Shown here: positions 1 to 42,273 of the stretch, one piece after another
Position numbering within the stretch: position 1 is the stretch's first letter
How the letters are laid out: the number at the start of each line of letters is the position of its first letter
Origin: an uncultured Methylobacillus sp.
GTDB lineage: Bacteria; Pseudomonadota; Gammaproteobacteria; Burkholderiales; Methylophilaceae
NCBI GenBank assembly: GCA_946478965.1
Contig: CAMLDQ010000009.1
Span: 1-42,273 of the forward strand
Direction of reading: 5' to 3'
DNA: 42,273 nt
Made by a program: the position numbers and the translations under genes
The notes under the pieces: generated by a model
Databases searched by the model: none
What the model saw: only the letters and a program-made list of their open reading frames with translations
Told to the model about the DNA's origin: nothing

Positions 1-2804
1 TCGACAAATCCTTTGAACCCAAGAACATAGAAAACCGCTGGTACTCCTTCTGGGAGGGGCAGGGTTACTTCGCCGCCGGACTGGATACGGCGAAATCCGA
101 CAACTTCTGCATACTGCTGCCGCCCCCCAACGTCACCGGTACGCTGCACATGGGACACGGTTTCAACCAGACCATCATGGACGCGCTGACGCGCTACCAC
201 CGCATGCGCGGCGCCAACACCTTGTGGCAGCCAGGTACCGACCACGCCGGCATCGCGACACAGATCGTCGTGGAGCGCCAGTTGGACGCGCAAGGGTTGA
301 GCCGCCACGACCTTGGCCGCGAAAAATTTCTGGAAAAAGTCTGGGAGTGGAAGGAGCACTCCGGTTCCACCATCACCCGTCAGATGCGTCGCCTCGGCAC
401 CTCGCCCGACTGGAGCCGCGAACGCTTCACGATGGACGAGGGCTTGTCCAGGATCGTCACCGAAACCTTCGTGCGCCTGTACCGCGAAGGCCTGATCTAT
501 CGTGGAAAAAGGCTGGTCAACTGGGATCCGAAGCTGCATACCGCAGTGTCCGACCTCGAAGTCGTCAGCGAGGAGGAAGACGGCTCGCTGTGGCATATCC
601 GCTATCCGCTGGCGGACGGCTCCGGCACGCTGACCGTGGCGACCACCCGCCCCGAAACCATGCTGGGCGATACCGCCGTCATGGTGCATCCGGAAGACGA
701 GCGCTATGCACACCTGATCGGCAGGATGGTCAAGCTGCCGCTGACCGAGCGCGAAATTCCGGTGATCGCCGACGAATATGTCGATCGCGAGTTCGGCACC
801 GGCGTGGTCAAGGTGACGCCGGCGCACGACTTCAACGACTACGCGGTCGGCCAGCGCCACAACCTGCCGCTGATCTCCATCCTGACGCTGGACGCCAAGA
901 TCAACCACCACGCCCCGGAAAAATACCAGGGCATGGACCGCTTCGATGCGCGCAAGGCGATTGTCGCCGACCTGGAAACATTGGGCCTGCTGGAAAAGAT
1001 CGACAAGCACAAGCTCAAGGTGCCGCGCGGCGACCGTACCGGCGTCGTTATTGAACCGATGCTGACCGACCAGTGGTTCGTCGCGATGAGCAAGCCGGGC
1101 AAAGATGGAAAATCCATTACCGAGCAGGCGCTGGAAGTCGTTGCCAACGGCGAGATCAAGTTCCACCCGGAAAACTGGGTCAACACCTACAACCAGTGGC
1201 TCAACAACATCCAGGACTGGTGCATTTCGCGCCAGCTGTGGTGGGGCCACCAGATTCCCGCCTGGTACGGCGTCAACGGCGAAGTGTTCGTCGCACACAG
1301 CGAGGAAGAAGCACGCCGCCTGGCCGATGAGGAAGGCTACGCCGGACAACTGACGCGCGACGAGGACGTGCTGGATACCTGGTATTCCTCCGCGCTGTGG
1401 CCGTTCTCCACGCTGGACTGGACGCCGGAGTGGCCGGAGCAATCCAACCCCGCGCTCGATCTCTACCTGCCGTCGTCGGTGCTGGTGACCGGCTTCGACA
1501 TCATCTTCTTCTGGGTGGCGCGCATGGTGATGATGACCAAGCACATCACCGGCAAGATCCCGTTCAAGGATGTTTATGTTCATGGCCTGATCCGCGACGC
1601 GGAAGGCCAGAAGATGTCCAAGTCCAAGGGCAACGTGCTGGATCCGATCGATCTCATTGACGGCATCGACCTCGAAGCGCTGGTGCAAAAGCGCACCACC
1701 GGCCTGATGAACCCGAGACAGGCCGAGCAGATCGAAAAGCGCACGCGTAAGGAATTCCCGGAAGGCATTCCCGCGTTCGGCACCGATGCACTGCGCTTCA
1801 CTTTCGCCAGCCTCGCCAGCCCCGGCCGCGACATCAAGTTCGACATGCACCGCTGCGAAGGCTACCGCAACTTTTGTAATAAATTGTGGAACGCGACCCG
1901 CTTCGTGCTGATGAACTGTGAAGGGCAGGACTGCGGCATGGGGGAGTGCGTGGGAGATTGCGGGCCGGAAGGGTATCTCGATTTTTCCCAGGCCGACCGC
2001 TGGATCGTGAGCCTGTTGCAGCGTACCGAAGCCGAGGTCGAGAAGAGCTTTGCCGACTATCGCTTCGACTATGTTGCGCAAGCGATCTACAAGTTCGTCT
2101 GGGACGAATACTGCGACTGGTACCTGGAAATCGCCAAGGTGCAGTTGCAGAACGGCACGACAGCGCAGCAACGCGCCACGCGCCGCACGCTGTTGCGCGT
2201 GCTGGAAACCGTACTGCGCCTGGCGCACCCTGTCATCCCCTTCATTACCGAAGAGTTATGGCAGACGGTGTCCAAGTTCGCCGGCGCTGAAGGCGATACC
2301 ATCATGACGCAGCGCTATCCGCAGGCACAGCCGCAAAAAATCGACGAGGCCGCGGAAACCTGGGCCGCCACGCTCAAGCAGGCCGTCGATGCCTGCCGTA
2401 GCCTGCGCGGCGAAATGGGCGTTTCCCCGGCGCAGAAGGTGCCGCTGGTGGCGGAAGGCGATCAGGCCGTGCTAGAGGGGTTTGCGCCCTACATCAAGGC
2501 GCTCGCCAAGCTCTCCGACGTGAGCATTACGGCTGCGCTGCCGGATGCCGACGCCCCGGTTGCCGTGGTCGGCGATTTTCGTCTGATGCTCAAGATCGAG
2601 ATCGACGTCGCCGCCGAAAAAGAGCGCCTGGGCAAGGAAATCGCGCGCCTGGAAGGCGAAGTCGCCAAGGCTAACGCCAAACTGTCCAACGCCGGTTTCG
2701 TCGAGCGCGCACCGGCAGCGGTGGTGGCGCAGGAAAAGGAACGCCTGGCCGGATTTGCCGCGACGCTGGAGAAACTGCAGACACAGTTCTCCAGGCTGAA
2801 ATGA
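1..2804 (+). CDS. valS: valyl-tRNA synthetase (5' end outside window)
   Basis: Charges tRNA-Val with valine in the cytoplasm. The reading frame is open from base 3 and already encodes the typical start of class Ia ValRS (an [15 protein letters not shown] stretch), so only a few codons are missing upstream. The HIGH motif appears as HMGHG just before position 160 and the KMSKS motif near position 1615. The editing domain carries the [10 protein letters not shown] stretch (about 643-672). The anticodon-binding region and a C-terminal coiled-coil arm (about 2600-2790, rich in Lys, Glu and Ala) complete the enzyme. A short insert near 1915-1965 has four cysteines; I assign no function to it. The gene ends with TGA at 2804. 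An internal ATG at 150 lies inside the HIGH motif and is not the start. Identification is essentially certain. Confidence 0.97.
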
Positions 2805-2902
2805 GCGGGGAGCAGACTTTATTCTCCCCTAAGGAACGCTGTGCAGTCGTGGCGATCCAATAAGTAGTAGCGCATTACTGCGCTGGAGGCGAAAAGCAAC
2901 AA

Positions 2903-3121
2903 ATGTTTACCGCGGAAAATTTCTACAGCGACGAAGTCTTTTACGACTACCACGCGCTGAACCAGATCCTGTCCACCTGCCTCGCCAAGTCCGGGAGTAC
3001 CGATGAGGACGAGTTGAAACTCAGATCGATGATCAGCAGCGCCATCGAGGAGCGGGACGGCGTGCTCTATTATGAAAACGTGGTGGTCGGCAGCATCCTT
3101 GACGCGCTGGACGACGCCTGA
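2903..3121 (+). CDS. hypothetical protein, 72 residues
   Basis: An acidic 72-residue protein that I do not recognise. It begins with ATG at 2903. A GGAGG lies at 2884-2888, rather far (about 14 bases) from the start. The sequence has no hydrophobic segment or signal peptide. It contains a Tyr/Phe/Asp-rich N-terminus and ends in a short acidic stretch, so it looks like a small soluble, mostly helical protein. It follows valS by 98 bases, in the same direction, and converges on the DsrE-family gene with only 15 bases between the two stop codons. The codon pattern and acidic composition look like a real gene, and no better frame overlaps it. Function unknown. Confidence 0.6.
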   Translation: MFTAENFYSDEVFYDYHALNQILSTCLAKSGSTDEDELKLRSMISSAIEERDGVLYYENVVVGSILDALDDA

Positions 3122-3136
3122 TGGCTCGTACCCGGG

Positions 3137-3604
3137 CTAGATAAACAAGTTGACGTCCGATTCGCCGGCGAATTCGAAGAACGTCGCTGCGCCGCCGATT
3201 TCGATGCCGTCGATCATTTCCTCGCGCTTGAATTCAAACAAATCCATCGTCATCTGGCAGGCGATCAGCCTGACACCGGACTCGAGGCAGATTTCGCGCA
3301 GTTCACCGATGGAGGCGACGCCTTTGTTCTCGATCTTCTGTTTCATCAGCATGGTCGCCATCGTTTCCATTCCCGGCAGCGCCTGCACCAGGCTAGGCAC
3401 CGGGAATGGCATCGGCATCGCGGGGTTGCCGAGCGGGCTGACCTTCAGATCGGAAACGTCCTTTTTCAGCAGCGTCAGCCCGTAGAACGTGAAGAAGATG
3501 CTGACCTCGTAGTCCAGCGCCGCCGCGGTCGAGGCCAGGATGAAAGGCGGATAAGCCCAGTCCAGCGTGCCCTTGGAGGCAATCAGGGCCAGTTTCTTGG
3601 CCAT
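3137..3604 (-). CDS. DsrE/DsrF-like sulfur-carrier protein (DsrE2/DsrE3 type)
   Basis: A 155-residue soluble protein of the DsrE/peroxiredoxin-like family. The N-terminus reads as a Rossmann-like beta strand and turn (KKLALIASKGTLDWAYPP). Two cysteines, Cys106 and Cys116, are visible; Cys116 lies in an LIACQMTMDLF context typical of the persulfide-carrying cysteine of DsrE2/DsrE3 proteins. A Pro/Met-rich loop (about 60-70) matches the family. It is the last gene of a rhodanese-tusA-dsrE operon, one base downstream of tusA. In sulfur-oxidising bacteria such operons relay sulfane sulfur from rhodanese through TusA and DsrE-type proteins to cytoplasmic sulfur metabolism. There are no transmembrane segments, unlike the membrane-bound DsrE2 forms. 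The exact subfamily needs a tree. Confidence 0.85.
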   Translation of the reverse strand: MAKKLALIASKGTLDWAYPPFILASTAAALDYEVSIFFTFYGLTLLKKDVSDLKVSPLGNPAMPMPFPVPSLVQALPGMETMATMLMKQKIENKGVASIGELREICLESGVRLIACQMTMDLFEFKREEMIDGIEIGGAATFFEFAGESDVNLFI

Positions 3605-3605
3605 T

Positions 3606-3836
3606 TCACGCCCGCTTTTTCATGATGAAGGTGAATTCGCTGTCTTTTGCTTCATGAGATAGCAGTTCATGGCCGGTCTGCTTGCAGAACGCCTGGAAAT
3701 CCTTGACCGAGCCGGGATCGGTGGCGACCACTTTCAGGATTTGCCCCGGCTGCAGTTCCGCCAGCGACTTCTTGCAGCGCAATATCGGCAGCGGGCAATT
3801 GAGCCCGCGCGCATCGAGTTCCTTGTCGAATTCCAT
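3606..3836 (-). CDS. tusA: TusA-family sulfurtransferase
   Basis: A 76-residue sulfur carrier with the diagnostic N-terminal motif GLNCPLPIL. The cysteine of the CPxP signature (about residue 15) carries a persulfide and hands sulfur to partners. The length (70-80 residues) and the beta-alpha-beta pattern match TusA/YeeD/SirA-like proteins. The gene lies between rhodanese and the DsrE-family gene with gaps of 9 and 1 bases, so the three are probably cotranscribed. In this setting the protein is more likely a shuttle in sulfur-compound metabolism than the E. coli-type TusA for tRNA 2-thiolation, although the sequence alone cannot exclude the latter. Confidence 0.92.
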   Translation of the reverse strand: MEFDKELDARGLNCPLPILRCKKSLAELQPGQILKVVATDPGSVKDFQAFCKQTGHELLSHEAKDSEFTFIMKKRA

Positions 3837-3845
3837 GTGACCTTC

Positions 3846-4169
3846 CTAAGATTTAGGCACCAGCGAGTACCCGGCCGCACCCCAGCCCAGCACGCCGCCA
3901 CGCAGGTTGAACAGGTTTTCGCGCCCCTGGTTTGCCATGAAGCTGCATGCCTGGGCCGAGCGGATACCGCTGTGACAGTAGAACACGAGCGGGGTTTCGC
4001 CTTGTAACTCTTGGGCACGCAAAGGGAGCAGGTGCAGGGGGATATGCATGGCACCCGGGATGATGCCTCGGGCGGCTTCGTCGTCCGAGCGGACATCTAC
4101 CAGCAATAAATCGCCTGCCTGAATTAATTTAAGGAGGCGGACGCTGTCGATTTCTTTGAAACTGACCAT
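3846..4169 (-). CDS. single-domain rhodanese (thiosulfate sulfurtransferase)
   Basis: A 107-residue one-domain rhodanese that transfers sulfane sulfur through a cysteine persulfide. The active-site loop reads CHSGIRS, with Cys65 as nucleophile, followed by an alpha helix (AQACSFMANQG). The conserved DVR (residues 25-27) and the GAMHIP motif (about 39-44) are present. There is no signal peptide, so it acts in the cytoplasm. It is the first gene of the operon with tusA and the DsrE-family gene. It starts with ATG at 4169, 28 bases downstream (in transcription direction) of a perfect palindrome. It is probably the sulfur donor to TusA. Confidence 0.93.
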   Translation of the reverse strand: MVSFKEIDSVRLLKLIQAGDLLLVDVRSDDEAARGIIPGAMHIPLHLLPLRAQELQGETPLVFYCHSGIRSAQACSFMANQGRENLFNLRGGVLGWGAAGYSLVPKS

Positions 4170-4196
4170 TGTAAAAAATTATGATAAATGCCGAAC

Positions 4197-4218
4197 TATA
4201 TCAGTAAGAACTGATATA
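4197..4218 (-). promoter_or_regulatory. palindromic operator candidate before the rhodanese-tusA-dsrE operon
   Basis: A perfect inverted repeat with 9-base arms (TATATCAGT at 4197-4205 and ACTGATATA at 4210-4218) and a 4-base spacer, ending 28 bases before the rhodanese ATG. On the minus strand a TATAGT-like -10 overlaps the proximal arm, and a weak TTTCTT -35-like box lies 18 bases upstream, so the palindrome would sit between and over the promoter boxes. That is the classic place for a repressor site. The assignment as an operator is inference; it could also act as an RNA hairpin. Confidence 0.5.
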
Positions 4219-4318
4219 AAGAAACTTTCATCACCGTAAAGTCACAGTCCCGCAATGTGTCAGTCATATAACATCAAACAGGACTGATTCTAGATCCTTT
4301 TGGAGGATGCGAAACCAC

Positions 4319-4885
4319 TCAATCCTGTTGGGTTTTCTTTTTTACTCTATCACCGGTCCCTTTACCCAATCCTGTCAGAAGGATATACCGGAAATATGAG
4401 GGCACATTCAGAGTCGCGAGCATCTTTGCATCAGTATTTGCCAGCAGTTCTGGAGTGGACATATCAATACCTTCTACCTGTGCCAGCCCGGTAACGCCAG
4501 GCTTTACCTTAAAAACACCACGTTTTTCTCTTTCCGCAATCAACTCATATTGGTTGGGTAAACACGGTCTTGGGCCCACCATGCTCATATCCCCTCTAAG
4601 TACATTCCAAAGCTGAGGAAGTTCATCTAGCTTGGTGCGGCGTAGGAAACGACCAAGCGGCGTGATCGATGTAGCATCAATCATGTGTGTAGCCACCGAG
4701 GCGGTATTTACTCGCATGGTTCGGAATTTAACCAAAATAAACGGTCGTTGGGATTGCCCCACCCTAACTTGACGAAAAATTGGCGAGCCAGTATCGAGAA
4801 AACCCAGCACGAGCAATACAGCCAGAAAAGGCATCGCAATCATCAATCCCAGTGCTGAAAGCAGCATATCAAGTATACGAAGCAT
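4319..4885 (-). CDS. initiating phosphoglycosyl transferase (PglC/WcaJ C-terminal type)
   Basis: A 188-residue monotopic phosphoglycosyl transferase. It moves a sugar phosphate from a UDP-sugar to undecaprenyl phosphate and so starts glycan assembly on the inner membrane. One N-terminal membrane-inserting helix (about residues 5-30) is followed by FRQVRVGQ, the KFRTMR motif, then TKLDELPQLWNVLRGDMS and VGPRP, all hallmarks of the family. The length is that of the minimal PglC form; the multi-TM N-terminal part of WbaP/WcaJ is absent. It is the last gene of the glycan run and overlaps the preceding epimerase gene by 17 bases. With the WbpV-like neighbour, an N-acetylated 6-deoxyhexosamine phosphate is a plausible substrate (inference). 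I see no strong terminator after it. Confidence 0.9.
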   Translation of the reverse strand: MLRILDMLLSALGLMIAMPFLAVLLVLGFLDTGSPIFRQVRVGQSQRPFILVKFRTMRVNTASVATHMIDATSITPLGRFLRRTKLDELPQLWNVLRGDMSMVGPRPCLPNQYELIAEREKRGVFKVKPGVTGLAQVEGIDMSTPELLANTDAKMLATLNVPSYFRYILLTGLGKGTGDRVKKKTQQD

Positions 4886-5879
4886 CGCGCGCCATTTTTC
4901 TTAACTGATCATCCATCGAGGCGACCGGGCGCCACCCCAGCAGATTACGTGCTTTAGAGCTATCGACCACTAGCGAACCCAGAAGTCGATCCATTGAGGC
5001 GGTTTTGCCAAGCAACTTGGCGCCAAACCCAAGCCATGCAGCCGGCAATGGCAGCAACCTGGCTTTTGTTTCATAGGCTCTTGCTATCTTGCGGAGTAAT
5101 TCTGGGGTGGATACATCCTCTCCATCCGAGACCAGAAATACTTCGTTCACCGCAAGAGGTGAATGCTCTCGGTCCGCGCACAAGGCAATGAAATCGACCA
5201 AGTTGTCGAGCGCAATTAGGGAGCGCCTGTTGTGCACCGCGCCCAGTGGCAACGGCACGCCTTTACAAACCCATCTCAGCATCAAAGCGAAATTTCCCTT
5301 GACGCCTGGCCCATAGATCAGCGGCGGACGAATAATGACCACCTCCATTCCGGTTTCGCGGGCAATTGTGAGCAATCCCTGCTCTGCTTCCCACTTAGAT
5401 ATAGCATAGGCACCTTGCGGTGCTGGGGCATCAGCCTCGGAGTATACATTTCGTGCACTTATCGAAAGAGAAGCCTTGTGTGAAAATTGTTTTCTCAGGT
5501 AGGGCGCTCCTTCCCCATTCACCTTGGCCGAGCTCAGAAACACAAATCGCGGCACTCCCGCCGCAGCCGCTTGTCGAGCAAGATTTAGCGTACCTGCCGT
5601 ATTGACCCTTCGGAATTCTGCCTGCACATCTTTCGAGTCTTTATTAGGTGTTATCTGTGTTCGAGCTGCGAGGTGAACGACAGTTTTGCATCCTGTAAAG
5701 GCACCATCCCAATTTGTCGAGGGATTGATATCGCCTACGGCGATCGACATGGGCTGGGAGTGCGTGTAACGAACGGCTGACCGAATCTGCCAGCCGTCAT
5801 GCGCAAGCTTTTGAGTTAACGCTCGCCCGACAAAGCCTGTCGCACCGGTCAGTAGCAATCCGCCTTTCTTTTCCGACAT
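4869..5879 (-). CDS. NAD-dependent epimerase/C4-reductase (WbpV-like SDR)
   Basis: A 336-residue extended short-chain dehydrogenase acting on a nucleotide sugar. It has the N-terminal Rossmann motif GATGFVGRAL, an HLAARTQ segment, FLSSAKVNGE, and the catalytic YAISK (Tyr-x-x-x-Lys). This combination resembles WbpV-like enzymes that act at C4 of UDP-N-acetyl-6-deoxy-4-keto sugars just before the initiating transferase. The start is set at the ATG at 5879, because the Rossmann motif follows directly and this ATG overlaps the stop of the upstream glycosyltransferase gene (TAATG). A longer open frame upstream to 6044 has no family similarity. No WbpM/FlmA-type 4,6-dehydratase is visible in the window, so its substrate supply must come from elsewhere. 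Confidence 0.85.
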   Translation of the reverse strand: MSEKKGGLLLTGATGFVGRALTQKLAHDGWQIRSAVRYTHSQPMSIAVGDINPSTNWDGAFTGCKTVVHLAARTQITPNKDSKDVQAEFRRVNTAGTLNLARQAAAAGVPRFVFLSSAKVNGEGAPYLRKQFSHKASLSISARNVYSEADAPAPQGAYAISKWEAEQGLLTIARETGMEVVIIRPPLIYGPGVKGNFALMLRWVCKGVPLPLGAVHNRRSLIALDNLVDFIALCADREHSPLAVNEVFLVSDGEDVSTPELLRKIARAYETKARLLPLPAAWLGFGAKLLGKTASMDRLLGSLVVDSSKARNLLGWRPVASMDDQLRKMARDASYT

Positions 5880-6628
5880 TACACGCCGTCCGTTTTCGGC
5901 AGGCGAGCCCAATGCTTGCCCAGATAGCGCAGTAGGCTGGCGACGTGCCAGCGCATATATCGCACATTGCGTCGACTCGCTCGTTGCGCGTCGTGGATCA
6001 CTTGCGCTCTCGGGCATGCGAGCACCCGGTGACCAGACCTCCACAGGCGAGCGCAGATATCCACGTCCTCGTAATACAGGAAAAAACTTTCGTCGAATCC
6101 ACCCACGCGGCGGAAATCTTCTGCGCGAAAAAGCATGAACATTCCCGCTACCCAGTCGGCCGCGAATGGCGCTTCGCCGAGCACATATGCGTAGCGTCCA
6201 TCATTACGCATCAGCAATTTTCTGGCCAGGGAAAAAGGTGTCTGAAAGCGGCGAACGCTATCCTCTATATGGCCTTTTGGCGAGAGTACCGCTGGCGCTG
6301 CAACTGCGGCTGAATTTAACTTTAGCGCTTCAAGCAGAATGTAAAATGGGTCTTCCCGCAGGCGGATGTCCGGGTTCATCACGCAGAACCATTCGCCCTT
6401 TGCTCGCCGAAGTGCGGCATTGTGATTTGCGCCAAAGCCCTTGGGCGATGAGTTTTCGATGACGCTAGTGGGGTAGGGCAAATCGCTTGTGGCAAATGGT
6501 AGCAGCTCGGGTATGTTCAAGGTCAGGATGACCTCGAAGGGCATCGGAACTGCTACTTTGGCAAGATCGGTAAGTATCTTGTCTACTAGCTTGCCTTGAC
6601 CATGACTAACAACTGATATTGAGATCAT
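5879..6628 (-). CDS. family 2 glycosyltransferase (rhamnosyltransferase-like)
   Basis: A 249-residue GT-A fold transferase. It begins with SISVVSHGQG, a variant of the usual GT2 start, and shows NHNAALRRAKGEWFCVMNPDIRL, the GT2 region with the nucleotide-binding aspartate. The acceptor-side signature is YYEDVDICARLWRSG, in which the ED pair is the likely catalytic base region. It lacks membrane segments and would act at the cytoplasmic face of the inner membrane. It is close to the WbbL-like rhamnosyl/fucosyltransferase group, so a deoxysugar donor is possible, but the specificity cannot be read from sequence. The stop codon overlaps the ATG of the following epimerase gene (TAATG), suggesting translational coupling. 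Confidence 0.88.
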   Translation of the reverse strand: MISISVVSHGQGKLVDKILTDLAKVAVPMPFEVILTLNIPELLPFATSDLPYPTSVIENSSPKGFGANHNAALRRAKGEWFCVMNPDIRLREDPFYILLEALKLNSAAVAAPAVLSPKGHIEDSVRRFQTPFSLARKLLMRNDGRYAYVLGEAPFAADWVAGMFMLFRAEDFRRVGGFDESFFLYYEDVDICARLWRSGHRVLACPRAQVIHDAQRASRRNVRYMRWHVASLLRYLGKHWARLPKTDGV

Positions 6629-6640
6629 TTTGGCTCATGT

Positions 6641-7540
6641 CTATTCGGATGGCGATCCCGCCAAGCGGCGCGTAGCGACGATGCATAGCCGTCGCATGTA
6701 CTTGGCCAGAGAAAGCATCGTCATAAGTATCGCGGTGGGAAAGCCAATATACCCCTCTTTTCTTAAATACCAATAATTATGCAAGTCGCCTTTTTCCATC
6801 GCCCACAACTGAGCGCTCAGGCCGCCTGCGCCATAAGCAGCCTTGCCAATCACCGCAAGCGGGACATCCAGCCGAACGACGCGCAGACCGGACATGGCGA
6901 TTTCCATCCAGAGCAGATGATCCTCCATGTATCTTTTTCCCTTCGCGAAACGGAAAGGTAGATCAGCCTTGAGCATGACGGAGGGCGTTACCATCGGATT
7001 CGAAATCAGCAGCTTGTGCGGCGAGATCCATTCCGCTTGCGGCGAGCGACTGTATGGCGCATCGAGTTTGTCGGTAGAAAAGCAGTGACGGTGACCGCAC
7101 AGAGCGACCTCGGGGTGCGCCAGCATATAGTTGTACTGATGTTCAATCTTGTGCGGTAGCCAGTAATCATCGGCGTCCAGAAAAGCGACATATTTCCCCT
7201 TTGCGATCGCCCACCCCTCATTGCGAGCAACTGCAGCGCCTTGATTGTGTGGAAGTGAGACAAGTCTGATGTTCGCTGCTGCGGCCTCATCCATCCACCG
7301 ATGCAACACACTCGCGCTGTCATCGCTACTTGCATCGTCGACGACTATGATCTCCAACGGTAGCAGGGTCTGCGTGATTACAGACGTCAGCGCCCGGCTG
7401 ATCGTCGCCGCATTATTGAAGCAGGGAATTACCACGCTTACCGGGCAAGCGATGCGGGCACGCTCTTCTTGCCCATTCGGCATTGCCCTCATCTCTTTCG
7501 ACAAGCTCTCCAGGCTATTTGTTATTCGTCCCGATTTCAT
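6641..7540 (-). CDS. family 2 glycosyltransferase
   Basis: A 299-residue GT2 transferase with a classical GT-A N-terminus: VSVVIPCFNNAATISRALTS followed by IIVVDDASSDDS and YVAFLDADDYW (the DXD-type metal and nucleotide site). An RYMEDHLLWMEIAMSG segment contains the ED catalytic motif. The roughly 30 residues before the domain are not conserved, but the start at 7540 is supported by a TAATG overlap with the wecB stop codon. A short hydrophobic stretch near the C-terminus (TAILMTMLSLAKYM) may contact the membrane. Sugar specificity is unknown. Confidence 0.9.
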   Translation of the reverse strand: MKSGRITNSLESLSKEMRAMPNGQEERARIACPVSVVIPCFNNAATISRALTSVITQTLLPLEIIVVDDASSDDSASVLHRWMDEAAAANIRLVSLPHNQGAAVARNEGWAIAKGKYVAFLDADDYWLPHKIEHQYNYMLAHPEVALCGHRHCFSTDKLDAPYSRSPQAEWISPHKLLISNPMVTPSVMLKADLPFRFAKGKRYMEDHLLWMEIAMSGLRVVRLDVPLAVIGKAAYGAGGLSAQLWAMEKGDLHNYWYLRKEGYIGFPTAILMTMLSLAKYMRRLCIVATRRLAGSPSE

Positions 7541-8664
7541 TAACTCTTGTGCGCGATTAACCAGTTCAGCAGTTCCGACACAATGCGCTCAGCGGCATGT
7601 CCATCCCATAACTCCGGCACACGTTGGGGTGACGGTGGCGTGTCTAGCAAGGCATGCGCAGAAGCAATGATTTTGCTCGGATCTGTGCCAACCAAATGAT
7701 TACTGCCATGCGTCACGGTCACAGGACGTTCGGTGTTGTTACGCAGTGTCATGCATGGCACGCCGAGTGCGGTCGTTTCTTCCTGAACACCTCCAGAGTC
7801 AGTGAACACCAGCGCAGCATCTCGCATCGCGCCCAGCATTTCGAAATAACCGAGTGGTTCGATAACAAGGATATTCGCGCCATCTTCCCGGAAGGTTTTT
7901 AAACCCATTTCTCCAAGGCGCTGAGCGGTACGGGGATGCATGGGAAAAACCAAAGGCAGCCTCTGCGAAATAGTTTTCAGAGCATCGACCAAGCCATTGA
8001 ATACGCTTGGCACATCCACATTTGACGGGCGATGCAACGTTACCAGCCCAACCTTGCCACCCTTGAAGCTATCCGGGGCATGGTTGTGCTCAAGAATGTC
8101 GTGCATAGACACCGCTTTATTCAGATGTGACAGCAGTGAGTCGATCATGACGTTGCCGGCGAAGCGGATTTTGTCGGCAGAAATTCCTTCCCGTCGCAGA
8201 TTTTCCTCTGCCCCTCGCTCGGTTGTAAAAAGCAGGTCTGATATCTGATCGGTCAGAATCCGGTTGATTTCTTCCGGCATGTCCCGATCGAAGCTCCTAA
8301 GCCCGGCCTCAACATGCGCGACCGGAACGCCCATGCGATTGGCTACTATCGAACAGGCCAGTGTCGAGTTCACGTCACCGACAACGATGACGGCATCAGG
8401 CGTTTCCTGCTTCAGGATAGGCTCGAATCGCAGCATTGTGTTTGCAATCTGTGTGGCATGCGTTGACGAGCCGACTTCGAGATTCACATCGGGCCATGGC
8501 AAGCCTAGTTCATCGAAGAAGCGGTGATTCATTGCATGGTCATAATGCTGCCCCGTATGCACTAGCATAAATTGGACACCGTCACTCCACGCCTTCAAGG
8601 CTTTGATGATGGGAGCCATTTTCATCAGATTGGGGCGGGCTCCGACAACGCATATTATTTTCAT
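7540..8664 (-). CDS. wecB: UDP-N-acetylglucosamine 2-epimerase, non-hydrolysing
   Basis: A 374-residue GT-B-fold epimerase interconverting UDP-GlcNAc and UDP-ManNAc. The family signatures are present: VVGARPNLMKMAP at the N-terminus, VVGDVNSTLA, HVEAGLRSFDRDMPEE with catalytic Asp/Glu residues, and TDSGGVQEE near residue 290. The length fits WecB/MnaA. It overlaps the previous gene by 4 bases (ATGA) and the next by one (TAATG). UDP-ManNAc could be used directly or be oxidised to UDP-ManNAcA; the only nucleotide-sugar dehydrogenase in the window is TviB-like. A hydrolysing epimerase (NeuC type) lies in the same locus at 26303-27481 and feeds a different pathway. Confidence 0.95.
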   Translation of the reverse strand: MKIICVVGARPNLMKMAPIIKALKAWSDGVQFMLVHTGQHYDHAMNHRFFDELGLPWPDVNLEVGSSTHATQIANTMLRFEPILKQETPDAVIVVGDVNSTLACSIVANRMGVPVAHVEAGLRSFDRDMPEEINRILTDQISDLLFTTERGAEENLRREGISADKIRFAGNVMIDSLLSHLNKAVSMHDILEHNHAPDSFKGGKVGLVTLHRPSNVDVPSVFNGLVDALKTISQRLPLVFPMHPRTAQRLGEMGLKTFREDGANILVIEPLGYFEMLGAMRDAALVFTDSGGVQEETTALGVPCMTLRNNTERPVTVTHGSNHLVGTDPSKIIASAHALLDTPPSPQRVPELWDGHAAERIVSELLNWLIAHKS

Positions 8665-9971
8665 TGCTCAATATTCCTATTCATCGCGTTCAAATATGCA
8701 GCGACAACATATTCTGGAGTATACGGAGACAGCCAGGCAGCAAGTGCATCGCGCTCCATTGTCGACGGCACCTCTTTAATAAATTTGACAAAATTGTCTA
8801 CTGTAGCCTCGTCAGGGAGCGGCATGCTGCTGATCAAATTGAAGGCACATGGATAAGCGGAAAAAAACCCCACGGAGCTATCATTCTTGCTCTTTGCAAG
8901 ATTTATTACAGGTTTGCCTGTCGCAGCATATTCGACAACCTTGCTAGGCAACTGGTAAGTCGTCTCGTTGCCAATATTTACTAGAAAATTTGCTTCGTTC
9001 AAAGCCTGAGCGGCAATTTCTCGAGGAACCACGCCATGGAAGAAAACACGGCTGCCGAGCAAGGGTTCGTACGCGGCAATGATGTCCAAGCAGGAACTTA
9101 CATCGCCATAACAATGAAGTTGAGTTTCTGGGCTCAACCCGGCTTCCAGGGCGCGTTTGAATAATTCGAGCAGGAAACCCGGCTCACGGATGTTCCGGTA
9201 CATTGTGCCGATATATACCAGCCTGCCGGGTATCATCGGTTTGGGATCATTCTGTGGCAGCGACAGCAAGGGAGGGATGACTTGAAGCTTCGGCGTCGAC
9301 TCGGGAAAGACCTCAGCATATCGCTGCTGTGTCTGTGGATTAGTGACCGAGATCACATTCACCTGCTTAAACACCCTCCTCTCATACCAGCGGTTCAAGC
9401 CGGCATACAGAGCGGTATTGTTTGGCGGTGCCCCCTCGAGAAAGCTGAATGGATCGCCAAGATCAAGCATCCATACTGCATCTGGGGCACGTTTACGCAC
9501 GCTATGCCCCACGGCAACGGCAGTAAACGTAGGAGACACGCTGATGATGACGTCATATTGCTTCCGTGCCATGAGCGCGAGAATCATCCGACGGGCGGGA
9601 AAGAACCACAAACAGGAAGGGTCAGGCCAGTATAGGTTGAGCCATAGCCAGTTGGCACCTTTCAATATGGCGTGCTTTGCTTTCGCCGGTAGCGACGATG
9701 ACTCCCGCCTCGCCACTTTACCTGCCTGCTCGCGTGTTAGCCGCCGCCTGCCGCGAATTCGCTCCAGAAACTTCCAGCCAGCACGGTGAATGGATAAATT
9801 GCCGACGCTTTCGGTATCAGGAGATCCGGGGATCCAGGACGTAACAACATCCACGAAATGTCCAGCCGCCGCGAACTTCTCACTCAAGTGCGTCCAGCGG
9901 AAGGAGCGGGGATTGTTCAACGGCCGGTATGAAAAGCTGATTACCAGAATTTTTATTTGTTGCTTATTCAT
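8661..9971 (-). CDS. family 4-like glycosyltransferase
   Basis: A 436-residue GT-B fold protein. The N-terminal domain starts with KILVISFSYRPLNNPRSFRW, the pattern of GT4 enzymes related to WbuB/PimA. The central LDLGDPFSF and VISVTNPQTQQRYAE segments mark the domain border. The C-terminal donor-binding part contains GRLVYIGTMYRNIREPG and VVEYAATGKPVINL, with the Glu of the E-x7-E region. It starts with ATG at 9971, overlapping the heparinase-like stop by 4 bases (ATGA), and its own stop overlaps the wecB start. It is probably a peripheral inner-membrane transferase; donor unknown. Confidence 0.85.
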   Translation of the reverse strand: MNKQQIKILVISFSYRPLNNPRSFRWTHLSEKFAAAGHFVDVVTSWIPGSPDTESVGNLSIHRAGWKFLERIRGRRRLTREQAGKVARRESSSLPAKAKHAILKGANWLWLNLYWPDPSCLWFFPARRMILALMARKQYDVIISVSPTFTAVAVGHSVRKRAPDAVWMLDLGDPFSFLEGAPPNNTALYAGLNRWYERRVFKQVNVISVTNPQTQQRYAEVFPESTPKLQVIPPLLSLPQNDPKPMIPGRLVYIGTMYRNIREPGFLLELFKRALEAGLSPETQLHCYGDVSSCLDIIAAYEPLLGSRVFFHGVVPREIAAQALNEANFLVNIGNETTYQLPSKVVEYAATGKPVINLAKSKNDSSVGFFSAYPCAFNLISSMPLPDEATVDNFVKFIKEVPSTMERDALAAWLSPYTPEYVVAAYLNAMNRNIEQ

Positions 9972-12019
9972 TTGCGTGGCCGCCCGTATTTGCGCGCAAC
10001 CGGCACCGGCGAAAGCCAGGTGCCTTCAGCGGTCAACGCAAGTTCGGCGAGTTCCTCTCCGTTGGAATAATCTTCTATCAACAATGCAGTGGAATCGCGT
10101 CGAATCACGCGACTCACCGCATAGCCGTAGCCGATATGACGCCCGATGAAACCGTGCTCGCCAAAATACAGGCATGTGCCTTCGCCGTCATTGGGCAATA
10201 GAAATGGGCCGACATCAAGACTGGCCGGTTCACCTTGGGCAGGCCGCGGCGCGAAATGCGCCTGAACTGATCGATAGGCATTGCGCAAGGCCGGGTCCGA
10301 ATGGTAGACCGCCGTGCCCGGGTCCTCAATCAGCACGCGGTCGCCACGGCAGAAGGTCAATGAAAGCTGATCGTTGTGCGCATGGCCACCGCTGCCGTCC
10401 TGGCCGTTGCTACCGCAGCGTATCGTTAACTGCCAGCTTCGCCCTTGGAAAACATACAGTCCGAAGGCTGGATAAGCATGGGCGGTCGGCGCAAGGTCAT
10501 CCTCCAACGATAATACGTAACGGCGCGCAGGATGGCGCGACTCGGTGCGGATTTGGTCGACAAGATGTGCCCAGTCTGCCGATTCATTTATTGTGAGTGA
10601 GGCCGGGATCGCCGTTAATCGATGCCCTGCGGCAAGCGACTGCAGTATCCACGCCTCTGCGGTCGCGGCTGTGGCTTTCTTCTGCAAAGCCGCGCATGCC
10701 TGGATTAGCGATGCTTGGTTGTCCAGGGCTTCATCCCAATAAATTTCGCCCGGCCATGTGGTGGCCTCGAGATGTGGATAGTGTGCCAGAGCCGTGTTGC
10801 GCGAAATGGCATCGAAAGCGCCGGAAAGCTTCATGAAACGACCGCTATCCACATCGCCGATTGCCGGCACGCTGCCGTCGGGTCGCGTCAGGACATCAAC
10901 GAAACGGCCGATACATGCGAGCCGTGTTTGTACAGCAGCTTCCAAAGCGGCAGTACCCTCTTCACCTAAAATCAGGGCCGCAGACCACAAGGCGATCTCG
11001 CCAGACAGGCGGTGGTAGCCGGTCGAGGCCTCGAAATTGCTGCCGTCGGAGTGAAACTGGTGCTCGATCTCCGCCTCCATCTGCGGATGTGCAAACGCCC
11101 ACCAAGCCGAAGCGTCTCCCCACCGTCCGAGATAGGCTGCGGCGTAGAGCAGGCCGGCGAGATTAGCCAGGTAATGGTTCCCGCGCGCGTCGGGTCGCTG
11201 CTCGAGATGTCCGCGCACATGGCGGCCATGAGCGATGGTCGTCTGTGCGAGTATCGTCTCGAATTCGGCATCGAAAGATGCGCCGGCAGCGCGAAACAAA
11301 TCCCAGGCAACCAGAATATTGGCGATGCGAATGGCAACCTCCATCGATCCCATCCAGTTCACGCCATGGCGCGGCGGGTTGGTTGCGGTGAAGTCCAGCA
11401 CGACATTACGAAATTCGCGGCGATACCGCTCAGCCGGGGCAAAGCCGGGCAGCCCTTCAGCTGCACACCGGTAGGCCAAGGCCAGCAAGGGCAAGTGCTG
11501 GAGCCTTGCCAATTCCCAAGGCTGTTTGATGTCTGCGCCATGCTCGGGGTAGATGCATAGTTCTGATGAAAGGCGGCGGCTATCCCAGCGATAGGCAGCC
11601 CGATGATCGCTGTGCCAATCGATCGGGCTGTAGCCCTCGGCGTCGATCAGCCGCCAGATTCGCTGCGCTTCGGTGAGATTCAGGGGGGGAACGATATTCT
11701 GCAACCAAACCCCTTCGGGGTCGGCAGACAAATCACGATAGACCAACTGTCGCCATCCCAGGCCCAGCCAATCGAAACGATGTTCCAGGAAAAGTGCGCA
11801 CACGGGCGCCAGCCATGGCGACTCCGTGACTATATCCATAGCTATGGGTGCTTGATGCAGCCGAGCCCGCAAACAGGGCGCTGTTTGAGTGAAATACGTC
11901 GGAGCGCGACGATCTCGCCATGCTTCTGAACGTTGATGCCAGATCTTACGGGCGCGATCCAGCAGCAACGGTATCCACAAGGGGGGCGGATGCCGCAACA
12001 GGCGCACCAATGCTGACAT
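9968..12019 (-). CDS. heparinase II/III-family protein
   Basis: A 683-residue protein of the heparinase II/III and alginate-lyase-like superfamily. The N-terminal two thirds read as an alpha-barrel (helical, Trp-rich; NHYLANLAGLLYAAAYLG segment), and the C-terminal beta-sandwich carries the signature GGHAHNDQLSLTF, with the His and Asn-Asp of the family. Such proteins cleave or bind uronate-containing glycans, which would fit the UDP-hexuronate genes further upstream in the operon. I see no Sec signal peptide: the N-terminus is arginine-rich with only a short hydrophobic patch. The ATG at 12019 overlaps the stop of the upstream methyltransferase (TGATG), so the longer open frame to 12304 is discarded. 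Activity is not proven. Confidence 0.85.
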   Translation of the reverse strand: MSALVRLLRHPPPLWIPLLLDRARKIWHQRSEAWRDRRAPTYFTQTAPCLRARLHQAPIAMDIVTESPWLAPVCALFLEHRFDWLGLGWRQLVYRDLSADPEGVWLQNIVPPLNLTEAQRIWRLIDAEGYSPIDWHSDHRAAYRWDSRRLSSELCIYPEHGADIKQPWELARLQHLPLLALAYRCAAEGLPGFAPAERYRREFRNVVLDFTATNPPRHGVNWMGSMEVAIRIANILVAWDLFRAAGASFDAEFETILAQTTIAHGRHVRGHLEQRPDARGNHYLANLAGLLYAAAYLGRWGDASAWWAFAHPQMEAEIEHQFHSDGSNFEASTGYHRLSGEIALWSAALILGEEGTAALEAAVQTRLACIGRFVDVLTRPDGSVPAIGDVDSGRFMKLSGAFDAISRNTALAHYPHLEATTWPGEIYWDEALDNQASLIQACAALQKKATAATAEAWILQSLAAGHRLTAIPASLTINESADWAHLVDQIRTESRHPARRYVLSLEDDLAPTAHAYPAFGLYVFQGRSWQLTIRCGSNGQDGSGGHAHNDQLSLTFCRGDRVLIEDPGTAVYHSDPALRNAYRSVQAHFAPRPAQGEPASLDVGPFLLPNDGEGTCLYFGEHGFIGRHIGYGYAVSRVIRRDSTALLIEDYSNGEELAELALTAEGTWLSPVPVARKYGRPRK

Positions 12020-12855
12020 CAACCAGCCCTCGCCGCGGCTGCCTTGTTCCAGCGACGGCGCAATCTGGCCCAAGGCCCGGGTGCGTATTCGTCCCCCGGC
12101 TCGCTTTTGGACGCCGCACTCAATAGGAACATCCAGTCGCTGACCCATGCGCGTGGCAAACGATCTGCGATACGCGCGTTCCAGTCCGCAAGGTGCAGGC
12201 GCATGACAAGAATGTCGAGACCGAAGCCGCAGAGGAAAGTACGATTTTGCGTCGCCTCCGGGCGCAAACCTGCGACGCGGACGACGCGTCCGATTTCGCG
12301 CCAATTGAAGAAGTTGATGTGTGGACTGTTGGCTAGGCTCATGGGGGGGGCGTCGGCATGGCCGATCAGGGGCTGGTGGCCGAGTAGCATGCGCTTGAGC
12401 GCGCGCAGGGGTTCGAACAGCCGCACTTTTTCAAGCAGCCATTGCGAGAAGGATGCCATCTCAAAGGGACCATAGCCATTAGGAATGGTAAGAAGCACTT
12501 GGCCGCGCGCGCTCAGCTGGCTTCTTGCAAAGCGCAGAAAGTCCACTGGTGCATCGACATGTTCAAGCACCTCGGAGGCGATCACAAAATCGAAGCCGGC
12601 CTCGGACGATGGCAATTCGGTGATGAACGCCAGATTGTCCGCAGCGTAATGTTCGTTGCCGTAGGCGATGCTGGCTTCGTCGGAGTCGATGCCGATGAAA
12701 CGGATGTCTGGGAAATTTTGCGCCAATGGATGAAGCAGGAAAGCCCCTGTGCCGCAACCGATCTCAAGTACAGCGGCTGGACGCAGACGTTCGATGGCCG
12801 CAATCGCGAATGTTAGGCGCTTGCGATTGCCATAGGCATCCTCCTTATCGAGCAA
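12019..12855 (-). CDS. class I SAM-dependent methyltransferase
   Basis: A 278-residue Rossmann-fold methyltransferase. Motif I reads VLEIGCGTGAFL (about residues 30-41), motif II contains FIGIDSDEASI, and a FVIASEVLEHV segment corresponds to motif IV of the Methyltransf_11/23 type. The C-terminal third is basic and may bind the substrate. It overlaps the previous methyltransferase gene by 11 bases and the next gene through TGATG, so translation is probably coupled. In this setting it may methylate a sugar or a glycan end. The acceptor is unknown. Confidence 0.87.
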   Translation of the reverse strand: MLDKEDAYGNRKRLTFAIAAIERLRPAAVLEIGCGTGAFLLHPLAQNFPDIRFIGIDSDEASIAYGNEHYAADNLAFITELPSSEAGFDFVIASEVLEHVDAPVDFLRFARSQLSARGQVLLTIPNGYGPFEMASFSQWLLEKVRLFEPLRALKRMLLGHQPLIGHADAPPMSLANSPHINFFNWREIGRVVRVAGLRPEATQNRTFLCGFGLDILVMRLHLADWNARIADRLPRAWVSDWMFLLSAASKSEPGDEYAPGPWARLRRRWNKAAAARAG

Positions 12856-13582
12856 GTACTCCCTCCTTTACACCCGAGACGATCATCAGCGGATTCTCGC
12901 ATTGGGCTGGCACGCTGGCTCGGAGTCCGGCGCGCAAGTAGGCCGCGGTCCATTCCTCAGGGTTCCAGCGCGTGATTGACATGTTCAGGTAATCGTAGCG
13001 ACGGCGTATGGGTAGGAAGCGCGGCGACAGTGCAAGCAGTATACGGCGCAAGGGGTGTTGGGCCGCATTCAGCCAGCGCCGCTCTTCCTGGCGTACGGCA
13101 TGGCGTTCGTCGGGAACCGAACACAGCAACACGCCACCCGGCGCCAGAATGCGCTGGAACTCGCGCAGCAGATGCTCGGGATCGGGTACATATTCAAGTA
13201 CGCTGGAGGCGATCACGGCTTCATGCGAGGCGTCATCGAAAGGCAACTGCGGCTGTCGTGGGTCAATCGCTACCCAGCGGATGGCATCCCCGTGCTCGCG
13301 CCGGGCAATCGCCAGCATCTGCGGGGAGATGTCGCAGCCGGTCACCCTGAAACCGCGTTGCGCATAAGCTGAGGACAATGCGCCGCTGCCGCAGCCGTAG
13401 TCGAGCAGATGGCCTGTGCTAACCCCATTGGCGGCCAATGCTTGAGCAAAGCGCTCGATACGCGTCAGCATCGCGCCTTGCGGAGCATAGTTCTTTTGCC
13501 AGATAGGCGCCAAGTCGTCGAAATAAGTCGCGACCGCGCCCGAAAATTCCGCGTCGCGCGGTGAAGTATCCTGTTTGCTCAT
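12845..13582 (-). CDS. class I SAM-dependent methyltransferase
   Basis: A 245-residue methyltransferase with motif I LLDYGCGSGALSSAYA, followed by VTGCDISPQMLAIARRE, and AVIASSVLEYVPDPEHLLREF as motif IV and post-motif helix; this is the UbiE/Methyltransf_11 pattern. The start is placed at the ATG at 13582 (MSKQDTSP), which makes a 4-base ATGA overlap with the upstream oxidoreductase. The longer frame to 13690 reads through that gene's C-terminus and lacks similarity. It is in tandem with a second methyltransferase of only distant similarity, so the pair looks like two different steps rather than a recent duplication. Confidence 0.87.
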   Translation of the reverse strand: MSKQDTSPRDAEFSGAVATYFDDLAPIWQKNYAPQGAMLTRIERFAQALAANGVSTGHLLDYGCGSGALSSAYAQRGFRVTGCDISPQMLAIARREHGDAIRWVAIDPRQPQLPFDDASHEAVIASSVLEYVPDPEHLLREFQRILAPGGVLLCSVPDERHAVRQEERRWLNAAQHPLRRILLALSPRFLPIRRRYDYLNMSITRWNPEEWTAAYLRAGLRASVPAQCENPLMIVSGVKEGVLAR

Positions 13583-15714
13583 GCGGACAATTGGGTTTGA
13601 ACCGACAGCGCGATACGCGAGGCGGCAAGTTGCTCTTCCAGTGAAGCAGGCCAGGCGCCATTTTTCACGCCAGTGCAGAAGGCCCGCCATTGCGCCTGCA
13701 GGCCCTTGTCAGCGCAGGCTGTCCTGTGTAATGGCTTGCTGTCGCCGGCGCGATACAGTTCGACATAATCATCGAGCAGATATACCTGGCCGTCGCAGAA
13801 AATTTCCATGTGCTCCTTGGCGTAGCCCGAATGGCCGGCTGCCGTATAGGCCAGGCTGGCAACCGAGCCGTCTTTGAAGCGCACCGTGGCGATGAAGTTA
13901 TCGTCCGGCCGCAGGAAGGCGTTGCGAGACCCGACAGACAAAGCTTCGACGCGTTCGACCTCAGCATCCGTCAGCACCGCCATCAAGTTGTAGATATGGC
14001 AGGCTTCGCCGATATTGCGTCCGCCGCCCTCGACGCCGTGTACCCAATGGTCGGCGGGAATATGGCCGGCATTCATGCGATAGGTCAGCATCAGTGGGCC
14101 ACTGCGGTGAGCGAGCACTTGCTGGAGCTTATCGGCATAGGGCGAGAAGCGGCGATTGAATCCGGTCAGCAGGAGCGGCTTGCCGTCCATGCCGTCAGCG
14201 TAGAAAGCCTCGATTGCGTCGAGCTCGGTCGCAGTCATGGCCAAGGGCTTTTCCACCAGCACATGCTTGCCGGCCTGTAAGGCGCGCAAGGCCAGATCGC
14301 CGTGCAAATGGTGGCGCGTAGCAATCAGTACGGCGTCGATATCGGGATACTGAAGTACGCTGTCCACATCCGTGGAGGCGTATTCTGCGGCGACCTGGGT
14401 TGCGATGGCCTTGGCATTGTGCCCGGTGCGGCTGACCACCGCGCGGATGGCAATCTCCGACTCCAGCGCGCGCAAGGCCGGCAAGTGTGCATTCTTGAAG
14501 AAGCTGCCGGCGCCGATGACGGCCAAGCGGATCTTCCCGGTGTGATCGATACGTTTGGCATTGTTGTTCAGCGTCAGCGAATGTACCGGCGCGGCATCAC
14601 TGGCGGGATATTCGAACAGGCTCACGGCCACGCCGGCAGTACCGTGTGCCAGTTCGGCATACGCTCTCGCCGCTTCTGCGACGCTATAGCGCTCGCTCAT
14701 GAGGGGATCAAGGCGGATTGCACCCAGCCCGGCCAAGCGCAGGTATTCGGCCATATTGCGCGTTTCGGTCCAGCGGACATGGGCGAAGGGATAGTCGTGG
14801 CCGTCTTCCTCGAAGTTGCTGTCGTAACGGCCCGGGCCATAGGAGCAGGAGAGGCGGAAGTCCAGCTCCTTAACGTACATGTCGTTCCGATCGATATTTA
14901 GGCCGACATCGCCCACGAGGACCACGCGCCCCTTCTTGCGGCACATCTTAAAAGCTTGCGAAATGACGATATTGGAGTCTGTCGCTGCGGTAACGATCAC
15001 AGCATCGGCACCCATGCCGCCGGTACGACGCAATACTGCGGCCGGGGCGTCAGCGTCGCTGGGCACGCCGTCATCGGCGCCCAGCACTTGAGCCAGGGCC
15101 ACCCGATCCGCTTCGATATCACAGGCGATGACATGGCAGCCATTGGCCTTCAGCAGCTGGCATGTCATTTGTCCCAGAACGCCAAGGCCGACAACAACAA
15201 CCGTTTCTCCTAACGTCGGTTCGGTACGGCGTACGCCTTGCAAAGCGATGGCACCCAAGGCGACGGTGCTGGCGGTATCGAGGCTGACATTATCCGGCAC
15301 GCGTACCGCGAGGTTGCGCGGCACGTTCAGGATTTCAGCGTGATAGGCGCATTGCGAGCCGGCGACTGCGACGCGGTCGCCGACATGGAATTCCGTCACA
15401 TCCGCGCCGACTGCGATGACGATGCCGGCGGCGGAATAGCCGACCGGGAAAGGCGTGCTCAGTTTGTCCTGGACGCTACGCATGGTGGCGGAGAGGCCTT
15501 CACGCGTCACTCGCCCCAGCACTTGGCGTACCCGGTCGGGTTGGCGCAACGCGCGCCGCCACAAAGGCTCGGACACGGTGCGCAGGGTCGCGAGCTCGGT
15601 CCCGCTGGAAATGCAGGAAAAGGCCGTTCGAACCAAGATGGAGCCTGCGTCCACGACGGGGTCGGGAACGTCGTGGACGACGGGGCGTCCACTGGCTAAA
15701 AGTATCTGTTTCAC
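13579..15714 (-). CDS. two-domain oxidoreductase: alcohol-dehydrogenase-like plus Gfo/Idh/MocA
   Basis: A 711-residue natural fusion. Residues about 1-370 are a medium-chain alcohol-dehydrogenase-like domain, with a GYSAAGIVIAVG segment and the NAD(P)-binding VVVVGLGVLGQMTCQLL near residue 172. Residues about 395-711 are a Gfo/Idh/MocA domain, with a second dinucleotide site IRLAVIGAGSFFKNAHLPAL and the family motif VLVEKPLAMT. It starts with GTG at 15714 and ends in an ATGA overlap with the methyltransferase gene. Fusions of this kind occur in polysaccharide gene clusters next to heparinase-like genes, as here. The substrate is not established; oxidation or epimerisation of a nucleotide sugar or a glycan-bound sugar is plausible. 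Confidence 0.9.
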   Translation of the reverse strand: MKQILLASGRPVVHDVPDPVVDAGSILVRTAFSCISSGTELATLRTVSEPLWRRALRQPDRVRQVLGRVTREGLSATMRSVQDKLSTPFPVGYSAAGIVIAVGADVTEFHVGDRVAVAGSQCAYHAEILNVPRNLAVRVPDNVSLDTASTVALGAIALQGVRRTEPTLGETVVVVGLGVLGQMTCQLLKANGCHVIACDIEADRVALAQVLGADDGVPSDADAPAAVLRRTGGMGADAVIVTAATDSNIVISQAFKMCRKKGRVVLVGDVGLNIDRNDMYVKELDFRLSCSYGPGRYDSNFEEDGHDYPFAHVRWTETRNMAEYLRLAGLGAIRLDPLMSERYSVAEAARAYAELAHGTAGVAVSLFEYPASDAAPVHSLTLNNNAKRIDHTGKIRLAVIGAGSFFKNAHLPALRALESEIAIRAVVSRTGHNAKAIATQVAAEYASTDVDSVLQYPDIDAVLIATRHHLHGDLALRALQAGKHVLVEKPLAMTATELDAIEAFYADGMDGKPLLLTGFNRRFSPYADKLQQVLAHRSGPLMLTYRMNAGHIPADHWVHGVEGGGRNIGEACHIYNLMAVLTDAEVERVEALSVGSRNAFLRPDDNFIATVRFKDGSVASLAYTAAGHSGYAKEHMEIFCDGQVYLLDDYVELYRAGDSKPLHRTACADKGLQAQWRAFCTGVKNGAWPASLEEQLAASRIALSVQTQLSA

Positions 15715-15783
15715 GCTGGGAAAGACGCCCTTCTATATGCTGAATGAAAATAAATTATTGTATCCGCAAATCTGTCTCCACGC

Positions 15784-17097
15784 CTAGGTCGGACGTGACT
15801 TGGCGGCCTTTATCAGCGAGGCTTGAAAGGCAGTCCGAACGGCATCTGCATCATGTCTGGCATGAGCAGTTTCGCGGGCGCGGGCATTTAGTTCTCGGCG
15901 TAGGTCTTCATCCGTCGCAAGTCGATGCAGGGCCTGTTTAAGCGCGGCGAGATCGCGTTCAGTAACTGTCAGCGCCCACCCGGCCTGCTTGGCATAAGCA
16001 ACCTGGGCTACCTCGGCAGGGCCATAGGCCAGAATCGGAGTACCCACGGCAAGATAGGCTGGCACTTTGGTAGGCATTGAATAACGAATGTAGGCTACGG
16101 TATAGCTATCGAAATTCACCGGTAGCAAGAGAATATCAACCTCTTGCAGGGTGCGGAAGAACACATCGTCGTCCTGCAAGGTGTCGTGTAGCGTAATGGC
16201 GGTTCCCTGAACCAGAAGCTCGCGATGCTGTTCAGCGAGATACCTTGGGCTATAGATCTCAAGCTGTATCGCCATGCCTCCATCGGCCAGGGTCTGTACG
16301 GCCCTGCAGCAGTCGGTCAAGCTTTCGAGCTGCGCAAAATTAAAGATGGAGCCTATATAAGCTGCGCGCACGGGCTTCCCCACTGCGGTGTCAGTCTTGA
16401 TGTAGCGGCTCCAGCGTTTCAGTTCGATCGCATTTTGAAAGGCCAGGAAGGGTTGGCCGTAACGCAGATGATAAGCCTCTGCCATGGCGTCTCCGATAGA
16501 CAGCCGCATTGATGCCACATTCATCAGATGCTGCATAAGCCTTTCCTTCTTTCTACGCTGCCAGCCGGACAGCAATCCGCCCTGGTAGAGGACGGAAACC
16601 CAATCGTCCATGATATGAACGACCAGAGGTAGCCCGAATCGAACACGAATGAGTGCTGCCAGTTCCATCATCGCGTTGGATCCGAGGATGGTATAGAGCA
16701 CGGTTGGTCGAAACTCCCTGATCCAAACTTCAAGCTCAGGGCTTAATTCCGCAGTTTCTGGAATCGCATCGCCAAAAATCCCTTTTTTTGCTATCTTCAG
16801 TACCCGGAAAAACAGGCCATGTCGTTTTCCTTCAGCCGCTGGTGCTACCGTCACATCGGTAGCTGGCTTGCCCAAGGGAATATATCGAAGATAGCCCCAG
16901 CGACGAATTTCCTTTTCGGAGAGTCGGTAATAGTGCTCACAGGTTTCATAGGTAACCGGCACAGGGTCATTGTGAACTGTCGCTAAGGCGTCCTTGGGCC
17001 AGCCGGCAAAAAGATTGCTGAACGTAATACCTCCACCCGTGGTGCGATTGAAGGCTGCGGAAGTGAGGAAGAGGACGCGGGGCTGTGACTGAGGCAT
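15784..17097 (-). CDS. GT-B fold glycosyltransferase (family 4-like)
   Basis: A 437-residue protein that begins with PRVLFLTSAAFNRTTGGGITFSNLF, the glycine-rich loop typical of GT-B transferases. A VVHIMDDWVS segment and a NAIELKRW motif mark the middle of the fold, and YSMPTKVPAYLAVGTPILAYGP near the C-terminus corresponds to the nucleotide-sugar binding region of GT4. No membrane segment is seen. It is the first minus-strand gene after the two plus-strand genes and is separated from the next gene by 69 bases. It is divergent from the SDR gene at 17241, with 143 bases between the starts. Donor and acceptor unknown. Confidence 0.82.
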   Translation of the reverse strand: MPQSQPRVLFLTSAAFNRTTGGGITFSNLFAGWPKDALATVHNDPVPVTYETCEHYYRLSEKEIRRWGYLRYIPLGKPATDVTVAPAAEGKRHGLFFRVLKIAKKGIFGDAIPETAELSPELEVWIREFRPTVLYTILGSNAMMELAALIRVRFGLPLVVHIMDDWVSVLYQGGLLSGWQRRKKERLMQHLMNVASMRLSIGDAMAEAYHLRYGQPFLAFQNAIELKRWSRYIKTDTAVGKPVRAAYIGSIFNFAQLESLTDCCRAVQTLADGGMAIQLEIYSPRYLAEQHRELLVQGTAITLHDTLQDDDVFFRTLQEVDILLLPVNFDSYTVAYIRYSMPTKVPAYLAVGTPILAYGPAEVAQVAYAKQAGWALTVTERDLAALKQALHRLATDEDLRRELNARARETAHARHDADAVRTAFQASLIKAAKSRPT

Positions 17098-17197
17098 GGA
17101 TTCTTCTATTTCGGCTGCAAAATACTGCTGCCGTCTGATTGTTTGAATGTGCGGGACAACCCCGCTGAGTGCAGTAAACTAGGAGTCTAACAACATT

Positions 17198-17227
17198 AAT
17201 CGGGCGACAAAACCGCCGCGCCCGATT
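17198..17227 (+). promoter_or_regulatory. stem-loop in the 5' leader of the plus-strand pair
   Basis: Perfect 9-base inverted repeat, AATCGGGCG at 17198-17206 and CGCCCGATT at 17219-17227, with a 12-base loop. It ends 13 bases before the ATG at 17241 and directly before an AGGA ribosome-binding site at 17230-17233. In RNA it would form a GC-rich hairpin next to the ribosome site. It could control translation, act as a regulator site, or end transcription from an upstream promoter. No T-run follows, so a simple intrinsic terminator is unlikely. Confidence 0.45.
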
Positions 17228-17240
17228 CCAGGATTTACAT

Positions 17241-18059
17241 ATGATTCTAATCGTCGGCAAGCATAGTTATTTGGCAAAAGAATTTCTCGCTGCAAACCAT
17301 TCCTTGCCGATTCGTGCCATCGGTCATGAGGGCATTTCTGATCTCGCGAATTTCGATGATGTGGACTGCATTGTCAATTTTGCCTTCGCACCGCAATTGC
17401 ACAGCAAAGCTTACGACCCCGCACTCGACATCGACACCAAACTTGCTATCCAGGCGGCTGCCCGAGGCATTCATTACGTCATGCTCAGCTCGCGCAAGGT
17501 CTACCCCGCCAATCTCGAATGGAATGCCGAGGAAAGCGCTACCGTCACTGGCATAGACGAGTACGGGCGGAACAAGGTCCGCATCGAGGAAAATTTGCGC
17601 GACATGCTGGGAGCGAGGTTGACCATTCTGCGGCCCGGCAATGTCTTCGGTTACGAGATAATTCATGGCCGCCCTCGCTTTGGAGCATATCTGCTAAATC
17701 AGCTTGCCACGAGTGGGAGTATCCACCTGTCGCTTAGTCCGTTTATCCGGCGCGATATTGTTCCTGTTGATTTCTTCTGCGAAGTACTTGGGCAGGTAAT
17801 TCAGACGAGGCCTAGTGGAATTTTCAATGTTGGCACGGGCGATGCAGTTGAGATTGGACGGATTGCACTATGGCTACTGGATGGTTTCGGGTCTGGAGTG
17901 CTTGTCGTGGATGGTCACGAAGAGGTGGACCAGTTCCAGCTGAACTGTACCCGTCAAAGCACTGTACTCGGCATGTCCTGCGGTCGAGAGCGGCTCGCAG
18001 AGTTCACCAAAGGCTTGGGAAGCCGGCTGGCGCGTGAGCTTGGATTGCAGCCTGTCTAA
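17241..18059 (+). CDS. NAD-dependent epimerase/dehydratase-family protein (RmlD-like)
   Basis: A 272-residue extended SDR-like protein. It starts at ATG 17241 behind a good AGGA site. The N-terminus MILIVGKHSYLAKEF has a degenerate dinucleotide motif in place of GxxGxxG, and the catalytic Tyr region reads DEYGRNKVRIEE (Tyr-x-x-x-Lys kept). LTILRPGNVFGY and FNVGTGDAVEI are typical of the sugar-nucleotide epimerase/reductase superfamily. It is 5 bases upstream of the next gene and the two form a plus-strand pair inside a minus-strand locus. The altered cofactor motif leaves the activity uncertain; it may be a dTDP- or UDP-sugar reductase. Confidence 0.8.
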   Translation: MILIVGKHSYLAKEFLAANHSLPIRAIGHEGISDLANFDDVDCIVNFAFAPQLHSKAYDPALDIDTKLAIQAAARGIHYVMLSSRKVYPANLEWNAEESATVTGIDEYGRNKVRIEENLRDMLGARLTILRPGNVFGYEIIHGRPRFGAYLLNQLATSGSIHLSLSPFIRRDIVPVDFFCEVLGQVIQTRPSGIFNVGTGDAVEIGRIALWLLDGFGSGVLVVDGHEEVDQFQLNCTRQSTVLGMSCGRERLAEFTKGLGSRLARELGLQPV

Positions 18060-18064
18060 ATAAT

Positions 18065-19042
18065 ATGACATCCATCTATTGCACCATTTTCGACTCCAAC
18101 TACTTGCCGCGGGCATTGGCTCTTTACGCGTCCTTCGTCGAGTTCAATCGCAGCGGTCTCTTCGCTTTCGTCTGCATCGATGCTGCTGCTGCAGACATCC
18201 TGGAACCTCTTGCCATCCCACGTTCGATCATTCTTAGGCCGAGCGACTATGTGACTCCTGCATTGAAGCAAGTGGCGCCCACCCGCTCGCGCGGAGAGTA
18301 CTGCTGGACCTGCAAGCCTATAGTGCTGTTGCACCTGATGGATCGATTTCCGGAAGCTTCCTGGGTCGTCTATCTCGATACGGACATGATGCTGTTCGAC
18401 GATCCTGACTCAGCGTTGCCGAGCGAGGCTGCTCACTATCAACTGACGCCGCATCGTTTCCACTCATCCTTTTCGGAGTTTGCCGCAGATGCGGGAATCT
18501 ATAACGCTGGCTATATGGCAGCGCGCAACACGATGCAAGGTCGCGAAGTTATTGTGTGGTGGGAGCAGCGTTGCCTGGAGAGTTGCAGCGTGGTAGTAAC
18601 TGCCGAAACTTATGCTGATCAGAAATACCTGAACCGGATTCCCAGTTTGTTCCCATGGGGCGAGTCTTCAACTCACATCGGACTGAACGCGGCACCGTGG
18701 AATATCGCCAGCTACGAAGTGACGGAAAAAAACGGCAAGGTATACATTAACGATACCGCTCTCGTGCTTTATCACTTCCAGGCCCTCCACGTTTTTCGTG
18801 ACGGGACTGCGACGCTCTATGCTGGCAGTTGGCGTCTACCCAAACCTTTGCGCGAGCTTGTTTATGTACCGTACTTGCTACGCTTGACAGATGCTTACGT
18901 CCTGCTCAGCAGCAGCGATGCCAGCTTTTCTCTGGGGTTGTCAACGCCCCCTGCAATTAAAGGTGGTTTTCTGTCGCGCTGCAGGCAACGCATTCAGCGG
19001 CAACGCAACCTGGTCCGCTTTCCTGTCTCCAAAAACCTGTGA
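18065..19042 (+). CDS. family 8-like glycosyltransferase (nucleotide-diphospho-sugar transferase fold)
   Basis: A 325-residue protein with a GT-A type core. It starts with SIYCTIFDSNYLPRALALY, the GT8/GT-A-like opening, and carries the metal-binding DXD within VVYLDTDMMLFDD (about residues 99-111). A YNAGYMAARNT segment and an ADQKYLN motif follow, as in galactosyltransferase/glycogenin-like proteins. The C-terminal part is basic. The ATG lies 5 bases after the SDR stop with no clear ribosome site of its own, so translation may be coupled. It converges on the acyltransferase gene with 29 bases between the stop codons. Sugar specificity unknown. Confidence 0.8.
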   Translation: MTSIYCTIFDSNYLPRALALYASFVEFNRSGLFAFVCIDAAAADILEPLAIPRSIILRPSDYVTPALKQVAPTRSRGEYCWTCKPIVLLHLMDRFPEASWVVYLDTDMMLFDDPDSALPSEAAHYQLTPHRFHSSFSEFAADAGIYNAGYMAARNTMQGREVIVWWEQRCLESCSVVVTAETYADQKYLNRIPSLFPWGESSTHIGLNAAPWNIASYEVTEKNGKVYINDTALVLYHFQALHVFRDGTATLYAGSWRLPKPLRELVYVPYLLRLTDAYVLLSSSDASFSLGLSTPPAIKGGFLSRCRQRIQRQRNLVRFPVSKNL

Positions 19043-19071
19043 CTAATCACTTTATAGAGACCTGGGCATGG

Positions 19072-20130
19072 CTAGTACCTAACGCCATAAGCATTAGCGC
19101 TATTAATTCCTAATGACAGACGCTTCCCCAAAAGGATAAATGGTAATTCTATGTATTTGTAGCTTGCTACCGATAATGGAACACTCAATGCAATCGAGGC
19201 AATTAATATGAATATGTTGCCAGCAAATCCTTCGACGGGTGATATGCCAGCTATTACATATAAAGCTGTAAAGTGCCACAAGTAAAAGCTGTAAGAAATT
19301 TTCCCAACAAAACTGATGATTCTAGTGTCTAGAAATCCCATCGATTCCTTTGCGTAAATTGCTCCCCAGACAATAAGAGTCGCAGACAGCATAAAAACAA
19401 AATTTTTAATCTCCTTATCTGCCAGCAATGGAATTATCCAAATAGATATTGCCCCTAAGAGCGCATATATTCCGGGTCTATTTGGTTTCGACAAGTCCTT
19501 CAAATGCATTCCCAAAAAAAACGCAAAGCCATAATGCAATAGATAACCCGGCGGAACTAAGAAAACGGCGGCAATAAAGCAAATCGCCATAATTTTTTGT
19601 CCGAATCGGAAGGAGCATATTGCTAAGACTATTGGCAATAGGACCGACCATATAATTTCAATACGAAGTGTCCAAGTGACAGAATCGATTGAGGATGAGA
19701 GGCATAACAGATTTGCTGCAAGTTCTTTAAAATTTCTGGCCGGAATAAGCACGGCTTGAGCATAGGTAGTTAACCCGGGCTGGTTGGGGGCGGGAATTAT
19801 GGTTTTCAGGACATAAGTCGTTATTATGACAGTAAATAATAACGGTATCAGCCTGAATGCCCGACGAACTAAATAGGCTAAATACAGTTTTACTGTAGAT
19901 TTCGAGCCATCCAACTGAGCCGTAATAGAAAGGGTTAAAACATAACCACTAAGAACAAAAAATACAATTACCGGGCCACCGCCACTACCGATTAGCTGAA
20001 GCGTTTTATTCAACCAAGCAATGAATGATTCATTTACTTCAAAAATAGAGACGCTGTGATAAAGCGCAACACAAAGGGCCGCGAGGCCGCGCAAGCTCTC
20101 GAGGCGACTTATAAATTGTCTTTGCGACAT
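19072..20130 (-). CDS. acyltransferase 3 family membrane protein (OafA-like)
   Basis: A 352-residue integral membrane acyltransferase, expected to O-acetylate (or acylate) a glycan. The N-terminal signature RLESLRGLAALCVALYHS contains the Arg and catalytic His of the family. About ten hydrophobic segments follow (for example VIVFFVLSGYVLTLSIT and LLPIVLAICSF), and the end has the usual FYLWHF motif. No C-terminal SGNH domain is present. The DNA is visibly more AT-rich than all neighbours, and codon use shifts to A/T endings, which suggests separate acquisition. It lies 51 bases after the upstream transferase gene. Confidence 0.92.
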   Translation of the reverse strand: MSQRQFISRLESLRGLAALCVALYHSVSIFEVNESFIAWLNKTLQLIGSGGGPVIVFFVLSGYVLTLSITAQLDGSKSTVKLYLAYLVRRAFRLIPLLFTVIITTYVLKTIIPAPNQPGLTTYAQAVLIPARNFKELAANLLCLSSSIDSVTWTLRIEIIWSVLLPIVLAICSFRFGQKIMAICFIAAVFLVPPGYLLHYGFAFFLGMHLKDLSKPNRPGIYALLGAISIWIIPLLADKEIKNFVFMLSATLIVWGAIYAKESMGFLDTRIISFVGKISYSFYLWHFTALYVIAGISPVEGFAGNIFILIASIALSVPLSVASYKYIELPFILLGKRLSLGINSANAYGVRY

Positions 20131-20181
20131 AGTGCCTTACGGGAAATCAAACTAATTGCTTGTCCGTCTTATATGGCACAC

Positions 20182-21912
20182 TCATCCTATCGAATGTGCA
20201 TGGCCGGGCAAGGCTTCGAAATCGAGAAAATCCTCTTCGTCGGAACTGAGAAAATCGGTGATTTTTTTCATTTGCGCGTGCGTCAGCAATTCACTGAACG
20301 GAGTCTCGCCGAGCGCAATGTCGCGATGACGTGGATGCTTGACCGGGAAGTTGTACACATCCTCGAATAGCTCGCCATAGCGGGCCGGGCGTCCTTGGAA
20401 AATATAATATGCATATCGCTGACCAAGCTCGATCTGCGCCTCAGTCAATTGGGGAATGTTCTGGATGTTGCGGATTCGCTCGAGATACTCTTCCTTGCTG
20501 TCGGAGTCTATCGTGAAACCCTTGCCGGAGTATCTACCCGTACCTGCCGTTAGGGTCGGAATGCCGAAACTAGGCATTTCCAAGCCAACAGTGCCGCGAA
20601 CCGTGATGCCGTAGTCTGACATCTTGAAGAACGAGAGTGGGCTCGTTTTTTCTTCCGGGTATACCACGCGCAAGAATTCCGGGATTTTACCAAGTGCGCG
20701 CTCAAGGGCGACAATCTCGCCATACTTTCCGGTGTAGCCGAGCTTGGCGTTGCGAAACACATTGGCCGGGTGGACTTTGAGAATCCAGTTAACGTGGGGG
20801 TTATCTTCCGCGACACGCACAGTCTCTGTCAGCCATTCTTCGAAACCACCGCTGAAGATATCCTTGCCGTAGAAGAGATTCGCATCGTTGAGGATGTGCG
20901 AATAGATGACGACGGTCTTCTTCGCCGGGTCGAGGTTCAGCTGACGGACTAATTCGTCGCGGTCGCGTTGCTTCTGATCTCCAGTGAGGTCAAGATACTT
21001 GTGCTTGAACCAAGCGCCATCCTTGTAGCCGCTTTCGAACTGCTCCATGATTGCCTGGGCATGTTGCAGGCTCCAAGGCATGCCGAGCACCGTCTCCCAG
21101 CTTTTGGCCGACAGCGAAAATGGATGATCGCGAAAGTTGTGCCAGCTGTAGCGCTTGAGCATGATCGAATTCGGCTCGTGGCAGGACACCCATTGAACAT
21201 AGGGAACCTGCTTCTCCAGCGCCGCGTAGAATATTTCGGAAGTGGAAACGAAGCCTTTCTCGACACCAAGCAGGAGGTCAGGTTTGAAGCGCTCGAGAAT
21301 CAGATAAGCAGCATCAGAAAATAAGGCGGAATTTTTGAGTAGCTTGCGCATGAGCCTTTCGTGCTCAGCCTCCGGGGCAATTTTTCCGTCCACGATGGTG
21401 GCGGAAAGTGTTGCCAGGCTATGCCGACCTGTATAGGCGCCGCGATAACGGAAGGTCTTGAGCCTTTCCATTAAACCAAGTTTATTAGAAAACAGCTCGT
21501 TAAGCTGCTCGCGCAACGGATTGTCTGTACGCAAGCGCAGGAACTCTTCGATTAGGACGATTTCGAAGCCGTGCAGGTCGCCATGGTAGGCGGATACGAG
21601 GTGGCGGCAGTTGAGGTTGGTCAAAACCACGATCCGGTAGCCGCGCTGCTGCATGGCGCGAGCAATCATGCCCTCCAGCTTCACGGTATAGGGAAGCGGC
21701 AGGAAACTCACAAGCAGAAGTGTCTTCTGCTGCGGCACGGCCGGAACAGGAGCCGGATGCTGGCGAAGCCAGCGGGACATTTTCTCAAGATCCTCCCTGT
21801 CTTCTGAAGCCAGCGTTGCGGGTTTGGTAAACCTGCGCCAAGCCGCTCGTGGCGCCAGCAGCAGATTGACCAGCGCAGAACGCAGAGAAAGGGGGATTCG
21901 CGTAGCTTTCAT
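20182..21912 (-). CDS. GT-B capsule-type glycosyltransferase (KpsC/KpsS or CDP-glycerol transferase-like)
   Basis: A 576-residue soluble protein with a central TLLLVSFLPLPYTVKLEGM strand-loop that opens a GT-B domain. The C-terminal donor domain carries VNWILKVHP, matching the K-x-HP signature of capsule synthesis and CDP-glycerol glycerophosphotransferase families, and RGTVGLEMPSFGIPTLTAG, matching their G-x-x-x-x-E loop. An approximately 60-residue basic N-terminal part may bind membrane. It sits directly after neuB (43-base gap), so transfer of a CMP-activated acidic sugar is an attractive idea, but only an inference. I do not recognise a specific named enzyme. Confidence 0.75.
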   Translation of the reverse strand: MKATRIPLSLRSALVNLLLAPRAAWRRFTKPATLASEDREDLEKMSRWLRQHPAPVPAVPQQKTLLLVSFLPLPYTVKLEGMIARAMQQRGYRIVVLTNLNCRHLVSAYHGDLHGFEIVLIEEFLRLRTDNPLREQLNELFSNKLGLMERLKTFRYRGAYTGRHSLATLSATIVDGKIAPEAEHERLMRKLLKNSALFSDAAYLILERFKPDLLLGVEKGFVSTSEIFYAALEKQVPYVQWVSCHEPNSIMLKRYSWHNFRDHPFSLSAKSWETVLGMPWSLQHAQAIMEQFESGYKDGAWFKHKYLDLTGDQKQRDRDELVRQLNLDPAKKTVVIYSHILNDANLFYGKDIFSGGFEEWLTETVRVAEDNPHVNWILKVHPANVFRNAKLGYTGKYGEIVALERALGKIPEFLRVVYPEEKTSPLSFFKMSDYGITVRGTVGLEMPSFGIPTLTAGTGRYSGKGFTIDSDSKEEYLERIRNIQNIPQLTEAQIELGQRYAYYIFQGRPARYGELFEDVYNFPVKHPRHRDIALGETPFSELLTHAQMKKITDFLSSDEEDFLDFEALPGHAHSIG

Positions 21913-21955
21913 GTATTGCGTGTTCCTGAGGCTCGTTCTTTGAGCAGTGCCGCAA

Positions 21956-22987
21956 TCAGCGGGAGGTCAGCATGTCTGCCGAAAGCATCTCTCCTGCAGC
22001 AATGTCCCGCTGAGCATTAAGGCCCAAAATTTTAGCGGTATGAGCAGGTGAAATCCCAGTTCCAGGACGCTGGGCAATGAGCATGCCGGCAGTAAGCCGG
22101 GCCCCGCGCGGAATGGCCACGGCGGCAGTCAGGCTCTTGCGTGCCCATTGCATCGAGCGACGTTCGTCTTCGCTCAGATACTTGGGGCCGCCGCCGCGCG
22201 CTTTTTCGATAGTGCGGATATCGTTCACGAAGCCTTTGAAATTGGCCGGGTCACATGACACCTTCCAGTCCTGCGCGTTCGGAATATCCCGGTCAATAGT
22301 GATGTGCTTCTCGATGATGTCGGCGCCAAGAGCTACCGCGGCAAGACACACGGCAGTGCCCTCGGTGTGGTCCGAATACCCGACGGGCCCCGGGAAAAAC
22401 TCGCGTATCTGGTCCATCACGCGAAGATTGATCAACTGCGGCGCAGCCGGATAGCTGGTTACGCAATGCAGAACTGCCAACTGGGTACAACCACTGTCAG
22501 CCAGAACATTGATGGCGTCCTGAATCTGCGCTATCTCGTACATTCCAGTGGAAAGGATCACCGGTTTTCCGCGCCTGCCAATATTGGCAAGAAAGGGCCA
22601 GTTTTCCAGTTCGCCGGAGCCGATCTTGAAAGCGGGAATATCCAGTTCGCCATCTAGAAAATCGAGGGCTGTTTCTTCATGCGGAGTACATAAAAAGGGA
22701 ATAGAGCGCTGGCGGCAGTAAGCCTGCATTTCGCCAATGGCCGCATCCGGCATTTCCTTACTGCGCAGACGCTCTCGCCAGTCCGGCGCGGAAGGACCCA
22801 CGAGCACATCGGTACGATAATGCTGTGTTTTATAGACGTCCGCACCTGCGTCCAAAGTCATATCTATGAGCTGGCGTGCCTTGTCCATCTGGCCAAAGTG
22901 AGAGACCCCGCCCTCAGCAATGATGTAACAAGGCTCTCCGGGGCCTATACGGCGCCCGGCAATTTCGATATGGCTGGGGAACGCCAT
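21956..22987 (-). CDS. neuB: NeuB-family nonulosonate synthase (sialic acid synthase-like)
   Basis: A 343-residue enzyme of the NeuB/SpsE family, which condenses phosphoenolpyruvate with an N-acetylated hexose to give a nine-carbon 2-keto acid. The N-terminal TIM barrel shows FLCTPHEE, FKIGSGELENWPFL, VILSTGMYE, LHCVTSYPA, GYSDHTEG and ADIIEKHITIDRD. The C-terminal SAF (antifreeze-like) domain is present (about residues 280-343, IPRGARLTAGMLIAQRPG). The first motif reads AEGGVSHFGQ in place of the usual AEIGxNHxG, and VYKTQHY in place of KFQ, so it is a divergent member. It starts one base after the sqd1-like stop. Whether the product is Neu5Ac or another nonulosonate is not settled. Confidence 0.88.
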   Translation of the reverse strand: MAFPSHIEIAGRRIGPGEPCYIIAEGGVSHFGQMDKARQLIDMTLDAGADVYKTQHYRTDVLVGPSAPDWRERLRSKEMPDAAIGEMQAYCRQRSIPFLCTPHEETALDFLDGELDIPAFKIGSGELENWPFLANIGRRGKPVILSTGMYEIAQIQDAINVLADSGCTQLAVLHCVTSYPAAPQLINLRVMDQIREFFPGPVGYSDHTEGTAVCLAAVALGADIIEKHITIDRDIPNAQDWKVSCDPANFKGFVNDIRTIEKARGGGPKYLSEDERRSMQWARKSLTAAVAIPRGARLTAGMLIAQRPGTGISPAHTAKILGLNAQRDIAAGEMLSADMLTSR

Positions 22988-22988
22988 C

Positions 22989-24146
22989 TTACTTTTGTTT
23001 CCACTTGACGTTGGGATTCAGAACGTCTGTATCGATGCGATTGCGGTGGCGCTGGGCAAACTCGATCATCTGCGCGACTACGTCATCGGAGAGAAGGTAC
23101 GGTTTGAGGCCCAGCTCAGGCAAAGCCGAATGGATTGCATGGTAATAGTGATCTTCCAGCTCGACGCGAGGGTTGCTGATGTGGTCGACGACTGGCTTAA
23201 GGCCCTGTGCTTTGGCCACGCGCTCGACGCGCTGTGCCAGATCATTAATCGAGAACTGTTCGGTAAACTGGTTGAACACGCGGAACTCACCGCGAGCAGC
23301 AGGATTCAGTAGGGCCAGCTCAACGCATTGCAGGGTATCGCGGATGTTCAGGAATCCGCGCGTCTGGCCACCTGCGCCGTAGACTGTCATGGGCGCCCCG
23401 TGCACAACCTGTGCGACAAAACGATTGAGGACGGTGCCGAACACAGCGTCGTAGTGGAAGCTCGTACCGAGATCCTCGTGCATGCGGGTTTCATCGGTGT
23501 CGGTACCGTACACCACGCCCTGGTTCAAGTCGGTGACGCGCATGCCCCAGATGCGGCAGGCAAATTCGAGGTTAGCCGAATCGTGTACTTTGGAAAGGTG
23601 ATAGAAGGACCCCGGCTTCTTGGGATAGAGCATGCGATCCTTCCGGCCCTTGTGCTCGATCTCGATCCAGCCTTCCTCGATATCGATATTAGGCGTGCCG
23701 TACTCGCCCATGGTGCCAAGCTTGACCATATGAATATCGGGGTTGATGCTCTGCATGGCGAACATCAGGTTCAGTGTTCCCACCACATTATTGCGTTGGG
23801 TATGCACACACTTGTCGCGATCGATCATGGAGAAAGGTGCGGATGGTTGCTCAGCGTAATGCACGATGGCGTCAGGTTCGAACTGCTCCAGCACCTTGTA
23901 TACAAAGCGATGATTTTCAGCGATATCGCCTATGAAAGTCTGGATCTTCTTGCCGGTCAACGATTCCCAACGTTTTACGCGCAGTTGCAAGGGGCGCACG
24001 GCGGCTAGGGGTTCAACGCCGATTTCGGCCTCCCAGTAGCGTTTGAGCATGTTGTCGACAACGCCAACTTCATGCCCCTTGTTGGACAAGTACATTGCAG
24101 TCGGCCAACCCAGATAACCGTCGCCGCCGAGAACCAGAATCTTCAT
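22989..24146 (-). CDS. UDP-sulfoquinovose synthase-like SDR (SQD1/SqdB/Agl3 family)
   Basis: A 385-residue extended SDR very close to plant SQD1 along its whole length. Shared stretches recalled from SQD1 include VKLGTMGEYGTPNIDIEEG, SFYHLSKVHDS, DLNQGVVYG, GGQTRGFLNIRDT and FRVFNQFTEQFS. The catalytic residues fall at Thr145, Tyr182 and Lys186, the same numbers as I recall for the Arabidopsis enzyme. The cofactor motif is GGDGYLG. SQD1 makes UDP-sulfoquinovose from UDP-glucose and sulfite; Agl3 does so for archaeal glycans. Here it lies one base upstream of neuB and there is no sulfolipid glycosyltransferase gene nearby, so a glycan role is likely. Residue 101 is Pro where I recall Arg in plants, so the function could differ. 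Confidence 0.88.
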   Translation of the reverse strand: MKILVLGGDGYLGWPTAMYLSNKGHEVGVVDNMLKRYWEAEIGVEPLAAVRPLQLRVKRWESLTGKKIQTFIGDIAENHRFVYKVLEQFEPDAIVHYAEQPSAPFSMIDRDKCVHTQRNNVVGTLNLMFAMQSINPDIHMVKLGTMGEYGTPNIDIEEGWIEIEHKGRKDRMLYPKKPGSFYHLSKVHDSANLEFACRIWGMRVTDLNQGVVYGTDTDETRMHEDLGTSFHYDAVFGTVLNRFVAQVVHGAPMTVYGAGGQTRGFLNIRDTLQCVELALLNPAARGEFRVFNQFTEQFSINDLAQRVERVAKAQGLKPVVDHISNPRVELEDHYYHAIHSALPELGLKPYLLSDDVVAQMIEFAQRHRNRIDTDVLNPNVKWKQK

Positions 24147-24327
24147 CGCTTGTTCCTATAAAAACATCAAATTACTGCGCCCTGCCCCGTAATCGGGTCC
24201 GAACACCGCATAAATCACTCAACGCCATCTTGGCCAATCGGCAAAGATACCCTAAATCAGACCTTAACTGAAGGCTGCTTGCTGTTCCCGGCTAAAAATA
24301 TGGCTTGGATCTCCGGACAATCGAATA

Positions 24328-24600
24328 TCACTCCCTGATACCGCTGCTCGGGAGGTATAGTGAGTCATCAGTATGAGGTTGCAGCCAGTCGGCGCGCGGA
24401 AACTTGTGATGGAAGCGATGCTCACAAGGGACGCAGATCGCAGACTCAAGGGAGGTTTCGTCGCCAGCACGCACCTCACCGATGATCTTCAGGTTTGCAT
24501 CGCTGCCACAGATTGGGCAAGGGTAACGCTCATAAATTTCTTGTCTTGGGGTTTCCGCGCCGTGGCCAGCTAGCTTGACTTGTTTGATATATAAATCCAT
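24328..24600 (-). CDS. small zinc-ribbon protein, possibly a truncated methyltransferase N-terminus
   Basis: A 90-residue protein with two CxxC pairs, Cys28/Cys31 (YPCPICGSD) and Cys56/Cys59 (AICVPCEHRFHHKFP), which should form a treble-clef or zinc-ribbon site. The spacing and the phrase after the second pair resemble the N-terminal metal-binding part of some SAM-dependent sugar methyltransferases, but the methyltransferase domain is missing. It begins 12 bases after the neuA stop, with a weak GGAAA site, and is followed by a 181-base gap before the sqd1-like gene, unusually large for this compact run. It is either a real small metal protein or the remnant of a larger gene. Confidence 0.65.
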   Translation of the reverse strand: MDLYIKQVKLAGHGAETPRQEIYERYPCPICGSDANLKIIGEVRAGDETSLESAICVPCEHRFHHKFPRADWLQPHTDDSLYLPSSGIRE

Positions 24601-24612
24601 GGTTTTTCCAGA

Positions 24613-25329
24613 TTAATTGCCCGTAAATTGTACCAGCCCGGCCCTCAAAATTGCCTCTGCTAGTATCAGATCCGATGGAACATCCAGATCGAAGTTGTAG
24701 GGCCATTTGATGGTCACGCCGACCGAAGGTTGGGCAAAGAAATCCGCTCCCGTCAATAAGGCATGTGGCTTCGTTGCCACAAGATTGCCGAAGCAAAAAT
24801 ACTTCGGCTTTAGCTGCTTATTGAAGGCTTTCTTTCTCTCCTCCGCAAACACAAAGCCCGTTCTACCATCATCGAAGAAACGTTGATTCCAAGCGTGCGC
24901 ATTGTGTGGAACCGGCGTAATAGTCTGACCTGAGTTGCAGTCGGGATCCGAAAGCATCGCATCCAGCAAGGCAATAATATGTACTGGCAGCAAAAAAGGA
25001 CTGGTCGGCTGAACCAAGGCCAGAAGGTCTGGCTCGCTCTCGTTGCGCGTAAGGAAATCGCGGGCGACATCGGCAACCGCAGCTTCATCCGTCGCCAGCA
25101 TCGGGGGACGTTGATCTACCTCGATACCAGCTTTCATGGCCACTGCGGCAATTTCGTCATCATCAGTCGAGCAAACGATGCGCTCGAAACGGCCCGAGCG
25201 CACAGCGGCATCGATGCCATATTCAATCATGGGCCGGCCGCCCAGAGGCACCAGATTCTTGCGCGGTATCGACTTTGAGCCACCGCGTGCCGGGATCAGG
25301 GCCCATGGACCCGTCTGCCGCTTGCTCAT
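24613..25329 (-). CDS. neuA: CMP-nonulosonate cytidylyltransferase (NeuA/LegF-like)
   Basis: A 238-residue nucleotidyltransferase that activates a nonulosonic acid with CTP. The signature ALIPARGGSKSIPRKNLVPLGGRPMI is the N-terminal nucleotide loop of CMP-sialate/CMP-legionaminate/CMP-Kdo synthetases. IVCSTDDDEIAAVA and LVQPTSPFL, and a C-terminal FDLDVPSDLILAE with the metal-binding Asp pair, follow the family order. The length is that of the single-domain form (LegF, PtmB, short NeuA). The ATG overlaps the stop of the hydroxyacid dehydrogenase gene (ATGA). Its partner enzymes NeuB and NeuC lie within 3 kb. Confidence 0.88.
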   Translation of the reverse strand: MSKRQTGPWALIPARGGSKSIPRKNLVPLGGRPMIEYGIDAAVRSGRFERIVCSTDDDEIAAVAMKAGIEVDQRPPMLATDEAAVADVARDFLTRNESEPDLLALVQPTSPFLLPVHIIALLDAMLSDPDCNSGQTITPVPHNAHAWNQRFFDDGRTGFVFAEERKKAFNKQLKPKYFCFGNLVATKPHALLTGADFFAQPSVGVTIKWPYNFDLDVPSDLILAEAILRAGLVQFTGN

Positions 25330-26297
25330 TCGCCTTCCTCACCGATAATGCCGAACGCCTGGCAGGCGGCCACAATAACGCGGCGCTCAGTCTCGGTCCA
25401 GGCATCCACAGTAGATCCCCCGATATGCGGGGTCAGGATCAGGTTGTCATGCTCGCGTGCGTAACGGGCCACGGGCGTGTCGGCAAAATGATCGGAAAAG
25501 TCTAAGCGATACTCGCCATCCACCGTATCGAGCGCAGCAGCCCACAGGTGTCGACTGACTAGGAGGTCGAGCAATGCATCGGTGTCCAGCAACTCGCCGC
25601 GTGCTGTATTGACCACGATGGCTTGAGCCGGCAGCGCCTCCAATATGCTACGGGAAACCAGGCCGCGCGTTTTCTCGTTGGCCACCGCATGCAGGCTAAG
25701 AACGTCGGAGCGGCGCGCTAGCTCGAGCAGATCGTGCATACGGCCGGGTGCATCGGCAACATAAGGATCGTACCAAGCGACTTGCATGCCCATGGCGGTG
25801 GCCACGGCAGCTACCTTGCGCCCCAGTCGGCCATAGCCGACGAGACCGAGGCGCAAACGCGACATCATGCGTGGAGCTCCCCAGGGGCGACGGTCCCAAC
25901 GTCCCGAGACGGCAGCGCCATGCGCGGCAGGAATACGCCGTGAGGCGGCTAGCATAAGCCCGATGGCGTGTTCGGCGGTAGGCGTGATAGTGTCCAGAAA
26001 AGCTTGCTGGTCATGCAGAGCACAGACGGCGATGCCGCGCTCGGCAGCTGCTTGCAAATCGATATGCGGAACCCCCGTCGTATTCGAGGCAATTGCCTTG
26101 AGGCGCAGGCATTTTTGCATGCGTGCCGCATCGACGCGGAAGCCCAATGGGGCAAACAGCAATTCGGCGCGCGCCAGCACTTCGTCGGAGCTGGCATCCG
26201 GATGTTCGAGTTCCAGCAGTTCAAAATGCCTTGCCAGAAGGGCCAGATTTTGCGGCTGGTACTTGAGGATTCTGTAATAGAGGGCAACTGGCTTCAT
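25326..26297 (-). CDS. D-isomer-specific 2-hydroxyacid dehydrogenase
   Basis: A 323-residue NAD-dependent dehydrogenase of the SerA/phosphoglycerate dehydrogenase type. It has the dinucleotide motif GLVGYGRLGRKVA (about residue 150) and the catalytic Arg in VVNTARGELLD. The acidic partner lies in AALDTVDGEYRLDF and the catalytic His in LTPHIGGST. No ACT or other regulatory domain follows. It is embedded between neuC (5-base gap) and neuA (ATGA overlap), so it almost certainly works in the same pathway, although standard sialic, legionaminic and pseudaminic acid routes need no such enzyme. It may supply or modify a 2-keto/2-hydroxy acid group of the sugar or of an attached acid. Substrate unknown. 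Confidence 0.88.
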   Translation of the reverse strand: MKPVALYYRILKYQPQNLALLARHFELLELEHPDASSDEVLARAELLFAPLGFRVDAARMQKCLRLKAIASNTTGVPHIDLQAAAERGIAVCALHDQQAFLDTITPTAEHAIGLMLAASRRIPAAHGAAVSGRWDRRPWGAPRMMSRLRLGLVGYGRLGRKVAAVATAMGMQVAWYDPYVADAPGRMHDLLELARRSDVLSLHAVANEKTRGLVSRSILEALPAQAIVVNTARGELLDTDALLDLLVSRHLWAAALDTVDGEYRLDFSDHFADTPVARYAREHDNLILTPHIGGSTVDAWTETERRVIVAACQAFGIIGEEGE

Positions 26298-26302
26298 GGT
26301 TC

Positions 26303-27481
26303 TCAGTATGTCATGCGCTTGATCATTAGCTGCTTGTCCAGTACCGCTTCCTTCAGTACTGTGACGATGCGTTCCCCGGCATGGCCATCGCCGTAGGGCT
26401 GGCTACAATTCTGAACCTGCTCACGAAACTCCACATTATGCAATGCGGTCTGCAACGTAGCGCGGATCGTCTCGCGCTCATGCGGTGCGTGAATCACGTT
26501 TTCGGCGTGCAGTCTCCCTTCCTGCCGGCGCCCGACATTGATGGTGGGCAGACGGAAAGTCGGGGTCTCGATAATCCCGGCGGAGCTGTTGCCGACAAAC
26601 ACCGAAGCCATGGCGAGCAGGCCCCAGAAAATTGGTGCGTCGAGATTGACGCGAACTCGGAACTGCGGACCCACGGCCAGCTCCTCGATGGCTTGAATGA
26701 TGCCGCCGTAGCCAACATCGGAGCAAGGGTGCACCACGACAGTCTGGTAGCCCAGTTCGCGCACCGGGATCAAAGTCTCTACCATCTGCTGATAGGCAGC
26801 ATCGGGCGCCGTGGTTTCGGAATGCTGCAGCACCACCACAATAGGTTTGGCAGGATCGAGATCGAGTAGGCTTGAAACCTCTTCACGACTAGCGTACTGG
26901 CCGGCGACGATGAGATCGATATGGTTATCGCCAACGACATGTACACGCCAGGGCTCCTCGCCCATACCGAGAATGCGCTCACCGCTTTCCTGCGTCGAAG
27001 GGAAGTGCAGATGCGACAGCTTGGTCACGGCATGACGCACCTGCTCGTCCACCGAGCCTGAAATGTCGCCGCCTTGCAGGTGAGCGACCGGGATGCCGAG
27101 CGAAGTCGTGGCCATGGCGGTAGCCAGTACTTCGCCGCGATCTCCGTACAATATGCAGATATCTGGGCGCAACTCGGCCAGCACGTCGCTCATCCGCGTC
27201 AGACATACACCCAGGGCGCGCGCTCTATCCACCGGCAAGTCGCCCTGTTGCTCCATGTCAACCGCAGCGGCGATCTCAAACTCCTGTTGCACCTCGGCAA
27301 TGGTATTGCCGAACTTTGCGCTGACATGCTGATCCGTCACCACCAACTGCAACTCAATGTCCGGATCATCACGCAGAAGGCGCAACATAGGCTTCATGGC
27401 GCCAAAGCCGCCCCGTTTGCCTGTAAGAACAAAGATTTTGCGTGGCCGGGCTTCGCCAGTTTGGAGTTCAGGATTGTTCAT
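26303..27481 (-). CDS. neuC: hydrolysing UDP-N-acetylhexosamine 2-epimerase (NeuC/LegG family)
   Basis: A 392-residue GT-B-fold enzyme. The family members turn UDP-GlcNAc (or a UDP-diacetamido sugar) into the free ManNAc-type sugar plus UDP. Signatures seen are KIFVLTGKRGGFGAMKPM, ILYGDRGEVLATAMA, VAHLQGGDISGSVDEQVRHAVTKLSHLHF and VFVGNSSAGIIET. These distinguish it from the non-hydrolysing WecB, also encoded in the locus. No LegB/LegC/LegH or PseB/PseC genes are visible, which favours UDP-GlcNAc as substrate. The ATG at 27481 overlaps the ABC-transporter stop by 4 bases. It is the first of the nonulosonate genes in the direction of transcription. Confidence 0.9.
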   Translation of the reverse strand: MNNPELQTGEARPRKIFVLTGKRGGFGAMKPMLRLLRDDPDIELQLVVTDQHVSAKFGNTIAEVQQEFEIAAAVDMEQQGDLPVDRARALGVCLTRMSDVLAELRPDICILYGDRGEVLATAMATTSLGIPVAHLQGGDISGSVDEQVRHAVTKLSHLHFPSTQESGERILGMGEEPWRVHVVGDNHIDLIVAGQYASREEVSSLLDLDPAKPIVVVLQHSETTAPDAAYQQMVETLIPVRELGYQTVVVHPCSDVGYGGIIQAIEELAVGPQFRVRVNLDAPIFWGLLAMASVFVGNSSAGIIETPTFRLPTINVGRRQEGRLHAENVIHAPHERETIRATLQTALHNVEFREQVQNCSQPYGDGHAGERIVTVLKEAVLDKQLMIKRMTY

Positions 27482-29262
27482 TTCTCTTCTATGTCTGAGT
27501 AGCTACAGACGCGATGCACGCGTCCATCGAGCAGTTCGACGATTTGCGTGCACTTCTTCAAAGTGGAAAGACGATGCGCAATGGTCAACACGGTCAACTC
27601 CGCGCTAAGTCCGTCAATGGCCTGCATCACCGCTTCCTCGGTTTCGGTGTCGAGCGCGCTGGTAGCCTCATCGAAGATGATTAATTTGGCTTGCTTGTAG
27701 AGTGCCCGGGCAATACCGATGCGTTGACGCTGTCCGCCGGAGAGGCGTACGCCGCGCTCGCCAACGAAGGTTTTGTACTTTTGCGGGAGTGATTCAACGA
27801 AGTCGGCGTTCTGTGCCTGTTGTGCGGCGCGGCGTACTCGTTCGCGGTCAATCTTGTCGGTTATTATGCCAAATGCAATATTTTCCTCAATCGAAGCGTC
27901 GACAAGAAAAATTGCCTGCGGTACATGCGCAATATGCTGTTGCCAAGCTCGGCTGTTGGCTGCAGTTACCGGCACGCCGTCAATTTCCAGGGTGCCCCCT
28001 GTCGGCTGCAAGAGAGCCATGACCACATCCAGCAGCGTGCTCTTGCCGCTACCGGTCGCGCCGATGAAGCCGACGCGGCTTCCCTTGTCGATGGTCAGGT
28101 CTATCCCGTCCAGCACTTGCGGCGTCGCCGGGCTGTAGCGGAAGGAAAGTCGATGGAGGCGAATCTCGCGCTCGAAAGCCAGAGGGGTTTCGTCCTTATG
28201 TCCGGCATGTTCCGGCATGGGTTGGTCGAGCAGATCCAAGGCAGCGCGCAACGAGGCCTTACCGCCGAGGATGGTGGTCCATGCAAGGTACACTTGCTGT
28301 AACAATGGCAGTAGGCGCTGCGCGCCTAGTGCAAGGGCACCGAGAATGGGAATGGCGTCGCTAACGCCGCTGGGTCGCTGCGAAAGCGTGTATGCCAGCC
28401 CCGCAATCAGCACCATGCCCAAGGCTTCCATGAAATAACGGGGACTGAAACCGATGAAAGCATTGTTGGCCTGTGCATTACGCATGGGCAAGTCGGCGGA
28501 GCGGTATTTTCGGCAATAAGTCGGCTGGGTGCCATCGATTAGCACATCGCGTATGCCGCCAAGCCCTTCCTGAAGCGCCTTAATAACTTGGCTTGATTCC
28601 TGGGCAATGCGCTGGCTGTTGGCATCTAGGCGTCTCCGTACAAGGCGAATGATAACTACGTAGATGGCGCCGAAACCACCAAAGCTTAGCAATGCAATAA
28701 CCGGATCAATCCACAGCAATACCAATAAAATGGTGAAGAGAATGATCCCGGAACCGATCAGATTCAAGCACATCAGGATGATGACGGTCACCATATCGGT
28801 ACGCTTTACGATGCTGGTAACAATCTCGCTGCTATGGCGAGCGACATGCACGGCATAGGGCTGATACAAGGTGCGCTCATACATTTCTATGCTCAAATCA
28901 GCTCCAGTCGCATAGGAGTATTTGGTGCTGGCCCAGTACATCAAAAGCCGCGAACCCGTCGCGCCAAGCGCGAAGAAAACGAACATCAGTGTCAGTGGTA
29001 ACAATAGGCCCTGAGGAGATGTAAAGCCCATTGCCTGCAGTATTGGCGCGGCCAGATGGTGTTCGAACAGCCTCTGTGGTGCCGTCAGCACTACGAGGAA
29101 GGGCAGGACCGCGCCGATGCTGAAAATTTCAGCGAAGGAAGCGAGCACCATCAAGCCAAGCAGCAGCAGAAACTGACTTCGTCTGCGCGCGCTGATATGG
29201 TGCCAGAGCAACAGCAACAGCTCAGAAATGGGCTGCGCTGACGGTACATTCGGCTGAGTCAC
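27478..29262 (-). CDS. ABC transporter, fused membrane and ATPase domains (PglK/MsbA type)
   Basis: A 594-residue half-size exporter. Residues about 20-310 contain six hydrophobic segments (for example [13 protein letters not shown] and [15 protein letters not shown]). The ATPase domain has Walker [10 protein letters not shown], signature [15 protein letters not shown], Walker [13 protein letters not shown] and H-loop TIAHRLSTL. The domain order and length match MsbA, and PglK, the flippase for lipid-linked oligosaccharides. The start is set at GTG 29262, which makes a 4-base GTGA overlap with the fcl stop; the longer frame to 29340 reads into fcl. As no Wzx is visible, it is the best candidate for moving the lipid-linked glycan across the inner membrane. 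Confidence 0.88.
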
Positions 29263-30206
29263 GCACTTGCTCCAAGGCTTTGCTGATAGGCGTGGTAGGT
29301 CTTGCGTAGCCCTTCGGTTAGCCCCGTTTGCGATCGCCATCCCAGCTTGGCAAGCCGCTCTACATTCAAGAGCTTGCGCGGTGTACCATCCGGTTTTGAT
29401 GCGTCAAATACAATCTCACCCGCAAACCCCACAGTCTGCATGATTTGCTTGGCCAGTTCGCGAATGGTCACGTCCGTACCTGTGCCGACGTTGTAGATTC
29501 CGTCAACAATGTCATCGCGTTCCATCAGAAAGATACATGCGTCGGCCATATCGTCGACATAGAGGAATTCACGCATGGGTTTGCCGGAACCCCAGACTTG
29601 TAATGATTTTTCTCCCCGCAGCTTGGCTTCATGTGCTTTGCGAAGCAACGCTGGAAGTACATGCGAATTGTTGAGGTCATAGCTGTCATTTGGGCCGTAA
29701 AGATTGGTCGGCATTACGCTGACGTAGCGGCGCCCGAACTGGCGGTTGTATGACTCGCAGAGCTTGATGCCCGCGATCTTGGCGATGGCGTAGGGCTCAT
29801 TGGTTGCCTCCAACGGGCCACTCAGTAGATATTCCTCGCGGATGGGCTGAGGGCAATCACGCGGATAGATGCAACTAGAACCCAGAAAAAGGAGGCGTTC
29901 CACGCCGGCGGTATGGGCCGCATGAATTAGATTAGCCTCGATTTGTAGATTCTGATAAATAAAGTCAGCTCGGTACAGATTGTTGGCCTGTATGCCGCCG
30001 ACCTTGGCTGCCGCAATATAGATATACGCTGGTTTTTCATTCGTTATGAAATCGCTTACAGAGCTTTGGTCCAGAAGGTCAAGCTCATGACGCGAACGAG
30101 TCAGGATATTGCTGTATCCCTTGGATTCTAGACTACGAACGATAGCAGAACCGACCATGCCGCGATGGCCCGCCACGAAAATCTTCGCCTTCTTGTCCAT
30201 GCTCAT
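29259..30206 (-). CDS. fcl: GDP-L-fucose synthase
   Basis: A 315-residue SDR that epimerises and reduces GDP-4-keto-6-deoxy-D-mannose to GDP-L-fucose. It shows the cofactor motif [13 protein letters not shown] and [12 protein letters not shown], typical of Fcl/Wca[17 protein letters not shown] and the catalytic YAIAKIAG (Tyr-x-x-x-Lys) follow, then [13 protein letters not shown]. The ATG overlaps the gmd stop (ATGA). With ManC and Gmd immediately upstream it completes the GDP-L-fucose pathway. Confidence 0.96.
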
Positions 30207-31309
30207 TCGTGGTAATCGTAGGCTGAGAAGCCGTGCTTCTTGACCAGTTCGTCACGCTCCGCGCTCTTTAGGTCTTCATGTACCATTTCTTTTACCAGCT
30301 CAGCGAAGCTTGTGCGCGGCGTCCAGCCGAGTTGCTGCTTTGCCTTGGTCGCGTCGCCAAGCAGGGTCTCGACTTCGGTGGGGCGAAAGTATTTTGGGTC
30401 GACTGCTATGATGGGGTGACCAGGTTTCAAATGCGGCAAGGGTGATTCCAAACATCCCTTTTCTTCTATCCCGCTGCCTTCCCACCGAATTTTAATTCCA
30501 AGCTCCGTTGCGGCAGCGTTGACGAAGTCGCGCACACTGTATTGAACACCAGTGGCAATAACGAAATCTTCGGGCTTCTCCTGTTGAAGCATAAGCCACT
30601 GCATTTCGACATAGTCGCGTGCATGGCCCCAGTCGCGCTTGGAATCGAGATTGCCCAAATAAAGGCAATCCTGCAGACCTAGCTTGATGCGCGACAGCGC
30701 TCGCGTAATTTTGCGCGTAACAAACGTCTCGCCCCGTATCGGGGATTCATGGTTGAACAAAATGCCGTTGCAGGCATACATGCCATAAGCTTCACGGTAA
30801 TTCACCACAATCCAGTAGCCATAAAGCTTGGCAACGGCATAAGGGCTTCTGGGATAAAAGGGTGTAGTTTCTTTTTGCGGAGTCTCCTGGACGAGACCGT
30901 AGAGTTCGGAAGTACTGGCCTGGTAGAAACGGGTTTTCTTTTCCAAGCCAAGAATACGGATGGCTTCCAGGATGCGCAGGACGCCCAGTGCATCCGAGTT
31001 GGCGGTGTATTCAGGCTCTTCAAACGAAACAGCAACATGGCTCTGGGCTGCAAGGTTATAGATTTCATCAGGCTGTATCTGTTGGATGATGCGAATGAGA
31101 GATGAGGTATCGGTCATATCGCCATGGTGGAGAAAGAAGCGGACATTTTTCTCGTGGCGGTCCTGATACAGGTGATCGATACGATCGGTATTGAAAAGCG
31201 ATGTGCGGCGCTTGAGCCCGTGAACGACATAACCCTTCTTGAGTAGAAATTCAGCCAAATAGGCTCCATCTTGGCCGGTAATTCCTGTAATCAGCGCAGT
31301 TTTACTCAT
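30203..31309 (-). CDS. gmd: GDP-mannose 4,6-dehydratase
   Basis: A 368-residue SDR that converts GDP-D-mannose into GDP-4-keto-6-deoxy-D-mannose. Features are the cofactor motif [17 protein letters not shown], the family-specific [45 protein letters not shown], and the catalytic [31 protein letters not shown] is the known Gmd signature. The gene is 11 bases after manC and overlaps fcl through ATGA. The length is standard. Confidence 0.97.
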
Positions 31310-31320
31310 TATTTATTTGC

Positions 31321-32766
31321 CTAATGTCGATTGTAGTCATCCTCGAGGCGAAGGATGTCATCCTCACCCAGATAGCTACCGGATTGCACTTCAATAATTT
31401 CTAAGGGAGTATCGCCCGGATTGGTCAACCGATGAATTTGCCCGACCGGGATATAGGTGGACTGATTTTCACCTAGCACCAGCGTCTTATCGCCGCAGGT
31501 AATTTCCGCGGTACCTTTTACGACCACCCAATGCTCCGCGCGATGATGGTGCTTTTGCAAACTCAAACTAGCTTTGGGTTTGACCTGGATACGTTTGACT
31601 TTGAAGCGAGTGCCTTCATCAACACTGTCGTACCACCCCCATGGGCGATAGACTTTTCGATGGAGTGCATGTTCTTCTCGATGACATTCGCTCAATTGCT
31701 CGACTATGGTTTTGACGTCTTGGCTACGCGACAAATTGGCCACCAGTACGGCATCAGCAGTCTCTACGACGACTAGGTTTTCCACTCCAACCAATGCAAC
31801 GAGACGGCTGCTGGCGTGGACTAAGGTGTTACGGCTGTTGCTGGTGAGCACATCGCCATTATGGGCATTGCCTAGCGTATCTTTGGGCAACACTTTCCAG
31901 ACAGCATCCCAAGCGCCCAAATCGTTCCAACCAGCATCTAGAGGCGCCATCGCGATGGGAAAGGCACTACCTGGGCATCGCTCCATCACCGCATAGTCGA
32001 TCGATTGGCTAGGTATGGCAGAAAATTCTGCTTCGCCTGGTCGAATGAATGCGTGATCGTAATCGCGTTTATCCCAGGCGAGCCGAGAGGATTCCGCGAT
32101 ATCAGGGCGAAATGTGTTGAGCGCAGCTAGCCATGTTGATGCCTTGAGGACAAAGATACCTGCATTCCAGAAGTAGTCTCCCGTATTAACATATTGCTGA
32201 GCGGTAGCGGCATCCGGTTTTTCTACGAATCGTTGTACTGCCAGTATCGATTTTTTTTTGTCAGCTTCTGCCTGAATGTAACCGTAGCCAGTTTCGGGGC
32301 GATCCGGCGCAACGCCCAAGATCACAATTTTTCCTTGCTCAGCCTCTCGAATAGCGGATTGAAGTGTCAGTGTGAAGATATCTTCATTAACGATTGTTTG
32401 GTCGGCTGGAGTAACGACCAGAATCGGATCGGAGCCGGCCTCACATGCTGCAAGCCCAGCAAGGGTAAGTGCGGGAGCGGTATTTCGAGCAACAGGCTCC
32501 AGGAGGATTTTGCTCGCCTCGATCCCGGATTCGCGCAGTTGCTCTGATGCCAGAAAGCGATGCTCATCGTTAGTGACAACGATCGGAGCAGCCACAGTAA
32601 TATCGTCGGCATTAAGCCCGGCGAGGCGCCGGGCTGCGAGTTGGAATAGGCTTTCTTCCCCGGTAAGGCAAAGAAATTGTTTCGGGAAACCAGCACGTGA
32701 AAGCGGCCAAAGCCGTGTACCGGTGCCGCCGCAGAGTATGACAGGTTGAACCGCGAGGGAACTCAT
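31321..32766 (-). CDS. manC: bifunctional mannose-1-phosphate guanylyltransferase / mannose-6-phosphate isomerase
   Basis: A 481-residue type II enzyme. The N-terminal nucleotidyltransferase begins VILCGGTGTRLWPLSRAGFPKQF, with FVEKPDAATAQQYV in the middle. The C-terminal cupin carries the isomerase (HRKVYRPWGWYDSVDEG, KHHHRAEHWVVVKGTA, PVGQIHRLTNPG). It supplies GDP-D-mannose for Gmd. The start is taken at ATG 32766 because it forms a 4-base ATGA overlap with the dehydrogenase stop; an in-frame ATG three codons upstream is the alternative. No phosphomannomutase gene is present in the window, so ManB activity must be encoded elsewhere. Confidence 0.95.
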   Translation of the reverse strand: MSSLAVQPVILCGGTGTRLWPLSRAGFPKQFLCLTGEESLFQLAARRLAGLNADDITVAAPIVVTNDEHRFLASEQLRESGIEASKILLEPVARNTAPALTLAGLAACEAGSDPILVVTPADQTIVNEDIFTLTLQSAIREAEQGKIVILGVAPDRPETGYGYIQAEADKKKSILAVQRFVEKPDAATAQQYVNTGDYFWNAGIFVLKASTWLAALNTFRPDIAESSRLAWDKRDYDHAFIRPGEAEFSAIPSQSIDYAVMERCPGSAFPIAMAPLDAGWNDLGAWDAVWKVLPKDTLGNAHNGDVLTSNSRNTLVHASSRLVALVGVENLVVVETADAVLVANLSRSQDVKTIVEQLSECHREEHALHRKVYRPWGWYDSVDEGTRFKVKRIQVKPKASLSLQKHHHRAEHWVVVKGTAEITCGDKTLVLGENQSTYIPVGQIHRLTNPGDTPLEIIEVQSGSYLGEDDILRLEDDYNRH

Positions 32767-34058
32767 AAACGCCACAGACTAACTTGCTCTTTGTGTGACC
32801 GCACAGCAGGGTAAGCAGCCTTTATGTCCATGAATACGCCGGTAGGTTTGAGCTTCGTCAATAGCTCGCTAACTGGCATGTCCAAATATTGTCGGTGCGA
32901 AACAGCTGCAATAAGTGCCTCTGCTTCCGGCAATTGCTCCCATGTGGTTAACTGGATGCCGTATTCATGTGCGGCCTCCTCCGGCTCGGCGATTGGGTCA
33001 TGAACTATCATTTCACAACCATATTCCATAAGTTCCCGGATTAGATCTGCAACTTTCGAGTTGCGTAAGTCCGGGCAGTTTTCTTTAAAGGTGAGGCCCA
33101 GAACAATTACTTTTGCGCCCTTGATATTGCTTCCAGCGCTGATCATTTGCTTGACGGTCTGCTGTGCTACGTATGCGGCCATGCTGTCGTTGATGCGCCG
33201 GCCAGCAAGAATGACTTGGGGATGATAGCCAAGCATCTCGGCTTTATGAGTGAGATAGTAAGGATCAACACCAATGCAGTGCCCGCCAACCAGACCAGGA
33301 CGGAAAGGCAGGAAATTCCACTTGGTACCAGCTGCCTGCAGGACCTCAAGTGTGTCGATACCGAGCTTGTCAAAGATGATTGCCAATTCATTCATGAGCG
33401 CGATATTGAGATCGCGCTGAGTGTTCTCGATGACTTTGGCAGCTTCTGCTACTTTGATGGAAGTCGCGCGATGAACGCCGGCGGTGATAACTGATTCATA
33501 GAGATCACCAACAATCTTGAGCGTGGCCTGATCATCCCCCGATACGACTTTTACGATTCGGGTAATCGTACGTTCCTTGTCCCCAGGATTGACTCGCTCA
33601 GGGCTATAGCCGACATGGAAGTCCTGCTTCCATTTCATGCCTGAATGTTGTTCGAGCAATGGAATGCATACATCTTCCGTCGCCCCAGGGTATACGGTGG
33701 ATTCGTACACTACGATGGCACCCTTTTTCATGTGCTTGCCAACTGCTGTGGAGGATCCAACCAGCGGCGAGAAGTCCGGAATATGCGCTTCATCGACTGG
33801 AGTAGGCACTGCGATGATGATGACATCCGCTAGGCTAATAGCCTTCGCGTCGGTGGACACAGTAAGTTTCGTAGCCGCTTTAAGCTCTTCCGTACTAACT
33901 TCGCCTGTGGGGTCACAGTAATTCCTGTAGTTGGCAATTTTGGACTCGGAGAGGTCATAGCCGATGGTGCGGTATTTCTTGCCGAATTCAACGGCCAAAG
34001 GTAGGCCGACATAGCCTAGACCAACGATTGCAACGATTGTATTTTCGGAAATCGTCAT
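32763..34058 (-). CDS. tviB: UDP-N-acetylglucosamine/UDP-hexose 6-dehydrogenase, TviB family
   Basis: A 431-residue NAD-dependent nucleotide-sugar dehydrogenase that oxidises C6 to a uronic acid. The N-terminus has VAIVGLGYVGLPLAVEFG. The middle contains KVAEAAKVIENTQRDLNIALMNE and the catalytic-cysteine loop FRPGLVGGHCIGVDPYYLTHKAE. The C-terminal domain has VIVLGLTFKENCPDLRNSK. Compared with remembered TviB of Salmonella, long stretches are identical, more so than with UDP-glucose dehydrogenases. The ATG at 34058 is two bases after the epimerase stop; an upstream in-frame ATG at 34088 would overlap that gene. With the adjacent 4-epimerase it would yield a gluco/galacto pair of UDP-hexuronic acids. 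Confidence 0.93.
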   Translation of the reverse strand: MTISENTIVAIVGLGYVGLPLAVEFGKKYRTIGYDLSESKIANYRNYCDPTGEVSTEELKAATKLTVSTDAKAISLADVIIIAVPTPVDEAHIPDFSPLVGSSTAVGKHMKKGAIVVYESTVYPGATEDVCIPLLEQHSGMKWKQDFHVGYSPERVNPGDKERTITRIVKVVSGDDQATLKIVGDLYESVITAGVHRATSIKVAEAAKVIENTQRDLNIALMNELAIIFDKLGIDTLEVLQAAGTKWNFLPFRPGLVGGHCIGVDPYYLTHKAEMLGYHPQVILAGRRINDSMAAYVAQQTVKQMISAGSNIKGAKVIVLGLTFKENCPDLRNSKVADLIRELMEYGCEMIVHDPIAEPEEAAHEYGIQLTTWEQLPEAEALIAAVSHRQYLDMPVSELLTKLKPTGVFMDIKAAYPAVRSHKEQVSLWRL

Positions 34059-34060
34059 GA

Positions 34061-35068
34061 TTACACCTTGTAATAGCTTCGATACCAAGCGACAAAGCGG
34101 GCAATACCCTCCTCAATCGCTGTCGCGGGTTTGTAGTGAAACTGTTCGACCAAGTCATCGACATCAGCATGTGTATCGGGAACGTCGCCAGGCTGCAGTG
34201 GAAGAAGATCCATATCAGCTTTCTTGCCAATTGCCTTTTCGAGAGCGGCGATGTAGTCCATCAGCTCGGTTGGGCAATTGTTGCCGATGTTATATACACG
34301 CCAAGGTGCTTTGCTGCTAGCGGGGTCCGGTTGATCGCCATTCCACTCAGGATTTGATGGCGCAGGGCGATCGAGGATGCGGATGACACCCTCGACTATG
34401 TCGTCAATGTAGGTGAAGTCGCGGCGATGCTTGCCGTAATTGAAAACCTGAATCCTCTCGCCTGCGAGGATGGCCCGGGTGAATTTGAAGAGTGCCATGT
34501 CCGGGCGACCCCAGGGGCCATAGACGGTAAAGAAACGCAAGCCCGTGGTCGGCATACCATACAGGTGACTGTAGGTGTGGGCCATCAGTTCGTTTGATTT
34601 CTTGCTGGCGGCGTAAAGGGAAAGTGGATGGTCGACATTGTCGTGCACAGAAAAGGGCATCGCAGTGTTAGCCCCATACACGCTGGAACTGCTGGCGTAG
34701 ACCAGATGATCAACATCATTGTGGCGGCATCCTTCAAGAACGTGCGCGAAACCAACGATGTTGCTATCGATATAAGCCATGGGGTTTTCAATCGAGTAGC
34801 GTACGCCTGCTTGGGCGGCAAGATTGACCACTCGTTGTGGCTTGTGGCAGGCAAAGCAATCTTCGATAGCATTGCGATCGGCGAGGTCGATGCGTAAATG
34901 GGTATAGTTTGGGTGGCTTGCGAATCGCGCTAAACGGGCTTCTTTGATGGCAGGATCATAGTAGTTGTTGTGGTTGTCGATACCTACGACCGTGTCGCCA
35001 CGTTCCAGAAGCTTTAAGGTCAGCGTTGACCCTATGAACCCGGCTGCGCCAGTAATGAGTACTTTCAT
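34061..35068 (-). CDS. UDP-glucuronate 4-epimerase-like SDR
   Basis: A 335-residue extended SDR. It starts at ATG 35068 with the cofactor motif [16 protein letters not shown]; the open frame continues to 35119 without similarity. Characteristic of the UDP-glucuronate epimerase (GAE/CapI) group are [49 protein letters not shown], the catalytic YAASKKSNE, and [21 protein letters not shown]. It probably converts UDP-GlcA or the N-acetylated product of TviB into the galacto form. It is the first sugar enzyme after the regulator gene, with a 133-base gap that holds a stem-loop. Confidence 0.92.
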
Positions 35069-35185
35069 ATCCAGTTGCTTCGATAAGAATCGGGAGTGAG
35101 CATCCTGGTTCCCAAGCACGTAAACGAAGCTGCGTGGCGATCGGCAACAATTACCTCAGCATTCGAAAGGCGCACACAAACCTTG

Positions 35186-35205
35186 GTGATAATGCCGATT
35201 ATCAC
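35186..35205 (-). terminator. 8-bp stem-loop at the end of the MarR-type regulator gene
   Basis: Perfect inverted repeat, GTGATAAT at 35186-35193 and ATTATCAC at 35198-35205, with a 4-base GCCG loop (CGGC in the minus-strand RNA). It covers the stop codon of the regulator gene and lies about 120 bases before the first sugar gene. No U-rich tract follows, so it is not a standard intrinsic terminator. It could act as a pause, processing or attenuator element. As it lies downstream of the ops site, polymerase carrying RfaH would be expected to pass it. The role is inferred. Confidence 0.4.
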
Positions 35206-35573
35206 TGAGACTTACCCTTCGCAGAATCCATCTCGCCCTTCAAAACTTTGATCTCTTGCTGCAGTGCTTCATACTCCGCCAGTTTTCGCTTTAGAAATTC
35301 CGCTGTCAGCCTCGACTTCTCAGCCATCCCGGCTGGGGTGAGTAAATACGAGTAATGTAGCTTTTTCTTGCTCCGAGTAAAATTATGTATCTTAACCCAG
35401 CCCTTTCCCACCAATGCCTGGAGACAGAAATTGATACTGCCAAGGCTAATACCCAATTCGCGAGCCAGAGCTCTCTGGCTGACCTCTGGCGTTTGATGTA
35501 GACGGCGCAACACTTCAAGCCGGATTTCCTCCTGGAAACCGGCCAGTTTCTGAATTGGGGATATGAGACTCAA
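35202..35573 (-). CDS. MarR-family EPS-associated transcriptional regulator
   Basis: A 123-residue winged-helix protein. The N-terminal part has RLEVLRRLHQTPEVSQRALARELGISLGSINFCLQALVGKGWVK read as helix, helix and recognition helix (given here as one domain, residues about 17-60). SKKKLHYSYLLTPAGMAEKSRLTAEFLKRKLAEYEAL is the family-typical wing plus a long C-terminal coiled coil. This domain arrangement is characteristic of small regulators found beside exopolysaccharide clusters. It begins with TTG at 35573, without a Shine-Dalgarno sequence, 11 bases after the ops element. The next in-frame ATG is beyond the DNA-binding domain, so the TTG start is needed. It is the first gene read by ops-loaded polymerase. 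Confidence 0.88.
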   Translation of the reverse strand: MSLISPIQKLAGFQEEIRLEVLRRLHQTPEVSQRALARELGISLGSINFCLQALVGKGWVKIHNFTRSKKKLHYSYLLTPAGMAEKSRLTAEFLKRKLAEYEALQQEIKVLKGEMDSAKGKSQ

Positions 35574-35584
35574 AGTAATCTAGG

Positions 35585-35596
35585 CACGCTACCGCC
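35585..35596 (-). promoter_or_regulatory. ops element (RfaH recruitment site)
   Basis: On the minus strand these 12 bases read GGCGGTAGCGTG, identical to the canonical E. coli operon polarity suppressor (ops) element as I know it. In enterobacteria this element in the non-template strand pauses RNA polymerase and recruits RfaH, which then suppresses Rho-dependent and polarity termination over long operons. Here it lies between an RfaH-like gene (35751-36248) and the first gene of the glycan run, in the right orientation and 11 bases before the TTG start of the MarR-type regulator. The exact match, strand and neighbour make chance very unlikely. Confidence 0.9.
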
Positions 35597-35664
35597 ATGC
35601 TGTTTCACGTTCAGCAAGCGCGGTCAAAGGGTCGGGCGGGGCGGATGATATTAAGTACGACAAG

Positions 35665-35676
35665 GTTGCTACCGCT
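35665..35676 (-). promoter_or_regulatory. second, degenerate ops-like sequence
   Basis: On the minus strand this reads AGCGGTAGCAAC. It shares the 7-base core GCGGTAG with the perfect ops site 80 bases further downstream, but differs at the first and last positions. It may be a decayed or weak pause site, or a chance match. It also lies between the RfaH-like gene and the regulator. Confidence 0.35.
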
Positions 35677-35750
35677 CGTTCGCTTGCCGAACATAATTGT
35701 GTCACATACTTAATACCTTTGAAAAAGTTTTTTCCAAACAGGCAGCTTTC

Positions 35751-36248
35751 TCAGTCGATCTTGCGCAAACTGGTTGGCGCCGTGTGCGCACTCACCGATT
35801 TTCCAAGTATCTCGATCAGCACCATAACCCGATGTTCGCCATTAGCCATTTGGTAGATCGCCTCGATGCCTGTAAACGGCTCTTCGATCAAGCGCACGCG
35901 CTCACCAGGCTTGAATAGTCGCTTCGGCTTGCTGTGGGCCGACTCCTCCTGTGTCCGCAACAGATCGATCAGCGCATCATCCACCCTCGCTGGCTCGATT
36001 CCGAAACTTACCAGATGGCTGACGCCTTTGGTCGAACGGATCGGTGCCCAACTCTTGGCCGAATTGCTTTGCCCTAGCCGGATGAATAGATAGCCAGGAA
36101 ACAGCGGTTCGTCAGAAACCACTATCGACCTCTGATGAAGTTTTTCCGAAGATATGGTGGGGAGGTAGCACCGATATCCCTGCCGGGCGAGATTTTCCAG
36201 AGCTCTCTTTTCTTGGCGGGGCTTGGTCTGGACGAGATACCAACTCAA
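35751..36248 (-). CDS. rfaH: RfaH/NusG-like transcription antiterminator
   Basis: A 165-residue NusG paralogue. The N-terminal NGN domain begins SWYLVQTKPRQEKRALENLARQG and continues with PLFPGYLFIRL, the RNA-polymerase binding face. The C-terminal part contains FKPGERVRLIEEPFTGIEAIYQ, the KOW-like segment; VMVLIEILGK follows, as in RfaH. E. coli RfaH starts similarly (SWYLL). The start is placed at TTG 36248, because GGAGG (36254-36258) lies 5 bases before it and the residue alignment fits; a TTG at 36260 has no such site. It should bind polymerase paused at the ops element 155 bases downstream of its stop and drive the glycan operon. It is probably expressed from its own promoter between the tRNA gene and 36248, which I cannot place. 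Confidence 0.92.
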   Translation of the reverse strand: MSWYLVQTKPRQEKRALENLARQGYRCYLPTISSEKLHQRSIVVSDEPLFPGYLFIRLGQSNSAKSWAPIRSTKGVSHLVSFGIEPARVDDALIDLLRTQEESAHSKPKRLFKPGERVRLIEEPFTGIEAIYQMANGEHRVMVLIEILGKSVSAHTAPTSLRKID

Positions 36249-36253
36249 TATCG

Positions 36254-36258
36254 CCTCC
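36254..36258 (-). promoter_or_regulatory. ribosome-binding site that decides the TTG start of rfaH
   Basis: GGAGG on the minus strand, followed by CGATA and TTG at 36248. The 5-base spacing selects this TTG over the in-frame TTG at 36260, which would itself overlap the site. Confidence 0.7.
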
Positions 36259-36423
36259 AAGGGTAATCATCAAGTAACAGCATTTTACTCTTCGGTATTG
36301 TTGTACAGGAATGAAGTCGTTCTGTTTAAGTCACACTGATTTCTCTTGTTTTGAAATCGCTAGCATTTGCAGAACTGAGGGGAGGGGGCTTAGGGAAACT
36401 GGAGTTGCATCACATAAAAATAG

Positions 36424-36499
<76 letters not shown>

Positions 36500-36654
36500 A
36501 AGTCTGCGGCCCTTGATGGGCAACAGGAGGCGGGATTATAGCAAACTCGTTGCCGCTGGCAAACTCAATTTCTTTCCGGGGCGTTTGACTCCATCCCTTG
36601 GGTAGGGTACAAACCTCAACTTTCCCGTTCATCGGATTTGTTCCGCCTCCTGAC

Positions 36655-37701
36655 ATGTCATTCCGCTTCAATATTCCGTCCATTGCCGATGCCGCTCTGC
36701 ATGCTGCCTTGCAGTCCAAGATCGATACCAAGACCAAGCCTTTGGGTGCGCTGGGCCGGCTGGAGCGCCTGGCCTTGCAGGTCGGCCTGGTGCAGCAGAC
36801 CCTGCAGCCGCGACTTGCTGCACCGACGATGCTGGTGTTCGCCGGCGATCATGGCGTCGCGTCGGCCGGGGTCAGCCCCTATCCGCAGGAGGTGACGCGG
36901 CAGATGGTACTGAATTTTCTGGCCGGCGGCGCGGCTATCAATGTTTTCGCGCGGCAGAATGGCATGGCGGTACGGGTGGTGGATGCTGGGGTTAATTACG
37001 ATTTCGGTGCTTTCGAGGGCCTGACAAACGCCAAAATCGATTTCGGCACCCGCAATTTTCTGGAAGCACCGGCGATGACACAGGCGCAATGTATGGAAGC
37101 GATGGCAAAAGGCGCGGCGCTGGCGGAGGAGGAAGTTGCGCGCGGCAGCAATGTATTGGGATTCGGCGAAATGGGCATCGGCAATACCTCGTCCGCCGCG
37201 CTCATCACCAGCATGTTGTGCCAATTGCCGCTGGAGCAGTGCGTCGGGCGCGGTACCGGGCTGGACGATGTCGGGCTGCAGAAGAAGCGGCAGTTGCTGG
37301 CAACGGCGCTGGATAAGCATGCGGTCGGCCATGATCCGCTCGATGTGCTCGCCGCGTTCGGCGGCTTCGAGATCGCGATGATGGCCGGTGCCATGCTGGG
37401 CGCGGCGCAACGCCGGGCGCTGTTGCTGGTGGATGGTTATATCGCGACTGCCGCACTTCTGGTGGCGGCCAGCCTGTACCCCACGATCAAGGATTACTGC
37501 GTGTTCGCGCATGAATCCGGCGAACCGGGGCACGCGCGGCAACTGGCCTGGCTGGGCGTGGAGCCGCTGCTGTCGCTGGATATGCGCCTGGGCGAAGGCA
37601 CCGGCGCGGCGCTCGCCTATCCTTTGGTGCAGGCGGCGGTGAATTTCCTCAACGAGATGGCATCGTTCGAATCGGCCGGCGTGAGCGAGCGTAGCAACTA
37701 G
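36655..37701 (+). CDS. cobT: nicotinate-nucleotide:dimethylbenzimidazole phosphoribosyltransferase
   Basis: A 348-residue enzyme that makes alpha-ribazole 5'-phosphate from nicotinate mononucleotide and 5,6-dimethylbenzimidazole, for the lower ligand of cobalamin. Family motifs are [39 protein letters not shown] and, near the C-terminus, [17 protein letters not shown] with the catalytic Glu. The start at ATG 36655 (MSFRFNIP) gives the usual length and N-terminus; an open frame from 36598 adds 19 unrelated residues. It leads the cobT-cobS-cobC-cobB-bluB operon. A clear ribosome site or cobalamin riboswitch upstream is not visible. Confidence 0.96.
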
Positions 37702-37705
37702 GTAG

Positions 37706-38449
37706 ATGCGCGAATTCCGGCTTTTCTTTACCGCGCTGATGTTTTTCACGCGCATTCCGTGTGCGCGCTGGGCAGGGCACGCGGTAGAGGATCTCAATCG
37801 TGCTGCGCGCTATTTTTCGTGGGTCGGTGTTCTGGTCGGGTTGGTGGCTGCCGGCGTTTATGTGATCGCGCATTGGTTTTTCCCGCAGGAAATTGCAGTG
37901 CTGATCAGCATGATAGCCACGCTGCTCCTGACGGGCGCTTTTCACGAGGATGGTCTGGCTGACGCCGCCGATGGCCTTGGAGGTGGGTGGGATAAAGAGC
38001 AAGTGCTCGCCATCATGCATGACTCGCGACTGGGCAGTTACGGTGCGCTGACGCTTTGTATTGCCTTGTTGCTCAAATTCCAGACCCTCGTGCATCTGGA
38101 GTCGAACTTGATACCGCTTACGCTTGTTGCCGGACATGCGCTCAGCCGGTTTTTTGCTGTGCTGGTAATCGCGACGCAGGAATATGTGCGCGAGGCAGGC
38201 AAGGCAAAGCCGCTGGCGACGCGCCTATCCAAAGGGGGGGTAGCGATTGCGGCGATAGGTGGATTGTTCCCGCTGATATGGCTGCCCCCCCATTTGCTCT
38301 GGTCACTGGTGCCGGTTACCCTGGTCTGGTTTTGGTTCGGCCAAAAGCTGAGGCGTCGGCTGGGTGGCTATACCGGCGATTGTCTGGGCGCGATGCAGCA
38401 ATTGTGCGAAATCGCGTTTTATCTTGGTATTCTTGGATTGAGCGCCTGA
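37706..38449 (+). CDS. cobS: adenosylcobinamide-GDP ribazoletransferase (cobalamin synthase)
   Basis: A 247-residue inner-membrane enzyme that joins adenosylcobinamide-GDP with alpha-ribazole (or its phosphate). It has several hydrophobic segments (for example VLISMIATLLLTGAF and GLFPLIWLPPHLLW). The signature is FHEDGLADAADGLGGGWDKE with the metal-binding Asp residues, followed by IMHDSRLGSYG. It starts 4 bases after the cobT stop, and its TGA overlaps the next ATG (TGATG). The length is normal. Confidence 0.96.
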   Translation: MREFRLFFTALMFFTRIPCARWAGHAVEDLNRAARYFSWVGVLVGLVAAGVYVIAHWFFPQEIAVLISMIATLLLTGAFHEDGLADAADGLGGGWDKEQVLAIMHDSRLGSYGALTLCIALLLKFQTLVHLESNLIPLTLVAGHALSRFFAVLVIATQEYVREAGKAKPLATRLSKGGVAIAAIGGLFPLIWLPPHLLWSLVPVTLVWFWFGQKLRRRLGGYTGDCLGAMQQLCEIAFYLGILGLSA

Positions 38450-39015
38450 TGGAACTGTATCTGGTTCGCCATCCTACGCCTGCGATTTCGCCCGGCGTCT
38501 GCTATGGCCACGCCGAACTTGATTTGCACGAAAATGCCGTGGTTGAAATTACGCAGGTGCAGGACAAACTCGCGCATGTCGTTCCAGCTGCCCTATACAC
38601 CAGCCCATTGCGACGATGCCGGTTGCTGGCCGAGGCATTTCCCTGGGGCGTGGCGCAGCTGGATGCCCGGTTGAAGGAGCTGCACTTTGGCGAATGGGAA
38701 CTCAAGCGCTGGGATGCCCTGTCGCGTGACAGTCTCGATATCTGGGCCGAACGGTTTGTGCACCAAGCGCCTCCGGGAGGTGAATCCTTCCAAATGTTGT
38801 ACGACCGTGCGCTGTCATTTTTCAACGAGTGCGTAGATCGCCACCTTGGCAAGGCGGTGGTGGCCGTGACGCATGCCGGAGTCATACGTGCGCTGCTGGC
38901 GCATGCGGTTAAACTGCCGCTGGAAAATGTGCCCGGGTTTAAACTGGATTTCGGTAGCGTGACCAAACTGGTCGTTAGCGAATCGCATATCGACGTCGCC
39001 TATGTCAACCGCTAG
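38449..39015 (+). CDS. cobC: alpha-ribazole phosphatase / histidine phosphatase family
   Basis: A 188-residue histidine phosphatase. The phospho-accepting His lies in YLVRHPTPAIS, where the usual RHG is RHP; the second catalytic His is in VAVTHAGVIRALLAH. Its place between cobS and cobB, with TGATG and 14-base overlaps, indicates removal of the 5' phosphate from alpha-ribazole phosphate or cobalamin phosphate. The start at ATG 38449 is coupled to the cobS stop; a longer frame that begins within cobS is spurious. Confidence 0.92.
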   Translation: MELYLVRHPTPAISPGVCYGHAELDLHENAVVEITQVQDKLAHVVPAALYTSPLRRCRLLAEAFPWGVAQLDARLKELHFGEWELKRWDALSRDSLDIWAERFVHQAPPGGESFQMLYDRALSFFNECVDRHLGKAVVAVTHAGVIRALLAHAVKLPLENVPGFKLDFGSVTKLVVSESHIDVAYVNR

Positions 39016-40288
39016 CTGCCCTGCTCTGCTGATTGCAGCCCCTGCCTCTGGCGCAGGGAAAACCAGCGTCACCGCGGCGCTGGCGCGTCATTTCTCCAAT
39101 CAGGGCCAACATGTGCGCGTGTTCAAGACCGGGCCGGATTTCATCGATCCCGGCATCCATGAGCGTGCCTCACGCAATCCCGTTTACCAGCTGGACCTGT
39201 GGATGGTCGGCGAGGATGAATGCCGGCGCCGGCTGGCAGAGGCGGCGCGCGCGGCCGACCTGATCCTGATCGAGGGCGTCATGGGACTGTTTGATGGCAC
39301 GCCCAGCAGCGCCGACCTGGCCGAGCGATTCGGCATCCCGGTGCTGGCGGTGATCGATGCCTCGGCGCAGGCACAGACTTTCGGCGCCTTGGCGCTCGGG
39401 CTGGCCAGCTATCGGCCTACGCTGCCGTTTTCCGGCGTGTTGGCGAATCGGGTCGCTGGTGCAGGGCATGCGGAAATGCTGCGTTCCAGCCTGCCGCCGG
39501 GCATCCCATGGGCCGGATGGATGGCAAACGAGCGCGAAGCCGCTTTGCCGGAGCGGCATCTTGGCTTGGTTCTGGCTGAAGAGCAGGAGGATCTGGATCA
39601 CAAACTGGATCAGCTTGCGGCCGGGTTGATGCTGAGTGAGAGCATGCTGCCACGGCCCATGGACTTTTTTTCCCATGCGGATGAAGCGTTGGCGCCGTGG
39701 CTTGCGGGCACCCGTATCGGGATCGCACGGGATCATGCATTTGCCTTTATGTACCGGGCCAATCTGGACCTGCTGGTCGCGATGGGTGCACAGCTGGTGT
39801 TTTTCTCGCCGCTTGGCGATCAATCCCTGCCGGATGCCGATGCCTATTATTTGCCGGGCGGCTACCCGGAACTGCATCTGGATGTGCTTTCTGCCCATCA
39901 TGGCATGCGTGCGGGTCTGGCGGCGGCACATGCCGCGGGCAAGCCCATCGTGGCCGAATGCGGCGGCATGATGGCGTTGTTCGACGCGATTACCGGGGCT
40001 AATGGCCAGCGTTTCCCGATGTGGGGATTGCTGCCGGGCGAGGCGATCATGCAGCCGCAACTGGGCGGCCTCGGCCTGCAGGCGATTACGTTGCCGGAGG
40101 GGACGCTGCGCGGCCACACTTTCCATTATTCGACGACCCGTACCTCTTTGCTGCCCCTGGCGGTTGCCGAGAAGCAGTCTGGCAGCGCCGGCGAAGCCGT
40201 CTATCGCATCGGGCGGCTAACGGCCTCCTACCTGCACCTTTACTGGCCTTCCAATCCTGAAGCCGCTGCGCGCTTGTTTCTGCCATGA
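39002..40288 (+). CDS. cobB: cobyrinate a,c-diamide synthase
   Basis: A 428-residue ATP- and glutamine-dependent amidase acting on the corrin ring (CobB/CbiA). The N-terminal synthetase domain has the P-loop-like APASGAGKTSVTAAL and TGPDFIDP. The C-terminal glutaminase carries the nucleophile Cys in IVAECGGMMALF and the motif LRGHTFHYSTT with the catalytic His. It overlaps cobC by 14 bases and bluB by 4 (ATGA). It is the only corrin-ring enzyme among otherwise lower-ligand and nucleotide-loop genes in the window, so further corrin genes may lie outside. Confidence 0.94.
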   Translation: MSTASCPALLIAAPASGAGKTSVTAALARHFSNQGQHVRVFKTGPDFIDPGIHERASRNPVYQLDLWMVGEDECRRRLAEAARAADLILIEGVMGLFDGTPSSADLAERFGIPVLAVIDASAQAQTFGALALGLASYRPTLPFSGVLANRVAGAGHAEMLRSSLPPGIPWAGWMANEREAALPERHLGLVLAEEQEDLDHKLDQLAAGLMLSESMLPRPMDFFSHADEALAPWLAGTRIGIARDHAFAFMYRANLDLLVAMGAQLVFFSPLGDQSLPDADAYYLPGGYPELHLDVLSAHHGMRAGLAAAHAAGKPIVAECGGMMALFDAITGANGQRFPMWGLLPGEAIMQPQLGGLGLQAITLPEGTLRGHTFHYSTTRTSLLPLAVAEKQSGSAGEAVYRIGRLTASYLHLYWPSNPEAAARLFLP

Positions 40289-40926
40289 GCGATTTCAACG
40301 AAGCCGACAAGGCCGCCGTGTACCGCGTGATCGCCGAGCGGCGGGACATGCGGCATTTCCGCCCCGACCCGGTACCGCCGGAATTGCTGGCGCGCTTGCT
40401 GCAGGCGGCGCATCTGGCACCCAGCGTGGGCTATATGCAGCCGTGGCGTTTCATCCGCATCACGGACCGTGCCATGCGTGCGCAGATTCATGCGCTGGTC
40501 GAGGCCGAACGGATTGCCACGGCCTGCGCGCTGGCTGAACGCGAGGACGAATTCATGCGCCTCAAGGTCGAGGGCATTATGGAATGTGGGGAATTGCTGG
40601 TGGTGGCACTGGCGAACGGGCGTGAGCAGCACGTGTTCGGACGGCGCACCTTGCCCGAGATGGATCTCGCCTCGGCGTCCTGTGCCATCCAGAACCTGTG
40701 GCTTGCCGCGCGCGCCGAAGGGCTGGGCATGGGCTGGGTATCGTTGTTCGATCCCGTGAAACTGGCCCGGTTGCTGGCGATGCCCGAGGGCGCTACACCG
40801 ATCGCGGTGCTGTGCCTGGGCTATGTCGAGGCGTTCTACCCGCGTCCCATGCTGGAAATGGAAAACTGGGCGGCGCGTATCCCGCTGGAAACCCTGGTTT
40901 TCGAGAACGCCTGGCAAACGGAATAG
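40285..40926 (+). CDS. bluB: 5,6-dimethylbenzimidazole synthase
   Basis: A 213-residue flavin-dependent enzyme of the nitroreductase fold that converts FMNH2 into 5,6-dimethylbenzimidazole in the presence of oxygen. The start region RRDMRHFRPDPVPPELLARLL and the HLAPSVGYMQPWRFI motif are typical of BluB. A GREQHVFGRRTLPEMDLAS stretch, and GLGMGWVSLFDP near the C-terminus, set it apart from general nitroreductases. It overlaps the cobB stop (ATGA). Its product feeds CobT at the head of the same operon, and it implies an aerobic or micro-oxic lifestyle. Confidence 0.95.
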   Translation: MSDFNEADKAAVYRVIAERRDMRHFRPDPVPPELLARLLQAAHLAPSVGYMQPWRFIRITDRAMRAQIHALVEAERIATACALAEREDEFMRLKVEGIMECGELLVVALANGREQHVFGRRTLPEMDLASASCAIQNLWLAARAEGLGMGWVSLFDPVKLARLLAMPEGATPIAVLCLGYVEAFYPRPMLEMENWAARIPLETLVFENAWQTE

Positions 40927-40959
40927 TTTTTTTGACAATGGGCTGATGAAATTTCAACT

Positions 40960-41026
40960 CCGTTCGCCCTGAGCTTGTCGAAGGGCATTGCATCCGTTTG
41001 TGTTTCGACAAGCTCAACACGAACGG
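40960..41026. repeat. imperfect palindromic intergenic repeat
   Basis: Two arms, CCGTTCG (40960-40966) plus GAGCTTGTCGAA (40971-40982), pair with TTCGACAAGCTC (41004-41015) plus CGAACGG (41020-41026). The intervening loop is about 21 bases. The same motif type (CCGTTCG...GAGCTTGTCGAA) is widespread between genes in many proteobacteria as a REP-like element. It sits between the convergent bluB and BtuF-like genes, where its long RNA hairpin may end transcription from both sides. Confidence 0.8.
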
Positions 41027-41048
41027 ATGGAAAAACATCACAACCGTA

Positions 41049-41855
41049 TCAAGAGCGAGGCTCGGCCTGCCAACTGCGAATGATGCGCGCCAGAGCGTCC
41101 AGGCCATCGGTCAGCGCCGCCGGCCCCGGCTGCAGAATCAGCGGGGACTTGATTTCATGGACCTGGCTGTTGCGCACAGCAGGGATGTGCTCCCACCCCG
41201 GCCGCGCGGCGACCTGCTCCGGGCGGAACTTCTTGCCGCACCAGGAACCGATGATGATATCTGGCGCACGCCGTACCACTTCACTCGCATCGGCGATGAT
41301 GCGGTTGCCGGCGAGCGGCTGGGCTGCCAGTTCGGCAAAGCAGTCCGCGCCGCCGGCCGCTTCGATCAATTCCGACACCCAGCGAATGCCGGATATCATC
41401 GGTTCGTCCCATTCCTCGAAGTACACGCGCGGCTTGCGCGAAAGCGCTGCGGCCTCGGCACGGACGTGTTCCAGATGCGCTTCCAGTTGCCGGGCGAGCG
41501 CTGCGCCTTTGCTCGGCTCGCCTACCAGGGCGCCTAATGTGGCTACCATGCGCAGGATGCCGGCCACGCTGCGCTGGTTGAATACATAGACCTCGACGCC
41601 GGCCTTGATCAGGTCGCGCGCGATATCCCCCTGCAGGTTGGAGAAGCCTAGTACCAGATCGGGCTTGAGCTCGAGAATAGCGTCGATCTTGGCACTGGTG
41701 AATGCCGAAATTTTCGGTTTTTCCTTGCGTGCCTGCGGCGGGCGGACGGTAAATCCGGAAATACCAACGATGCGATCCTGCTCGCCCAGCAGGTAAAGCG
41801 TCTCGGTGGTTTCTTCGGTGAGGCAGACGATGCGTTCGGGATATTGGAATTTCAT
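41049..41855 (-). CDS. btuF: cobalamin-binding protein, BtuF-like, without signal peptide
   Basis: A 268-residue protein with the periplasmic-binding-protein fold of class III (BtuF/FhuD). It starts KFQYPERIVCLTEETTETLYLLG, with VGISGFTVRPP and LELKPDLVLGF, in the usual order; a long connecting helix and an APDIIIGSWCGKKF segment follow. No signal peptide is visible, and an in-frame TAA lies three codons before the ATG (TAA CAC AAC ATG), so no export signal can be added. It may work in the cytoplasm as a corrinoid binder rather than as transporter subunit. No btuC or btuD is adjacent in the window. Confidence 0.85.
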   Translation of the reverse strand: MKFQYPERIVCLTEETTETLYLLGEQDRIVGISGFTVRPPQARKEKPKISAFTSAKIDAILELKPDLVLGFSNLQGDIARDLIKAGVEVYVFNQRSVAGILRMVATLGALVGEPSKGAALARQLEAHLEHVRAEAAALSRKPRVYFEEWDEPMISGIRWVSELIEAAGGADCFAELAAQPLAGNRIIADASEVVRRAPDIIIGSWCGKKFRPEQVAARPGWEHIPAVRNSQVHEIKSPLILQPGPAALTDGLDALARIIRSWQAEPRS

Positions 41856-41953
41856 GTTGTGTTAAACGAATACAGTGTTGTCGGCGCTTGCCGTACTTAT
41901 TGTACTGTCTTCGCGCCTCCGCCTTGTCTTCGTTTAACGCTACATGAAATGGG

Positions 41954-42273
41954 TCATGGCAATACAAAGTCGAGTTTTGCCCAGCTACGCTCGTCGGCAG
42001 GCAGGCCAAAGCGCAGGCTGGAAGATTCAGGAAACAGGCGGGTCAGGATGCCGAGGCGAGCCAGACGAACGTGAATTTCATGTGCTTCCGGTGATTCCAC
42101 CCACTGGAAGAGCGCTGTTCCGCCGGAAGGCGGCAGGCAGTGACGCGTCAGGAGGCTGGCCAGCGACTGGCTTTGTCGCATCAGCCAGAGGCGTTGCTCT
42201 GCTTGCCATGTAGCGTCAGTAAGCGCTAGCTTTGAAAGCCAGCGTGTGGGGTGGGCGATGTGCCAGGGTCCCA
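41954..42273 (-). CDS. cobD: threonine-phosphate decarboxylase, C-terminal part (gene continues beyond window)
   Basis: The minus-strand frame is open from the window edge to TGA at 41954 and encodes about 105 residues of the C-terminus of a PLP-dependent class I/II aminotransferase-fold enzyme. Seen in order are GPWHIAHPTRWLSKLALTD (near the edge), the Trp/Gln/Arg-rich helix, GTALFQWVES, and GILTRLFPESSSLRFGLP with the carboxylate-binding Arg. This is the order found in CobD, which makes (R)-1-amino-2-propanol phosphate for the cobalamin linker. The PLP lysine lies outside the window. CobD fits the neighbouring cob genes. Confidence 0.88.
   Translation of the reverse strand, partial: GPWHIAHPTRWLSKLALTDATWQAEQRLWLMRQSQSLASLLTRHCLPPSGGTALFQWVESPEAHEIHVRLARLGILTRLFPESSSLRFGLPADERSWAKLDFVLP

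Follow-up and report, generated by a model that had tools for sequence, protein, structure and literature searches.

The window analyzed here, a 42,273-nt stretch of DNA from an uncultured Methylobacillus sp., carries an rfaH gene and a marR_EPS gene ahead of a run of surface-glycan genes. In E. coli, ops is a short DNA signal that loads RfaH onto RNA polymerase, and an exact copy of it occurs here between rfaH and marR_EPS. Listed in minus-strand order, the features are:

35751..36260, minus strand: rfaH, 169 amino acids from the called TTG at 36260, with matches to TIGR01955, NF006534 and PDB entries
35696..35704, minus strand: predicted extended -10 promoter TGA-CACAAT, placed by eye just before the palindrome
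35678..35692, minus strand: palindrome GTTCGGCAAGCGAAC, a proposed MarR_EPS operator over the transcription start
35598..35616, minus strand: hairpin TGCTG-AACGTGAAA-CAGCA, with a 5-bp stem and a 9-nt loop, ending 1 nt before ops
35585..35596, minus strand: ops element GGCGGTAGCGTG, an exact match conserved in samples of MarR_EPS and RfaH loci
35202..35573, minus strand: marR_EPS, the first gene after ops, with a TTG start (TIGR04176, 147 bits against a cut-off of 88)
19072..35119, minus strand: same-strand glycan genes, likely an ops-controlled operon
17241..18059 and 18065..19042, plus strand: two interrupting genes, one epimerase-like and the other with only a sub-cut-off glycosyltransferase match
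4319..17097, minus strand: a second same-strand glycan block, whose link to ops is uncertain

The 12-mer GGCGGTAGCGTG reads from 35596 to 35585 and is the sole exact copy on either strand of the 42-kb window; with equal base use, about 0.005 exact matches would be expected by chance over that length and both strands. Looser matches carry no weight, as the nine sites with at most two mismatches compare with a mean of 4.85 in shuffled sequence, and 7 of 100 shuffles reached nine. The matched end of rfaH lies 158 nt before ops in the same orientation, and marR_EPS starts 11 nt after it. The element is on the sense strand in the leader of a long operon whose transcript is predicted. Both the exact ops on the minus strand and its position on the right strand after an RfaH-like gene had been claimed in an earlier, sequence-only reading of this DNA, and both hold, the protein passing TIGR01955. 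The leader also holds a second ops core, AGCGGTAGCAAC (35676-35665, minus strand), some 70 nt ahead of ops; its GGTAGC is not preserved in the relatives compared by eye, and it was set aside.

The homologs of rfaH and a GGAGG at 36258-36254, judged by eye, suggest that its true start is the TTG at 36248. A tRNA-Phe gene (36499..36424, minus strand) with a strong sigma-70-like promoter (11 of 12) lies directly upstream of rfaH on the same strand, gene and promoter occupying 36424-36562. A pattern scan found no terminator, and rfaH may be co-transcribed with tRNA-Phe. Before the marR_EPS start, no Shine-Dalgarno-like match was found. The genes between 19072 and 35119 encode an NDP-sugar epimerase and dehydrogenase, GMP/PMI, gmd, an fcl-like protein, an ABC transporter, NeuC, NeuB-like, cytidylyltransferase-like and SqdB-like proteins, capsule synthesis and an acyltransferase; the largest gap between marR_EPS and 19072 is 466 nt (24147-24612) and holds a 90-aa frame. 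Genes from marR_EPS to ~19 kb are likely under ops control. Because the two plus-strand genes interrupt the series at 17.2-19.0 kb, a single transcript started at ops is plausible over only ~16.5 kb (35.6 to 19.1 kb). The earlier proposal of a ~31-kb glycan run after ops holds in part: glycan genes do lie downstream, but the first gene is a regulator and the run does not keep to one strand. Antitermination of the whole locus, also proposed there, is supported only as a plausible switch down to the interruption. That reading made no mention of marR_EPS, of the hairpin of JUMPstart layout next to ops, or of the palindrome and the predicted promoter before it. Its placement of the DNA in a probable betaproteobacterium agrees with the titles of the closest loci.

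Within the glycan cluster, the segment 21956-27481 (minus strand) probably encodes a nonulosonic (sialic-type) acid pathway, as NeuC exceeds its cut-off and is accompanied by NeuB-like and PseF-like genes that fall under theirs; a UDP-sulfoquinovose-synthase-like gene alongside is also sub-cut-off (456 of 575 bits). A heparinase II/III-like protein is encoded at 9968-12304 (minus strand), and at 13579-15714 (minus strand) a single 711-aa frame combines a zinc alcohol-dehydrogenase-like part with a GFO/IDH/MocA oxidoreductase part.

Conservation of ops was assessed in two samples; the loci share ancestry, and locus counts are not independent. The first comprised 45 loci obtained by a MarR_EPS profile scan of genome contigs, with up to 300 nt upstream of the MarR_EPS start being scanned. 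An exact 12-mer was present in 20/45 (L041 at -289, the rest nearer) and a copy with one mismatch in 5/45, counting L045, which was not scorable, and L021, which has only 21 nt upstream. All of the closest relatives (L001-L016) had no or one mismatch, with ops at -23 save in L013, L014 and L015. The opposite strand of these stretches offered nothing closer than three mismatches in any scored locus. Of the 25 loci with no or one mismatch, 19 have rfaH directly upstream, cut by a contig end in three of the 19; L011 has 259 nt of contig upstream, and the element has no neighboring rfaH in L013, L015, L028, L041 and L044. The adjacency of regulator and site, remarked upon in the sequence-only reading, is thus a recurrent arrangement.

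The second sample was blind to ops, being derived from an RfaH-profile search of 399 genomes belonging to the same order as G007, which is the source of L009 and bears the title Oxalobacteraceae (the order was read as Burkholderiales). RfaH was found at E <=1e-25 in 44/399 genomes, with 47 matches, of which 30 rfaH loci were read. On the same strand, an exact 12-mer lay no more than 1.5 kb downstream in 14/30, and in none (0/30) was there one either upstream of rfaH or on the opposite strand; leaving out three loci from genomes that contributed to the model R1 described below, the downstream count was 12/27. The remaining 16/30 loci had no exact ops in the stretch read, although for L126 and L139 this was less than 400 nt downstream. 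The check that had been suggested, a search of related genomes for the 12-mer, therefore finds it conserved in both samples, the reverse of the outcome named there as refuting. Four loci carry a variant ops, TGCGGTAGCGAT or TGCGGTAGCCTG, before MarR_EPS (L017 at 7926, L023 at 7924, L036 at 2904 and L042 at 7868); in L017, L023 and L042, a 5-7 bp stem ends directly at the variant. These are possible RfaH sites of altered specificity.

The window RfaH passes NCBIfam TIGR01955 (167.2 bits, cut-off 144.5) and NF006534 (137.5 bits, cut-off 124), and its PDB matches include E. coli RfaH (2oug, 8pen, 5ond). Among the PDB matches listed, the highest TM-scores of the structural model were to RfaH in transcription complexes, 8phk (0.75) and 6c6s (0.73), which ranked second and third by E-value. 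Relative to E. coli RfaH, the ops contacts K10, R16, R23, Q24 and T72 are identical, and two are substituted (H20N and R73K); E48, I93, R138 and L142 are also kept, and F130 is tyrosine. In E. coli, changes at K10, R16, H20, T72 and R73 weaken ops pausing (PMC2871177). Twenty-two RfaHs were classed as ops-linked, including those of L017 and L034, which have variant ops. K10, Q24 and T72 were invariant in all 22; position 16 was R or K in nine, R23 was arginine in nine, position 73 was R or K in 11, and arginine occupied E. coli position 12 in 20. Contact residues do not separate ops-linked proteins from others, as seven RfaHs without ops nearby look much alike at these positions, K10, Q24 and T72 being nearly invariant there too.

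The C-terminal domain (CTD) of the window RfaH was predicted by AlphaFold2 (47 sequences) to be a beta-barrel, with CTD blocks at pLDDT 84-91 in the best of five models. The E. coli-like RfaH P0244 yielded a helical CTD at pLDDT 32-47; this is a weak control because the two alignments differ in diversity, that of P0244 having 47 rows, one present twice, all at least 77% identical. If the CTD is a beta-barrel in the free protein too, the autoinhibition step of E. coli RfaH may be missing from the window protein. A preprint links beta-type CTDs to a cis position and to loss of some ops residues (PMC13015549); here, a cis-located rfaH and ops coexist. The same preprint describes cis-located, ops-independent RfaH homologs with beta CTDs beside LPS operons, and the adjacent position and predicted CTD of the window rfaH would suit a protein that loads in cis as it is made, leaving ops as only an intrinsic leader pause for ribosome loading or RNA folding, with no role in recruitment. 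We consider this unlikely: the ops bases are strongly conserved, there are ops-MarR leaders whose genome has its RfaH match elsewhere (e.g., G010), and the ops-linked proteins retain the three invariant contacts, even if those without ops nearby very nearly do so as well.

Whether ops accompanies RfaH or MarR_EPS was addressed with R1, a covariance model that covers both the hairpin and ops and was constructed from 20 MarR-linked leaders. R1 matched 19/399 genomes at E <=0.01, 16 of them at <1e-3; the other three (E about 0.005) are near chance level and were excluded from the counts. MarR_EPS was found in 63/399 genomes at E <=1e-8, 55 of which exceeded the cut-off. Strong R1 matches occurred in 15/44 RfaH genomes vs 1/355 others; the 16 divide into 12/27 genomes with both MarR and RfaH, 0/36 with MarR only, 3/17 with RfaH only and 1/319 with neither. 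The association with RfaH has a Fisher p of 6e-6 among MarR-positive genomes and 6e-15 overall, uncorrected for kinship. Three genomes, G007, G009 and G010, supplied leaders to R1, so that their matches are built in. When they are excluded, the figures are 12/41 RfaH genomes vs 1/355 others, with 9/24, 0/36 and 3/17 for MarR plus RfaH, MarR only and RfaH only, respectively (p 9e-5 within MarR-positive genomes and 4e-12 overall, again uncorrected for kinship).

Gene order points the same way. Among loci in which MarR precedes rfaH, ops lies after rfaH in L021, L027, L105/L151, L147 and L148, and a variant ops does so in L034; in L020 and L022, a search next to rfaH found no ops. Both genes precede ops in L131 and L136. 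The split among genomes and these locus orders together indicate that the element follows RfaH better than MarR, supporting the view that the 12-mer behaves as an ops site going with RfaH. Eight genomes have ops, variant ops or hairpin-ops without an adjacent rfaH; an RfaH match was present in 7/8 at E <=1e-15, a limit at which two controls besides E. coli match as well, and in 5/8 at 1e-25 and 4/8 over the curated cut-off. The weakest of these matches, at 59.6 bits in G413, could belong to a different NusG-type protein, that of G016 is an rfaH fragment near L074, and G079 has no match at E <=1e-15 despite its hairpin-ops copy. Hairpin-ops copies also occur at a distance from MarR: L072, where the downstream gene has no Pfam match; L091 in G079, before an ABC-2 transporter gene; and L018. 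L046 has an ops copy away from MarR, at the start of an epimerase gene and with a different hairpin, and G016 has an additional leader, L074, that is preceded by rfaH. Such copies suggest that RfaH acts in trans as well as in cis. A search for the element across the class (331 genomes) returned the centre genome and five weak matches near chance level (E 0.004-0.008), and one MarR_EPS scan of viral contigs yielded none that was confirmed.

It is very unlikely that the 12-mer is instead part of a MarR_EPS binding site or codes for the MarR_EPS N-terminus. The proximity is real, ops being 11 nt before the start codon and constantly at -23 in L001-L012, and MAVACL is ops translated, with 4/21 aligned MarR_EPS proteins (records P0009, P0049, P0065 and P0116) beginning MAVACL or MAVACQ. 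However, those starts are probably misannotations that read ops as codons, and an ATG overlaps the start of ops in only 27/47 linked copies. Strong hairpin-ops matches are absent from MarR-only genomes yet present in RfaH-only ones, ops follows rfaH even where MarR is on the other side of rfaH, and the palindrome that does partly track MarR lies elsewhere. A chance match can be dismissed altogether: copies without rfaH or MarR nearby do occur among the 16 genomes scanned, but position, strand and context are conserved in both the MarR_EPS and the RfaH samples. That conservation makes ops very likely a working switch rather than a coincidence.

Aligned leaders have ~40 nt in common, near CGCGCTTGCYGAWCGTGAAACRGCAT followed by ops. 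Among 47 linked ops copies, 12 of them found through R1 itself, 36 had their best stem (at least 5 bp, offsets 0-11) end 0 or 1 nt short of ops; a stricter test retained 34/47, or 24/35 without the R1-found loci. Controls gave 4.6% in shuffled upstream sequence and 0-3/47 at shifted positions. Stems were found in 3/11 linked copies with two or three mismatches and in 3/19 exact ops copies without rfaH or MarR nearby, of which two look genuine (the E. coli JUMPstart and L018). Since 11 of the 35 have no stem (L008, L021, L027, L028, L044, L105, L109, L131, L136, L147 and L148), the hairpin as defined characterizes the close group, not ops copies at large. Stem variants include TGCTG/CAGCA, TGCTG/CGGCA, TGCCG/CGGCA, TGCCG/CGGTA and TGCCC/GGGTA, among others. 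Covariation in the stem was not significant in the 20-sequence alignment (67/500 shuffles as high) and was stronger in the 31-match R1 alignment (2/500), which itself leans to structure. The extended pairing into ops preferred by RNAalifold was not adopted. A long-range pairing of GTTCGGCAAGCG (35692) with CGCTTGCTGAAC (from 35620) is not preserved in the relatives compared and was taken as a coincidence of two elements.

The Rfam JUMPstart model (RF01707) matches an E. coli copy with 62.4 bits, as a 5-bp stem, a 9-nt loop (consensus 8), one base and ops. The window leader scored 17.4 bits, under the gathering score of 35, and the cut-off was reached in 0/399 genomes of the order; sub-cut-off matches in 33/399 were not taken as real, those of G125 and G336 overlapping counted ops copies. 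JUMPstart is listed for gammaproteobacteria (PMC2864571). The window element resembles it in layout, with a 5-bp stem, an 8-9-nt loop and 1 nt preceding ops, but its stem, loop and flanks differ in sequence. We propose that hairpin plus ops works here like a JUMPstart element of different sequence. RNA polymerase pauses at ops position U11 (PMC11001881). The base of the window stem lies 12 nt from that residue. For the his pause hairpin, the spacing is 11 nt. A pause that combines hairpin and ops is nevertheless hypothetical, since the ops-paused complex is described as biochemically distinct from hairpin-stabilized ones (PMC11001881).

The promoter was recognized by eye, and similar promoter-like sequences precede the palindrome in a number of relatives, also by eye; TGA-CACAAT was not reported by a sigma-70 pattern scan of the window. 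Upstream of MarR_EPS, GTTC-N4..8-GAAC was found in 21/26 loci with adjacent rfaH and an ops core, 10/15 with an ops core only, 9/40 with neither and 0/3 with rfaH and no ops core; shuffled versions of each stretch gave 0-6%. It is absent from three distinct rfaH-ops leaders without MarR; L126, an rfaH locus, has the palindrome with no MarR in view, the contig ending 171 nt downstream. The palindrome is thus a candidate MarR_EPS operator at the start site, and its link to MarR is partial, because 31/40 MarR loci without an ops core or adjacent rfaH show none.

We judge, with a probability of roughly 0.85, that the 12-mer functions as an ops site within a glycan-operon leader. Counting against this are the variable contact residues (H20N and R73K in the window), the predicted beta-barrel CTD, the 16/30 rfaH loci with no exact ops, L020 and L022, and the genomes whose ops has only a weak RfaH match or, in G079, none. 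On the best reading, the leader takes a first input from MarR_EPS at initiation and a second from RfaH, at ops, once elongation is under way. Transcription would start ~95 nt upstream of ops, at the extended -10 promoter with the palindrome over the start site, where MarR_EPS, the product of the operon's first gene, probably binds. The nascent RNA would form the 5-bp hairpin before ops, and polymerase would pause at ops, as E. coli and the conserved layout suggest. RfaH from the upstream gene could then read ops on the non-template strand and stay on the polymerase, which the conservation, the co-occurrence and the kept contact residues favor. By excluding NusG and Rho and aiding ribosome loading on marR_EPS, RfaH would allow the distal genes, to about 19 kb, to be made. 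Much more speculatively, beta- and gammaproteobacteria might share a composite signal, in which a hairpin 12 nt from U11, near his-type spacing, joins the ops consensus pause; read here by a cis-encoded RfaH whose tail is perhaps already a beta-barrel, it would represent an intermediate between cis-only paralogs and the trans-acting, fold-switching RfaH of E. coli.

The recurring arrangement of ops beside rfaH, with strong hairpin-ops matches in 16/399 genomes, is a natural system for the origin of ops reading and of autoinhibition, and it suggests that a JUMPstart layout can persist while its sequence changes. A hairpin-ops search is also a simple route to candidate RfaH-controlled glycan operons that the Rfam JUMPstart model does not report. 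In the open-licence literature, searched by title and abstract opening, no description of this element was found. In the excerpted text of PMC7593976, E. coli RfaH is called the only member with recruitment known in detail, and the recruitment of paralogs encoded within their target operons is called unknown. RfaH cluster CL4 of that account resembles the locus in that RfaH is associated with an HTH regulator, but no ops is described for CL4 in that excerpt; it is our guess that CL4 is the rfaH-MarR_EPS module seen here. The system shares with E. coli RfaH/ops the exact 12-mer, an RfaH equivalog, the leader of a long surface-glycan operon and a first gene with no Shine-Dalgarno-like match. It differs in that rfaH adjoins its target, in H20N and R73K, and in a CTD predicted as a beta-barrel, compared with a helical one (at low confidence) in the E. 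coli-like control. In having the regulator gene beside the long operon that it probably serves, it is like the cis-encoded NusG paralogs UpxY, TaA, LoaP and beta-RfaH. Recruitment of those proteins is called unknown or ops-independent in the portions of PMC7593976 and PMC13015549 drawn on here, whereas in this locus a conserved ops lies beside the gene.
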